A stretch of 46,626 bases of DNA from Candidatus Gastranaerophilales bacterium (GTDB lineage Bacteria; Cyanobacteriota; Vampirovibrionia; Gastranaerophilales; Gastranaerophilaceae): the NCBI GenBank assembly GCA_944325835.1, contig CALVBO010000010.1, positions 1-46,626 of the forward strand, given 5' to 3'. A program made the translations under genes and the position numbers. This document shows positions 1 through 46,626 of this stretch, piece after piece. The notes under the pieces were generated by a model. That model was not told where the DNA came from, ran no database searches, and worked only from the letters and a program-made list of their open reading frames with translations. Within the stretch, counting starts at the first letter, position 1. Each line of letters begins with the position of its first letter.

Positions 1-78
1 CTCGTTCCCACGAGGTGACCCCGCGAGCACCGGCTGACGCTTTAAGCAGGGCAAGCAGGCGACGGAGAACTGCTTTAT
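1..78 (+). repeat. Structured intergenic repeat, copy A (3' part)
   Basis: The window opens inside a copy of the dispersed repeat. Bases 1-78 match the 3' end of copy C (about 11166-11243) almost base for base, including the CTCGTTCCCACGAGG hairpin and the closing GAACTGCTTTAT. The 5' part lies outside the window. It sits downstream of the mazG stop and is read in the same direction as the other four copies. Confidence 0.85.
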
Positions 79-154
79 CTAGTTCTCTCTTAATTATATA
101 AAGTATTTTTTGTCTGTTGCGATTTCAGACTGTTTAACAAAACGTAATATTCGG

Positions 155-925
155 TTACATTTTTACTTGTGCTTTAGCCTGCTGCCAGAGGGCTTCAAAC
201 TCTGCCGGCGTATAATCGTTAAGCGGCTTTGTCGCAAGCTCTTCCATTTTACGGAAGCGGGTCATAAATTTTTTATTTGATTTCAAAAGCGCCTGTTCCG
301 CGTCAATTTTGTTCCAGCGCGCAAGGTTTACAAGTGCAAATAAAATATCGCCGAATTCTTCTTCCTTATGTTCGGCATCTCCTTCTTTGCATGCGTCTTT
401 AAATTCTTCAATTTCTGAGAAAATACATTTGTATAAATCTTCCTCGCATTCCCACTCAAAACCTGTCTTAACAGCTCTTTTGCTAACTTTTTGCGCGGAC
501 ATCAGAGCGGATTGAGATTTGGAAATCCCGTCCATTGCAGATTTGCGGTGCGGTTTTTCTTCCTGCTTTAACTTGTCCCAGTTTACGATAACCTCGTTTG
601 CCGAATCAACATGAGCATGTCCGAAAACATGCGGGTGACGGTGAATAAGTTTTTCGTTGAGCGTTTGCGCGACATCTTCAATATCAAAAGTGCCTTCATC
701 TTTCGCGATTTGCGCGTGCAAAACAACCTGCAATAAAACATCTCCGAGCTCTTCGCGTAAATGCTTCAAATCCCCGCTATCCATAGCATCAACCGCTTCA
801 TACGCTTCCTCAAGCATGTTAGGTCTGAGTGTTTTATGCGTCTGTTCCCTGTCCCACGGGCACCCTTGCGGGGAGCGCAAAACTTCTATTATCTCAATTA
901 ATTTCTCTAAATTTTTGTATCCCAT
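155..925 (-). CDS. mazG: Nucleoside triphosphate pyrophosphohydrolase MazG
   Basis: 256 aa, cytoplasmic. MazG hydrolyses (d)NTPs to the monophosphate and pyrophosphate, for house-cleaning of non-canonical nucleotides. The N-terminus carries the family signature RSPQGCPWDREQTHKTLRPN, followed by the metal-binding helix EEAYEAVDAM and EELGDVLLQV. A second, degenerate MazG repeat follows around residues 165-205 (SEIEEFKDA, EEEFGDILFALVNLARW). Two tandem MazG domains and about 260 aa are normal for the bacterial enzyme. The ATG at 925 gives a complete protein. It appears monocistronic and ends about 75 bases from repeat copy A. Confidence 0.93.
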   Translation of the reverse strand: MGYKNLEKLIEIIEVLRSPQGCPWDREQTHKTLRPNMLEEAYEAVDAMDSGDLKHLREELGDVLLQVVLHAQIAKDEGTFDIEDVAQTLNEKLIHRHPHVFGHAHVDSANEVIVNWDKLKQEEKPHRKSAMDGISKSQSALMSAQKVSKRAVKTGFEWECEEDLYKCIFSEIEEFKDACKEGDAEHKEEEFGDILFALVNLARWNKIDAEQALLKSNKKFMTRFRKMEELATKPLNDYTPAEFEALWQQAKAQVKM

Positions 926-994
926 AGTCCAACTTTATCATAAAATCTCAAACTAAAGTATAAAATATTAAAAAATAATACATCATTTAGTCGA

Positions 995-1022
995 TTAACA
1001 AATTCGGGTGCTATGGTATTCT
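995..1022 (+). promoter_or_regulatory. Possible sigma-70 promoter for the 1081 operon
   Basis: TTAACA at 995-1000 and TATTCT at 1017-1022 are 16 bases apart, upstream of the first gene of a two-gene operon. The -10 box is weak, so this is tentative. Confidence 0.35.
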
Positions 1023-1080
1023 AACTGTGTAGAATAAGACAATAGAGTAAAAGGCATTATACGAACGAAAGGATGTAAGA

Positions 1081-1551
1081 ATGGCAAACTTATCAGTAGC
1101 AAGTATTCGTGAACGTATATTCAATACGACCAAACACGAAGAAAATGTTGCAAGACCAAAGAACTCTACACCAAATCCGTTTGCACAAATGAACGGCAAT
1201 TTGCTGAATGCAGATGTTTATGTGTCTTCAACCAACAATCACGCTGAAAAACTCGGTTTTTCAGGCAGAATCGAAAAACTTAAAAAAGCAGCACAAGTAG
1301 GCTCACTGTCTAACATTGGCGAAAAATTCCGTCAAATGGCAGAACCGGTGGTTGCTTTTGCAAAAAGAATCAAAGAAGGTGCTTCTAACACCTGGAAAAA
1401 ATTGAATGAGTGGACACTTGAAGATGCGGTTATGTCTTTGATTGACAGAACTCCTAGCCAAAAACATTATGCTACGGCGCCTGTTAAATCAACAGAGAAA
1501 ACTCTCGCTGACTTAGTTGCCGTGGAAACCGGCAGAATACAGGCTGCATAA
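1081..1551 (+). CDS. Hypothetical protein, helical, cytoplasmic
   Basis: 156 aa, family not recognised. There is no signal peptide or membrane segment. A polar, low-complexity N-terminal half (about residues 1-55, rich in Asn, Ser and Thr) is followed by predicted amphipathic helices around 60-120 (EKLGFSGRIEKLKKAAQ, IGEKFRQMAEPVVAFAKRI). The ribosome site GAAAGGATG precedes the ATG at a normal distance. The next gene starts 24 bases after the stop behind its own strong GGAGG, so the two are very probably one operon. Start, ribosome site and codon use support a real gene; function is unknown and it may be lineage-specific. Confidence 0.7.
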   Translation: MANLSVASIRERIFNTTKHEENVARPKNSTPNPFAQMNGNLLNADVYVSSTNNHAEKLGFSGRIEKLKKAAQVGSLSNIGEKFRQMAEPVVAFAKRIKEGASNTWKKLNEWTLEDAVMSLIDRTPSQKHYATAPVKSTEKTLADLVAVETGRIQAA

Positions 1552-1575
1552 GCGGGTGCATAGGAGGAAATTTGG

Positions 1576-2109
1576 ATGAAAGATAGTAAAAAAGAAAACA
1601 TTATCAGTAAGTTGAATTTCAGCTTCGGCAGCCAGCAGGCAAAATCTGAAGGCGCAACCTGCGTTATGGAAAAAGATACTTTCCAGTGTTCAACTGAAAA
1701 ATTGGATTCAATCCAAAATAGAATTGATTTCAGCAAAAACAGCTCTGAAAAGAACATGAAACACATTGCAAACATCATCAACGGACTTGCAATGCATGAA
1801 GACGCAGATTCTATCAGAGTTCTTGAAGAAATCGGTACAAATGCTTCAATTGACGCAATCAGAGAAATGACTGCAAGAGCACTTGTCAGAAAGAATGTTA
1901 TTGATTCTTTGAACATTGTTATTTCGCAAGAAGGAAAAGGAATTAATGACCTTTCAACATCAGTTGCAATGAGCACAATCAATGAGTTGTTATCTTTACA
2001 AAATAAAGAAACTGCAATGCAGGTTCTTGAAGATACTGTTGCAAATTCAGAAATTGAAGCTGTAAGAGATAACGCACGCTCAGTAAAAGCATTGATGTCA
2101 CTTTGCTAG
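1576..2109 (+). CDS. Hypothetical HEAT-repeat-like protein
   Basis: 177 aa. A polar N-terminal stretch (1-55) is followed by repeated helical pairs with HEAT/armadillo character, for example DSIRVLEEIGTNASIDAIREMTARAL and, later, ETAMQVLEDTVANSEIEAVRDNARSV. Each unit has an aliphatic helix followed by A(I/V)R(E/D)xA. Such repeats normally serve as protein-binding scaffolds; the specific role here is unknown. A strong AGGAGG lies just upstream of the ATG. It is the second gene of the 1081 operon and is followed by a long perfect terminator hairpin. Confidence 0.72.
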   Translation: MKDSKKENIISKLNFSFGSQQAKSEGATCVMEKDTFQCSTEKLDSIQNRIDFSKNSSEKNMKHIANIINGLAMHEDADSIRVLEEIGTNASIDAIREMTARALVRKNVIDSLNIVISQEGKGINDLSTSVAMSTINELLSLQNKETAMQVLEDTVANSEIEAVRDNARSVKALMSLC

Positions 2110-2170
2110 TTATTGATAAACTTTGAAATTTTTAAACTTTTAATAATATAATGTGTAATTTTAATATATA

Positions 2171-2209
2171 GAAAAAGACCTGTATTGAACGTGAATACAG
2201 GTCTTTTTC
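2171..2209. terminator. Bidirectional Rho-independent terminator
   Basis: A perfect 16-bp stem (2171-2186 with 2194-2209) surrounds the 7-base loop GAACGTG. The stem begins with A-tracts and ends with T-tracts, so it can terminate the 1081-2109 operon on the plus strand and the 2262-2597 gene on the minus strand. Confidence 0.9.
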
Positions 2210-2261
2210 ATTGTATGAAAAATAATGATGATAAAAAGAAATGCGGGCAGATGTCAGGCAA

Positions 2262-2597
2262 TTAAAGCATTGTCTTTAATAATTGTTCAATGACAAGCAA
2301 TTTCGCCCTGTCATTTTTTATAATATCTAAATTTTTTAAAATATTTTTGTATAACTCTTCATTAGATTTTGTTCCGCCGAAGGAAAACAGTTCATCCGGC
2401 TCTAAATCAAGATGAAATAAAATTTTTTCCAGCGTTTCGGCTGTTAAAAATCCATTTCCGGTTTCGATTATACCCAGAGCATTTGTAGAGATGCCAAGCA
2501 TTTCCGCAAACTGCATCTGCGTATATCCGCGTTGCTTGCGTATCTGGCTTATTCTTGCGCCTAAAAGTTTTTTAATATTGAGTTTTGTGTCCTGCAT
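2262..2597 (-). CDS. XRE-family transcriptional regulator
   Basis: 111 aa. Residues about 8-65 form a classic Cro/C1 helix-turn-helix (RISQIRKQRGYTQMQFAEM, then GISTNALGIIETGNG), followed by a short helical tail that probably dimerises. It is transcribed away from the prepilin-like gene at 2722, and the shared 124-base intergenic region holds that gene's promoter, flanked by the inverted repeat AAACACAA (2639-2646) / TTGTGTTT (2695-2702). Control of the neighbouring prepilin gene or autoregulation are both plausible inferences; the target is not proven. Confidence 0.85.
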   Translation of the reverse strand: MQDTKLNIKKLLGARISQIRKQRGYTQMQFAEMLGISTNALGIIETGNGFLTAETLEKILFHLDLEPDELFSFGGTKSNEELYKNILKNLDIIKNDRAKLLVIEQLLKTML

Positions 2598-2654
2598 ATT
2601 CCCTCTTTTACCATATTAAATTGTTTTTTTGCTTAAATAAACACAATTAAACTC

Positions 2655-2683
2655 TTGATAAAACAAATTTAATTTGGTATAAT
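2655..2683 (+). promoter_or_regulatory. Sigma-70 promoter of the prepilin-like gene
   Basis: TTGATA (2655-2660), a 17-base spacer and a perfect TATAAT (2678-2683). An 8-bp inverted repeat (2639-2646 / 2695-2702) brackets the promoter and could be the operator of the divergent XRE regulator. Confidence 0.8.
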
Positions 2684-2721
2684 ACAAATAAAACTTGTGT
2701 TTAAAAAGAAAGGATAGAATT

Positions 2722-3678
2722 ATGAAAAGAACATTTACTATGTTCGGTGCAAAGCAGCCTGAGCGACCTGAAAAAGATGCATTCACAATGGCGGAGATAC
2801 TGTTATCCCTCACGATAATTGGTGTAGTTGCTGCGATAACACTGCCGAGTTTGACGGGAAACATTAACGAGCGCACATGGAATACGCAGAGAAAAGCGCT
2901 ATATGCTAGATTTTCGCAGGCAATGGCTTTAATGCCTTCTATGAATCAATATTCAGATGTGGATACTTTTTTGGCTGCAGGATTATCAAAAGTTTTAAAA
3001 ATTAACAATATATGCGATAAAGATCATCTCGCAGATTGTGGTATAACCTCAAAGAATATAACTGATGCCTTGGGAAATCAGCTTTTAATGCCAAAAACTA
3101 TTGAAGAATTAAATTCCAAGAATGTAAGTGTCAACTGGACTGATGATGACGGCAATACTTATTCATATTCCGGTCAAAATGGTGATGCTGCTGCATTTGA
3201 AACCGCGAACGGTGAAAGTATTGTTGCTTTTTATAATAAAACCTGTCAAACCGATATGCAGGAATCAGCTTATTATGTTGCAAGTAAAGTGTGCGCAAAC
3301 TTTATTTATGATTTAAACGGAAGCAAAGGGCCTAATACTGTTGGTAAAGATATCGGTGTTATCACGGTTATGTATCCTACAGACAGTGTGGTTGCAGCGC
3401 CGATGCCTTATTTACGCGATGGCGGAAGGAGTGTGGCATTTGCGGATGCACAGGCAGCCTGCACCGCAATGGATCCTGAATACAGGGCGCCTAATGTTGC
3501 AGAAGTCGTTTCAATGACGTATAATGCAAAATTGTTTAATATAGAAGAAGCACATTACTGGACAACAACACGTTATGATGCAACACGAGCCTGGATAGGC
3601 GGAGGGGTTACAGGCAGAATGGTTCCTTTCCCGATTGATGATACGGAATATAAAATTGCACGATGCGTTAAACGATAA
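2722..3678 (+). CDS. Prepilin-like (type IV pilin / pseudopilin) surface protein
   Basis: 318 aa from the ATG at 2722, which follows AGAAAGG; an upstream in-frame ATG at 2695 has no ribosome site and overlaps the leader. After about 20 residues comes the prepilin motif AFTMAEILLSLTIIGVVAAI: a processing site before Phe, Glu at +5 and a hydrophobic assembly helix. The large C-terminal domain contains conserved Cys and Trp residues, and its end (YRAPNVAEVV, HYWTTTRYD, YKIARCVKR) recalls lectin-like pilin tips; that part is only a resemblance. It is expected to be cleaved by a prepilin peptidase and assembled in or through the envelope. The unusually long leader is odd but seems complete. Confidence 0.82.
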   Translation: MKRTFTMFGAKQPERPEKDAFTMAEILLSLTIIGVVAAITLPSLTGNINERTWNTQRKALYARFSQAMALMPSMNQYSDVDTFLAAGLSKVLKINNICDKDHLADCGITSKNITDALGNQLLMPKTIEELNSKNVSVNWTDDDGNTYSYSGQNGDAAAFETANGESIVAFYNKTCQTDMQESAYYVASKVCANFIYDLNGSKGPNTVGKDIGVITVMYPTDSVVAAPMPYLRDGGRSVAFADAQAACTAMDPEYRAPNVAEVVSMTYNAKLFNIEEAHYWTTTRYDATRAWIGGGVTGRMVPFPIDDTEYKIARCVKR

Positions 3679-3680
3679 TT

Positions 3681-4550
3681 TTACACCTCAAACAGGGCGA
3701 AGGTGAGGTTTTCTATAACGCTCGGGGTTTGAATTTCCAGTTCGGCTTCCCTTTTCGCAAGGCTTACGGCTTTCAGGTCGTGCAGAAGTTTCTGCCGCAG
3801 CTGGCCGTTAAGGTAATTGCTTTTCAAAAGTGAATTAAGATAGTTTTCGACCTGACTCATTGTCGGGTCGAAACCGTTTTCTTTAATTATTTCCAACAGT
3901 CTGTCCTTGAACGCCCAGAGTTCGTTTTTGCCGCGTGCAGTATAGCCGTCCATAAGCTCCGAAACAAGGCTGTAATCACGATTTTCTTCCGGTTGTGCAG
4001 GAACAAAGAAGCATTGCGAGCGCGAAACAATCGTTGAAATCATATCGGTTTTGTCTTTGGTTAAGAAGATGAATGTTGTGTTGGAAGGCGGTTCTTCAAA
4101 TGTTTTAAGCAGGGAGTTTGCCGCTTCTTCCTGAAAAACGCGGTAGTTAATTCCGCGGATATTCCCGTCATCGTCCTTGTCGCAGAAAATTATTACGCGG
4201 TGGTAGTCTGATGTTACCATTAAATCGTTTTTAATCTCCTGTGTCTGGCGTACTGAAATTACGGTTTTGGTTTTATCATCGACGGGTTTGTAGTCTACGC
4301 GCGAAACAGTTCTGACAGCGGGGTGTTTGTTTTCTCTTATCCAGCGGCAATTTAAGCATTCACAGTCCTGCGCGCCACCTTCTTTGCAGTTTAAAAGCCT
4401 TGCAACTTCAAGCGCAAGTTCGTATTGAGCGGGCAGGTCGCTTCCGAAAAACAGGATACAGTGTGAAATTCTGCCGGCTTCATTGTCGTGTGCAAGACCG
4501 TTTTGAAAATATCTCATTAAAAACGGGTATCTATCGTACAAAGAAGGCAT
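3681..4550 (-). CDS. holB: DNA polymerase III subunit delta'
   Basis: 289 aa. A clamp-loader subunit that works with delta and tau/gamma to open and load the beta clamp. The zinc-binding cluster (CKEGGAQDCECLNCRW), the ISVRQTQEIKNDL segment, the VFQEEAANSLLKTFEEPP Walker-B-like/SRC-region segment and TIVSRSQCF are all recognisable. The start at 4550 (MPSLYDRYPF) was chosen over 4604 because GAGGTGG lies just upstream and the longer version overlaps holA further. It overlaps the holA end by 20 bases, implying coupled translation of the two clamp-loader subunits. It converges on the prepilin gene with only 2 bases between the stops. Confidence 0.9.
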   Translation of the reverse strand: MPSLYDRYPFLMRYFQNGLAHDNEAGRISHCILFFGSDLPAQYELALEVARLLNCKEGGAQDCECLNCRWIRENKHPAVRTVSRVDYKPVDDKTKTVISVRQTQEIKNDLMVTSDYHRVIIFCDKDDDGNIRGINYRVFQEEAANSLLKTFEEPPSNTTFIFLTKDKTDMISTIVSRSQCFFVPAQPEENRDYSLVSELMDGYTARGKNELWAFKDRLLEIIKENGFDPTMSQVENYLNSLLKSNYLNGQLRQKLLHDLKAVSLAKREAELEIQTPSVIENLTFALFEV

Positions 4551-5481
4551 TTGCCACCTCTCTTTCAACATCAAGTGCCTGACCGCTTTTGATACGGTAT
4601 TCACAGGTCGTAAGGTTTTTCTTCAACGTTACCAGATCATGGAGCGTTGTATTTTTCATCTTTTGAAGCGTTAATTTTATAACATATTCGTTCATTCCGG
4701 TAAGTTTGAGGAGTTCAAACGGGCTGGCTTTTGAATTGGCTTTGAGCGTAACCCATCTGCGTGTCATTGTTTGAAGCGTTGCAAGAATTTTTATGGGGTG
4801 ATCTTTATCCAGAAGTTTTTTGTATTCAAGGAGAGCTGTTTCGTAATCCATTTGCATAAGCGCGTCCGAAAGTGCGAATAAATCTTCGTTATTGGTGCAG
4901 ATTTCTCTGACGTCTTTGTCGCCGGCAGTGTCTTTCGGGTAGACGGAAATCGCAAGTTTCTGGATTTCAGAATCAAGCTGGCGGAGGTTGTTGCCGACCA
5001 TGGAAATCAGGGTTGAAACCGCATCGGGTGTAAGTTTCAGGTTATAAATTTTCGCCTGATTTAAAATCCAGCTGGAAAGTTCCGGTTTGTAGGTCGGGAT
5101 AGTCGGGAATTCTTTTGATTTTTGTTTGACAAGGAGTTTAAAGAGTTTTCTGCGCGAATCCAGTTTTTTGCCTTCATCGCGCGGAAGTTTTGCAGTGAAA
5201 ACGATATCGAGGTTTTCGTTGTTGTCCTCGAGGGCTTCTGTGATTTGTTTAATCTCTTTATCCTCAAAGGCTTCGGAGAAATATTTGACGCATTCGATTA
5301 CGATAAGCATTTTACCGAACATCATCGGCTGGCTTCTGAGAATTGAAATTAGATCCGGAAATTTCGGATGATCGTACGTTTTGTAGCTCATCTCAAGAAA
5401 ATTAGGATCGAGTTCTTTTTTTAACTTTTCAACCTCTAAATCAATGTTAAAATCTTCTTCTCCGTAGAAAAAATAAATCAT
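4531..5481 (-). CDS. holA: DNA polymerase III subunit delta
   Basis: 316 aa, near the usual length for HolA. Residues 1-10 (MIYFFYGEED) are the family's typical YLFxGxE start. LRSQPMMFGKMLIVIECVKYF and LSSWILNQAKIYNLKLTPDAVSTLISMVGNNLRQLDSEIQKL match the delta AAA+ fold and its lid helices, and the C-terminal collar helices follow. Delta binds the beta clamp and wrenches the ring open. holA-holB side by side is unusual in E. coli but gives a neat clamp-loader operon here. Confidence 0.9.
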   Translation of the reverse strand: MIYFFYGEEDFNIDLEVEKLKKELDPNFLEMSYKTYDHPKFPDLISILRSQPMMFGKMLIVIECVKYFSEAFEDKEIKQITEALEDNNENLDIVFTAKLPRDEGKKLDSRRKLFKLLVKQKSKEFPTIPTYKPELSSWILNQAKIYNLKLTPDAVSTLISMVGNNLRQLDSEIQKLAISVYPKDTAGDKDVREICTNNEDLFALSDALMQMDYETALLEYKKLLDKDHPIKILATLQTMTRRWVTLKANSKASPFELLKLTGMNEYVIKLTLQKMKNTTLHDLVTLKKNLTTCEYRIKSGQALDVEREVANAFFVR

Positions 5482-5528
5482 ATTCTGATTTTATCAATAG
5501 AAAACGTAAAAAGCAAATTGTAAAAAGG

Positions 5529-5553
5529 AGCCGGATTTTTTTTAAATCCGGCT
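5529..5553. terminator. Rho-independent terminator after the ROK kinase
   Basis: A 10-bp stem AGCCGGATTT / AAATCCGGCT (5529-5538, 5544-5553) with a T5 loop. On the minus strand the stem is followed by CCTTTTTAC, which fits the end of the ROK gene at 5566. Confidence 0.8.
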
Positions 5554-5565
5554 TTTAAAAGAAAT

Positions 5566-6516
5566 TTAGTTTTCTATAAGCAAGCTTGCGCCGATAACAC
5601 CTGCCGTATTTCCAAGCTGTGCCGGAACTACTTCCACGGCTCCGCCTGCGATTTCCATTGCGCGTTCCTTGAGGGTTCTTCTGACGGGTTCAAGGAAGAT
5701 TTCCCCCGCATCTGCAACGCCGCCGCCTATGATTACCCGTTCAGGGTTCAGAAGGTTTACAACGCTTGCAAGTCCTATTCCTAGGTATTCACCCATCTTT
5801 TTGAAAATTCTTTGTGCCACTTTGTCGCCTGCTTTTGCGGCTTCTGCAACGATGTATGCAGAGATTTCAGGGTTTGCGAGTTCTCGGAACTTAGCGGATT
5901 TGCCGCCGTTGATGTAATCTTTTGCCATTGCAACGATTGAAGGTGCGGAAACAAAAGCTTCCATACAGCCGGTGTCACCGCAGCCGCACATAGGGCCGTC
6001 GTGCATTTGAAGCTTGATGTGACCGATTTCGCCTGCTGCATTGCTTGCACCGCGAACGACTTTTCCGTTAATAATTAAGCCCGAGCCAACGCCAGTTCCG
6101 ACAGTTACGCAGACAAGGTTTTTGCATCCTTTGCCCGCACCTGCATAAAGTTCGCCGAGTGCTGCGCATCTTGCATCGTTATCTATTCTTGTCGGAATAT
6201 GAAATTCATCTTCAATAAGTTTTGCAATCGGAACATTTACCCAGCCAGGAATGTTCGGGAGAAGTTTTACTACTCCGTTATCGCAGTCAACCTGACCCGG
6301 AAAGCCAAAACCAATGCCTTCAATGTCTTTTGTTTCGGTTTTGGTTTCTTTCATCAGTTCATAAATTGCCTGTTTAATATTGTTTACTGTGTATTCATAA
6401 CCCATTTCCGCGCGGGTCGGGACGGAATTTGAATAAACAATCTGTCCTTCGCCGGTTACGAGTGCAATTTTAACGTTTGTACCGCCAACATCTATACCAA
6501 TTCTTTTTTTTACCAT
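5566..6516 (-). CDS. ROK-family sugar kinase, probably glucokinase
   Basis: 316 aa. N-terminal ATP-binding motif IGIDVGGTNVKIALV, the catalytic region with NDARCAALGE and GTGVGSGLIINGKV, the sugar-binding GEIGHI motif, and the ROK zinc site CGCGDTGCMEAF. Bacterial ROK glucokinases of about 315-320 aa share exactly this layout; another hexose or N-acetylmannosamine as substrate cannot be excluded. The start at 6516 (MVKKRIGID) is preferred over 6549, which would add 11 residues not seen in the family. It lies 74 bases downstream of the sigma factor gene on the same strand and may be co-transcribed. Confidence 0.88.
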   Translation of the reverse strand: MVKKRIGIDVGGTNVKIALVTGEGQIVYSNSVPTRAEMGYEYTVNNIKQAIYELMKETKTETKDIEGIGFGFPGQVDCDNGVVKLLPNIPGWVNVPIAKLIEDEFHIPTRIDNDARCAALGELYAGAGKGCKNLVCVTVGTGVGSGLIINGKVVRGASNAAGEIGHIKLQMHDGPMCGCGDTGCMEAFVSAPSIVAMAKDYINGGKSAKFRELANPEISAYIVAEAAKAGDKVAQRIFKKMGEYLGIGLASVVNLLNPERVIIGGGVADAGEIFLEPVRRTLKERAMEIAGGAVEVVPAQLGNTAGVIGASLLIEN

Positions 6517-6590
6517 AATCTTTTTTACTCCCTTTTGAGCGCCGCTCAAGGCGCTTCTCTAATAAGCTTATATTATGATAAAGTTAAGTT

Positions 6591-7529
6591 TTATTCAAGC
6601 ACCTCTTTGAGGTGTGAGAATTTTTCGCATTCCCTGATTTTTTTCAGGGCGAGGTTTTCAAGCTGGCGGATACGCTCTTTTGAGTACCCGAGGTTTTCGC
6701 CCAGTTGCTCGAGGGTTTTGGTTGCAGTGTTGTCGATACCGAAACGGCATTTTATGATTTCTTTTTCTTTTTCGTTTAGAATTTTCATTAATTCCTCGAT
6801 ATTTTTATGCACGATTTTGTCATCGGTTTGCGCTTCCGGAGATTTGCAGTGCGTATCTTCAAGGTAATCAATAACGTTCAAATCTTCTGTAACGGGTGTT
6901 TCAAGGCTGATAGGCTCTTTTAAAATCGCACGTTTAATCTGCAAAATTTTATCCAGCGGAAGTTTCATTTCGTCGGCGATTTCCTGTTCAGTCGGTTCAA
7001 CGCCGTTTTTGATAAGCATTTTTGATTTAGTTTTGTTGTATTTGCGGATTTTATCAATCATGTGGACAGGAATCCGGATAGATTTTGCGTTATTTGCGAT
7101 TGCACGCATAATAGTCTGCCTTATCCACCAGGTCGCATAGGTCGAAAATTTGAAGTTTTTGGAATAGTCAAATTTTTCGGCTGCTCTGATTAACCCGAGC
7201 GCGCCTTCCTGCACCAGATCCATAAATAAAATTCCCTGCCCGATAAATTTTTTTGCGATACTGACGACAAGCCGCAGGTTTGCCTTAACCAGTTTTTTCT
7301 TGGCAAGTTCGGCTTTTAACCCCTTTTCTTCCTGAATTTGCCTGCCGAGTTCGCGTTCTTCATCGGGTTTTAATAATTTTATCTTGCCGATACTTTTAAG
7401 ATACATTTGCAGAATATCTTCTTCGTGGGCAATGCAGCTAAAAGTTTTCGGTTCTTCCTCCTCAAAGCTCTGTGTATAGTCAAAGTTTTCGGGTAAATCA
7501 TACTTAATCTTACAAAAATCCAAATTCAT
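6591..7529 (-). CDS. RNA polymerase sigma factor, sigma-70 family
   Basis: 312 aa. After an acidic, mostly non-conserved N-terminus come region 1.2 ([21 protein letters not shown]), region 2 ([43 protein letters not shown]), region 3 ([22 protein letters not shown]) and region 4 with the -35-reading helix ([20 protein letters not shown]). It lacks the long region 1.1 and non-conserved region of a primary RpoD, so it fits a group-2 sigma factor of the kind common in Cyanobacteriota. It may still be the principal factor in a reduced genome. Confidence 0.88.
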
Positions 7530-7615
7530 ATTTCAGCTCTCCTAATAAAAAATCCCATTTTCTAATACTAAAGACGGTGGAGAGTGAAAAAAGTTTCACA
7601 GCGGAGCGGGGAAGG

Positions 7616-8863
7616 TTAAACTTCTTCAAATCTTCTGAGAGTACGTTCGCAGTTTTCTTTTACTATTGCAAGGATTTTGTTTCCAATTGTATTTTTAAAA
7701 GATTTGACGACTATTTCAAGTTCTGCGGGGAGCTTTTGTGCCATTTCAATTATTTCATGCCGTAAACCTGTGTAATTGATATCGGCTTCCTGTGCAAAAA
7801 TTTCCCAATTTTTGGGGAAAATCCTATCAGGCTCATAACATCCGCCGATTTTCATTGCCATATTTTTTATAAGTTCAGGGTAAACCTGAGTGCATAACAT
7901 GTCGTAAGCTGGTGCGAATTCTATACTGCCATTGTCTAAGTGTAATATTGAGAAATTCTTGCCATGTGCATCGGCATTGCCTATAAGATAGTTAAAAATT
8001 ATCCGTTTTGTAAGTTCCTGAATATTTAAGATAGGCCGGTCTGTTTTTCTGATAATTTCATAGCAATTTTTTGTGCTGACTCCGCCTTCGCACTGGTACT
8101 TATCGCGGGACGGGATGTTCAGGCACTGACAGAAGTCTTCCTGATGAATTCGTTTGATTTTGTTGTTTTCTATATGCCTGTCGTATCTTTCGACAAGTAG
8201 ATATTTGATGTCTTTTACCTGTCCGATAGACGTATTACTGACCGCAAGTCCGAGATTTTTGGCAGTAGTCATACAGATAAATTCATTTTCAACGCTTTCT
8301 TCGTAATCTTTCATTGCGGGTTTTAAAATGTGTGTTGTCGGAACATCAAAATCCGGTATTCCGATTTCACCGTTTAAGCAAATTATTGCGGTTTTTTCCT
8401 GCGCTCCGGCAAGGGAGAGTCTTAAACCTTCGTAGGAGGTGAATAGCGGCTTTTTAGGCAGTTCTTTTATATAATTATATAATTCCTCTTCGCTAAAAAT
8501 TTTGCCATTAACCTCTTTAAACTCGCAAGGCAGATTTTGGGGATTGGCTTCATAGGGGTGAAAGGATACGGCACCGGCACAGTCATAGCCGATAACTTTA
8601 AGCAGGCTGAAAAAATTATTGTGATTTACGCCAAATTTTTGGGCGACAGCTTTTCGCACATCTTCTGATTCCGGCAGTAAACCTTCAAAATATGCATGGC
8701 TTTGTTTTTCCGTAAAGTGTTTCTGCGTTAATGGCAGGCTAAGTGAAAGTATCCGTTTACAGGCCTCTTGATAGTCAAATTCAATTTTGCCGACTTCATT
8801 TTGTGAAAGCCAGCCGATAAATTCATTATTGATTCTAACAATTAGGATTTTTTCTTTATTCAT
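7616..8863 (-). CDS. hipA: HipA-family serine/threonine kinase toxin
   Basis: 415 aa. HipA phosphorylates a translation target (glutamyl-tRNA synthetase in E. coli), causing growth arrest and persistence. Visible motifs are the N-terminal subdomain (FEGLLPESEDVRKAVAQ), the flexible loop SLAGAQEKTAI carrying the autophosphorylated Ser, the kinase segment TTHILKPAM, the catalytic NADAHGKNFS and the metal-binding AYDML. Length and motif order are normal, so it looks active. The start overlaps the end of hipB by 8 bases, the usual antitoxin-then-toxin order, and transcription should come from the operator-rich promoter at 9264-9375. Confidence 0.92.
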   Translation of the reverse strand: MNKEKILIVRINNEFIGWLSQNEVGKIEFDYQEACKRILSLSLPLTQKHFTEKQSHAYFEGLLPESEDVRKAVAQKFGVNHNNFFSLLKVIGYDCAGAVSFHPYEANPQNLPCEFKEVNGKIFSEEELYNYIKELPKKPLFTSYEGLRLSLAGAQEKTAIICLNGEIGIPDFDVPTTHILKPAMKDYEESVENEFICMTTAKNLGLAVSNTSIGQVKDIKYLLVERYDRHIENNKIKRIHQEDFCQCLNIPSRDKYQCEGGVSTKNCYEIIRKTDRPILNIQELTKRIIFNYLIGNADAHGKNFSILHLDNGSIEFAPAYDMLCTQVYPELIKNMAMKIGGCYEPDRIFPKNWEIFAQEADINYTGLRHEIIEMAQKLPAELEIVVKSFKNTIGNKILAIVKENCERTLRRFEEV

Positions 8864-9065
8864 CCTGAACCTCTAACTTTATCCCCAGCATATTAACTAT
8901 TTTTAAAGCCTTGCCGATTTCGCAGGTTTCTTTGCCGTTTTCTAAATCAACGATGTAACGAATGCCGACATTACAGGCAAAAGCAACATCTTTTTGCGTA
9001 AGCCCCTGTGCTTTTCTTGTTTTTACAATGATTTTAGCTAAATCTGAAAGATTTTTTATATACAT
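8856..9065 (-). CDS. hipB: HipB-type XRE antitoxin
   Basis: 69 aa Cro/C1 helix-turn-helix protein (IIVKTRKAQGLTQKDVAFA then IRYIVDLENGKE). It is short, like other HipB proteins, and directly precedes and overlaps hipA. The known role is to bind HipA and repress the operon by binding palindromic operators. Three evenly spaced palindromes lie upstream, but they are separated from the start codon by about 200 bases that hold repeat copy B. Confidence 0.88.
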   Translation of the reverse strand: MYIKNLSDLAKIIVKTRKAQGLTQKDVAFACNVGIRYIVDLENGKETCEIGKALKIVNMLGIKLEVQDE

Positions 9066-9078
9066 AGAACCTCAAAAA

Positions 9079-9263
9079 TGTCCGAGAAAGGCTCGCGCCA
9101 GGCTGAGCCGGAGCCGTAGTGGTATCAATCGCTACCGAGAGTGTATGAACCAAATGGGGGGGAGCCACTCAGTGGCCGAGCCTTTTGAGTGGCGTATTAG
9201 ACAGCGTAGTCGCGGGTTGACCTGCGGGAGCAGGGCAAGCAGGCGACGAAGAACTGCTTTATC
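9079..9263 (+). repeat. Structured intergenic repeat, copy B (short variant)
   Basis: It begins with TGTCCGAGAAAGGCTCG and ends AAGAACTGCTTTATC like the full copies, but is about 185 nt long. Its first stem (AAAGGCTCG 9087-9095 with CGAGCCTTT 9177-9185) encloses different sequence, and the central hairpins seen in copies C and E are missing. It lies inside the untranslated leader of hipBA, in antisense relative to that transcript. Confidence 0.85.
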
Positions 9264-9375
9264 TTCCCGTACGGTAAAATTTTACATTTTTTCCTTATTT
9301 TTGTCAAGAAATTTCCCGTACGGTAAAATTTTAGTGTTTTTTATTAAAAATTATTAAAAATTTCCCGTACGGGAA
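9264..9375. promoter_or_regulatory. Three 14-bp operators of hipBA at exact 49-bp spacing
   Basis: TTCCCGTACGG(T/G)AA occurs at 9264-9277, 9313-9326 and 9362-9375. The third copy is a perfect palindrome and the others differ by one base. The start-to-start distance is exactly 49 bp twice. The first two flank the -10 and -35 boxes of the minus-strand promoter, which is how a repressor operator is normally placed. HipB is the obvious candidate binder (inference). Confidence 0.85.
9279..9307 (-). promoter_or_regulatory. hipBA promoter
   Basis: On the minus strand TTGACA (9302-9307) and TAAAAT (9279-9284) are separated by exactly 17 bases. Transcription would start near 9272, inside the first operator, giving hipBA a leader of about 200 nt that contains the complement of repeat copy B. 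Confidence 0.85.
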
Positions 9376-9398
9376 AATCCCTCAGAGAGTGAGGGATT
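9376..9398 (-). terminator. rnpB terminator
   Basis: A 9-bp perfect stem (9376-9384 with 9390-9398) with loop GAGAG, just past the 3' end of rnpB. On the minus strand it is followed by TTTTC. Confidence 0.7.
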
Positions 9399-9404
9399 AA
9401 AAAA

Positions 9405-9759
9405 ATAAAGCAGTTCGTAAGCCGTGTTCTGTTTCTAGGTAATCATCTGTCTTGAATCAGGATTACTCCTGACTACCAGCGATTTTGTCTGAAGTCGGCG
9501 GGCCGCCTTAACCTTCAATTTAATCTTGCATCCAATCGGGGGTTGCCTTGACGCGTTGCCTCTCGGTTTCGCCGGTAAGCTCTTACCTCACCGTTGCACC
9601 GTTGCCTGTGATTTTAAATCCATTGGCTGTATATTTTCTGTGGTCCTATCCACCGGTTCACACCGTCCGGACTTTCTCCGGCGATCTGCCCTCGGATGCA
9701 CGGACTTTCCTCACTAATTCTGCTTGCGCAGGATTAGCGCGATTACCCGGCTGCTTTAT
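9405..9759 (-). ncRNA. rnpB: RNase P RNA (bacterial type A)
   Basis: About 355 nt; the catalytic RNA that matures tRNA 5' ends. On the minus strand it shows the conserved GAGGAAAGTCCGNGC block near the 5' end, the AGTCCGGAC and GGTGAACCGGTGGATAGGACCAC-like middle, and the 3' ACGGCTTAC block. The ends pair as stem P1: ATAAAGCAG (minus 9759-9751) with CTGCTTTAT (9413-9405). The 5' end is only 2-3 bases beyond the stop codon of the upstream prepilin gene, so its promoter must lie in that coding sequence or it is processed from a joint transcript. Confidence 0.95.
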
Positions 9760-9761
9760 AA

Positions 9762-10511
9762 TTATTTATCGTCATCATCGCCCATAAGCTTAACTTCACC
9801 TCTGATGATTTTTGCAAATTCTTCCTGATTGTCTTCAATGGTTAGTTTCCCGTCACGGCTGATAGTAATTTGAATTCTGTCAAAATTTTTCTTTGCTCGT
9901 GCGGTTAGATTACTATTACAGGTTGCTGGACTCCACGTATCCGCATCTGCACATAAACCGGTAGGAGAAGTTGGTGTAGCGGTAGGGGTTATATGATAAG
10001 CGTGAACACCTTTATTTATTCCGTCAACGTCAATTTGTATTGTACCATCGGCCGGACCATTTGACAAACCATCAATTTTCCAGCTCATACCGTCCATTGT
10101 TGTAACTATTGTTTCTGTTCCTGCACATACATCAGCAAGGTCTTCTTTAATATTCAATTTAGATGCAAAAAGACATTGCAGTTTGTATGAGGTCGCAACG
10201 GAGCCGGCTACTCCCGGAACATTTATTGCGTTTGGAGCGTAATCAAAGCCGTAGTAGCAATCGTTAGTACCGGAGTTCTCGAGTGTACCGTCTGATTTTA
10301 TGCAATTCGCCGTCATATCCGGATAGTAATTCTGGTCATTAATCAAGCTGTGAACAATGTTTTCTGTTGCGTAGTACGCTTTTTTCATCATAATAACATT
10401 TTTGTTAGGCGTCAGGTTTAAGATAATCGGAACCGATGCCGCAACAATTATACCCAGAACCAGCATTGCTATTAAAATCTCGGATAACGTGAACCCTTTT
10501 GCAATTTTCAT
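9762..10511 (-). CDS. Prepilin-like protein (type IV pilin / pseudopilin)
   Basis: 249 aa. A short leader ends in KG before FTLSEILIAMLVLGIIVAAS, the prepilin peptidase site with Glu at +5 and a hydrophobic helix; the rest is a soluble, Cys-containing domain (CIKSDGTLE, NDCYYGFDY, GLCADADTW). It is probably a minor pilin or pseudopilin at the cell surface. The C-terminus is unusually acidic (MGDDDDK) and runs to within 3 bases of rnpB. It has a strong promoter of its own at 10536-10564. Confidence 0.85.
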   Translation of the reverse strand: MKIAKGFTLSEILIAMLVLGIIVAASVPIILNLTPNKNVIMMKKAYYATENIVHSLINDQNYYPDMTANCIKSDGTLENSGTNDCYYGFDYAPNAINVPGVAGSVATSYKLQCLFASKLNIKEDLADVCAGTETIVTTMDGMSWKIDGLSNGPADGTIQIDVDGINKGVHAYHITPTATPTSPTGLCADADTWSPATCNSNLTARAKKNFDRIQITISRDGKLTIEDNQEEFAKIIRGEVKLMGDDDDK

Positions 10512-10535
10512 AATTTCATACCTCTCAATGGTATA

Positions 10536-10564
10536 ATTATACCATATTTTTTATGGCATTTCAA
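10536..10564 (-). promoter_or_regulatory. Prepilin promoter within an 18-bp palindrome
   Basis: On the minus strand TTGAAA (10559-10564), a 17-base spacer and TATAAT (10536-10541). The -10 box is embedded in the perfect palindrome ATGGTATAATTATACCAT (10528-10545), which could be an operator or only a symmetric -10 region. Confidence 0.8.
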
Positions 10565-10578
10565 TAGCGGGTTGAAAG

Positions 10579-10818
10579 CTATGCTTCAGGCTCTTTGCAA
10601 ATATCAGAATTTTGATGAGCGGGTATAAGGTATTTTGAGGCAATAACGGCGGCCTGCACACGGTTTTTTACCTGTAATTTATAAAAAATTGCCTGAACAT
10701 GCGCTTTGACGGTATGCAGGGTGATATTCAGAATTTTTGCGATTTGTGAATTAGAATAACCCGCGCTAATCAGGTGCAGTACCTGTAATTCCCGGGCCGT
10801 CAGACTATTACTGTGCAT
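10579..10818 (-). CDS. Small LuxR/GerE-type helix-turn-helix regulator
   Basis: 79 aa. Residues 6-62 are a complete GerE DNA-binding domain (LTARELQVLHLISAGYSNSQIAKILNI, then TLHTVKAHVQAIFYKLQVKNR). There is no receiver or autoinducer domain, so it is a stand-alone HTH like a few small LuxR-type regulators. It could be a truncated response regulator, but the upstream 150 bases contain no receiver-like coding and the ATG follows an AGGAGAG ribosome site, so I regard it as intact. It is encoded directly upstream of the prepilin gene, which is a possible target. Confidence 0.78.
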   Translation of the reverse strand: MHSNSLTARELQVLHLISAGYSNSQIAKILNITLHTVKAHVQAIFYKLQVKNRVQAAVIASKYLIPAHQNSDICKEPEA

Positions 10819-10963
10819 TATAACTCTCCTCTTAGAGTATAGAAGTTCTTCTCTTTATCTAAAATTTTTATTTTATATGTATACATCATTTTATTCCCGA
10901 AGATCTTAACGAAACTATTGTCTAAAAAAGTAGCCTTATTGTCTATTAGCCGAAAGTGTAAGT

Positions 10964-11245
10964 TGTCCGAGAAAGACTCGCGATAAGGAACGTGGCGTGA
11001 ATGAGTTGCGGAGCAACTCCCGCTCACGCAAGCGAGTCTTTTGAGTGGCACTCTGCCGAACAAACGATTGAGTATCGTTTGTGAGAGGTAAGCAGGTTGA
11101 CCTGCGTTACCCGCCTGACAAATCAAAGATTTGAAACGGCGGTGATATTATGCTCGCCTGCTCCCCTCGTTCCCACGAGGTGACCCCGCGAGCACCGGCT
11201 GACGCTTTAAGCAGGGCAAGCAGGCGACGGAGAACTGCTTTTTTT
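10964..11245 (+). repeat. Structured intergenic repeat, copy C (full length)
   Basis: About 280 nt. It contains a chain of hairpins: an outer stem AAAGACTCG/CGAGTCTTT (10972-10980, 11033-11041) enclosing GAGTTGC/GCAACTC; ACAAACGAT/ATCGTTTGT (11060-11068, 11074-11082); GCAGG/CCTGC; CCGCC..CAAATC/GATTTG..GGCGG; GCTCGC/GCGAGC around CCTCGT/ACGAGG; and a terminal AAGCAG/CTGCTT followed by T7. About 90% identical to copy E by eye. Confidence 0.9.
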
Positions 11246-11269
11246 AATACGGTAAACGTCGATATAAAA

Positions 11270-11298
11270 GGCGGGGCTTGTTAAAAACAAGCTCCGCC
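11270..11298 (-). terminator. Terminator of the flavodoxin-hydrolase-cupin-CMD operon
   Basis: A 13-bp stem with one G-T pair (11270-11282 with 11286-11298) and an AAA loop. Read on the minus strand it is followed by TTTTATATC. Confidence 0.85.
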
Positions 11299-11320
11299 CT
11301 GAACATTATGTGAAAATTTT

Positions 11321-12172
11321 TTATTCAGACATTTCTGTTTTTAGAGTTTTCAGTGCTGCAATAGCGTTCGGAAAGCCGGTGTATGGCATAACCTGAATTA
11401 TTGCAGCCGCAATTGTTTCCGGCGAATTACCGGCTTTTATATTACCGCGGATGTGGCTTTTGAGGGTTTGGGTGTTGCCGGTTGTAACGAGTAGTCCGAC
11501 AATCAGCAGTTCGCGGGTTTTTACATCAAGTCCTTTTCTTGTATAAAAATCGCCGAAACATACTTCTGTGAGTATTCTTGCCACATCCTCGCCCATATCG
11601 TCCGGCAGGCCTGTGAGTGCTTCTTTTATTTCATCTCCGTAAATCGGATTTTGGATTGCAAAACCGTCACTAAATCGGGTTTCTTCGGATGTTGTGGTTG
11701 TATCTTCAAGCGGGAGTTGTATTCCGCGTTCTTTAAATACATCGTTCATAACGCTTATTGCATTTAGGGTTTTTGGAAAGCCTATGAACGGCGCGCATTG
11801 ATAAATTGCTTCTCTTAGTTCAATCGGGCTAACACCTACATTAAGCGCCGCATTTGTGTGCGCTTTTAGCTGCGGCAGTGCCTGCTGGGTTGTCAGTGAA
11901 ACCACTGTCAGCATTTCGCGGGTTTTGTTATCGAGATTGCCTATGGTAAAAACTTCTCCGAAAATTGATTTTTGCAGTATTGCCATGAATTCTGCGTCAG
12001 TGCCGGTTTTTACCAGAGCTTCGCCGCCAAAGAGTTCAGAATAATTTTTCTTACAGATTTCTGTTCTTGTCATTGTGTTTGTGTCCTCTGCTGTTTGAAT
12101 GTTTGCAAAAGTGGTGCCCTGAACACAAAAAATCAGGGCTGCTGCAAATAGAATTTTACTTATATTGTTCAT
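11321..12172 (-). CDS. Secreted carboxymuconolactone decarboxylase (AhpD-like) family protein
   Basis: 283 aa with an N-terminal signal peptide (ISKILFAAALIFCVQGTTFA). It contains two tandem CMD domains: one near residues 60-125 (LDNKTREMLTVVSLTTQQALPQLKAHTNAALNVGVSP) and one near 200-275 (LDVKTRELLIVGLLVTTGNTQTLKSHIRGNIKAGNSP). Canonical AhpD has a CxxC redox pair in this helix; neither domain has it, so peroxidase activity of the AhpD type is unlikely. The gene overlaps the cupin gene by 17 bases and ends the four-gene operon. Fused or paired cupin and CMD proteins are common in this neighbourhood type; the substrate is unknown. Confidence 0.85.
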   Translation of the reverse strand: MNNISKILFAAALIFCVQGTTFANIQTAEDTNTMTRTEICKKNYSELFGGEALVKTGTDAEFMAILQKSIFGEVFTIGNLDNKTREMLTVVSLTTQQALPQLKAHTNAALNVGVSPIELREAIYQCAPFIGFPKTLNAISVMNDVFKERGIQLPLEDTTTTSEETRFSDGFAIQNPIYGDEIKEALTGLPDDMGEDVARILTEVCFGDFYTRKGLDVKTRELLIVGLLVTTGNTQTLKSHIRGNIKAGNSPETIAAAIIQVMPYTGFPNAIAALKTLKTEMSE

Positions 12173-12608
12173 CTGTCACCGCCTCAAGCCATGTGGTTGA
12201 GTTGTTTGGAAGGTTTGGCTCAATTGAGATGTGTGCGAATTCGCTGTCCGGCGCTGCACCGTGCCAGTGTTCAACATTTGGCGGAATTTTTACAACATCG
12301 CCGGCTTTTAGAATTTGGATTTCTTTGCCTTTTTCCTGATATCTGCCTTCACCGGCTGTTACAAGCAGGATTTGACCGCCGGAGTGTTTGTGCCAGTTGG
12401 TTCTTGCTCCTTTTTCAAACGTTACGTTGCCGATTGAGGAGTTGAAAACTTCATCTTTTGCGACAAGACGGTTAAGGTGTGTTGTTCCGGTAAAATATTG
12501 GCTGTATGGATTTATTTCGCCTTTTGCGAACGGTTGGTTAAGTTCACCTGCCATAGTCAGTGTTCCTCCTGTTATTAAAAGTGTTAATAGCAATAGTATT
12601 TTTTTCAT
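12156..12608 (-). CDS. Exported cupin-domain protein
   Basis: 150 aa with a signal peptide (KKILLLLTLLITGGTLTMA). The cupin core shows motif 1 (NWHKHSGGQILLVTAGEGRYQEKG) and motif 2 (GDVVKIPPNVEHWHGA), with His-x-His and later His residues placed for a metal site. A small single-domain cupin is often found with CMD proteins and quinone/flavin oxidoreductases. It abuts the hydrolase gene with a one-base overlap. Likely an enzyme or binding protein acting outside the cytoplasm; the reaction is not deducible. Confidence 0.87.
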   Translation of the reverse strand: MKKILLLLTLLITGGTLTMAGELNQPFAKGEINPYSQYFTGTTHLNRLVAKDEVFNSSIGNVTFEKGARTNWHKHSGGQILLVTAGEGRYQEKGKEIQILKAGDVVKIPPNVEHWHGAAPDSEFAHISIEPNLPNNSTTWLEAVTDEQYK

Positions 12609-13633
12609 TATTTAGCCTCCTTGAGAGAAGTTAAAAAGAATGCTTCGATTTTATCAAACGGGATTTTTTCGAGGTTGTCGTATAAATCCACGTGGTTGGC
12701 AGCCGGAACTATGTAGAGTTCTTTATTTTCGCCTTTGAGTTTTTTGAATGCATCTTCGCTAAAGTAGCGGCTGTGTGCGTTTTCGCCGTGAATCATCAGG
12801 ACTGCGTTTCTGATTTCGTTGCTGTATGCAAGGATTGGCATATTGATCAGGGAAAGAGATGCCGTTGTGTTCCAGTTCCCGTTAGAGTTGATTGAGCGTT
12901 TATGGAAGCCGCGCGGAGTTTTGTAATATCCCCAGTAGTCCTGTACAAATTGAGGTTCGCTGCCGGTAAGTTTTTCCGGAAGACCCGGCGCTTTTGCGTA
13001 AGTTCCGTTTTTAAAGTCCTCGGTTCTTTGTTTGTTAAGTTGTTCTTTTAGTTCATAGCGTGCGTTTTCGTCCATTGAATCAAAGTAACCGTTTGCCGTA
13101 ACTCTTGTCATATCGTACATTGTTACAGTAACCGTGCCTTTAATTCTTGTATCAATAGCCGCAGCGTTCAGACCGAAACCGCCGAAGCCGCAAATTCCGA
13201 TAATACCTATTCTTTCAGGATCAACATTTTTTTGATTGCTTAAAAAATCTACTGCCGCGCTGAAATCTTCCGTATTAATTTCCGGAGAGGAAACATTGCG
13301 CGGCTCACCGCTGCTTTCGCCTGTATAAGAGGGATCAAATGCAAGTGTTACAAATCCTCTTTCAGCCATTTTTTGAGCGTAAAGTCCCGACGCTTGTTCT
13401 TTTACCGCGCCAAACGGCCCGCTCACGGCAATCGCCGCCATTTTGCCTTCCGGTTTGACTTTTGGTGTATATAAATCCCCGACAAGCGTTATTCCGTATC
13501 TGTTTTTGAAACTTACTTTTTTTACATCAACATTGTCGCTTTTAGGGAAGGTTTTGTCCCAATCTGCTGCCATAACCGCACCTCCTGTTATTAATAAAAA
13601 TGCTGCAAAACAAACTAATAATTTTTTAAACAT
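12608..13633 (-). CDS. Exported alpha/beta hydrolase
   Basis: 341 aa with a signal peptide (KKLLVCFAAFLLITGGAVMA). The fold is of the DUF1100/dienelactone-hydrolase type: YTPKVKPEGKMAAIAVSGPFG (oxyanion side), FDPSYTGESSG, the elbow region GIIGICGFGGFGLNAAA, VLMIHGENAHSRYFSED, and the C-terminal PAANHVDLYD carrying the likely catalytic His. At the elbow the expected Ser is replaced by Cys (GICGFG), as in dienelactone hydrolases. Second gene in the operon; it presumably acts on an ester or lactone outside the cytoplasm. Confidence 0.85.
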   Translation of the reverse strand: MFKKLLVCFAAFLLITGGAVMAADWDKTFPKSDNVDVKKVSFKNRYGITLVGDLYTPKVKPEGKMAAIAVSGPFGAVKEQASGLYAQKMAERGFVTLAFDPSYTGESSGEPRNVSSPEINTEDFSAAVDFLSNQKNVDPERIGIIGICGFGGFGLNAAAIDTRIKGTVTVTMYDMTRVTANGYFDSMDENARYELKEQLNKQRTEDFKNGTYAKAPGLPEKLTGSEPQFVQDYWGYYKTPRGFHKRSINSNGNWNTTASLSLINMPILAYSNEIRNAVLMIHGENAHSRYFSEDAFKKLKGENKELYIVPAANHVDLYDNLEKIPFDKIEAFFLTSLKEAK

Positions 13634-13636
13634 ATT

Positions 13637-14176
13637 TTATACTCCCTTGCCTGCATCATAGGCTTTTTGCATTGCCGGATTATTTTGTATATCACCGACA
13701 GCTTCCGCACCGGCGCCGAGGATAACACCTTTTAGCTGTGCTTTTTCAAAGCACATAACCCAGCCTTGAATTCCGTTTGCCGCAATATCTGCCGCGTGTG
13801 GGTCGGTGTCTGCCGCTGTTGCAAGAAAATAGATATCTCTGAATTTGTAATCAGAAGAAAACAACGGATTGCCTCTGTCAAGCAGGGTTTTAAGCTGACC
13901 TGACATTTCATAGTAGTAGATAGGGCTTGCAAAAGCAATAACATCAGCTTTTTCCATTTTTTCTACAATGGCATTTGAATCGTCTTTGATTACACAGCTG
14001 CCAAGCTTCTGGCATGCAAGACAGCCTTTGCAGAATTTAATATCTTTGTCTTGAAGTGAAATAAATTCTACATTATTGCCGCTTTCCTCTGCACCTTTTG
14101 CAAATTCCCGCGCCAGAACTTCGGAATTTCCGTTTTTTCTGAGTGTAGATGAAATAATCAATACATTTTTGCTCAT
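13637..14176 (-). CDS. Flavodoxin-family NAD(P)H-dependent FMN oxidoreductase
   Basis: 179 aa, cytoplasmic. The N-terminal FMN phosphate loop SSTLRKNGNSEVLA, the ferredoxin-like CKGCLACQKLGSC stretch typical of the iron-sulfur flavoprotein/NADPH-dependent FMN reductase family, and FASPIYYYEMSGQLKTLLDR are clear. It is the first gene of the operon, with AAAGGAGAG before the ATG and a long inverted repeat just upstream. Unlike its three partners it has no signal peptide, so the operon joins one cytoplasmic redox enzyme with three exported proteins. Confidence 0.88.
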   Translation of the reverse strand: MSKNVLIISSTLRKNGNSEVLAREFAKGAEESGNNVEFISLQDKDIKFCKGCLACQKLGSCVIKDDSNAIVEKMEKADVIAFASPIYYYEMSGQLKTLLDRGNPLFSSDYKFRDIYFLATAADTDPHAADIAANGIQGWVMCFEKAQLKGVILGAGAEAVGDIQNNPAMQKAYDAGKGV

Positions 14177-14199
14177 TTGACTCTCCTTTATCTTTTTAT

Positions 14200-14229
14200 T
14201 ATTTACTATTTTGTATAAAATAGCAAATA
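14200..14229. promoter_or_regulatory. Operator-like 30-bp inverted repeat upstream of the flavodoxin operon
   Basis: TATTTACTATTTT (14200-14212) and AAAATAGCAAATA (14217-14229) form 13-bp arms with one mismatch around GTAT. The repeat lies 24 bases before the flavodoxin start, overlapping the probable promoter (minus TTGCTA-N17-AATAAT). Its size suits a dimeric regulator. Confidence 0.65.
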
Positions 14230-14266
14230 CTTATAATGTATCAGTTATTATGCCTTTTGAGTATAA

Positions 14267-15649
14267 TTAAAGGCTTTCGTCGTTAATTTTGTATAAATCA
14301 ACACCGCCTGTTGCTTTGTATAGACTTATAGTTGAAAGTAAGGTGTTTATTTTGTCGGAAACCTCTTCTTTTTTGACCATAAGATATGCTTCTTTTGCAT
14401 ATAAAACATCAAGTTCGCTTGCCGAACCTATCGTATTTTTATCTTTTAAAAGACCGTAGGTTTTATCCTGAAGTGCAAGGCGGTTTTTGCATTCTTCATA
14501 ATTATCCATTGCTGTTTTATATTCGACAAGACCTGAATTTAAATCTCTGATACTTTCAAGAATGGTTTTCTGGTAACTGTTCAGCGCTTCTTGATATTCA
14601 TATTTCCTTAATTTTAAAAGCGCAATTTTTCTACCGCCGGAGAACAGGTCAATTGAAGGCAGCACACCAGCATTAAACAACTGGGAAACAGAGTTAAACA
14701 GGGTATCGAGGTGGTAGGCGTTTAAACCGATTTGACCAAAGATAATGAAATTTGGCAGGAATTCGCGTCTTGCAACTTTTACATCAAAGCCGATGCGTTT
14801 GATGTTGGCTTCTTCCTGCAGGAAATCCGGTCTGTTTTCGATAACTGCGGTAGAATATTTAGAAGGAATTCCCTCCAGCAGATTGACTTTTTCGTAGTCA
14901 TTGCGTGCGATTTCCGCTTGCGAATCCGATAGATAAACCCGGAGGCTCTCTATTAAAGTTTCCTGTGTTTTTAGGTGTCTGTTTCTTTCTTCTCTCAAGG
15001 TCGTGAGCATTCTCTGTTCTGCAAGAAGTTCATTGATAGAGCAAAGACCTGTTGAATATTTGTCCTGCGTTTTCTCGACAATGGCTTCCTGTGTTTTGAT
15101 GAGTTCGTTTTGCAGCGATAAGAATTCGTCTGTCTTAATCAAATTGAAATAGTCTGCTGCAAAGCTTGAAGTCAGCGAAATATAAGTTGCCCTCTGTGCC
15201 TGTTTTATTATTTCCAGTTGTTGTTTGGCGCTTTTGGTTTTTAACCTGTTTTTGCCCCAGATGTCAATTTCATAACCCATTGTTATTGGCAGGTAATAAC
15301 GATACTGTGCGTAACTCGGAATTCGCATGGAACCGTATTGCTGCATTGAGGATTGCAATGTTCTGCTGAGTTCTCCGGATAATCCAAGGCTCGGGAGTTC
15401 GTTTGCGAACTGCATTTTGACCATTTTTTCGTTTTCTTCAACTCTCAGCGCCGCGTTTTTTAAATCGTAATTACGGTCATATAACTTTTTCAGGTTTTCT
15501 GTCAGGTAATTGTCGTTATATTTTTCCCACCATTGAAGATTTAAATAATCAATCGTTTGCACGGGTGCCGTATCTTTTTCTTTTTTAGCGGCAAGTGCAG
15601 GGGTAATTGTTAATGTAATTAAAAATAAAATTATAAAAATTTTTTTCAT
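14267..15649 (-). CDS. TolC-family outer-membrane efflux protein
   Basis: 460 aa with a signal peptide (KKIFIILFLITLTITPALA). Two OEP repeats with long coiled helices are visible, including the NAALRVEENEKMVKMQFANELPSLGLSGELS and ANIKRIGFDVKVARREFLPNFIIFGQIGLNAY segments typical of RND/MFS-type outer-membrane channels (NodT/OprM group). It would trimerise and connect the periplasmic adaptor to the exterior. It is transcribed divergently from marR-emrA-emrB across a 75-base region with a MarR-like operator, so all four genes probably form one regulated tripartite pump. Confidence 0.9.
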   Translation of the reverse strand: MKKIFIILFLITLTITPALAAKKEKDTAPVQTIDYLNLQWWEKYNDNYLTENLKKLYDRNYDLKNAALRVEENEKMVKMQFANELPSLGLSGELSRTLQSSMQQYGSMRIPSYAQYRYYLPITMGYEIDIWGKNRLKTKSAKQQLEIIKQAQRATYISLTSSFAADYFNLIKTDEFLSLQNELIKTQEAIVEKTQDKYSTGLCSINELLAEQRMLTTLREERNRHLKTQETLIESLRVYLSDSQAEIARNDYEKVNLLEGIPSKYSTAVIENRPDFLQEEANIKRIGFDVKVARREFLPNFIIFGQIGLNAYHLDTLFNSVSQLFNAGVLPSIDLFSGGRKIALLKLRKYEYQEALNSYQKTILESIRDLNSGLVEYKTAMDNYEECKNRLALQDKTYGLLKDKNTIGSASELDVLYAKEAYLMVKKEEVSDKINTLLSTISLYKATGGVDLYKINDESL

Positions 15650-15669
15650 ACCATGCTTCCTATAAAAAT

Positions 15670-15697
15670 TTCTTGTGCTATAATTACATCACAAGAA
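15670..15697. promoter_or_regulatory. MarR operator overlapping the divergent efflux promoters
   Basis: Perfect inverted repeat TTCTTGTG (15670-15677) / CACAAGAA (15690-15697) with a 12-base spacer that contains TATAAT (15679-15684, plus strand). The symmetric site sits between tolC and marR, so a repressor dimer there would shut both directions. Confidence 0.8.
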
Positions 15698-15724
15698 AAA
15701 AAGTATATCAAGTGAGTATGAAAA

Positions 15725-16183
15725 ATGTATAGAGAATATTTGAAAGGACGTATAGGTGCATTAATTTATATTACGGGTACGCTGGTAAGAGGGCTTTCCA
15801 CGCAGACTTTTGCAGAGAAAAAGTTTGACCTTACGCCGGATCAGTACGTAATATTAAACCTGCTTCTTGAGAATGATGAAATAATGTGCCAGCGCCAGCT
15901 TGCGGAAATTACCTTTAAAGACAGGGCAAATATGGCAAGGATAATTGAAATTATGCACCAGAAAGGACTTGTTGAAAAAATTCCGGACTCTAACGGCAGA
16001 AAAATATTTAAGCTTGTCGTGACCGAAAAAGGCAAAGCAGCCAGAGATATGGTATTCCCGACTGATATTGATTTAAGAAAAATTATCACCGCAGATATTC
16101 CGGAAGAGGATCTGGCAGTTACTTTCAGCACACTTGAAAAAATGAATTTTAATGTAAGAGATAAAGTTAAATTACAAATATAA
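15725..16183 (+). CDS. MarR-family transcriptional repressor
   Basis: 152 aa winged-helix protein. The recognition region CQRQLAEITFKDRANMARIIEIMHQKGLVEK and the wing DSNGRKIFKLVVTEKG are standard MarR features. Such proteins dissociate from DNA on binding phenolic or other small ligands. It leads the emrAB operon (14 bases to the next gene) and probably represses both this operon and the divergent tolC through the palindrome at 15670-15697. Confidence 0.92.
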   Translation: MYREYLKGRIGALIYITGTLVRGLSTQTFAEKKFDLTPDQYVILNLLLENDEIMCQRQLAEITFKDRANMARIIEIMHQKGLVEKIPDSNGRKIFKLVVTEKGKAARDMVFPTDIDLRKIITADIPEEDLAVTFSTLEKMNFNVRDKVKLQI

Positions 16184-16197
16184 AAGGAGATACCACC

Positions 16198-17178
16198 GTG
16201 GAAGAAAATAAAGCCGAAGATATAACAGAGGTAGAAGATACCCGCCCCGAATATACAAAAAAGAGAGTTCTTGTTCCGAGTATAACAGCTATAATATTTC
16301 TTATTTGCGGAATTTTTTATTCCGTGCATGCAGTTTACTATAAATCAACGGACGATGCTTTTATTGAAGGACACGTTATAACAATAGCCCCGCGTGTGGC
16401 AGGGCCTGTTTTAAAATTGAATATTGAAGATAATCAGGATGTAAAAAAAGGGGATTTGCTCCTTGAAATTGACCCTAACGATTATGATGCAAAATTAAGA
16501 GAAACAAGAGCTAAACTGGAAGAAGCTAGAGCCGCGCTTGTTAATACGGAAAATCAGGTTACAAAAACTTTATCCGACCTTGATTTCGCACAGGCTGATT
16601 TTGACAGATATTCGCAAATGTATGCAAAAGGGATTTCGTCCAAACAGGATTATGATGCCAGCCTGAATAAACTTACTGCAGCGCAATCAAACAATAAGTC
16701 CGCAAAAGCCAGATACGATGAAATTAACGCTTCAATAAAGCGGCTTGAGGCGGAGGTTGAACAGGATGAATTAAATCTGTCATATACAAAAATATATGCG
16801 CCGTCTGACGGTAAAATAACAAGCCGTTCCGTTGAACAGGGAAATTATGTTCAGGTTGCACAGCCAATGTTTGCAATTGTTCCTGAACAAATGTGGATTG
16901 TTGCCAATTTTAAGGAAACGCAGCTTGCCAATATGAAACCCGGTCAGCCTGTTAAAATAAAAATTGATACCTATGGCGGCAAAAAATTTAAAGGTGAAGT
17001 TGATAGTATTCAGCGTTCTACAGGTGCAAGGGCAAGTCTTTTCCCGCCGGAAAATGCAGTCGGCAGTTATGTAAAAATTGTTCAGCGAGTTCCGGTGAAA
17101 ATTGTATTTAAGGAGGATATTACACAATACAATATCGTTCCCGGCATGTCAGTAGTTCCGGAGGTAAAAGTTAAGTAA
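16198..17178 (+). CDS. EmrA/HlyD-type periplasmic adaptor of a multidrug pump
   Basis: 326 aa beginning at GTG (16198) behind AAAGGAG. A short cytoplasmic tail, one membrane helix (VLVPSITAIIFLICGIFYSVHAV), a biotinyl-lipoyl half (TDDAFIEGHVITIAPRVAGPVLKLNIEDNQDVKKGDLLLEID), a long coiled coil at about 95-185, the second lipoyl half (YTKIYAPSDGKITSRSVEQGNYV) and a beta-barrel. This is the EmrA layout. The stop overlaps the emrB start by one base (TAATG). Confidence 0.9.
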   Translation: MEENKAEDITEVEDTRPEYTKKRVLVPSITAIIFLICGIFYSVHAVYYKSTDDAFIEGHVITIAPRVAGPVLKLNIEDNQDVKKGDLLLEIDPNDYDAKLRETRAKLEEARAALVNTENQVTKTLSDLDFAQADFDRYSQMYAKGISSKQDYDASLNKLTAAQSNNKSAKARYDEINASIKRLEAEVEQDELNLSYTKIYAPSDGKITSRSVEQGNYVQVAQPMFAIVPEQMWIVANFKETQLANMKPGQPVKIKIDTYGGKKFKGEVDSIQRSTGARASLFPPENAVGSYVKIVQRVPVKIVFKEDITQYNIVPGMSVVPEVKVK

Positions 17179-18722
17179 TGACAAAAGTCGTTTACAAACA
17201 TCATCCGGCACCTTTATGGCTGGTGGCATTTTCAATACTTTTGCCGACATCATTTTCCTGTCTTGCGACATCTGCAACAAACGTTGCTATTCCGCATATA
17301 TCAGGATATTTTGGATCGACTATTGATGAGGCAAACTGGATTATCACATCTTATATGATAGCAAACGCATGTCTAATCTTGATGTCGGGCTGGCTTGAAA
17401 ATTTGATGGGGCGTAAACGTTTTTTAAAAGTATTTATCGGAATTTTTACTCTCGGCTCCTTAATTTGTGCTATTGCCCCGAACCTTAATTTAATGGTTCT
17501 CGGAAGATTAATTCAAGGGATTGGCGGCGGGCCGATGACACCGGTTTCGCAGGCAATATTATTGGCTGCTTTCCCGCCCGAAAAAAGGGGGATTGCAATG
17601 AGCTTATACGGAATGGCGGTAATGGTTTTTGCAATTCTCGGGCCGACTTTCGGCGGGTTTATTGTTGATAACGCTGACTGGCAGTGGATTTATCTTGTCA
17701 ATATTCCGGTCGGAATTCTTTCAATATCAATGGTTCACGCCAATATTGAAGAACTCGAAACACGAAAACAGGTAACAAAAACAGATTTTCCGGGCATGAT
17801 AGCGCTTGTGTTGTGGCTGCTTTCAATGCAGGTGGTTCTGGATAAAGGTCAGCAGTACAACTGGTTTGACTGTGCGTGGATAAGCTGGCTTGCCGGATTT
17901 TCCGCCTGTGCGCTTGCATTCTTTATTGTCTGGGAAATTGAATGCAAAACCCCGTTGATTAACCTCAGGTTGTTCAAAGACAGAAACTTTTTAATCGGAA
18001 CGATTTTAAGCCCGTCAATTAATATGCTTGTGTTTTCAACAATCGTTCTTGTTCCGCAGTTCTTGCAGAATATGATGGGCTATACCGCAATATTGAGCGG
18101 TTTTGCACTTGCCCCGCGGATTATATCGTGCGTGTTGATGATGATTGCAATTAACCCGTTGATGAAAATCTTTGACAACAGAATTTTGATAGCTATCGGG
18201 TTCTTTTTCTTAGGAATTTCAATTTTATTTTTCGTAAATTTGAATTTAAGTGTTTCGTTTATATACATAGCAATCCCGCAGGTATTAATGGGCGTTGGGG
18301 TAATTATGACATTTATTCCTGTTTCCTCTCTGGTACTGGGAACTTTGCCTAAATCAGAACTTACCAACGGCGCAAGTCTGCATAACCTCTGTAAAGCCGC
18401 AATGACCGCAATCGTTGCGTCAATTGCATCAACCCTTGTCGCAAGACATGCTCAAATGCATCAGGTATATCTTGTGGATAATCTGTCTAATTTTAGTCTG
18501 GTATTTCAACATAAATTTGCATCGCTTGTAAGTACGTTTATGTCCAATGCATCAAGCTCGTTTGCAAGTATTAAGGCAAATTCTTATCTTTATAAGTCAT
18601 TACTTACCCAGTCCCGTTTGATGTCTTATGTGGATGTATTTGCAATATTTGCATTGATTGCGTTCTTGCTAATCCCGTTGGCATTTTTGTTCAGGGTAAA
18701 TACGGAAAAAGTTAAAGCTTAA
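17178..18722 (+). CDS. EmrB/QacA-type (DHA2) MFS drug exporter, 14 TM
   Basis: 514 aa, proton-driven exporter. Shows the DHA2 motif C region and antiporter signature (GRLIQGIGGGPMTPVSQAILLAAFPPEKRGIAMSLYGMAVMVFAILGPTFGGF), WIITSYMIANA in TM2, and about 14 hydrophobic segments. With the adaptor and TolC homologue it forms a complete tripartite efflux route across both membranes, which implies a diderm envelope. The substrate is unknown; the MarR regulator suggests aromatic or bile-like compounds (inference). Confidence 0.92.
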   Translation: MTKVVYKHHPAPLWLVAFSILLPTSFSCLATSATNVAIPHISGYFGSTIDEANWIITSYMIANACLILMSGWLENLMGRKRFLKVFIGIFTLGSLICAIAPNLNLMVLGRLIQGIGGGPMTPVSQAILLAAFPPEKRGIAMSLYGMAVMVFAILGPTFGGFIVDNADWQWIYLVNIPVGILSISMVHANIEELETRKQVTKTDFPGMIALVLWLLSMQVVLDKGQQYNWFDCAWISWLAGFSACALAFFIVWEIECKTPLINLRLFKDRNFLIGTILSPSINMLVFSTIVLVPQFLQNMMGYTAILSGFALAPRIISCVLMMIAINPLMKIFDNRILIAIGFFFLGISILFFVNLNLSVSFIYIAIPQVLMGVGVIMTFIPVSSLVLGTLPKSELTNGASLHNLCKAAMTAIVASIASTLVARHAQMHQVYLVDNLSNFSLVFQHKFASLVSTFMSNASSSFASIKANSYLYKSLLTQSRLMSYVDVFAIFALIAFLLIPLAFLFRVNTEKVKA

Positions 18723-18762
18723 CTGATAATACAAGACAAGTATAGATAAAATTTTCCCGAAA

Positions 18763-19815
18763 TTACTTTTTGATACTCAAAATTTCATCTATTTTAGCTT
18801 TAATTTGTTCTGCAAAAGAAAAAATTTCATTTATAGAGTTGATTGGTGTTTTAATTTCTTTAGTTCCGTCTAAAAATGCAATATATTTTTGTGTACGATT
18901 AAAATACAACCTACAAATAGTTTTGCGTATATTATCATCTAGCAAAACATTAAAATAACTTGCATTATCTCGATATGTAATTCTTGTAACATCTATAATT
19001 CCATTTAAAATAGATTTAATAATTGCATATCCTTCTAATTCTTCAAGTGTTGTAATGACTTCATTTTTATTTTCTTCTTTTATTTCATTTTTTGAAGCCA
19101 AACTAAAATCTAATGAAGTTTTCATAACTTTAGACATAAAAAGGTTAAACGCCTCAACCGTTGTCCGTTTATGTTTTTCAATAACCTTATCTGTAATTCT
19201 ACCGTCACAAACGCCGGATTTATTAATCAAATATCTAACAAAATCATCTGACGGACTTTTATATTCATTTTCAATTACATCTTCAAATTGCTTTATATAT
19301 TTTAAATCTCCGGCATTTGAATAGGCTTTTTCAAGGTCAAAATTTTCTTTGCAAAATTCAGAAAGTGTTTCAAGTTGATTTTCTTTATATTCCAGTAAAT
19401 TAAAAGTAAAAAATGGGTCTTTATCAAGAATATTTACTTCTTCAATATCAGAAAAGAATTTATAAACAATACCATTTGTAAGAATAATAAATTTTGCTTT
19501 ACTAGCTGTAAAATATTTAAAAAGCTGTCCTGCATGTTTTTTTATATCTAACTTATCATTTTCAACCTTTTTACATTCAATTAAAATGATAGGTTTCCCG
19601 TCTTTCATAATTGCATAATCAACTTTTTCATCTTTCTTTAAGCGGCTATCTGCTATAAATTCGGGGACTACCTCAAGAGGATTAAAAACATCATATCCGA
19701 GAGCATTTAAAAAAGGCAAAATTAATGCATTTTTTGTTGCTTCCTCAGTTTGTAAACTATCTTTTAAATTAATAACGCGTTCATTTAACTGTCTAATTTT
19801 TTCAATAAAATCCAT
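18763..19815 (-). CDS. HsdR_N-type PD-(D/E)xK nuclease-like protein, solitary
   Basis: 350 aa. The N-terminal half matches the type I restriction R-subunit N-terminus (HsdR_N): EEATKNALILPFLNALGYDVFNPLEVVPEF, then KVDYAIMKDGKPIILIECKK, with Asp...Glu-x-Lys of the PD-(D/E)xK core at about 66-83. There is no helicase domain and no hsdM/hsdS nearby; the C-terminal half is unassigned. Proteins of this shape are common in prophages and defence-related loci. The gene is clearly AT-richer than its efflux neighbours, which suggests acquisition. It converges on emrB with about 40 bases between them. Confidence 0.75.
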   Translation of the reverse strand: MDFIEKIRQLNERVINLKDSLQTEEATKNALILPFLNALGYDVFNPLEVVPEFIADSRLKKDEKVDYAIMKDGKPIILIECKKVENDKLDIKKHAGQLFKYFTASKAKFIILTNGIVYKFFSDIEEVNILDKDPFFTFNLLEYKENQLETLSEFCKENFDLEKAYSNAGDLKYIKQFEDVIENEYKSPSDDFVRYLINKSGVCDGRITDKVIEKHKRTTVEAFNLFMSKVMKTSLDFSLASKNEIKEENKNEVITTLEELEGYAIIKSILNGIIDVTRITYRDNASYFNVLLDDNIRKTICRLYFNRTQKYIAFLDGTKEIKTPINSINEIFSFAEQIKAKIDEILSIKK

Positions 19816-19918
19816 ATCTGAACCTCTTTATCTTGACCCCATATATTAACATAACTAATTATAGTAAAGCACAGAAAATAAAAAAAGTAAACATGGACGT
19901 CAAATTTAAATGTGCTTT

Positions 19919-19950
19919 GTCCCCAAATTCGGGGATGCAATTTGGGGGAC
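19919..19950. other. Hairpin of unknown role
   Basis: GTCCCCAAAT (19919-19928) pairs with ATTTGGGGGAC (19940-19950), one bulged G, around an 11-base loop. It lies between the HsdR_N gene and repeat copy D. No T-tract follows, so it is not a good intrinsic terminator; it might be a remnant end of a mobile element. Confidence 0.45.
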
Positions 19951-19980
19951 TTGAAAATGTCTACTTGCAACTGTTATATG

Positions 19981-20263
19981 TGGCATCACTCTGCCGAGAA
20001 AAATATTCCAGTGAATGGTTTTCGATAGGAAAACGCTAACGGCTTGCGGTTTCTTCCGCCTGTCAAATTAAAGATTTGAAACGGCAGTGATATTATGTTC
20101 GCCTGCTCGTCTTGCTCTTGCAAGTCGACACTGCGAACATCTGCTGACACATTCAGCGCGAGCAAGCTGAGCCATTCCAAGGCAAAACCACGCTTTTGCC
20201 TGTATGCCGTTAAGCACGAATCGAGCAACAAGAGGGGCGGAAGTGGCAAAGAACTGCTTTATT
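19981..20263 (+). repeat. Structured intergenic repeat, copy D (divergent)
   Basis: It matches copies C and E from the GGCACTCTGCCGAG segment through the CAAATT..GATTTGAAACGGC hairpin and ATTATG(C/T)TCGCCTGCTC, and ends with GAACTGCTTTAT. The first hairpin domain is missing, and the 3' part contains extra sequence between about 20115 and 20245. It ends 18 bases before a strong promoter. Confidence 0.8.
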
Positions 20264-20281
20264 ATATAGCAAAAATTTTTG

Positions 20282-20310
20282 TTGACAGATTATATAACAA
20301 AATAGATAAT
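20282..20310 (+). promoter_or_regulatory. Sigma-70 promoter of the 20335 gene
   Basis: A perfect TTGACA (20282-20287), a 17-base spacer and GATAAT (20305-20310). It lies immediately after repeat copy D and fixes the downstream start at 20335. Confidence 0.88.
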
Positions 20311-20334
20311 AAAGATAACTCTGGAGGTAAATCT

Positions 20335-21411
20335 ATGAAAATTCTGCCGGTCAACCTCAATATGTTTTCTGCTGTTAACAATAATAGGAACTGTTACAAG
20401 ACTCCGCATATAAAAATGTCTTTTAACGGCGGAGATTCTTTCAGTAGAACAAATTCTTTTGTGGATGAACAGATTAGTCAACTGGAAAATGATGTTAACA
20501 ATAAAGTTCTGCCCTACCGCGAAGAACACAGGGAAGAATTTATTGCGCTTGGTAAAATCGGTTACGATTCTCAGGAAAAATTGAAGCTCGTCCGTGCTTA
20601 TGAAACAGAGCTTATGAATAAAAAATTCGATGCCAATGAAACCGGAACCTTCAAAAATGCGTCACAAAATGCGCGCATTTATGAACAATACAACAGAAAT
20701 ATCAAAGAATTTGAACGTAATGAGCAATTTGTGCAGGAACACCCTCAATATGCCTCCTCCGAACTGTTACAGGCTATTGAAAAAGGACGTGAAAAGGTTT
20801 ACAGAGATAGTGAAGAGTTTGAAAAATTAAAACCCCATTATGAAAAATTTCAGGAAATTCAGGAGCAAATGGACGATGAACTTTCGGATGTGTCCTCCGC
20901 TGCACTTCCGGAATTTCACGAAAAAATAAAACAGCTTGATATGCAAAATAAAACAGCAGCAGTGCTCTTTCTCGTTTCCGGTTACACTGATGTTCAGGAA
21001 ATCAAAAAAGAAACCGGAGATATCATTCAGGAATACAAAGAAAATAAAGTTTCTTACGATATCTTAAAACGCCTTGAAAAAGTAAATTATAAAATTCAGA
21101 AATTTGAAGAAGATGATAAAACCTCTGTTCTGGAATCAATAGATAATTTCCTCGAAGAAAATAAAAATAGCGAAGCCGCTGAACTGACAAAAGATGAAAT
21201 TCATCAAACATATAAAACTCTCTTAGAAAATACGGATGAAATAATTCTAAAATATACGGGTGAGATGACAGCTTATAATGAGGTAAATCCTGTAAAAATT
21301 AGTCCGCGGATAATGGATAGAACATTTAAATCTCAAGAAAAGACAAATAAAATAATAAACGAACTTATCTTAAAAGAAAAAGAAAAATACTACAACTGTT
21401 CGTATGAATAG
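20335..21411 (+). CDS. Hypothetical coiled-coil protein
   Basis: 358 aa from the ATG at 20335 behind CTGGAGGTAAATCT; an open frame reaching up to 20095 runs through the repeat and the promoter and cannot be translated. The protein is highly charged and helical throughout, with extended coiled-coil stretches at about 40-220 and 240-350 and no signal peptide. The N-terminus (MKILPVNLNMFSAVNN then KMSFNGGDSF) resembles a short N-terminal signature I associate with many gut Gastranaerophilales proteins, though I cannot verify this here. Function unknown; a structural or scaffold role would fit. Confidence 0.78.
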   Translation: MKILPVNLNMFSAVNNNRNCYKTPHIKMSFNGGDSFSRTNSFVDEQISQLENDVNNKVLPYREEHREEFIALGKIGYDSQEKLKLVRAYETELMNKKFDANETGTFKNASQNARIYEQYNRNIKEFERNEQFVQEHPQYASSELLQAIEKGREKVYRDSEEFEKLKPHYEKFQEIQEQMDDELSDVSSAALPEFHEKIKQLDMQNKTAAVLFLVSGYTDVQEIKKETGDIIQEYKENKVSYDILKRLEKVNYKIQKFEEDDKTSVLESIDNFLEENKNSEAAELTKDEIHQTYKTLLENTDEIILKYTGEMTAYNEVNPVKISPRIMDRTFKSQEKTNKIINELILKEKEKYYNCSYE

Positions 21412-21418
21412 TTTTGGT

Positions 21419-21448
21419 TTGACATTTATATATAAATATGTATATAAT
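21419..21448 (+). promoter_or_regulatory. Sigma-70 promoter of the 21481 gene
   Basis: TTGACA (21419-21424), an 18-base spacer and TATAAT (21443-21448), starting 8 bases after the previous stop codon. It separates the two genes into independent units. Confidence 0.85.
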
Positions 21449-21480
21449 TGTTTTCAGGTTCAGTTATTAAGAGGTCGCGT

Positions 21481-22089
21481 ATGAAGATAAGAATTGGTCA
21501 AGTCGTCTTATTAGGTTTTGTTTTCGGGATGTTTAGTATCTCATCAGACTTTCCGGCTCTTGCAGATAATGAAATAAAAATAAATAATGATTTACACCGG
21601 CAGGCACAAATGCAAAATATGCAAAGAACATCGAATGCACTACATCCTGCTCATTATACAGTGCAGGTTCCGGAGAATTATCCGATACCTGTTGTTTTTA
21701 AACAAAACGTTGACAGTGAAACCGCCCAAAATGGCGATACTATTGCAATAAGTACCGCATCTGATATATACATCAATAACAAACTGGTGTTTAGTAAGAA
21801 TGCTTCCGGATATGCTATTATTAAGTCAGTACGTCCTGCCAGAAATTTAGGTAAATACGGTTTTATTATTATAAAAAAAGGATATCTGACCGATACAACC
21901 GGTACGCTCCGGCAGGTGAAGTTTGAAACTAAAATTAAAGGTGAAAGATGCCAGTGGGCAGGAATTATCGGTCATGCTATGATATGGAATCCTATAGGGT
22001 GGATTGTCGCATTAAAAGAAGGAACACCAGCAGAACTAAAAGCCGGCGATACTGCAACCTGTATAAATGAGATTAGTTTTAATTTATAA
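21481..22089 (+). CDS. Hypothetical exported protein
   Basis: 202 aa from the ATG at 21481 (AAGAGG upstream; the promoter at 21419-21448 rules out the earlier in-frame start at 21448). A signal peptide (VVLLGFVFGMFSISSDFPALA) is followed by a polar linker and a beta-rich domain, with IPVVFKQNVDSETAQNGDTIAI and VFSKNASGYAIIKSVRPARNLGKYG, reminiscent of proteins that gate or cap outer-membrane structures, but no family is recognised. Two Cys (GERCQW and ATCIN) could form a disulfide after export. Confidence 0.78.
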   Translation: MKIRIGQVVLLGFVFGMFSISSDFPALADNEIKINNDLHRQAQMQNMQRTSNALHPAHYTVQVPENYPIPVVFKQNVDSETAQNGDTIAISTASDIYINNKLVFSKNASGYAIIKSVRPARNLGKYGFIIIKKGYLTDTTGTLRQVKFETKIKGERCQWAGIIGHAMIWNPIGWIVALKEGTPAELKAGDTATCINEISFNL

Positions 22090-22104
22090 TGTAGAGTGAA
22101 TAAA

Positions 22105-22140
22105 TTGCGGGTTGACATGTGCTTAAATATCAACCCGCAA
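22105..22140. other. Perfect 11-bp hairpin after the 21481 gene
   Basis: TTGCGGGTTGA (22105-22115) pairs with TCAACCCGCAA (22130-22140) around a 14-base loop, shortly after the stop codon. It has the position of a terminator but no T-run. The GCGGGTTGAC segment also occurs inside the neighbouring repeat family, so it may be a fragment of it. Confidence 0.55.
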
Positions 22141-22147
22141 AGTTAAA

Positions 22148-22433
22148 TGTCCGAGAAAGGCTCGCGATAAGGAACGTGGCGTGAATGAGTTGCGAAGCAA
22201 CTCCCGCTCACGCAAGCGCGCCTTTTGAGTGGCACTCTGCCGAGCAAAACAATCCAGTGAATTGTTTTGTGAGAGGAAAGCGGGTTGACCTGCGTTACCC
22301 CGCCTGACAAATCAAAGATTTGAAACGGCGGTGATATTATGCTCGCCTGCTCCCCTCGTTCTCACGAGGTGACACTGCGAGCATCGGCTTACGCTTTGAG
22401 CAGGGCAAGCAGGCGACGAAGAACTGCTTTATC
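22148..22433 (+). repeat. Structured intergenic repeat, copy E (full length)
   Basis: About 286 nt and the closest relative of copy C. The third hairpin is CAAAACAAT/ATTGTTTTG (22245-22253, 22261-22269), whereas copy C has ACAAACGAT/ATCGTTTGT: the sequence differs at several pair positions but base pairing is kept. It ends 10 bases before the stop of the minus-strand gene at 22443. Confidence 0.9.
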
Positions 22434-22442
22434 AATGCTTTA

Positions 22443-22871
22443 TTATGCTACTTCTTCAAATAAAAATTGATCCTGTTTTTTATTATAAGAAATAGTATAT
22501 TTTTTATTTGGTTCGACGTTTACTTCAATTTTTTGCGGATCATAAGTTGTTCTTACCCATTTATGCAGAATCCCCGGTCTTTGGGTTTCGTATTGTAATT
22601 CAAGAATATTTTTCCCCGGTAAAAGATAATGACCTCTTTTACCATAACCTGTCATAATCTGTGTACAAGGTTCACCATTGACAGAGAGGCAAGTTAACGT
22701 ATTTGTAAAACCTAAAGGATGGAACTGATTATCTTTTATTTCCATAATAGAAGCTTCCGGATGTTCATTTTCAAACTGCTTTTTGGAATTATTGTGTATT
22801 ACTACACCTACAATTTGCATTACAACTCCTAAAACGATAATCCCACCTACCAGAAAAATATACTGTGACAT
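22443..22871 (-). CDS. Hypothetical protein with one N-terminal membrane helix
   Basis: 142 aa. It begins with an anchoring helix (IFLVGGIIVLGVVMQIVGVVI), followed by a soluble beta-rich domain with YLLPGKNILELQYETQRPGILHKWVRTTYDPQKIEVNVEPNKKYTISYN, which looks like a small immunoglobulin- or PEGA-like sandwich. Probably exposed outside the inner membrane. It is 9 bases downstream of the next gene on the same strand, with AAGGAG before the ATG, so the two form an operon. Function unknown. Confidence 0.75.
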   Translation of the reverse strand: MSQYIFLVGGIIVLGVVMQIVGVVIHNNSKKQFENEHPEASIMEIKDNQFHPLGFTNTLTCLSVNGEPCTQIMTGYGKRGHYLLPGKNILELQYETQRPGILHKWVRTTYDPQKIEVNVEPNKKYTISYNKKQDQFLFEEVA

Positions 22872-22880
22872 AATAACTCC

Positions 22881-23342
22881 TTATTTTTTAATTGTAGCAA
22901 CTTTAACCGGTTCAGAATTCTGATTTTTTGCCCCTAATGCGGTTAAAAGTTGTTCATAATCTTCACCGCTGAAATTAGTGCAATCAATAGAATTTTCTTC
23001 TCCGGTTTCTTTATTTACATAATAAATATCCTGGTCTTCTTCATTTTTTGTGTTTGAATATTTTGAGTATTCTGACCATTTGTATTGATCTATATCAATG
23101 GTTTTGACAATGTTATCAAATCGTTTAATTAAAAGTTTTTTTTCTTCTGACAATATTATAGAGATATTATCCGTAATATACGTTTTATAAATTAATAATC
23201 CTATAACAACAGCTCCCGCGATGAGAGAGAGCACTAAACTGTGCGTAAATTTAGCCGTTAATTTAAAAATAAAGAACCCTGCACATAACGCACAACCTGT
23301 CCAAAATAATTTAGAAGACCATTTGCTTTTAAATTCTTTCAT
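22881..23342 (-). CDS. Hypothetical two-TM membrane protein
   Basis: 153 aa. Two hydrophobic helices (LFWTGCALCAGFFIFKL and LVLSLIAGAVVIGLLIY) form a hairpin near residues 10-55. A cytoplasmic domain follows with a PH-like pattern (ISIILSEEKKLLIKRFDNIVKTIDIDQYKWSEY, then YYVNKETGEENSIDCTNF). This layout resembles small bacterial PH-domain membrane proteins; it is a structural guess. First gene of a two-gene operon with 22443. Confidence 0.75.
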   Translation of the reverse strand: MKEFKSKWSSKLFWTGCALCAGFFIFKLTAKFTHSLVLSLIAGAVVIGLLIYKTYITDNISIILSEEKKLLIKRFDNIVKTIDIDQYKWSEYSKYSNTKNEEDQDIYYVNKETGEENSIDCTNFSGEDYEQLLTALGAKNQNSEPVKVATIKK

Positions 23343-23424
23343 AAAAAGACCCCTATCCCTAATTCAATTTTATTACATTAAAAATAATTTAATTTGTCAA
23401 GATATATGTAAAGGAAACGTAAAA

Positions 23425-23459
23425 AAAAGAGAGCTTCAAAAACCTTGAAACCCTCTTTT
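23425..23459 (-). terminator. Terminator next to att1 (probable original tRNA-fMet terminator)
   Basis: AAAAGAG/CTCTTTT (23425-23431, 23453-23459) around an inner TTCAA/TTGAA stem; on the minus strand it ends in a T8 run. It follows the tRNA 3' remnant at a distance of 6 bases, so it is probably the terminator that served tRNA-fMet before the elements arrived. Confidence 0.75.
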
Positions 23460-23465
23460 GATAAA

Positions 23466-23510
23466 TGGTTGCGGGAGCTGGATTTGAACCAACGACCTTC
23501 GGGTTATGAG
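23466..23510 (-). repeat. att1: outer attachment site, 3' 45 bp of tRNA-fMet
   Basis: An exact 45-bp copy of the 3' end of the initiator tRNA (anticodon loop, T-arm, acceptor 3' strand and CCA), identical to 39428-39472 and 46553-46597. With the preceding AAA the shared block is 48 bp. The 5' half of the tRNA is missing, so it is a recombination scar and not a working gene. It marks the left end of element 1. Confidence 0.93.
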
Positions 23511-23890
23511 TTGTGAAACACTGTATTTGCAAGAGTTTTCACCTGTAACCACAATTTATCAGAAGTTGCCTCTGTTTGTTGCTATGAAAGAATTTTGGAT
23601 AAAATTTATTCTCTGATTTTATCAGATTTAATTTTGATTTATCAGAATTTTTGCAACCTTTTTGCAACTTAGGTAAAGGTATAAATGAAACTCACTTGGC
23701 GTAAAATGACAAAACTTTTGTGTTAAACCTCCTCCTTTACATCTGCATTCTACACAATACTTCTAAGGGGCTGGGGAGGGGCAAAAATATACAGAGACAC
23801 CCTCATTCTGAGCCACAAAAGAATTCCCTATTTTTTGTAAATATATCTAAAATGCTTGCTTTAAAGGCTTGTTTAGTATAGCATGCATAT
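23511..23890. promoter_or_regulatory. Left-end non-coding region of element 1 with candidate arm-type sites
   Basis: No gene in about 380 bases. It holds two tandem TTTTTGCAAC repeats 11 bp apart (23648-23657, 23659-23668), also present near the right end, and three copies of TTATCAGA (23556-23563, 23619-23626, 23639-23646). These are the sort of repeats bound by integrase arm domains and excisionase. The start of the SinI-type gene follows. Confidence 0.65.
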
Positions 23891-24634
23891 ATGGCAAACG
23901 TATCTATTTCTCTTGAAGAATTTAATATTTCAGACGAAGAAATAAAAATAATATATAAGAAATATAAGGAAGAATTAAAAGCTCCCGATGTTTTAGATGA
24001 TATTTTTAATATTATTTTAAAATATAGAAAAATGTCGCCTACATATAGTATAAGCAAGAATAAGTGTAGTTGCGAAAATTATATTAGACGATGGATTAAA
24101 GCTTACATGAAAGCAGATAAGAATTTACCAAGTAAACATGTTGCTAAGCCCAAAAAAGCATGTACTGATGATGTACTAAAATTTATAATTCAAAAAGCTA
24201 TTGGATGTTGCAGTGAAGAAATATGTAAATTTGAACGTTATCATAATTTATATATGTCTGCGGAAAACATTCAAGGTGCTTTATTAGAAGAATATATCGC
24301 AAATAATATTGAAAAACTTGGATGGATTTGGTGTAAAGGTTGCACGATTAAATCAACTGATTTTTGCAAAAAAGATGGTTCTGCTTTTTTACAAATTAAA
24401 AATAAATATAATACAGAAAATAGTTCAAGTAATAAAATAAGAGAAAACCTTCCTGTACAAGTTGAACCATGGTATAGACTTGGACGTAATGGAGAAAAGC
24501 GTTGGAATGCTTTAAATAGTATAATAAAAGAACACACCCAAAATGATTGCAACTGCAATCTAACCGAAGAAGATTATATTACATTTGTAAGCAAAGTTGC
24601 TGCTGAAAATAAGCAGATTGTGTCTGAGAAGTAG
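23891..24634 (+). CDS. SinI-family type II restriction endonuclease
   Basis: 247 aa. The C-terminal part matches my memory of the SinI endonuclease family (PF09570): SAENIQGALLEEYIA (with the Glu typical of the core), GWIWCKGCTIKSTDFC and the conserved LQIKNKYNTENSSSNKIR segment, in which Gln-Ile-Lys and Glu-Asn-Ser-Ser-Ser stand out. SinI isoschizomers cut GGWCC. The N-terminal 100 residues are helical. It converges on the cytosine-5 methyltransferase gene and their 3' ends overlap by 56 bases, giving a compact R-M pair. A GGWCC target is inference from the family. Confidence 0.75.
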   Translation: MANVSISLEEFNISDEEIKIIYKKYKEELKAPDVLDDIFNIILKYRKMSPTYSISKNKCSCENYIRRWIKAYMKADKNLPSKHVAKPKKACTDDVLKFIIQKAIGCCSEEICKFERYHNLYMSAENIQGALLEEYIANNIEKLGWIWCKGCTIKSTDFCKKDGSAFLQIKNKYNTENSSSNKIRENLPVQVEPWYRLGRNGEKRWNALNSIIKEHTQNDCNCNLTEEDYITFVSKVAAENKQIVSEK

Positions 24635-26012
24635 AATTTTTATTTTTAATTTTTTCAATTCTATTTCTTATGTCATTTTCCCATGAAATTTCATCTGTTA
24701 TTTTATATCTTGAAAATGGAAAATTAAATACTGTATATGTATTTCCAGTCATATCATCAAGTATTGCGCGACCTATTGCTTCACCTAATTTTATCGGTAC
24801 AGCATTACCTATTTGTTTGTATTGGTCTAAGATAGAGCCACATATTTTCCAATCCTGTGGGAATTCCTGTATACTCGCATATTCTTCAACACTTAGGGGT
24901 CTGTTTTCAATAGGATGTGCTAGGTCTGTTGCTGGCATTGTAGGATTTGTAACAAGTGTAGGGGAGGGTTTGCTAAAAGATAATCTACGGAAAAACCCCG
25001 TTTTACCTCCACCTAATTGAAGTTTTTTGCCCATTGCTTCAACTTGCATTTCAGGTGGTAAATCTTTCCAATATTGCCCTTCCTTTAGCATACGATAATA
25101 TTTAAGCCTTTTCTCAGGAAATTCAATAAAATGATGTTCTATATTTTTAGGCAAGTTCTCAATAGCATTTGATAAAGTCCTCCAAGGTGCAAGACCATAA
25201 ATTTTATCATTTGAATTTGTAGGTTTTAAGTATGGAACTTTTTTATTGCCTAATTTTGCAATTATAACAACTCTTTCTCTTATTTGTGGCGCCCCAAAGT
25301 TAGCAGCGTTGTATAAATTAAATGACACACTATAACCAAAACTTCTCAATTTATCTAAGATAATAAGCATTGCTCCACCTTTAATAGGTTCTTTAATATC
25401 CATATATGGGTATTCTGCAGAAAGTAAGCCTCTAACATTTTCAATAACGGCATATGTAGGTTTAATTTCACCAATAATATCTAAGTATTTTAAAAATACA
25501 TTACCTCTTGAATCTTCAAATCCTAAACGATTTCCAGCTGTACTAAATGCTTGACAAGGAGGACCACCAAAAATAACATCTACTTTTCTACCTTTTGGTA
25601 CACCTGCATATTCTAAAATTTCTTTTGCACTATATTTTTCTATATCTCCAATTAGCGCTATTTCAGGTTCATTTGTAGCAATAGTTAATCTACAAGCTTT
25701 ATTAAATTCACATGCAAGCATTGCTTTTATGCCTACATTTTTCATACCAATATCAAGCCCCATTGCACCAGAGAAAAAACTTAAAGCAACAATATCTGGA
25801 ATATCTTTTGCAATTCTTTTATGATCGTCTGGCTCAATTACAACATTATGCTCTTTAATATATTGGTTTAAATCTTGGCTATCAATAAGCCATTGAGAAC
25901 CTATCATCGTTGCTTTTAAATTATCTTCATGTATTAAACTTCTTATATATTGCGAGGTTACCTTTAATTTTTTAGCAACATCATTAACACTAAGCAATTC
26001 ACTCTTTTTCAT
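24579..26012 (-). CDS. DNA (cytosine-5) methyltransferase with N-terminal HTH
   Basis: 477 aa from the ATG at 26012; the longer frame begins at TTG 26054, which lies on the promoter -10 box. Residues 1-55 form an excisionase/MerR-like helix-turn-helix (SVNDVAKKLKVTSQYIRSLIHEDNLKATMIGSQW). The catalytic domain then has motif I (LSFFSGAMGLDIGM), IV (GGPPCQAFS with catalytic Cys), VI (AVIENVRGL), VIII (QIRERVVIIA), a variable target-recognition region, IX (KPSPTLVT) and X (QIGNAVPIKLGEAI). All motifs are intact. It protects against the convergent SinI-like enzyme. The added HTH may let it regulate transcription. Confidence 0.9.
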   Translation of the reverse strand: MKKSELLSVNDVAKKLKVTSQYIRSLIHEDNLKATMIGSQWLIDSQDLNQYIKEHNVVIEPDDHKRIAKDIPDIVALSFFSGAMGLDIGMKNVGIKAMLACEFNKACRLTIATNEPEIALIGDIEKYSAKEILEYAGVPKGRKVDVIFGGPPCQAFSTAGNRLGFEDSRGNVFLKYLDIIGEIKPTYAVIENVRGLLSAEYPYMDIKEPIKGGAMLIILDKLRSFGYSVSFNLYNAANFGAPQIRERVVIIAKLGNKKVPYLKPTNSNDKIYGLAPWRTLSNAIENLPKNIEHHFIEFPEKRLKYYRMLKEGQYWKDLPPEMQVEAMGKKLQLGGGKTGFFRRLSFSKPSPTLVTNPTMPATDLAHPIENRPLSVEEYASIQEFPQDWKICGSILDQYKQIGNAVPIKLGEAIGRAILDDMTGNTYTVFNFPFSRYKITDEISWENDIRNRIEKIKNKNSTSQTQSAYFQQQLCLQM

Positions 26013-26053
26013 AGGTCTAAATTTATTTCCTCTTCGAAACTTTACATAGACCA

Positions 26054-26150
26054 ATTATAACACTAGATTTTTCTTTTGTTAAATTATTAAGTTACAAAAT
26101 TTGTAACAAATTTTTAATGGTTTGAAAGCTAAGTTTATTCTTTCTATAAT
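26054..26150. promoter_or_regulatory. Divergent promoters of methyltransferase and Hachiman with shared palindrome
   Basis: Plus strand: TTGAAA (26122-26127), 17 bases, TATAAT (26145-26150) for the hamA gene. Minus strand: TTTAAC (26078-26083), 18 bases, TATAAT (26054-26059) for the methyltransferase. Between the two -35 boxes lies a perfect palindrome with 8-bp arms, GTTACAAA (26091-26098), central A, TTTGTAAC (26100-26107). A single regulator there could act on both systems. Confidence 0.8.
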
Positions 26151-26182
26151 TAGCATGTAAAAATTAAGTATTATGAAATCTT

Positions 26183-27088
26183 ATGCACGAAGCTCTTTAT
26201 AAACTAATTGAAAATACTATTATTTATGAATACTCATTACCTAATGTAGAAAAAAGGATTGAGAGAGTTCATTTATCTACAAAAGATGATGACTGCTTTG
26301 CCGTTAACAACACAGAATCACTTGTCGCTATTATATACAATTCAATATTAGACTATTCCTTTCAAGAGTTTGATTTGACCAAAGAATCTTACAAGTTGCT
26401 TTTAACCAAAGCTTTACAAAGAAAGTTTAAATTTAATAATGAAGCGACACAGCAAGCTAAACTAAAATATGGATTCTATGGTGAAGTTTTATTACATACT
26501 TTATTGCTTAAAATGTACGGGACAAAATGTTTAATTTGCAGGGGATATTTCTATAATCCACTTAATAATAGTGAAACTACTGGTTACGACGCATATCATA
26601 TAATTGAAAATATTGAAGAACAAAAAATAGAGTTGTGGTTTGGCGAAGTAAAATTCTATATAAAACCAGAGCAAGCAATTCAAAAAATTATGACAAATAT
26701 TGACAAAGCCTTATCTGACAGCTATTTAAATATAAATTTAATTGCAATGATAGATAAAAAAGATAAAATTACAAACGATAATTCTAAACTAAAAAGTATT
26801 ATTGAAAAACTTGATGATAACCCAGAAATAAATCTTGCAGATGAGCTAAAGAACAATGGCATGAGCTTGGTTTATCCTATATTCATTATTTTTGATATGA
26901 ACAATAAGAATTATGATGATTGTATAAGAAATATCGTTTCATATATTAAAGATAATTATAAAACTATTAATACAAGCTTAACAATAGACTATAAGTTATT
27001 TTTCATATTTATGCCAATTCAGAATGTAAAAGAAGTCAAGGAAGAAGTACTTAAATGGATAGAAGAAAAGAAGCCTGTTCTATCATAA
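26183..27088 (+). CDS. hamA: Hachiman defence nuclease HamA (DUF1837)
   Basis: 301 aa. It matches the HamA/DUF1837 plan: a helical N-terminus, then the core YGFYGEVLLHTLL (Gly-x-x-Gly-Glu), GYDAYHII (metal Asp) and ELWFGEVKFY (Glu-x-Lys), i.e. a PD-(D/E)xK-type nuclease active site near residues 100-155. In the described Hachiman system HamA is held inactive by the helicase HamB and, on sensing damaged or phage DNA, degrades DNA to abort infection. It overlaps the next gene by 34 bases and is driven by the strong promoter at 26122-26150. Identification is by motif and gene order, without a database search. Confidence 0.78.
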   Translation: MHEALYKLIENTIIYEYSLPNVEKRIERVHLSTKDDDCFAVNNTESLVAIIYNSILDYSFQEFDLTKESYKLLLTKALQRKFKFNNEATQQAKLKYGFYGEVLLHTLLLKMYGTKCLICRGYFYNPLNNSETTGYDAYHIIENIEEQKIELWFGEVKFYIKPEQAIQKIMTNIDKALSDSYLNINLIAMIDKKDKITNDNSKLKSIIEKLDDNPEINLADELKNNGMSLVYPIFIIFDMNNKNYDDCIRNIVSYIKDNYKTINTSLTIDYKLFFIFMPIQNVKEVKEEVLKWIEEKKPVLS

Positions 27089-29343
27089 AGGCTGTTAATG
27101 AATATAAAAATAAACAGATTAAAGATTATGAACTAATTAAAAAAGTTTGTAACTACTTTGATTTAATGAAAAGTGAAGATTTAACACAGGCGGATTTAAG
27201 TTTTTTAAAATATTTATCCAATGTATGCGGGATTCCCCACTATTTTGATTTATTAAAATTAGGCTTTAATAAAAATATTAACATTGATGATTATAATTTA
27301 CAAACGATTGCAGCAGAATTAAATGAAACAGCATTATACTTACCCAATATGTGTAAGGTGCATAAATATCAAAAAGAAATTTTAGATAAATTTGACACAA
27401 CCAAAATAAATAGATTTTTTCTTTCAGCAAGTACATCTTTTGGTAAGACACATTTAGTATATGATATTCTTTTAAAGATGAAATATGATAATATTGCTCT
27501 AATATTCCCCACAATTGCATTGTTAGCCGAAAATTTAGAGAAAATGTTATCAGATGAAAATTATATTGAAATACGTGAACATTATAAAATTCATACATTA
27601 AGTGATACTAGAGAATTGGGTGAACATAACATTTTTATATATACCCCTGAAAGATTTTTATCATTTACAGATAAACAAAATATTAAATTCGATTTTATCT
27701 TTGTTGATGAAATTTATAAAATTGATAATGAATTTATTTTGGATGAAGAAGCACAAGAAAATGAAAGGGATACAGCCTATAGAGTTGCAACATATCAATT
27801 AATTAGAAACACAAAAGATGTATTATTAGCAGGTCCTTATATTAAAATACCTGAGAAGCAAGACAGTTCTTTTAGACAATTTATTATTGAAAATAAAATT
27901 GAAATATTAGACTACAATAATTTTGAAATAGTAGATAAAACATATACAGATATTAAATCAGCAAATAATTATGTTATTGGTGAAGAATTAAAAATTGATT
28001 TCCATAAACAACAAAATAAGGGTGATAGATTAATAGAATTAGCAAAAACAATAATAAGCACAGGTGAAAATTGTATTATATATTGTTCTACAAGAGATAT
28101 GACAGAAAAAGCAGCAAAAAAAATATTAGATTCCAATAATTTCGCCAATCATTCTTGTGAAAAATACAATAGTTTTATTAAGCATTTAGAAAATAATTTT
28201 AATACTGAATGGATAGTAATAAAAGCATTAAAACAAGGGATAGGAATACATCATGGGTTAATTCCTAAATATATACAAAAAGAAATTATAAACCTATTTA
28301 ATAATGAATTAATAAATATTTTAATTTCTACAACAACAATAACAGAAGGTGTTAATACCTGTGCAAAAAATTTAATTGTGACAAACGATAAAAAAGGAGG
28401 AAAAGATTTAAAGAAATTTGATGCTCAAAATATTTCAGGTCGAGCTGGTCGTTTTTTAAAGCACTACAAAGGACGTGTAATAGTATTAAAAAATCATTTT
28501 ATGAATATTCTTGATAGTGATGGTTCTGATATTAAATATAAAAACTATGATAAAAATGTTAATAAAACCTCTGTAGATATTTTCTTTACCCCTAAAAAAT
28601 ATATGACATCACGTGATAAGGCTACAAAACTATCCATTATAAAAGAACAAAGACTTAAGGGATTGCCAAACGTCTTATTTGAACAGTATAAAACTGTAAG
28701 TAGAAAAGATAAAATGTTAGTTTATGATAATATATTAAAACTTTCAAGCAAAGAAAAAGTTGCTGTGTGGGATGCTGTTAATAGAATACATACTCGTTTT
28801 GATTTATCTTGGACTGGTTTTGAAATAATATTTGATAAAATATTAAAACCAATAATTACAAATAAACATTTATTAAGTCTTATTACTCATAAGACTGAAA
28901 AAAAATACTCCATTGTTATAGTAAAATTACATAATTATATTACTGGAGGGTTTAAAGCCCTTGTTAATTATGAAGTCAATAATAAGCAGAGTACTTATGA
29001 CCAAGCAATAAGATCTTCAGCAGATTTTGTCTATAATATACTAAAATATCATGTTGTTAAATACTTAGGCGTATTTGATTTAATGCACAAATATATTAAT
29101 TCACAAGCTAATAGTTGTAGTATGGAAGATATTCCTGGTATAGATAGATTGTTATCAAAACTAGAATATAATGCTTTTAGCGAAAAAGGACGATTAGCTA
29201 GTGATTACGGTGTCTCTAATAATTTATTAAATTATTATGAATATGAAGAAAACAATCAGGCAAAAGCAAATGATATAAAAAACTCCTTTGATAATTATGA
29301 ATTAGAATTATATGAAAAAGTAGAAAATATAATAAAAACATAA
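27055..29343 (+). CDS. hamB: Hachiman defence helicase HamB (SF2)
   Basis: 762 aa superfamily-2 helicase. The N-terminus is helical; motif I appears as SASTSFGKTH (Walker A), motif II as FVDEIYKID (DE-box variant), a Q-like lead-in VHKYQKEIL, and the C-terminal RecA lobe has GIGIHHGLIPKYIQ, STTTITEGVNTCAKN and ISGRAGRF (motif VI). This arrangement resembles Ski2/Hel308-type helicases, as HamB does. The overlap with hamA implies coupled translation and a complex. The motifs are intact. HamB would sense DNA ends or structures and release the HamA nuclease. Confidence 0.8.
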   Translation: MDRRKEACSIIKAVNEYKNKQIKDYELIKKVCNYFDLMKSEDLTQADLSFLKYLSNVCGIPHYFDLLKLGFNKNINIDDYNLQTIAAELNETALYLPNMCKVHKYQKEILDKFDTTKINRFFLSASTSFGKTHLVYDILLKMKYDNIALIFPTIALLAENLEKMLSDENYIEIREHYKIHTLSDTRELGEHNIFIYTPERFLSFTDKQNIKFDFIFVDEIYKIDNEFILDEEAQENERDTAYRVATYQLIRNTKDVLLAGPYIKIPEKQDSSFRQFIIENKIEILDYNNFEIVDKTYTDIKSANNYVIGEELKIDFHKQQNKGDRLIELAKTIISTGENCIIYCSTRDMTEKAAKKILDSNNFANHSCEKYNSFIKHLENNFNTEWIVIKALKQGIGIHHGLIPKYIQKEIINLFNNELINILISTTTITEGVNTCAKNLIVTNDKKGGKDLKKFDAQNISGRAGRFLKHYKGRVIVLKNHFMNILDSDGSDIKYKNYDKNVNKTSVDIFFTPKKYMTSRDKATKLSIIKEQRLKGLPNVLFEQYKTVSRKDKMLVYDNILKLSSKEKVAVWDAVNRIHTRFDLSWTGFEIIFDKILKPIITNKHLLSLITHKTEKKYSIVIVKLHNYITGGFKALVNYEVNNKQSTYDQAIRSSADFVYNILKYHVVKYLGVFDLMHKYINSQANSCSMEDIPGIDRLLSKLEYNAFSEKGRLASDYGVSNNLLNYYEYEENNQAKANDIKNSFDNYELELYEKVENIIKT

Positions 29344-29431
29344 ATTAGTTATTCTAATTTTTGCAACAAATTATAGTATTCTTTACTTACACCAATTCCT
29401 TTCTCGTCATAATAAAAACAAAGGAGGATGT

Positions 29432-29689
29432 ATGGAAGAAATAAAAGAAAAGACTATAGAAGAAGTTGTACAAGATAAACTAAATGATGCAGGGGGGGTA
29501 TTATTAGAAGTTAAGTGTTTAGTGAGACTTACAGCATTAGCATATTATTCTTACATTATAGATGATGAATTACAGTTACAGGAAAATTTAGCATATTATT
29601 TTATTTTGCGCAATATTATCCATACAATTAACCAAATTGATAATATCTTAGATCCTATAAAAATATCTAAAATAGACTGCAATCAATAA
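29432..29689 (+). CDS. Hypothetical small protein between Hachiman and GmrSD-like genes
   Basis: 85 aa with a strong ribosome site (AAAGGAGG) and ATG at 29432. It is predicted all-helical and acidic, without a signal peptide, ending in SKIDCNQ. It resembles small helical regulators or antitoxins by size only; no family recognised. It follows hamB by about 90 bases on the same strand and converges on the GmrSD-like gene. It could be a third component or an accessory of the Hachiman operon. Confidence 0.65.
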   Translation: MEEIKEKTIEEVVQDKLNDAGGVLLEVKCLVRLTALAYYSYIIDDELQLQENLAYYFILRNIIHTINQIDNILDPIKISKIDCNQ

Positions 29690-29715
29690 CAAGTACTTAT
29701 CAATGATTTTTTACA

Positions 29716-31581
29716 TTATAAATTAAACAATTGTATTGCTTCTTCTGATAATTTTTTAGTTCTTGCTTTTATATGGTCAATTGTCCAAACTTCTTTATCC
29801 ACTACATCTGTATTTAGATAAAGACCATTTCTATATCCAATATATTTATTGTCCTTTTTACGTTCTCTTTTTTCTTCAAAAGATTTTTGGCCTAATGAAG
29901 AATTATAACCAGAAATAGTTAAATTCCCAATTGTGTGAACATATGTCTCTTGATATTCTTTTGCTTTTTTATAATCTCCATTAGCAATCATATCTACCCA
30001 ACATTTGGGTATATTTTCACCTTCTGGGAAAATATGCTCTATTGTCCAAATGTAATTTTTCTTTTCATCTCTTTCCCACAGGTTAGTATATATTTCTTTT
30101 GTTTGATATTTTTGCTCTAATGAGCATAAAATATATCGTGTAGCCTCTTTGTTAATATCATATAAAGAATCTTGCAATTTCTTTTTAAATTCATCATCTG
30201 AAGCCGATACTTCTACCAATTTCTTTTTGATAATATCGTAAATAGACATATTGCATTCCACTTTTATGTCTTCGATAATATTCATAAATAAAGCTGTTAA
30301 ACTTCTTGTACTAGGGGTATCAGTTAAATTCCTACGTACAAAAAATCTAGTTAGCAAATTTATGATTTTTTTCATTTCACTATCATAACTTTCGTTCCAA
30401 TTTAAATCTTTGTTTTTTATCGATAAATATAACAACAATAAATAGGAAGGTGCACCTTGAATTCTAGCCAAATTTAACAACTCTTCTGCAAAAGTTATTT
30501 TTTTATCCGTATTATTAATTAAAATAGCATATGCACTAGAGGCCTCTTTCATATTCTCTAGAAAAACATCATAATCATATTGAATTAGTTTCTCATAAAT
30601 ATTCATTAGTGTTGTTTTTGTAGCTAAATATGCCAATGGAAACATTTTAGAATCATTTCCAGTTTTAAAAGGTTTATTAAGTTCTTCTCTAAAAGCATTA
30701 TAATATTGTCTAAAAAAACGTTCTTGAACTGAATACTCTTCTCCAATATTATTTTTAATTTTTATCCAATCATTATAACAAGACTCTGATTTACCATCTT
30801 TATCAGAAATAGAAATTAACAAATTTTGCATTAAATCAATTGCTGTTAATGGGACACCCCTGTTATTTAAAGATTCAAATAGCATATATGCATCCTGGTG
30901 AGTATCAACTTGTATAACAACAATAATTGCATTATTAAATTTATTTACTAAATTAAATAATGTTGTAATTGGATTTTTGCTTTTTAAATCTTTGTTCACA
31001 ATATCAGTCGATTCCAGAAAATTATTAACAAGCCTATCAAAATATCTAAATGCCTTATATATTTTACGATTTCCCGCATTTGCTTTCTTTTCAGAAAAAT
31101 CTATTATGCCACATTCACCCAATAGAGCTTGATAGTCAGCTTGATTATTATCTTGAATTTGTAATTGAAGACGCGGAATATATTTACCATCAATTTTTAT
31201 TGCCAATTCTTTTTTTATATTATTTAAATCTGTAATCTCATCTTCATCTAAAATATAGCCACTATCATTTTCTGTTTTATATTTTAATATTTTAGTATAT
31301 AAAACTGCTAACAATATAGAAAGAGTTGTAATTCTTTGCTGACCATCAATTACTTCAGCCACTTTTATATTTGAATACAAATCCTCTTTATCATTTGCAT
31401 TCACGCAAATTGATGAACCTAAAAAATATCCATCGTTATTCTCAATAATATCATTAAATAATAAGTTCCATTCACTTTGCCCCCAAGTATATTTTCTTTG
31501 ATACTTTGGTATTTTATATATTATATAACCATTTACTGGAAAAATTTTTGAAATTTCTAAAGGTTCTGTTTTATTAATCAT
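29716..31581 (-). CDS. GmrSD-like DUF262/DUF1524 (HNH) type IV restriction enzyme
   Basis: 621 aa, both halves in one chain. The N-terminal DUF262 domain has YKIPKYQRKYTW, FLGSSICV, VIDGQQRITTLSILLAVLY (the conserved nucleotide-binding DGQQR) and, near residue 240, DAYMLFESLNNRGVPLTAIDLMQNLL. The C-terminal DUF1524 domain holds the His-Asn-His nuclease: TIEHIFPEG, HTIGNLTISGYNSSLGQKSF, with His of EHIFPE as the first catalytic residue. GmrSD proteins cleave modified (glucosylated hydroxymethylcytosine) phage DNA; others of this fold have a different target. The layout is complete, so probably active. It lies alone on the minus strand. Confidence 0.87.
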   Translation of the reverse strand: MINKTEPLEISKIFPVNGYIIYKIPKYQRKYTWGQSEWNLLFNDIIENNDGYFLGSSICVNANDKEDLYSNIKVAEVIDGQQRITTLSILLAVLYTKILKYKTENDSGYILDEDEITDLNNIKKELAIKIDGKYIPRLQLQIQDNNQADYQALLGECGIIDFSEKKANAGNRKIYKAFRYFDRLVNNFLESTDIVNKDLKSKNPITTLFNLVNKFNNAIIVVIQVDTHQDAYMLFESLNNRGVPLTAIDLMQNLLISISDKDGKSESCYNDWIKIKNNIGEEYSVQERFFRQYYNAFREELNKPFKTGNDSKMFPLAYLATKTTLMNIYEKLIQYDYDVFLENMKEASSAYAILINNTDKKITFAEELLNLARIQGAPSYLLLLYLSIKNKDLNWNESYDSEMKKIINLLTRFFVRRNLTDTPSTRSLTALFMNIIEDIKVECNMSIYDIIKKKLVEVSASDDEFKKKLQDSLYDINKEATRYILCSLEQKYQTKEIYTNLWERDEKKNYIWTIEHIFPEGENIPKCWVDMIANGDYKKAKEYQETYVHTIGNLTISGYNSSLGQKSFEEKRERKKDNKYIGYRNGLYLNTDVVDKEVWTIDHIKARTKKLSEEAIQLFNL

Positions 31582-31755
31582 GTCTAACTCCTAACCAATA
31601 TACTATACCATAAATAACTTAGTATTACTTAGTATAAAAATTTGTTATAATATTGTTATTTGGAAAGTTAAATAAATCAAAAATCAACTAGATATGCACT
31701 TATAAATACAAGTAAGTAAGTTTTAATTTACCAAAAACAAAGCATATAACTAATC

Positions 31756-31971
31756 TTAAAACTCTTCAAACAGATTAGACGGCTTAATCCCTAATGCTCT
31801 TGCTATTTTAAACACATTTTCAACCGTAGTATTTCTTTCCCCCCTTTCAATCATTCCAATAAAATTAGGGGACATATCAAGAATTTCTGCTAATTCTAGC
31901 TGTGTTAATTCTTTATCAAGTCTTAAAGATTTTAGCCTTTTCCCGAATTTTTGTAAATCTTTTTTGCTCAT
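31756..31971 (-). CDS. Small XRE-family regulator
   Basis: 71 aa, essentially just a Cro/C1 helix-turn-helix (KRLKSLRLDKELTQLELAEIL and SPNFIGMIERGERNTTVENVF). It is divergent from a cassette of small membrane and exported proteins across an intergenic region that carries an 11-bp perfect inverted repeat (31997-32031), the probable operator. Such minimal XRE proteins regulate phage-like or R-M (controller) genes; distance argues against it being the controller of the SinI-type system. Confidence 0.85.
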   Translation of the reverse strand: MSKKDLQKFGKRLKSLRLDKELTQLELAEILDMSPNFIGMIERGERNTTVENVFKIARALGIKPSNLFEEF

Positions 31972-31996
31972 ATTGTAATTTTCGTGGTAATATGGA

Positions 31997-32031
31997 TTTA
32001 AATAAACAAACTGACGGTGCGTTTATTTAAA
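31997..32031. promoter_or_regulatory. Operator-like inverted repeat between XRE gene and exported-protein cassette
   Basis: TTTAAATAAAC (31997-32007) and GTTTATTTAAA (32021-32031) are perfect 11-bp arms with a 13-base spacer, centred in the divergent intergenic region. Confidence 0.78.
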
Positions 32032-32093
32032 CAAAACCTTTATAAATATGTACTTTAGAGACAAATACTAAGCGTAGTTAAGAAAGGTTAAAT

Positions 32094-32195
32094 ATGAGAA
32101 TATTGTTTGGAGTTTTAGCAGTAATTGTACTTTCGTTTATTGTTAACTTAATAAAAATTGGTTGGCAAAAATTATTTTTTGAAGATAAGGACTAA
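32094..32195 (+). CDS. 33-aa single-pass membrane peptide
   Basis: Too short for usual gene finders. Starts at ATG 32094 behind AGAAAGG: MRILFGVLAVIVLSFIVNL is a membrane helix, followed by IKIGWQKLFFEDKD, a short mixed tail. The next gene starts 8 bases after its stop. The size and topology resemble type I toxins or holin-like peptides, but no specific family is recognised. A related, frameshifted copy seems to follow at 33064. Confidence 0.6.
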   Translation: MRILFGVLAVIVLSFIVNLIKIGWQKLFFEDKD

Positions 32196-32202
32196 AAATC
32201 AT

Positions 32203-32613
32203 ATGAAAAAGTGGCTTCCCATTTGCTTACTATTTGTAATTACATCTCCATTTGCTCTTGCAAAACCGGATCTAAAAATTGAAGATACAAATTTGAAATG
32301 TTTTCAAAATAGTTTTTCAAGTAGTGGATATGATGAATGTAAATTAAAAATAAAATTGCGAATTAACGATTATCAATATTTAGAAAAATATAATAAATTG
32401 CAATACAATGTTAAATGTTCAGCAACTTTTGATTATTTTACTGCTGGTAGTTTTAGCTACACTCCTCTACGCAATCATGAATCAAATAAAACAACTATTT
32501 ATGGCACCAATAAATATGATTATTTGGATATAACAACCCGATTTTATTCTTTGCGACCTGTAACACAGGTTAAAATTTCTGAATTGACCTGTGAAGTAAA
32601 TAATATTTATTAA
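32203..32613 (+). CDS. Hypothetical exported protein, first of a pair
   Basis: 136 aa from the ATG at 32203, which gives a perfect signal peptide (KKWLPICLLFVITSPFALA); the open frame reaches back to 32158 but that part overlaps the small peptide gene. The mature part is a Cys-containing beta-rich domain (NLKCFQNSFSSSGYDECKLKIKLRIND, VKCSATFDYF, ELTCEVNN), with four Cys that could form two disulfides outside the cytoplasm. Unknown function. Expressed with the neighbouring exported protein. Confidence 0.75.
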   Translation: MKKWLPICLLFVITSPFALAKPDLKIEDTNLKCFQNSFSSSGYDECKLKIKLRINDYQYLEKYNKLQYNVKCSATFDYFTAGSFSYTPLRNHESNKTTIYGTNKYDYLDITTRFYSLRPVTQVKISELTCEVNNIY

Positions 32614-32631
32614 AATTATAAGGATACAAGT

Positions 32632-33054
32632 ATGAAAAAATTTTTGTTATTAATTACTGTTTGTACATTATTGACTAATATTGTATATGCAAAAGAAACA
32701 TCTGGATTTGAAATGTTCGAATCAATGAAAGAGTATGCAGCAAGTCCAGAAGATAAAGTTCTGATGACCTCTTTTACAGATTTAATAAAAGAGAAATATC
32801 AAGAATCAAAAATATACCCTCAAATAGTTGGCGACGGAATTCCTGCCAGTTTTATATTATTTGAAGATGGTGAAATTGTTTTAGTTTTAGATATGGCAAA
32901 CATTAAAATGGGCAATAATACAACAGACGATATTGATAACTTTCTTGAAGTGTTAACCAAAAGTGTTGGAAAGAAAAATATGCACTCTTACTATTTGAAT
33001 AATGAAGATGAGCAAAATAAAAATAATGTTTTTGTGAGATTAAGACTTAAATAG
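32632..33054 (+). CDS. Hypothetical exported protein, second of a pair
   Basis: 140 aa with a clear signal peptide (KKFLLLITVCTLLTNIVYA). The mature part has alpha/beta character (SFTDLIKEKYQESKIYPQIVG then ILFEDGEIVLVLDMANIKMG) and no Cys. The gene starts 18 bases after the previous one. Not recognised. As part of a mobile element cassette controlled by an XRE repressor, it could be an envelope-acting exclusion, immunity or inhibitor protein; this is speculation. Confidence 0.75.
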   Translation: MKKFLLLITVCTLLTNIVYAKETSGFEMFESMKEYAASPEDKVLMTSFTDLIKEKYQESKIYPQIVGDGIPASFILFEDGEIVLVLDMANIKMGNNTTDDIDNFLEVLTKSVGKKNMHSYYLNNEDEQNKNNVFVRLRLK

Positions 33055-33063
33055 AAGATAAAT

Positions 33064-33199
33064 ATGCTATATCATATTTGGAGTAATTGAACTATTTCTC
33101 ATTATAATATCGGCCTCTCTTATTTTTAAGTTATACAAGAGTTTAAATAAAAATACCGATTATTTTGTAGTATATATAAAAAAAAATTACTTGAAATAG
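33064..33199 (+). pseudogene. Probable frameshifted copy of the small membrane peptide
   Basis: ATG at 33064 is followed by one extra base; if that base is skipped, the frame encodes MYIIFGVIELFLIIISASLI and a basic/polar tail, ending at TAG 33197-33199. The beginning lines up with the 32094 peptide (M-x-I-x-F-G-V plus membrane helix). As it stands the ATG frame stops after 8 codons. It may also be translated from an ATT or ATA start; low certainty. Confidence 0.4.
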
Positions 33200-33327
33200 G
33201 AATAATGCAAGTATGACACAAATAATTTAATAAATTACTTTTTGTTTTTATATTAACCATACTAACCAAAGTAATTGTTAATATGGTTAATTAGGTTAAT
33301 TTATTTTTAGAAAGTTTATAGCGAATA
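33200..33327. other. AT-rich non-coding stretch with inverted GGTTAA repeats
   Basis: ATTAACCAT (33252-33260) is inverted as ATGGTTAAT (33283-33291), each with a further TAACC or TAGGTTAAT next to it (33263-33267; 33292-33300). The stretch is extremely AT-rich and lies next to the replication-type genes, so it is a candidate origin or operator for the module. Confidence 0.5.
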
Positions 33328-34131
33328 TTATAATATGTAAACTGCTTTATTATCACTCTCCTGTATTGTATAGTTAATTTTTAAATTCTCTTGATATTGC
33401 TTTTCACAAAAGTCTATAAAGACTTTATCAAGTTTATTATCAAGAATGGCTTTCTGTTCATTGCTTAATTCTTCATCTTCATAATTTTCAATTTCATGAT
33501 ATAAATTATCAACTTCACTTAATGCCTTTTCAAGTGATTTTCTTTTGCGTACCCATTTTGCATAACAGCAATTATCATGTTTTTCTGGATTCGAACTTTT
33601 TTGACATTTGTCTTTATGACACAAAATTTCTTTCAAGTTAAATTTTTTAATTATACCATTCCTTTTATAAAAATTAGGCTTACCACAATAATAACATTGA
33701 TGATATGGAACTAACAAAAATTTATCTAAATTTCTAGATAAGTTAAAAATACCAAGCAAATCAATTTGAAATAAAAGCCAGCTAAGTGCATTTTCTTTTC
33801 TGGTTGAGGATAAATCATACTTAATTTTTAATTCGCAACCATATGGTAATGATTCATCTTTGGTATATGTTGCAAGTAATTCTGGAGCAAGAATTTTAAA
33901 AACAGTATTCAAGTCTTGTTTGGTGAGACTTTTAAACGGATTTATATAGGTTTCATAAAACTCATATTCGCTCATTGCAAGCCTTTTAAGCATATTTTTA
34001 GGAGGCTTTTCTAAATTCTTCATAGTTTTTATTTCTTTCATTTTTTTTAAATACCAATCCTCAAAAACTACTGATAATCTTGAATATTGTCTTTTAACTT
34101 CTCCATTTTTTCTCATAAATATATTCCCCAA
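33328..34131 (-). CDS. Hypothetical Cys-rich (zinc-ribbon-like) protein
   Basis: 267 aa. A helical N-terminal region is followed by YHQCYYCGKPNFYKRN, ILCHKDKCQKSSNPEKHDNCCYAKW, with Cys/His spacing that suggests one zinc ribbon (CxxC...CHxxxC). The rest is charged and helical. Not recognised. The gene is divergent from the primase-helicase across 61 bases, which suggests joint regulation and a role in replication or DNA binding of the element. I found no other nuclease motif. Confidence 0.72.
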   Translation of the reverse strand: MGNIFMRKNGEVKRQYSRLSVVFEDWYLKKMKEIKTMKNLEKPPKNMLKRLAMSEYEFYETYINPFKSLTKQDLNTVFKILAPELLATYTKDESLPYGCELKIKYDLSSTRKENALSWLLFQIDLLGIFNLSRNLDKFLLVPYHQCYYCGKPNFYKRNGIIKKFNLKEILCHKDKCQKSSNPEKHDNCCYAKWVRKRKSLEKALSEVDNLYHEIENYEDEELSNEQKAILDNKLDKVFIDFCEKQYQENLKINYTIQESDNKAVYIL

Positions 34132-34192
34132 AATCGATTATACCAAAACAATCTTAAAATTTAAATGTACCCAATTTGAAAGGAGAAAATAT

Positions 34193-36859
34193 ATGTACAA
34201 AAATTTGAAAGAATATGTAGAAAAAGCTTATGGCAAAGAAATTGCAAACAATGAGAAAAAACAGGAATGTCCTAAATGTGGACATAAAACATTTTCTTTG
34301 TATGGAGAAGATTTAAACAAGGCAAAATGTTTTCATCCTAGCTGTGGATTACATTTAAATCTTAATATTATCAATGGAAGTGTAGATTACAAAAATATTG
34401 TAGCTGAAAAATTTGCACTAAAAGCACATGAACATTTATTTACAAAAGAGCAATGTGGACAGCCAATTCAACCATTTATTTATGCAAACAAAATGCGTAA
34501 AATTTCAGAAAATATTTTGAGGCGTTCTGATATTGGCGCAATTCCACTTGATTATAATGTCAAAAAGGAAAATGATGATTTAATCAATGAATTAGAACAA
34601 AAGATTCAATATGAATCAGACGCAGAAAAAAAAGAAAAACTACAAAACAAGTTAAATGAACTTTTGGAGTTTATTATTAAATTACAAAAATTCATTAATA
34701 ATAACTACAACCGACTCTTATTTTTATATCGTGATGAAAAAGAATTGATAACTCAAATCAAAACAAGAAAACCTTATATTGATACTAAGACTTTTCAAAT
34801 CTTAAAAGTACAGTCAAAAGCAGGGATTTTCAATGCCCGACTGCTTTCACCTGATGAATTTACCACAAAAAAACATAAGAATTTAGTTGAAAAAATGATT
34901 ATTGTTGAAGGCGAATTTGACCAGCTTGCTTTTGCAACTTGGGCTTTGCATAATACATTGCCTATTCAATCTTGCGCTTTGGGTGGAGCAAATGGCGACA
35001 TTGAAACTGCCTTAAAAATATCAGAGAAACACTGTATTTTATATGACAACGATGACGCAGGCAAAAATGTACTGGAAAGGGCAAAAGAATTACGCCCAAT
35101 TAGAGGCGTAACAACGCCTGAGCCGTATAAGGATATTGATGAGTACATCAATAGTTTTAGTGATGATAAAAGTTGTAGAAATGCAGTCATTGATTTGCTA
35201 AATAGTGCAAAATTCTATCACAGAGAATTTGATGGTATTAGAAAACAAATCAGAGCAGTAATGAAATTGCCCGATGTAAAAATACTTGATAGAAATCAGG
35301 CTGTAGCAGACATTGTTATAAGCGAGTTGTTGCAACGTGGGAAATTTATCCAAGATAACAATTACCCTTACTTTTTCCCAGATGATAGCAAACATATCAT
35401 ACCATTAATCAATAATAATGAAGATTTTAGAATATTATTGAATCGTATGGGTGTAAATGCCGCAAAAGATTTTTACCCTTTTGTTGCCGAAGAACTACGA
35501 ACATTTTGCCGCACAAATGGAACACAAATAGAGACCTACAATTCATGTCACTACGATTCTAAAAACTTTGCGATATACCTTTTTAATAATGATAGCATTA
35601 TTTATAAAATTACGGCTGACAATATTGAAACTCTTGAAAATGGTGATGAGGGTGTACTATTTAATTTCCGAGCAGAACATGAGCCGTTTGAATTTGTTGA
35701 AATAGATGAAAATAAAGACTACTTCAAAGAGTATATTCTGGACTATATGAATCTTGATGAATCAGGGATATTGAGTACGAACGAACAAAAAGAATTATTA
35801 CGTACTTGGGCAATGGCAACATTTTTTAATTCAATTATGCCTTCAAAGGTTATTCTGGCTGCAATAGGAGAAAAAGGTAGTGGAAAAACTTCTACAATGA
35901 GACGATTAGGAATTATACTTTATGGCTCAAAATATAATGTTACACCACTACCAACTAAGGCTGATGACTTTGACGCATTAATCACAAACTCTCATCTTGT
36001 AATACTTGATAATGTTGATACAGGTACACCGTGGCTAAATGATAAATTAGCTTCTGTATCAACAGGACAGACAATTCAAAAAAGAGAATTATACTCCGAT
36101 ATGAAATTGCTTAAATTTGATACAAAAACCTTTATTGGAGTAACTTCAAGAACTCCTCAATTTACACGTGATGATGTTGCTGACAGATTAATTTGTATAA
36201 ACTTCAAAAGAATTAAAGATGAAAAAGGCAATGATAGTTTTATTCCTGAAAATGATCTGATTCAAGGTGTCTTAGATAATCGTAATCAAATCTTATCTTA
36301 CATTATGCTTGAATTACAAAAAATATTAAAAGCTCTTGAAGAAACCAAAGACTACAGTTATAGGACAAAATTCCGAATCGCTGACTTCGCAAAATTTGGT
36401 TTAAGGATAAATGATGTTATTGGTAGAAAAGAAGAATTTGCAAGTATTTTGGATAAAGTTTGCCAGACACAAAAAGATTTCGCTGTTGAGGAAGATAGTC
36501 TTGTTTATGCACTTAAAATCTTTTCTAAAAAGCAACCTAAACCTCATAAAATGTCAGGATTTGAACTACATAAACAACTTTTATTTATTGCAAATGAAGA
36601 TAACTTTGATATACCTGAATTTCGAGCAAAATATAAAAGTGTAAAATCACTTACACGCAGAATTGCAAACATTAAAGGTAATATCTCAAATGATGTCAAA
36701 ATAACTGTGTATAAGGAACGATCAAACCAAAAGTTTTATAAAATTGAACTAATGGACAAAGATTTTGAATTGCCACTTAATAGTGATAACCTTTTTGATA
36801 AAGCATTGGATAAGGCACAAAACATTGATTCAAAGAATAAAGGGGGTAATAATGAATAA
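34193..36859 (+). CDS. Primase-helicase of the element (CHC2-like zinc finger, Toprim, AAA/SF3-type helicase)
   Basis: 888 aa. Residues about 20-55 have a zinc motif (CPKCGHKTFSLYG...CFHPSCG), residues 225-300 a Toprim domain (MIIVEGEFDQLAFATWAL, LYDNDDAGKNVLERA), and residues about 550-690 a helicase/ATPase with Walker A GEKGSGKT, Walker B VILDNVDTG and sensor/Arg-finger FIGVTSRTPQFTRDDVADRLI. This layout is that of replication proteins from satellites and integrative elements (compare P4 alpha and PICI primases). It probably unwinds and primes the excised element. Preceded by AAAGGAG. All motifs look intact. Confidence 0.85.
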   Translation: MYKNLKEYVEKAYGKEIANNEKKQECPKCGHKTFSLYGEDLNKAKCFHPSCGLHLNLNIINGSVDYKNIVAEKFALKAHEHLFTKEQCGQPIQPFIYANKMRKISENILRRSDIGAIPLDYNVKKENDDLINELEQKIQYESDAEKKEKLQNKLNELLEFIIKLQKFINNNYNRLLFLYRDEKELITQIKTRKPYIDTKTFQILKVQSKAGIFNARLLSPDEFTTKKHKNLVEKMIIVEGEFDQLAFATWALHNTLPIQSCALGGANGDIETALKISEKHCILYDNDDAGKNVLERAKELRPIRGVTTPEPYKDIDEYINSFSDDKSCRNAVIDLLNSAKFYHREFDGIRKQIRAVMKLPDVKILDRNQAVADIVISELLQRGKFIQDNNYPYFFPDDSKHIIPLINNNEDFRILLNRMGVNAAKDFYPFVAEELRTFCRTNGTQIETYNSCHYDSKNFAIYLFNNDSIIYKITADNIETLENGDEGVLFNFRAEHEPFEFVEIDENKDYFKEYILDYMNLDESGILSTNEQKELLRTWAMATFFNSIMPSKVILAAIGEKGSGKTSTMRRLGIILYGSKYNVTPLPTKADDFDALITNSHLVILDNVDTGTPWLNDKLASVSTGQTIQKRELYSDMKLLKFDTKTFIGVTSRTPQFTRDDVADRLICINFKRIKDEKGNDSFIPENDLIQGVLDNRNQILSYIMLELQKILKALEETKDYSYRTKFRIADFAKFGLRINDVIGRKEEFASILDKVCQTQKDFAVEEDSLVYALKIFSKKQPKPHKMSGFELHKQLLFIANEDNFDIPEFRAKYKSVKSLTRRIANIKGNISNDVKITVYKERSNQKFYKIELMDKDFELPLNSDNLFDKALDKAQNIDSKNKGGNNE

Positions 36860-37031
36860 ATTATACCCCGTTTTTGAAGCTGCTATTATACTACACATCT
36901 CAGAAAGTACACTTTACAGGTGGATTCATCACAAGAAAATATCTCATATCAAAATAGGTTCTAGAGTCTTATTTTCACAAGAGAATCTTGAAGAATTTCT
37001 TAATAAGAATACAATCAACAAGATAGACTAA
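36852..37031 (+). CDS. xis: Excisionase-like helix-turn-helix protein
   Basis: 59 aa from ATG 36852 behind AAAGGGGG, overlapping the end of the primase-helicase gene by 8 bases; the open frame extends to 36765 but that part is inside the other gene. A winged HTH of the MerR/excisionase type: FEAAIILHISESTLYRWIHHKKISHIKIGSRVLFS. Such proteins bend DNA at att sites and direct the integrase towards excision. Upstream of the integrase gene by 150 bases, with a terminator in between. Confidence 0.85.
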   Translation: MNKLYPVFEAAIILHISESTLYRWIHHKKISHIKIGSRVLFSQENLEEFLNKNTINKID

Positions 37032-37054
37032 AACACATATATAAGAGCACCGCG

Positions 37055-37089
37055 AGCACCGTGCTACCTCAATTGTACGGTGCTTTTTA
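37055..37089 (+). terminator. Terminator between excisionase and integrase genes
   Basis: AGCACCGT (37055-37062) pairs with ACGGTGCT (37077-37084), followed by TTTTT. An extra GAGCACCG just upstream (37045-37052) offers an alternative partner, so the hairpin could switch. Confidence 0.78.
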
Positions 37090-37179
37090 ATTCAGTGTAA
37101 ATAATTCTGCTTAGTAAATTTTAGTAAAGGGGCTCACAATTCTCTGAAAACACGTCAAAATTAAATTAGGAGATACAAA

Positions 37180-38289
37180 ATGGCTATAAGAAAAAATAAG
37201 AAAACAAGCAACTGGGAATTTGATTATAAAGACCTTAGAGGTAAACGGCGAATAAAGAAAGGTTTTAAAACCAAAGCAGAAGCAGAAAAAGCCTATAATA
37301 AAATGGTTGAAGATTTGAACAAAGGTTTAAATCCAGTTAATGCAAAAATCACATTAAAAGAAGCTGGCGAGTTATATCTAAGACTTCATGCAAGTTCAAA
37401 TTGCAAACCTTCTACTTACAAAACTTACTGTGGATACTTGGAAAATCTTTTAGTTCCATTCTTTGGCGAGCTTAATATCAATGAAATTAGTCCTATACTT
37501 ATAAAAGAATTCATAAAACAAATGCAAGACAAAGGACGCCAAAATTCAACGATAAACAAATATGTAAAATTTATGAGTGCAATCTACAACTTTATGATTG
37601 ACAACGATGCTATAACTAGAAATCCTATAGCAAGGATCAAATCATTAAAAGAAATAAAAAATGATAAGATTAGAGCTTTATCTACAGAAGAAGTCCAGGC
37701 TTTATTAACTAAAACAAAGGCTATTTATCCAGATTTCTACCCATTATTATTTACAACTTTGTTTACAGGTATGAGGCGTGGCGAAATATTAGCTCTTAAT
37801 TGGGATTCTATAAACTGGGTTAGAGGTAGAATAACAGTCGATAAAAACTATGTCAACGGTAGATTAGGGACACCGAAGTCAAGTAAAACAAGATATGTTG
37901 ATATGAGTGATGAACTTGCAAGAGTCTTAAAAGAATGGCGTCTTGCTTGCCCTCATAGTGAATTAAATCTTGTATTTCCTAATAACGAGGGTAAATACCA
38001 AAGTGCAGATAATATGATAAAAAGAAGATTTATTCCATCTTTGAATCGTGCGGGTATAGACTTAATCAGGTTCCACGATTTAAGACATACATATGCTAGT
38101 TTACTGTTAGCTAACGGCGCCCCGATGAAATATGTACAAACCCAGCTGGGACACGCTTCAATTACTATGACAATGGATTTATACACCCATTTATTGCCGG
38201 AAATTAACGATAAGTGTGTTAATCTACTCAACAATATTGTAAGTAATACTATTGAATATTCTGAGCAATTCATAAAATTCGGGACATAA
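37180..38289 (+). CDS. int: Tyrosine site-specific integrase of element 1
   Basis: 369 aa. The N-terminal arm-binding domain is WEFDYKDLRGKRRIKKGFKT and the core-binding domain spans about 60-155. The catalytic domain has Arg in TGMRRGEILALNW, His-x-x-Arg in FHDLRHTYASLLL, the third-motif His in TQLGHASITMTM, and the nucleophile Tyr in DLYTHLLPE. This is the Int(Tn916/phage)-type family. The AGGAG box precedes the ATG. It lies near the tRNA-proximal end, as usual for tRNA-integrating elements. Complete, so excision or integration is possible. Confidence 0.93.
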   Translation: MAIRKNKKTSNWEFDYKDLRGKRRIKKGFKTKAEAEKAYNKMVEDLNKGLNPVNAKITLKEAGELYLRLHASSNCKPSTYKTYCGYLENLLVPFFGELNINEISPILIKEFIKQMQDKGRQNSTINKYVKFMSAIYNFMIDNDAITRNPIARIKSLKEIKNDKIRALSTEEVQALLTKTKAIYPDFYPLLFTTLFTGMRRGEILALNWDSINWVRGRITVDKNYVNGRLGTPKSSKTRYVDMSDELARVLKEWRLACPHSELNLVFPNNEGKYQSADNMIKRRFIPSLNRAGIDLIRFHDLRHTYASLLLANGAPMKYVQTQLGHASITMTMDLYTHLLPEINDKCVNLLNNIVSNTIEYSEQFIKFGT

Positions 38290-38301
38290 AATAATATAAA
38301 C

Positions 38302-38478
38302 TTAATTCTCAGAGTCAAGGTCTGATATCATACTATCAAGTTGAGAATCAGTAATTGAACTGGAATCATCTAACTGTGAAGTTTCTTGATATGGTGAAAA
38401 TGAATTTTGTACTTTTTTTTGAGGAGAATAAGTTTCATTCAATGCCGAATAACTTTTACTTTGTTTATTATTTTCCAT
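38302..38478 (-). CDS. 58-aa acidic Ser-rich protein coupled to the DUF6338-like gene
   Basis: It starts at ATG 38478, one base after the stop codon of the upstream gene, with AAAGGAAT before it. The protein is hydrophilic and probably disordered: MENNKQSKSYSALNETYSPQ at the start and SITDSQLDSMISDLDSEN at the end, with 13 Ser and 8 acidic residues. It is too short for the usual cutoffs, but the ribosome site and tight spacing support it. Not recognised; it may be a regulatory partner or substrate of the membrane protein. Confidence 0.62.
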   Translation of the reverse strand: MENNKQSKSYSALNETYSPQKKVQNSFSPYQETSQLDDSSSITDSQLDSMISDLDSEN

Positions 38479-38479
38479 T

Positions 38480-39244
38480 TTAGTATTCCTTTCCTTTATC
38501 TTCTTGTTCTTGATTTCTTTTTTTTAATTCAGTATTTTCTTCCTTTAATTTTTTATTTTCATCTTTTATTTTTCGTGCTGAAAAATACAATTTTTTAATT
38601 TTTTCATCGCGCGAAGAATCAACTTTAAATAATTTTATATATTTAATTTTTTCTTCATTTACAAGGATACCCTCACAGTTATCAAGAATTTTATAAGTAT
38701 TATCTTCATTTCTCTCAAGAATCTTTTCAAGATATATATCACGAGTGTGATTTTCGGATGAAACAAAAGAATTTACTCCCAAAAATCCAATAATAGAGGT
38801 ATTATCATTAAAAATAATTTCAACTATTTTTTCACTGTCATTATAGAATAAAGAATCCCAAGCTGTCGGTGCTGGATTAATTATATTTAACTTCATACTA
38901 TTGAACAAAGGTCTAACAACGTCTTTATTAAATCTCTTTGTATTAATATACGACCAAATAATTCCTTCAACAATTGGCAAGATAAAAATATATAAAATAA
39001 AAACTTTAAAATTATCAACTAAGTTGAATGTTTTTTGCATTAATATATTAGGAGCAAAAAAATAAATTAAAAGAAATGTGATAAGCAAATTCCATGATGA
39101 ATACATAATAAATCTAAAGATATTTGCAGCTCCATTTCGGTCATATATAGGTATAAACAAAGACCTGATTGAAAATATTATAGTCCCTGGAATTATAAAT
39201 AACAAAATACATAGCCAATAATTTATGTTTTCGATTGGTAACAT
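38480..39244 (-). CDS. DUF6338-like membrane protein
   Basis: 254 aa. Four hydrophobic helices occupy residues 5-120 (NYWLCILLFIIPGTIIFSIR, IMYSSWNLLITFLLIYFFA, FILYIFILPIVEGIIWSYI and a transition), followed by a soluble domain (INPAPTAWDSLFYNDSEKIVEIIFNDNTSIIGFLG, YLEKILE) with the P-T-A-W-D motif I associate with DUF6338, and a C-terminal coiled coil (KKLYFSARKIKDENKKLKEEN). It sits between integrase and att2, a typical cargo position. No activity known to me; linking it with phage defence would be inference from location. Confidence 0.7.
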   Translation of the reverse strand: MLPIENINYWLCILLFIIPGTIIFSIRSLFIPIYDRNGAANIFRFIMYSSWNLLITFLLIYFFAPNILMQKTFNLVDNFKVFILYIFILPIVEGIIWSYINTKRFNKDVVRPLFNSMKLNIINPAPTAWDSLFYNDSEKIVEIIFNDNTSIIGFLGVNSFVSSENHTRDIYLEKILERNEDNTYKILDNCEGILVNEEKIKYIKLFKVDSSRDEKIKKLYFSARKIKDENKKLKEENTELKKRNQEQEDKGKEY

Positions 39245-39348
39245 GTTTTAATATCTCCGTTTATTCTATATTTTTATTGTATAAGACAAATTAAAAAATA
39301 ATATAAAATAAACAAAAAATTAATGATTAAAGGCATTTGAAAAATAAA

Positions 39349-39384
39349 ATGCAACTTTTTTGCAACTTTTGCTCATTTTTGCAT
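39349..39384. promoter_or_regulatory. Right-end arm-type repeats of element 1
   Basis: ATGCAAC, TTTTTGCAAC (39357-39366) and TTTTTGCA (39376-39383) match the tandem TTTTTGCAAC repeats near the left end. They are 45-75 bp inside att2 and are candidate arm sites for the 37180 integrase. Confidence 0.65.
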
Positions 39385-39386
39385 TA

Positions 39387-39420
39387 AAAAAGGTTTCAGC
39401 CAAATGTCTGAAACCCTTTA
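39387..39420 (-). terminator. Terminator carried beside att2
   Basis: GGTTTCAG (39392-39399) pairs with CTGAAACC (39408-39415); on the minus strand T6 follows. It lies 7 bases past the tRNA-derived att2, mirroring the terminator beside att1, so the element brings its own tRNA terminator. Confidence 0.8.
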
Positions 39421-39427
39421 TTTTAAA

Positions 39428-39472
39428 TGGTTGCGGGAGCTGGATTTGAACCAACGACCTTCGGGTTATGAG
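39428..39472 (-). repeat. att2: junction between elements 1 and 2, tRNA-fMet 3' copy
   Basis: The same 45 bp as att1 and as the 3' end of the intact tRNA. It serves as right end of element 1 and left end of element 2. The sequence beyond it (TGCAGGGC) differs from the tRNA 5' half, so no functional tRNA remains here. Confidence 0.93.
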
Positions 39473-39559
39473 TGCAGGGCTTTAATGGATTTTTATAATA
39501 AAATCAATAATTTCAGCCTTATTGAATTAAATCCTAATTATATGAATTAGCATATAAAG

Positions 39560-39582
39560 TGTTCACAGAATGCACATGGATT
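39560..39582. promoter_or_regulatory. Left-end arm-type repeat of element 2
   Basis: A 23-bp sequence that recurs with three mismatches and in the same orientation at 46511-46533, near the other end of the element. It overlaps the stop codon of the SLOG gene by one base. Candidate integrase arm site. Confidence 0.7.
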
Positions 39583-40022
39583 TACAGTAAAGTAACTTTA
39601 ATTAATCCCTTTTTCTCTCGACCTTGAGCGTATTCTACAATCTTTCTGGAGTTACCCATACCAGGGTAGGCTATTAAATAGTCGCTATGTTGTACCATAT
39701 AGCGATTTGCTTGTACTATTGCATACCGCATTGGTACTTTTTCCAATCCTTCTGGATAAAAAGTTCCGTCAAATCCTTCGGGAGCTTCTCTATTTTGGTT
39801 GAGAGCATAAGGTGCAAGCAAATATAGTTTAATATCTTTATGGCATTTTTTAGCGCCTCTTAAAACCCTTATAACTAAACTATCAAATAAGCCGTAGTGC
39901 CCTACGGTAAAGGTAGTAACACCATATTCAGTGATGTGTTTTTCAACAGCTTCCATGAGTTGCTCTTCTATACTGCTGGAAGCATATCTGCTTCCAATAA
40001 AGAAACACGTTTTACCATTCAT
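39582..40022 (-). CDS. SLOG-like nucleotide-binding domain protein
   Basis: 146 aa. The start FFIGSRYASSS, the strand-helix VRVLRGAKKCHKDIKLYLLAPYALNQN, and the C-terminal SDYLIAYPGMGNSRKIVEYAQ (Gly-x-Gly-Asn) fit the SLOG Rossmann-like superfamily, related to DprA/LOG and the DUF1273-like phage and Firmicutes proteins. Members bind nucleotides or derived signals and often appear in defence or signalling contexts. No partner nuclease or effector is adjacent. Mapped as the leftmost gene of element 2. Confidence 0.78.
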   Translation of the reverse strand: MNGKTCFFIGSRYASSSIEEQLMEAVEKHITEYGVTTFTVGHYGLFDSLVIRVLRGAKKCHKDIKLYLLAPYALNQNREAPEGFDGTFYPEGLEKVPMRYAIVQANRYMVQHSDYLIAYPGMGNSRKIVEYAQGREKKGLIKVTLL

Positions 40023-40184
40023 ACGCTATCCTTACTTACATTAAGCTTTTCATTATATAAGCTTCATAGCCTTATTATATGAGTGATTTGCCATCATGTA
40101 TATTACCCATGTGAATGATATTAAGTCATAAATATACCTAATAATTCTGTGGAAGTTTTGACCTATATACTTTAAGTTGTTGAT

Positions 40185-40514
40185 ATGGGTAAGGAACTAA
40201 AAAAGGTATTTGGCAACAGAGTAAAGCATTATAGAAACTTGTTAGGTTATTCGCAAGAAAAATTAGCAGAATTAGTCGGAATATCCTCTCATACTATCAG
40301 CTATATTGAACGTGGAAAAAATTTTATAAGTATGACTAAACTATCTGTATTGTGTAATGCACTACAGGTTGAACCTTATCAGTTATTTATTGATAGAGAT
40401 TTTAGCCCCGATGTTGATAAAATTAATGAGATTAACAGGTTGTTAACAACAGCAAATGAGAAACAGTTAAATATAGTTATAGGGCTTATACATAGCATAC
40501 TTGATATTAATTGA
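40185..40514 (+). CDS. XRE-family regulator
   Basis: 109 aa with an N-terminal Cro/C1 helix-turn-helix (VKHYRNLLGYSQEKLAELVGISSHTISYIERGKNF) and a helical tail (EINRLLTTANEKQLNIVIGLIHSIL). No ribosome site is obvious; TTGACC (40159-40164) and a TGATAT lie close to the start, so the message may be nearly leaderless. Probably a local regulator, possibly of the SLOG gene, which is divergent. Confidence 0.82.
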   Translation: MGKELKKVFGNRVKHYRNLLGYSQEKLAELVGISSHTISYIERGKNFISMTKLSVLCNALQVEPYQLFIDRDFSPDVDKINEINRLLTTANEKQLNIVIGLIHSILDIN

Positions 40515-40908
40515 TTAAGTCCATAATCCAGTAATATCAATGGTTTTAATCCCATTGAAAGTTTCATGAAAACTCCGCCCTCTGTGTGAGGTTTAGCGCG
40601 CACATGCCAGTGCCTTATTGAAACTACTCTATCCTCCTATTTACAGCAGTTTTCTATTGTAAACTAGGCAAATACTCAATTTTTGTCAACTTTTTAATCA
40701 TAATTCTTTTTCTAATGAATTATGGACGCGTTAGAATGCGTTTTAATGCGGGTTAAATGAAAAATAGGTATTCTGGTATACCCGATTTCGTGCTTTCTAT
40801 TTAAACATGTTGAGGACTTGCATTTAACTTAATAAGTTTAAAAACTCTGATTATATTTTCTGGTGTAGGAAGTTTCCACAGTGGAAACTCATAATCGGAG
40901 TTACTGAA
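40515..40908. promoter_or_regulatory. Non-coding region with a 17-bp perfect palindrome
   Basis: No supported gene in 394 bases. GTTTCCAC (40872-40879), central A, GTGGAAAC (40881-40888) is a perfect palindrome 20 bases before the ATG of the next operon, in the usual operator position. Nothing else is clear. Confidence 0.6.
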
Positions 40909-41079
40909 ATGCCACAAGAAAAAGCTGTTAAGGGGTTTAACCTGCCCCACGACTTAATTAAAGAGTTAATGAGGTTAAAAGAGGTAAAATCTATCAATCT
41001 TTCAAAGTGGGTTGAGAAGATTTTAAGAAAAGAAGTTATTAAAGAATTAGGAGGGATTAAAGAAGATGTTGAAGAATAG
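40909..41079 (+). CDS. 56-aa ribbon-helix-helix-like protein
   Basis: Short ORF behind the palindrome: MPQEKAVKGFNLPHDLIKEL then a helix and NLSKWVEKILRKEVIKEL. The pattern (beta-strand KGFNLP, helix, turn with Ser/Asn, helix with WVEKILR) fits a ribbon-helix-helix DNA-binding protein such as a CopG-like repressor. It overlaps the next gene by 14 bases and leads a four-gene operon. It might bind the 40872-40888 palindrome. Confidence 0.68.
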   Translation: MPQEKAVKGFNLPHDLIKELMRLKEVKSINLSKWVEKILRKEVIKELGGIKEDVEE

Positions 41080-41395
41080 TAAAGTAAGTGATTTAACAGT
41101 ATATAAGGATATTTTAACTGTGTTGGATAGACGAAAACTCAGGCATGGCGCGGATAGTACGGCTAGTGCAGTAATTAGAAAATACGTAGAATTTGCACTT
41201 GAAGCCGATTTTGCGCTTACTTACAGTAACTATAATACAACACTCCATAATTGCTGTATTGCCATTTATAGCGATATTAAAGCTGATAATAACAGGGTTA
41301 AGTCAACAGAAATTAATTTGCTTGATGACATTGAACGAGAGCTGAAAAAGCCACACCAGAGAGTGATTGAGGAGGAAATCGACTATGTCTATTGA
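41066..41395 (+). CDS. Hypothetical protein, second gene of the element-2 operon
   Basis: 109 aa with GGAGGG upstream. A helical protein containing DILTVLDRRKLRHGADSTASAVIRKYVEFALEADFALTYS and a charged C-terminus (LLDDIERELKKPHQRVIEEE). Ala-rich helices with an Arg/Lys face suggest nucleic acid or protein binding. No family recognised. Overlaps the 41385 gene by 11 bases. Confidence 0.68.
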   Translation: MLKNSKVSDLTVYKDILTVLDRRKLRHGADSTASAVIRKYVEFALEADFALTYSNYNTTLHNCCIAIYSDIKADNNRVKSTEINLLDDIERELKKPHQRVIEEEIDYVY

Positions 41396-41651
41396 AAATA
41401 CAGAGATGTTTCAGGCGCACGGGTGGCGTGCACGTGCAAAAGCCTACATAAAGATGAAAATAATTGACGGTAAAGACCGCATAAACGCGCTTCAAGCCGT
41501 TGAGGGCGTTAAAATGCCCCTGTATCTGGCTAGGGGTGGTGTAACGCAAGAGGTCTTAAAGGATATTTTTATCAAAAAGGTGGCTTCGGCGGTGGCGCAC
41601 GCGTTAGATACGGAAAAGTACAATACGATTATTACGGGAATGAGGTTGTAA
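41385..41651 (+). CDS. Hypothetical protein, third gene of the operon
   Basis: 88 aa from the ATG at 41385 behind GGAGGAAATC; the longer frame from 41367 begins within the previous gene's end and lacks a ribosome site. Basic N-terminal half (HGWRARAKAYIKMKIIDGKDRINALQAVEGVKMP) and a C-terminal helix (DIFIKKVASAVAHALD). No family recognised. The next gene begins directly after its stop. Confidence 0.68.
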   Translation: MSIENTEMFQAHGWRARAKAYIKMKIIDGKDRINALQAVEGVKMPLYLARGGVTQEVLKDIFIKKVASAVAHALDTEKYNTIITGMRL

Positions 41652-42113
41652 ATGGCTAAAAATAAGGATTTCGAGGGGCTAGACTTTAGCCCCTCTCTGG
41701 AAGAAAAAACGGTTAATAACGTTATTAGCATACGCGCAAATAGCGATAACATAAAGGATTTAAACGCCCTCAAAGCGCAACATGTAAATGTGTCTGGGTG
41801 GGTCAACGAGCTTATATCCAATGGATTTAAGCATACGCGCCGTTTAAGTCCGCAAGAAGTAAGCAGGAATTTAAGGGATTTTAGACCTGTCAATTTATTG
41901 GTGCATAAGTCCGTGGCAGTTCTATTGGAGCGCGCTCTGGCTTTTAACGGCTCTTATGAAGTCGGAAAATTTTTAAGTTTGCTTTTATCACACCAGCCCG
42001 ATTTTATTGCTGGCAATGCGATAGCGTACGGGGTTACCGATGAAACATTTGAGCAGAAAATGAAACATCTGGATTTTTCGTTAAAAGACCAAGAAACACC
42101 GCACATTGAATAA
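41652..42113 (+). CDS. Hypothetical protein, fourth gene of the operon
   Basis: 153 aa; the ATG follows the previous stop TAA immediately (41649-41651), so translation is probably coupled. A polar start (MAKNKDFEGLDFSPSLEEK) is followed by a segment that looks like a ribbon-helix-helix (VISIRANSDNIKDLNALKAQHVNVSGWVNELISNGF) and a helical C-terminal part (NLLVHKSVAVLLERALAFNG). A second RHH-like protein in one operon, just before a terminator and an iteron array, invites the idea of a partition or replication control protein. Inference only. Confidence 0.68.
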   Translation: MAKNKDFEGLDFSPSLEEKTVNNVISIRANSDNIKDLNALKAQHVNVSGWVNELISNGFKHTRRLSPQEVSRNLRDFRPVNLLVHKSVAVLLERALAFNGSYEVGKFLSLLLSHQPDFIAGNAIAYGVTDETFEQKMKHLDFSLKDQETPHIE

Positions 42114-42130
42114 TTTAATAAAAAAGTATT

Positions 42131-42155
42131 ACCGCCGTAACGGCGGTTTTTCTTT
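42131..42155 (+). terminator. Rho-independent terminator of the element-2 operon
   Basis: ACCGCCG (42131-42137), loop TAA, CGGCGGT (42141-42147), then TTTTCTTTT. 18 bases after the last stop codon. Confidence 0.88.
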
Positions 42156-42165
42156 TGGCTGTAAA

Positions 42166-42321
42166 TGTATTACCTGTAATACACGTATTATTGGTAATAC
42201 ATCAATAGTGGCAAATTGTAATACCTGTAATACATTGCATGAATTGTAATACAGTTTTTCAGCTATTTTAGCAGGATTTCCAAAAATTTGAGGATAAAAG
42301 GCGGTGTAATACTTGTAATAC
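42166..42321. repeat. Iteron-like array of nine GTAATAC motifs
   Basis: TGTAATAC occurs exactly at 42175, 42217, 42226, 42245, 42305 and 42314, with a GGTAATAC at 42193 and inverted copies TGTATTAC at 42166 and GTATTAT at 42185. Three pairs are spaced exactly 9 bp. The array lies in a 500-base gene-free region between two convergent transcription units, where a replication origin, centromere or regulatory array would be expected. Confidence 0.85.
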
Positions 42322-42407
42322 ACCGATTTTGTAAAAATGGGCTGTGTGCCAATAATAACACTTAATTTCAGCTTTATTATGACGGCGGTTTTGTCTGATT
42401 AAATTTA

Positions 42408-42456
42408 GAGATGTCCGAGTTCATCTCATCTCGGACAAGTCGCTACGCGACATCTC
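42408..42456. repeat. 49-nt nested inverted repeat (branched hairpin)
   Basis: GAGATGTC (42408-42415) is inverted as GACATCTC (42449-42456), enclosing two further hairpins: TGTCCGAG/CTCGGACA (42412-42419, 42430-42437) and GTCGC/GCGAC (42439-42443, 42447-42451). The outer and first inner stems share GTC, so they can only form alternately. It could be a single-strand origin, nick site or structured RNA. Nothing coding overlaps it. Confidence 0.7.
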
Positions 42457-42595
42457 CAATTCAAAGCGGGTAATTATACAAAAATTCTGAAAATAGGCGA
42501 AAGTCTACGTATAAACGGTATAACCGGCATGGTTTAATCTCTAAGACGTTCAAGCAAGTTATTGCTTTAAAAACGCATTATTATAGCTTAAATAT

Positions 42596-42625
42596 GCTTG
42601 AACGCTTACTTATACGCGTTCAAGC
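42596..42625. repeat. 10-bp inverted repeat GCTTGAACGC / GCGTTCAAGC downstream of the recombinase gene
   Basis: Perfect arms (42596-42605, 42616-42625) with a 10-base spacer, 7 bases before the end of the serine recombinase gene. A single ACGTTCAAGC lies at 42546. The half-site also occurs upstream of the operon, so it may be a recombination or operator site instead of a terminator. Confidence 0.65.
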
Positions 42626-42631
42626 TATAAT

Positions 42632-43261
42632 TTATTTTCGTGGGATTTCATGCTTATCTGTCTTTAATCCCAATTCTTTTGCAATGCGGTAATAGGTAGT
42701 TTTGTTAAGGTTGAGTTCCCGCATAACTGCCGTGTGCGTGGTTTTTCCTTCGGCTGCTTCCTTAAACTTTTCGGCAAATCCTTGCGGGGCTTGTATCTTG
42801 GACTTCTTGAACTTCCCTTTCTCTTTCGCGATTGCTATCCCCTCCGCTTGTCGTTGTTTAATTTTAGCGCGTTCGGTTTCCGCTACAAATCCGAGGAGGT
42901 CAAGGACTACGTCCACGATTACCCGCCCGATTAGGTCGGTTTGTGTATTGGTAGTGTCCAAGATAGGCATATCTAATACTTTGATATGTGCGCCGATTTC
43001 CTTTGTTATGTGCGCCCATTCGTTCTTAATATCGTCATAGTTACGCCCTAAACGGTCTAGGGAATGTATAACGAGGGTATCACCGGCACGGAGTGTGGCG
43101 CGTAATGCTTGATATTGCGGGCGGTCGGTATCTTTACCACTCTGTTTTTCTGTGTAAATATCGCGCTCATCTATTCCCTGCGCCCTCATTGCCTCAATTT
43201 GGCGGTCTAGGTTCTGGTCTTTCGCGCTAACTCGACAATATCCGAAAACTTTAGATGTCAT
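42632..43261 (-). CDS. Serine recombinase (resolvase/invertase family)
   Basis: 209 aa. Catalytic domain: FGYCRVSAKDQNLDRQIEAM with nucleophile Ser (residue about 12), YTEKQSGKDTDRPQYQALRATLRAGDTLVIHSLDRLGRN, the E-helix ERAKIKQRQAEGIAIAKEKG, and a C-terminal HTH (AVMRELNLNKTTYYRIAKELG). Of normal length, so active. It begins in an ATGA overlap with the 43258 gene. Its job could be resolution of dimers or inversion in the element; target sites are unproven. Confidence 0.93.
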   Translation of the reverse strand: MTSKVFGYCRVSAKDQNLDRQIEAMRAQGIDERDIYTEKQSGKDTDRPQYQALRATLRAGDTLVIHSLDRLGRNYDDIKNEWAHITKEIGAHIKVLDMPILDTTNTQTDLIGRVIVDVVLDLLGFVAETERAKIKQRQAEGIAIAKEKGKFKKSKIQAPQGFAEKFKEAAEGKTTHTAVMRELNLNKTTYYRIAKELGLKTDKHEIPRK

Positions 43262-43494
43262 AATTCCTCCTGTATGCCCGCATATAAGCTATTTAAGGTG
43301 TTTTCAAGTACCTCACCCACTGCCAGCACGCTGTTGAATGTTTCTGTATATTCAGGTGATATACTCTCAATACTCCATGCCATGCGGTTTAACGCCGTTG
43401 TAAGTCCAATGCTTAATGATATTTTGTCTGCTATTTGTGTGATGTCTGCCATGTTTGTAACTCCCATCAATAGGGGCTTAAAGCCCCTATGCAA
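43258..43494 (-). CDS. Hypothetical 78-aa protein
   Basis: Mostly helical, acidic protein (NMADITQIADKISLSIGLTTALNRMAWSIESISPEYTETFNSVLAVGEVLENTLNSLYAG), without known motif. It overlaps both the upstream (8 bases) and downstream (4 bases, ATGA) genes, a clear operon with coupled translation. Function unknown; possibly an accessory protein for the recombinase. Confidence 0.65.
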   Translation of the reverse strand: MHRGFKPLLMGVTNMADITQIADKISLSIGLTTALNRMAWSIESISPEYTETFNSVLAVGEVLENTLNSLYAGIQEEL

Positions 43495-43762
43495 TTGAAA
43501 AACGTCTACTAGCTACCTGTTTAATAAACTCGTTATAAAGGTCTTTGTGTAATCTCTTAAATGCTGTGGTATCAAAGCGATTTGAAAGAATGCTTGTAAA
43601 TCTGATGATAACGTTACCAAGGTTCAGTTCTTCTGTTTCTCTCGCGTCCATTTCTTCTTTAATTAATGCTTCACGCGCTGTAATTTTAGCTTTCAATAAA
43701 TCTGCTTGCGCATAAAGTTCTTGCAATTCTGTAACTGTCTGTCTAATTTCTGTGTTTCTCAT
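43487..43762 (-). CDS. Hypothetical 91-aa coiled-coil protein
   Basis: Start at ATG 43762, which follows AGGAGAT and the promoter; the longer frame up to 43975 runs through the promoter and operator and is not coding. The protein has a coiled-coil helix (IRQTVTELQELYAQADLLKAKITAREALIKEEMDARE) and a conserved-looking tail (NVIIRFTSILSNRFDTTAFKRLHKDLYNEFIK). This resembles short phage-borne DUF proteins of unknown role. First gene of the recombinase operon. Confidence 0.72.
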   Translation of the reverse strand: MRNTEIRQTVTELQELYAQADLLKAKITAREALIKEEMDARETEELNLGNVIIRFTSILSNRFDTTAFKRLHKDLYNEFIKQVASRRFSIA

Positions 43763-43796
43763 TGTCGTATCTCCTATTTCGTTTCTCTGTACTATT

Positions 43797-43842
43797 ATTA
43801 TAACGTATACGTTCAAGAAAGTCAAGCATTTTTCTTGAACGT
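43797..43842 (-). promoter_or_regulatory. Promoter of the recombinase operon with 12-bp operator arms
   Basis: On the minus strand TTGACT (43820-43825), exactly 17 bases, TATAAT (43797-43802). A perfect inverted repeat, ACGTTCAAGAAA (43809-43820) and TTTCTTGAACGT (43831-43842) with a 10-base spacer, covers the -35 region and spacer. It uses the same ACGTTCAAG half-site as the repeats beyond the operon end. Confidence 0.85.
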
Positions 43843-43932
43843 TCGTTACAATTTTTAATACTTCGTTGAACGTATATAATAGGAGTTTTTTAATCTTTTC
43901 AGGGCGTTCACGCAAGTGTACATGGTTGAACG

Positions 43933-44484
43933 TTATCTTGGCGATTGTTGATTGAGGAATTGCCCTATTTTGCATAAATCATAGTTTATTGAGTCCATCA
44001 TATCTTTAGATAGGCAAATCGTTTCTGTCTTTGTTCCATTACTTTTTTCCGTGTTATATATTAATCGGATTAAGTACATTTGATTGTATATGTAGGACAT
44101 TGAAATAAAATGGTTCATGTAATCAAGAACACGGTCAACACAAGAAGGCGGAAGCCCATAATCAATCATCAATCGGGTAATTTGACTTATTTGGTCTATT
44201 TTTTCGCCTTTAACTGTATTAAAAGTTTTATTGACCATTATTTCTAGTAGAGCGTTCTCCGGCAATTCTAGGGCTTTTGCGAGAGATAATAACGTAAACA
44301 CATTGGGCATAATCCCTTTGTGATTTTCCAAATCGGACACCACACTTGGACTAACGTGCGATTGTTTGGCAAGTTCAGACATTGACCAGCCTTTTTGTGT
44401 ACGCATTTGTTTAATTGCGTCGCCAACTTCGAAAAGACCTTTATTAGCCTGTTCTTTCAATTTTTCTAGTTCTTTTTTCTCCAT
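43933..44484 (-). CDS. C1-type phage-like repressor (XRE family)
   Basis: 183 aa. The helix-turn-helix is at residues about 18-75 (IKQMRTQKGWSMSELAKQSHVSPSVVSDLENHKG); the C-terminal half (KGEKIDQISQITRLMIDYGLPPSCVDRVLDYM) is helical and probably dimerises. No LexA-type protease motif, so no self-cleavage. It is divergent from xis-int, and two operators flank the int promoter at 44539-44622, which makes it the likely repressor of excision and integration. Confidence 0.85.
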   Translation of the reverse strand: MEKKELEKLKEQANKGLFEVGDAIKQMRTQKGWSMSELAKQSHVSPSVVSDLENHKGIMPNVFTLLSLAKALELPENALLEIMVNKTFNTVKGEKIDQISQITRLMIDYGLPPSCVDRVLDYMNHFISMSYIYNQMYLIRLIYNTEKSNGTKTETICLSKDMMDSINYDLCKIGQFLNQQSPR

Positions 44485-44538
44485 GCTGCAATTATACCAA
44501 AGAAACTTAAAGAAGCAATAAATAGTTACATTTATTCA

Positions 44539-44622
44539 TTAAATCGAACGACACTCGATTTAACTTGACAAGAATAATTCTACATGATATTATTTAATTA
44601 AATCGAATGTTATTCTATTAAA
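44539..44622. promoter_or_regulatory. int promoter with two flanking operators
   Basis: Plus strand TTGACA (44565-44570), 17 bases, TATTAT (44588-44593). Operator 1: TTAAATCGA (44539-44547) / TCGATTTAA (44555-44563), perfect 9-bp arms, 7-base spacer, ending 1 base before the -35. Operator 2: TTAAATCGA (44598-44606) / TCTATTAAA (44614-44622), same spacing, imperfect, just downstream of the -10. This is the textbook arrangement for repression by the adjacent C1-like protein. Confidence 0.85.
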
Positions 44623-44641
44623 CAAAGAAAGGGGACGAAAA

Positions 44642-44815
44642 ATGGATATGTTCGGGCTAATGAAACTCAAAGACTTTGCGAAATCTATCAACACCCCGGA
44701 AAGTACTGTTAGAACGTGGAAACGGCGAAAGGAAATTCCGGAAAATTGTTTTAAAGTTATTGGAACGACAGTTTTTGTACGTGTCAAAGAGATACAGGCA
44801 TTTATCGGGGCGTAA
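44642..44815 (+). CDS. xis: Small excisionase-like helix-turn-helix protein
   Basis: 57 aa, missed by usual cutoffs, behind AAAGGGG. It contains a Cro/excisionase-type HTH: LMKLKDFAKSINTPESTVRT then WKRRKEIPENCFKVIGTTVF and the end VRVKEIQAFIGA. The stop lies 1 base before the integrase ATG, so coupled translation is probable. The likely role is directing integrase towards excision. Confidence 0.75.
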   Translation: MDMFGLMKLKDFAKSINTPESTVRTWKRRKEIPENCFKVIGTTVFVRVKEIQAFIGA

Positions 44816-44816
44816 T

Positions 44817-45815
44817 ATGAGCGTTTATCAAGGGAAAAATGGTAAATGGTACTGTTCTTTCCAAATAAATGGCGAACGGAAGCACCTACTTTGCCATGGA
44901 GCGACAACACGTAAGGAAGCTGAGCAATTTGAAACTTCTAAAAAGTTCAACTTAATACAACAACAGAGTGGTGCAATACCTTTAGAAACACCTAATATTA
45001 CACTCTCTCAACTACTGCATATGGAAGTAAAATATGCTCGGTTAAATAAGAAATCTTATAAAACCGATGAATGCCGAATAAAGCCAATTAAAACATTTTT
45101 CGGAGCCAATACATATATAAAGGATATTAAACCGGAAAAGATTGAAGCATTTAAAACGTACTTACTCCAAGCAGGGAGGTCAAGGACAACAGTTAATAGG
45201 TATCTGGAACAACTTTCTAAATGTTTTAGTATCGCTGTTGAAAATGAATACTTGAAGAAAAACCCATGTAAGTCTGTCAAGAAATTCCCTATAAAGAATA
45301 CAACTATTAGATATCTTAATAAGGAAGAAGAATACAGGCTTATGAAGAAGTTACCAGAATATTTAAAGCCGATTGTCATAACCGCACTAAATACAGGACT
45401 ACGCAAATCTAATATACTTCAATTAATGTGGGAACAAGTTAACTTTGAGCTTAAGCACATTGAAATACTTGAAAACAAGGGAAATAAACATTTGATTATA
45501 CCACTAAATAAGAAAATGTTAGAACTTTTAAGAGAACTTCATTATGAAGGAGCCAAGGGGCATATATTCGTAAACCCCAAAACTGGAACTTACTATAAGG
45601 ATATTAAAAAAGCTTGGCATTCAGCTCTTAAGGAAGCTGGGATTGAAAATTTCAGATTTCATGATTTACGACATACAGTAGGCACAAGAATGGCTGTCAA
45701 CAATGTACCAATACACATCATAAAAACAGTACTAGGACACTCAGAGATAAAAACAACAATGAGATATTTACACAGCACGTCTCAATCACTGTTAAGTGCT
45801 GTGGAGGTTTTATAA
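44817..45815 (+). CDS. int: Tyrosine site-specific integrase of element 2
   Basis: 332 aa from ATG 44817 (an upstream open frame to 44676 overlaps the xis gene in another reading frame). N-terminal arm-binding region (SVYQGKNGKWYCSFQINGERKH), SAM-like core-binding domain (about 60-150), and catalytic domain with Arg in ALNTGLRKSNILQLMW, Lys in the beta-hairpin, His-x-x-Arg in FHDLRHTVGTRM, His in VLGHSEIKTTMRYLHS and Tyr in RYLHST. Different from the element 1 integrase in length and sequence, but both use the same tRNA. Close to the tRNA as expected. Confidence 0.93.
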   Translation: MSVYQGKNGKWYCSFQINGERKHLLCHGATTRKEAEQFETSKKFNLIQQQSGAIPLETPNITLSQLLHMEVKYARLNKKSYKTDECRIKPIKTFFGANTYIKDIKPEKIEAFKTYLLQAGRSRTTVNRYLEQLSKCFSIAVENEYLKKNPCKSVKKFPIKNTTIRYLNKEEEYRLMKKLPEYLKPIVITALNTGLRKSNILQLMWEQVNFELKHIEILENKGNKHLIIPLNKKMLELLRELHYEGAKGHIFVNPKTGTYYKDIKKAWHSALKEAGIENFRFHDLRHTVGTRMAVNNVPIHIIKTVLGHSEIKTTMRYLHSTSQSLLSAVEVL

Positions 45816-45831
45816 GAAAGGAGTATGAATA

Positions 45832-46407
45832 ATGAAAATAAACCATTTTGAATTACCTATAGGTAAACAATCTTTTATAGCTTCGGTAGAAGCAATCCGT
45901 AATGAAGAAGAAGATAACTATTACGGTAATATGATAGTTGTACCATACATTTATTTTAAAGATATTAAAATTATTATCGATGATAAATTAGTCGATGTTG
46001 AAACTTCTGGAATACCAGTAAGGTCAAAAATTGGTAAAAAACTTTCAAGACTTAATTTAAAAGAAAATGACATTATATCATTCAATGCACGAGTATATAG
46101 ACAAGATATTGAATTTTATCATTGGGATAATCAAGATAATCCTACAATTTATCATTTACCGAAAAATTATAAGGGTACTATCAAGTTTAAAATTTATGCA
46201 ACAACATTTTCTAAATATGGGGGTAGACTCGAAAAGATGAATTACACAGAAGAGACCGACAGAGAGGAGTTCGAAAGGGTATACAAGGACTTAAACTTTA
46301 AAATTAGAGCAACTGACAATCAAAACGGTTTATTTCAAGAAGTGCAAAACAAGTATTATAATGGTAGAAAGATTAAATATTTAAGTCACATCGTAAAACA
46401 AGAATAA
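45832..46407 (+). CDS. Hypothetical protein, cargo next to integrase
   Basis: 191 aa with AGAAAGGAG before the ATG. Predicted beta-rich in the first two thirds (ASVEAIRNEEEDNYYGNMIVVPYIYFKDIKIIID, IISFNARVYRQDIEFYHWD), charged helical tail. Placement between int and the right att suggests cargo, expressed from the same strand 17 bases after integrase. Not recognised; a role in immunity or superinfection exclusion is speculation. Confidence 0.72.
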   Translation: MKINHFELPIGKQSFIASVEAIRNEEEDNYYGNMIVVPYIYFKDIKIIIDDKLVDVETSGIPVRSKIGKKLSRLNLKENDIISFNARVYRQDIEFYHWDNQDNPTIYHLPKNYKGTIKFKIYATTFSKYGGRLEKMNYTEETDREEFERVYKDLNFKIRATDNQNGLFQEVQNKYYNGRKIKYLSHIVKQE

Positions 46408-46427
46408 GACTACATAATTTATTTAGT

Positions 46428-46460
46428 AAAACAGTGCTATATTTCATATAGCGCTGTTTT
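46428..46460. terminator. Bidirectional terminator at the right end of element 2
   Basis: A 13-bp stem (46428-46440 with 46448-46460, one G-T pair) with a 7-base loop; A-tract on one side, T-tract on the other. It separates the last gene of element 2 from the tRNA. Confidence 0.85.
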
Positions 46461-46510
46461 AGTTTAAACGAATTTCATTCATGATAAAAGGATATGCTTC
46501 AATTTTCAAA

Positions 46511-46533
46511 CTGTTCACACAATGCACACAGAT
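46511..46533. promoter_or_regulatory. Right-end arm-type repeat of element 2
   Basis: It matches 39560-39582 in 20 of 23 positions, same orientation, 20 bp from the tRNA end. Candidate integrase arm site. Confidence 0.7.
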
Positions 46534-46552
46534 TAGAAACATATCCTTAAAA

Positions 46553-46626
<74 letters not shown>

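Follow-up and report, generated by a model that had tools for sequence, protein, structure and literature searches.

Recurrent placement of a Hachiman lineage beside GGNCC-core restriction–modification systems, and a defence island carrying such a pair on a tRNA-Met integrative element in Gastranaerophilales

Why bacterial defence systems cluster, and whether neighbours in such clusters cooperate, is an open question. It is raised in compact form by a contig of Candidatus Gastranaerophilales, of which we analysed a stretch of 46,626 nucleotides (the window). The earlier note, made from the sequence alone, had proposed a SinI-like restriction–modification (R-M) system, a Hachiman-like pair and a GmrSD-like enzyme at 23891–31581, acting as three independent systems with intact catalytic motifs. 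Five open reading frames were indeed found there, and Pfam and PADLOC profiles place all of them as proposed (RE_SinI, HTH-C5 methyltransferase, HamA, HamB and GmrSD_N–GmrSD_C), with matches of 90–1000 bits that are not due to chance. All active-site residues checked are present in the restriction enzyme, the methyltransferase, HamA, HamB and the GmrSD-like protein. Families and motifs were thus read correctly; the independence of the systems is doubtful, and the mobile element carrying the island had been overlooked. R-M, Hachiman and GmrSD-like enzymes are each known kinds of system. The genes of the island are:

23891–24634, + strand: type II restriction endonuclease of the SinI/AvaII family, predicted target GGWCC (RE_SinI PF09570, 104.8 bits against a cut-off of 22; AvaII 6g3b, 90 bits)
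24579–26012, − strand: C5 methyltransferase with N-terminal HTH_17 (PF00145, 196.6 bits; HTH_17, 36.2 bits)
26183–27088, + strand: HamA nuclease (PF08878, 91.8 bits; PADLOC HamA1, 384 bits)
27055–29343, + strand: HamB helicase of the short lineage, 762 aa (PADLOC HamB1, 999 bits over residues 1–761)
29432–29689, + strand: 85-aa open reading frame with homologues near GmrSD genes in two other loci (L105 and L106)
29716–31581, − strand: one-chain GmrSD_N–GmrSD_C (DUF262–DUF1524) protein (PF03235, 118.7 bits; PF07510, 65.8 bits)

The restriction enzyme aligns with PDB 6g3b, which is AvaII and cuts G^GWCC (PMC7337904). Its residues E133, D157 and K170, forming the PD-(D/E)XK site, are identical to the AvaII catalytic residues E123, D147 and K163, and H118, M122 and E125 are identical to the tested AvaII DNA contacts H108, M112 and E115 (PMC7337904). 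These identities support GGWCC as the target, although they fall short of proof. The enzyme adjoins its cognate C5 methyltransferase, as in other SinI/AvaII systems; the two genes are convergent and overlap by 56 bp at their 3′ ends, and PADLOC scores them as REase_II (116 bits) and MTase_II (351 bits). The methyltransferase contains the motifs GGPPCQ, ENV, QxRxR and GNAVP. Its full open reading frame (24579–26054, − strand) has an upstream TTG start, but the ATG at 26012 is the probable true start, because homologous cassettes begin there and an RBS-like GAGGAAA precedes it. In the methyltransferase tree, the window protein groups with those of two SinI systems (support 100/99), and the nearest relative of the cassette is a SinI system on a L. 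plantarum plasmid, with 55% identity between the methyltransferases. Unlike AvaII/SinI, the window methyltransferase carries an N-terminal HTH_17, the cassette adjoins Hachiman on an integrative element and its specificity is a prediction. Site counts were dropped as proof of this specificity: GGWCC is scarce in the window (4 sites versus 22 expected), yet CCWGG and the relatives show the same depletion. Both words are strongly under-represented over 1–46626, and a weaker form of this bias extends across the host family.

The second system is Hachiman by its composition, with a HamA (DUF1837) nuclease carrying the D-GExK motif and an SF2 helicase HamB encoded with it. The two genes overlap by 34 bp, as in two relatives (L052 and L053). 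Alignment with relatives from further bacteria shows HamA D136 and G154-E155-K157 to be invariant, as are the HamB motifs TSFGKT, DEIY and GRAGR. Hachiman of E. coli ECOR31 (PDB 8vx9) shares the D-GExK motif, the SF2 helicase and the overlapping genes, but has a longer HamB (8vx9_B, 1174 aa). In sequence comparison, AbpB (8zue) scores higher against the window HamB, at 101 bits, than ECOR31 HamB does, at 44 bits. E. coli AbpAB likewise combines a HamA-domain nuclease with a helicase, and AbpB is the nearest solved helicase; this match, however, is confined to about residues 113–479 of the window HamB, and the PADLOC models that match the pair are HamA1 and HamB1, unlike AbpAB. HamAB has been shown to unwind DNA ends and to be unleashed by DNA damage, with host DNA damage activating it in the absence of phage (PMC12278908). 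By analogy with these other members, the window pair may act by damage-triggered DNA degradation (PMC12278908).

The third protein combines DUF262 and DUF1524 in a single chain, like the type IV GmrSD, BrxU and SspE enzymes, and it retains DGQQR and an HNH region. In contrast to these, its best PADLOC profiles are Orf5 (217 bits) and HEC-06 (205 bits), with the type IV profile at 47 bits; the nearest solved structures cover only the DUF262 part. The modified-DNA restriction that the earlier note assigned to it is a candidate role; the protein is probably a separate layer of defence, modification-directed or otherwise DNA-directed.

An integrative element of roughly 16 kb, inserted in a tRNA-Met gene at its 3′ end, carries the island as exchangeable defence cargo. 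The further features of this element and its borders are:

23460–23511, − strand: left attachment repeat (tRNA-Met 3′ end), direct repeat with 39422–39473 and with a third copy at 46551–46598
31756–31971, − strand: HTH phage-type repressor (phrog_8, 51.5 bits)
34193–36859, + strand: Toprim primase/helicase of the element (PF13155, phrog_239), with a homologue in the G006 element
36855–37031, + strand: excisionase-like (Xis) HTH protein (phrog_66)
37180–38289, + strand: tyrosine integrase (PF00589, 99.7 bits)
39422–39473, − strand: attachment repeat between two tandem elements
46554–46626, − strand: tRNA-Met(CAT), truncated on its 5′ side where the contig stops, bearing the third attachment copy (Rfam tRNA, ARAGORN)

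The first attachment interval (16 kb) thus holds the island, the repressor, the primase, the Xis-like protein and the integrase between direct repeats of a tRNA 3′ end, as is typical of a tRNA-targeted integrative element. The Rfam tRNA match reaches 53 bits at 46557–46626, and ARAGORN on L037 also supports tRNA-Met. In a search for capsid-hijacking and packaging genes of phage satellites, with some small genes outside the scan, integrase, Xis, repressor and primase alone were recognised. In a same-genus relative (G006), the same tRNA-Met site is occupied by an element (L038) whose integrase is 88% identical and whose primase is related, but whose cargo is SoFic, Gabija, a type IV restriction enzyme and a Mokosh-like helicase. 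Copies of the repeat also occur in another genome (G002), close to a type III R-M system. The defence genes of this Gastranaerophilales host thus sit on a mobile element whose cargo can be exchanged; in the literature searched, we found no paper that treats Gastranaerophilales together with defence systems and R-M. Between the middle and right attachment copies lies a second, 7-kb tandem element (39422–46598) with its own tyrosine integrase (44676–45815) and a serine recombinase (42632–43261). Just left of the first element, a 102-bp direct repeat (20056–20157 and 22300–22401, 81% identical) flanks two genes.

The host family provides a first measure of whether Hachiman and R-M meet by chance. 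HamA occurs in 35 of its 383 genomes, and 34 loci also encode HamB. A DNA methyltransferase lies within about 8 kb in 22 of these 34 HamAB loci, versus 9 of 40 GmrSD neighbourhoods that served as control (Fisher p = 3e-4; p = 0.004 after rough collapse of near-copies). GajA was tried as a second control, with too few loci. In the HamB tree, 16 loci fall into a short lineage (689–769 aa) and 18 into a long one. The short lineage stands beside type II R-M in 11 of its 16 loci, and C5 R-M neighbours were found in nine of the 16 versus none of the 18 long-HamB loci. Three long-HamB loci adjoin DpnII-type m6A R-M, so that restriction of R-M neighbours to short-HamB loci holds for C5 systems alone. 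Partner kinds in the family comprise SinI, EcoO109I, Eco47II, Bsp6I, HpaII, Alw26I and a DpnII-like system with two methyltransferases. In one locus (L054, 3519–4694), HamB is internally deleted (391 aa), with R-M still in the locus.

A wider scan yielded 63 relatives of the window HamB; scans of genome contigs and viral contigs with a single-protein query returned no relatives, and an alignment query did find them. A methyltransferase lies within 6 kb in 18 of the 64 loci examined. Many HamAB pairs of this lineage, mostly from Bacteroidota, have no R-M within this distance, and R-M is hence dispensable for the lineage rather than an obligatory partner. Where a type II partner is present, it nearly always belongs to the GGNCC-core families (SinI/AvaII, EcoO109I, Eco47II). 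Such pairs occur in gut Clostridia, Gastranaerophilales, Campylobacterota, Gracilibacteria and one viral contig: SinI in the window, EcoO109I in L052–L054 and six Clostridial-type loci, and Eco47II in L075/L178/L179, L176, L142, L184, L163 and L207. The sole exception among identified restriction enzymes is of MutH type (L143); further loci without a GGNCC enzyme have a C5 methyltransferase with DUF262 (L208) or m6A methyltransferases (L169/L170). The order in L208 (1526–8268) is C5 methyltransferase, a 733-aa DUF262-like protein and HamA–HamB.

Gene orders differ between these bacteria, and the genes are closely packed. Gut Clostridia have a tight cluster (Vsr)–C–M–R–HamA–HamB with 17–22 bp from restriction enzyme to HamA, whereas Nitratifractor and Gracilibacteria have HamA–HamB–M–R with 8–10 bp between HamB and methyltransferase (L142, L184). 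M and R are fused in Nitratifractor, where a 601-aa C5 methyltransferase–Eco47II protein lies directly 3′ of hamB (L142, 8315–10120). The IMG/VR contig (L207) has the order M–R(Eco47II)–HamA–HamB; this cassette adjoins a 645-aa protein resembling phage DNA polymerase.

Eco47II cuts GGNCC. The targets of AvaII and EcoO109I are GGWCC and RGGNCCY, and both enzymes share a common catalytic core and produce unusual 3-nt 5′ overhangs (PMC7337904). Among 146 host-family genomes with about 98 C5 loci, we counted four SinI, one EcoO109I (Hachiman-linked) and no Eco47II systems, the zero being the weaker figure because its search matched nothing in any control genome either. The GGNCC-core families thus make up five loci, about 5% of C5 systems in these genomes. 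At base rates of 5–20%, at least five GGNCC partners among seven pairings have p = 6e-6 to 5e-3, values that are rough, since pairings were counted by hand after the data had been seen and the base rate comes from one family. In the methyltransferase tree, Hachiman-linked and free GGNCC systems interleave, and supported branches force at least five label changes. The tree implies that the pairs probably arose by repeated recruitment; because it mixes linked and free systems, descent from a single ancestral pair would not be the whole story. As far as could be found, the pairing of this HamB lineage with GGNCC-core R-M is new: no description of a recurrent, specificity-biased pairing turned up in the literature searched, which misses many subscription journals.

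Across several phyla and in differing gene orders, a damage-sensing system thus recurs next to restriction enzymes that share one class of specificity. Together with the methyltransferase enrichment near Hachiman over GmrSD loci, this makes the proposed independence of the window systems doubtful. Recurrent side-by-side placement in such distant bacteria suggests that R-M and Hachiman work together. The mobile cargo comprises a standalone R-M system of predicted GGWCC specificity, a HamAB operon and a GmrSD-like nuclease; that R-M and HamAB act in series is the reading we favour, at about an even chance (roughly 0.5). The restriction enzyme would cut unmethylated incoming DNA at the predicted GGWCC sites; HamB, sensing DNA ends or damage, might then engage the cut or repair-intermediate DNA and release the HamA nuclease, which would destroy DNA and abort infection where restriction alone falls short. 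In functional terms, the simplest interpretation is action in series: restriction makes ends, and DNA damage unleashes HamAB (PMC12278908). The HamAB mechanism and the AvaII chemistry are here taken over from the literature on other members, and we infer both the serial action and a reason for the GGNCC preference. The pairing predicts that Hachiman is fed by the ends that restriction leaves or by the processing of these ends. In Streptococcus thermophilus, a 7.2-kb island of Hachiman and type II R-M protects far more strongly than Hachiman alone (PMC12322248). The comparison there is with Hachiman only and not with R-M only, and the text states neither the specificity of the R-M system nor a general pairing or GGNCC preference. 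Several points speak against action in series. HamB favours long 3′ overhangs, versus the 3-nt 5′ overhangs of AvaII (PMC7337904), so that cut ends would need processing. Furthermore, many HamAB pairs of the lineage have no R-M nearby, and SinI R-M is also found without Hachiman (G034, G059 and G100).

The functional coupling of R-M and HamAB has simple stacking as its alternative. R-M, Hachiman and GmrSD may have gathered in a mobile hotspot and act independently, their pairing being hitch-hiking on shared mobile elements, and we rate this only a little short of even odds. The exchangeable cargo of the hotspot fits it well, as do the SinI R-M systems that stand alone as convergent cassettes in other genomes of the host family, the frequency of R-M in defence islands in general and the many HamAB pairs of this lineage that stand alone. 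Accretion leaves unexplained, however, why the partners are GGNCC-core systems from several methyltransferase branches, a class with such a small share of host-family C5 systems, and why the spacing is 8–22 bp in Clostridia, Campylobacterota and Gracilibacteria. A stronger form of the serial reading is put forward more tentatively, with the odds somewhat against it. Here a single lineage of Hachiman would be coupled in function to GGNCC restriction: different restriction enzyme families with a shared core site would have been recruited time and again next to the same HamAB because HamAB acts on the DNA that they cut, and the two would be one two-stage system. An addiction module, in which loss of the element leaves GGWCC unmethylated, residual restriction enzyme cuts and HamAB amplifies the damage to death so that the element is retained, is very improbable: R-M does sit on an element with integrase and Xis, and damage to host DNA can activate HamAB when no phage is present (PMC12278908), but addiction by itself predicts no GGNCC preference.

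Two sequence features lie where the R-M and hamAB genes diverge:

26011–26054, − strand: candidate site of self-control, an imperfect inverted repeat (TTGGTCTA...TAGACCTA) around the start of the methyltransferase gene
26054–26150, both strands: back-to-back promoter-like sites for the methyltransferase (−, 26082–26054) and hamAB (+, 26122–26150)

As judged by consensus match only, no promoter match in the island is better than these two promoter-like sites, with 11 of 12 positions each. Between them lies a perfect 17-bp palindrome (26091–26107), with arms of this size in 7% of shuffles. It was not found in the related SinI cassettes of the host family and was rejected as a shared operator; joint control of R-M and hamAB is thus unsupported, because the palindrome is not conserved. 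The inverted repeat at the methyltransferase start, in contrast, is conserved: two further SinI R-M cassettes from the host family retain it and a third retains part of it, and none of the three has Hachiman.
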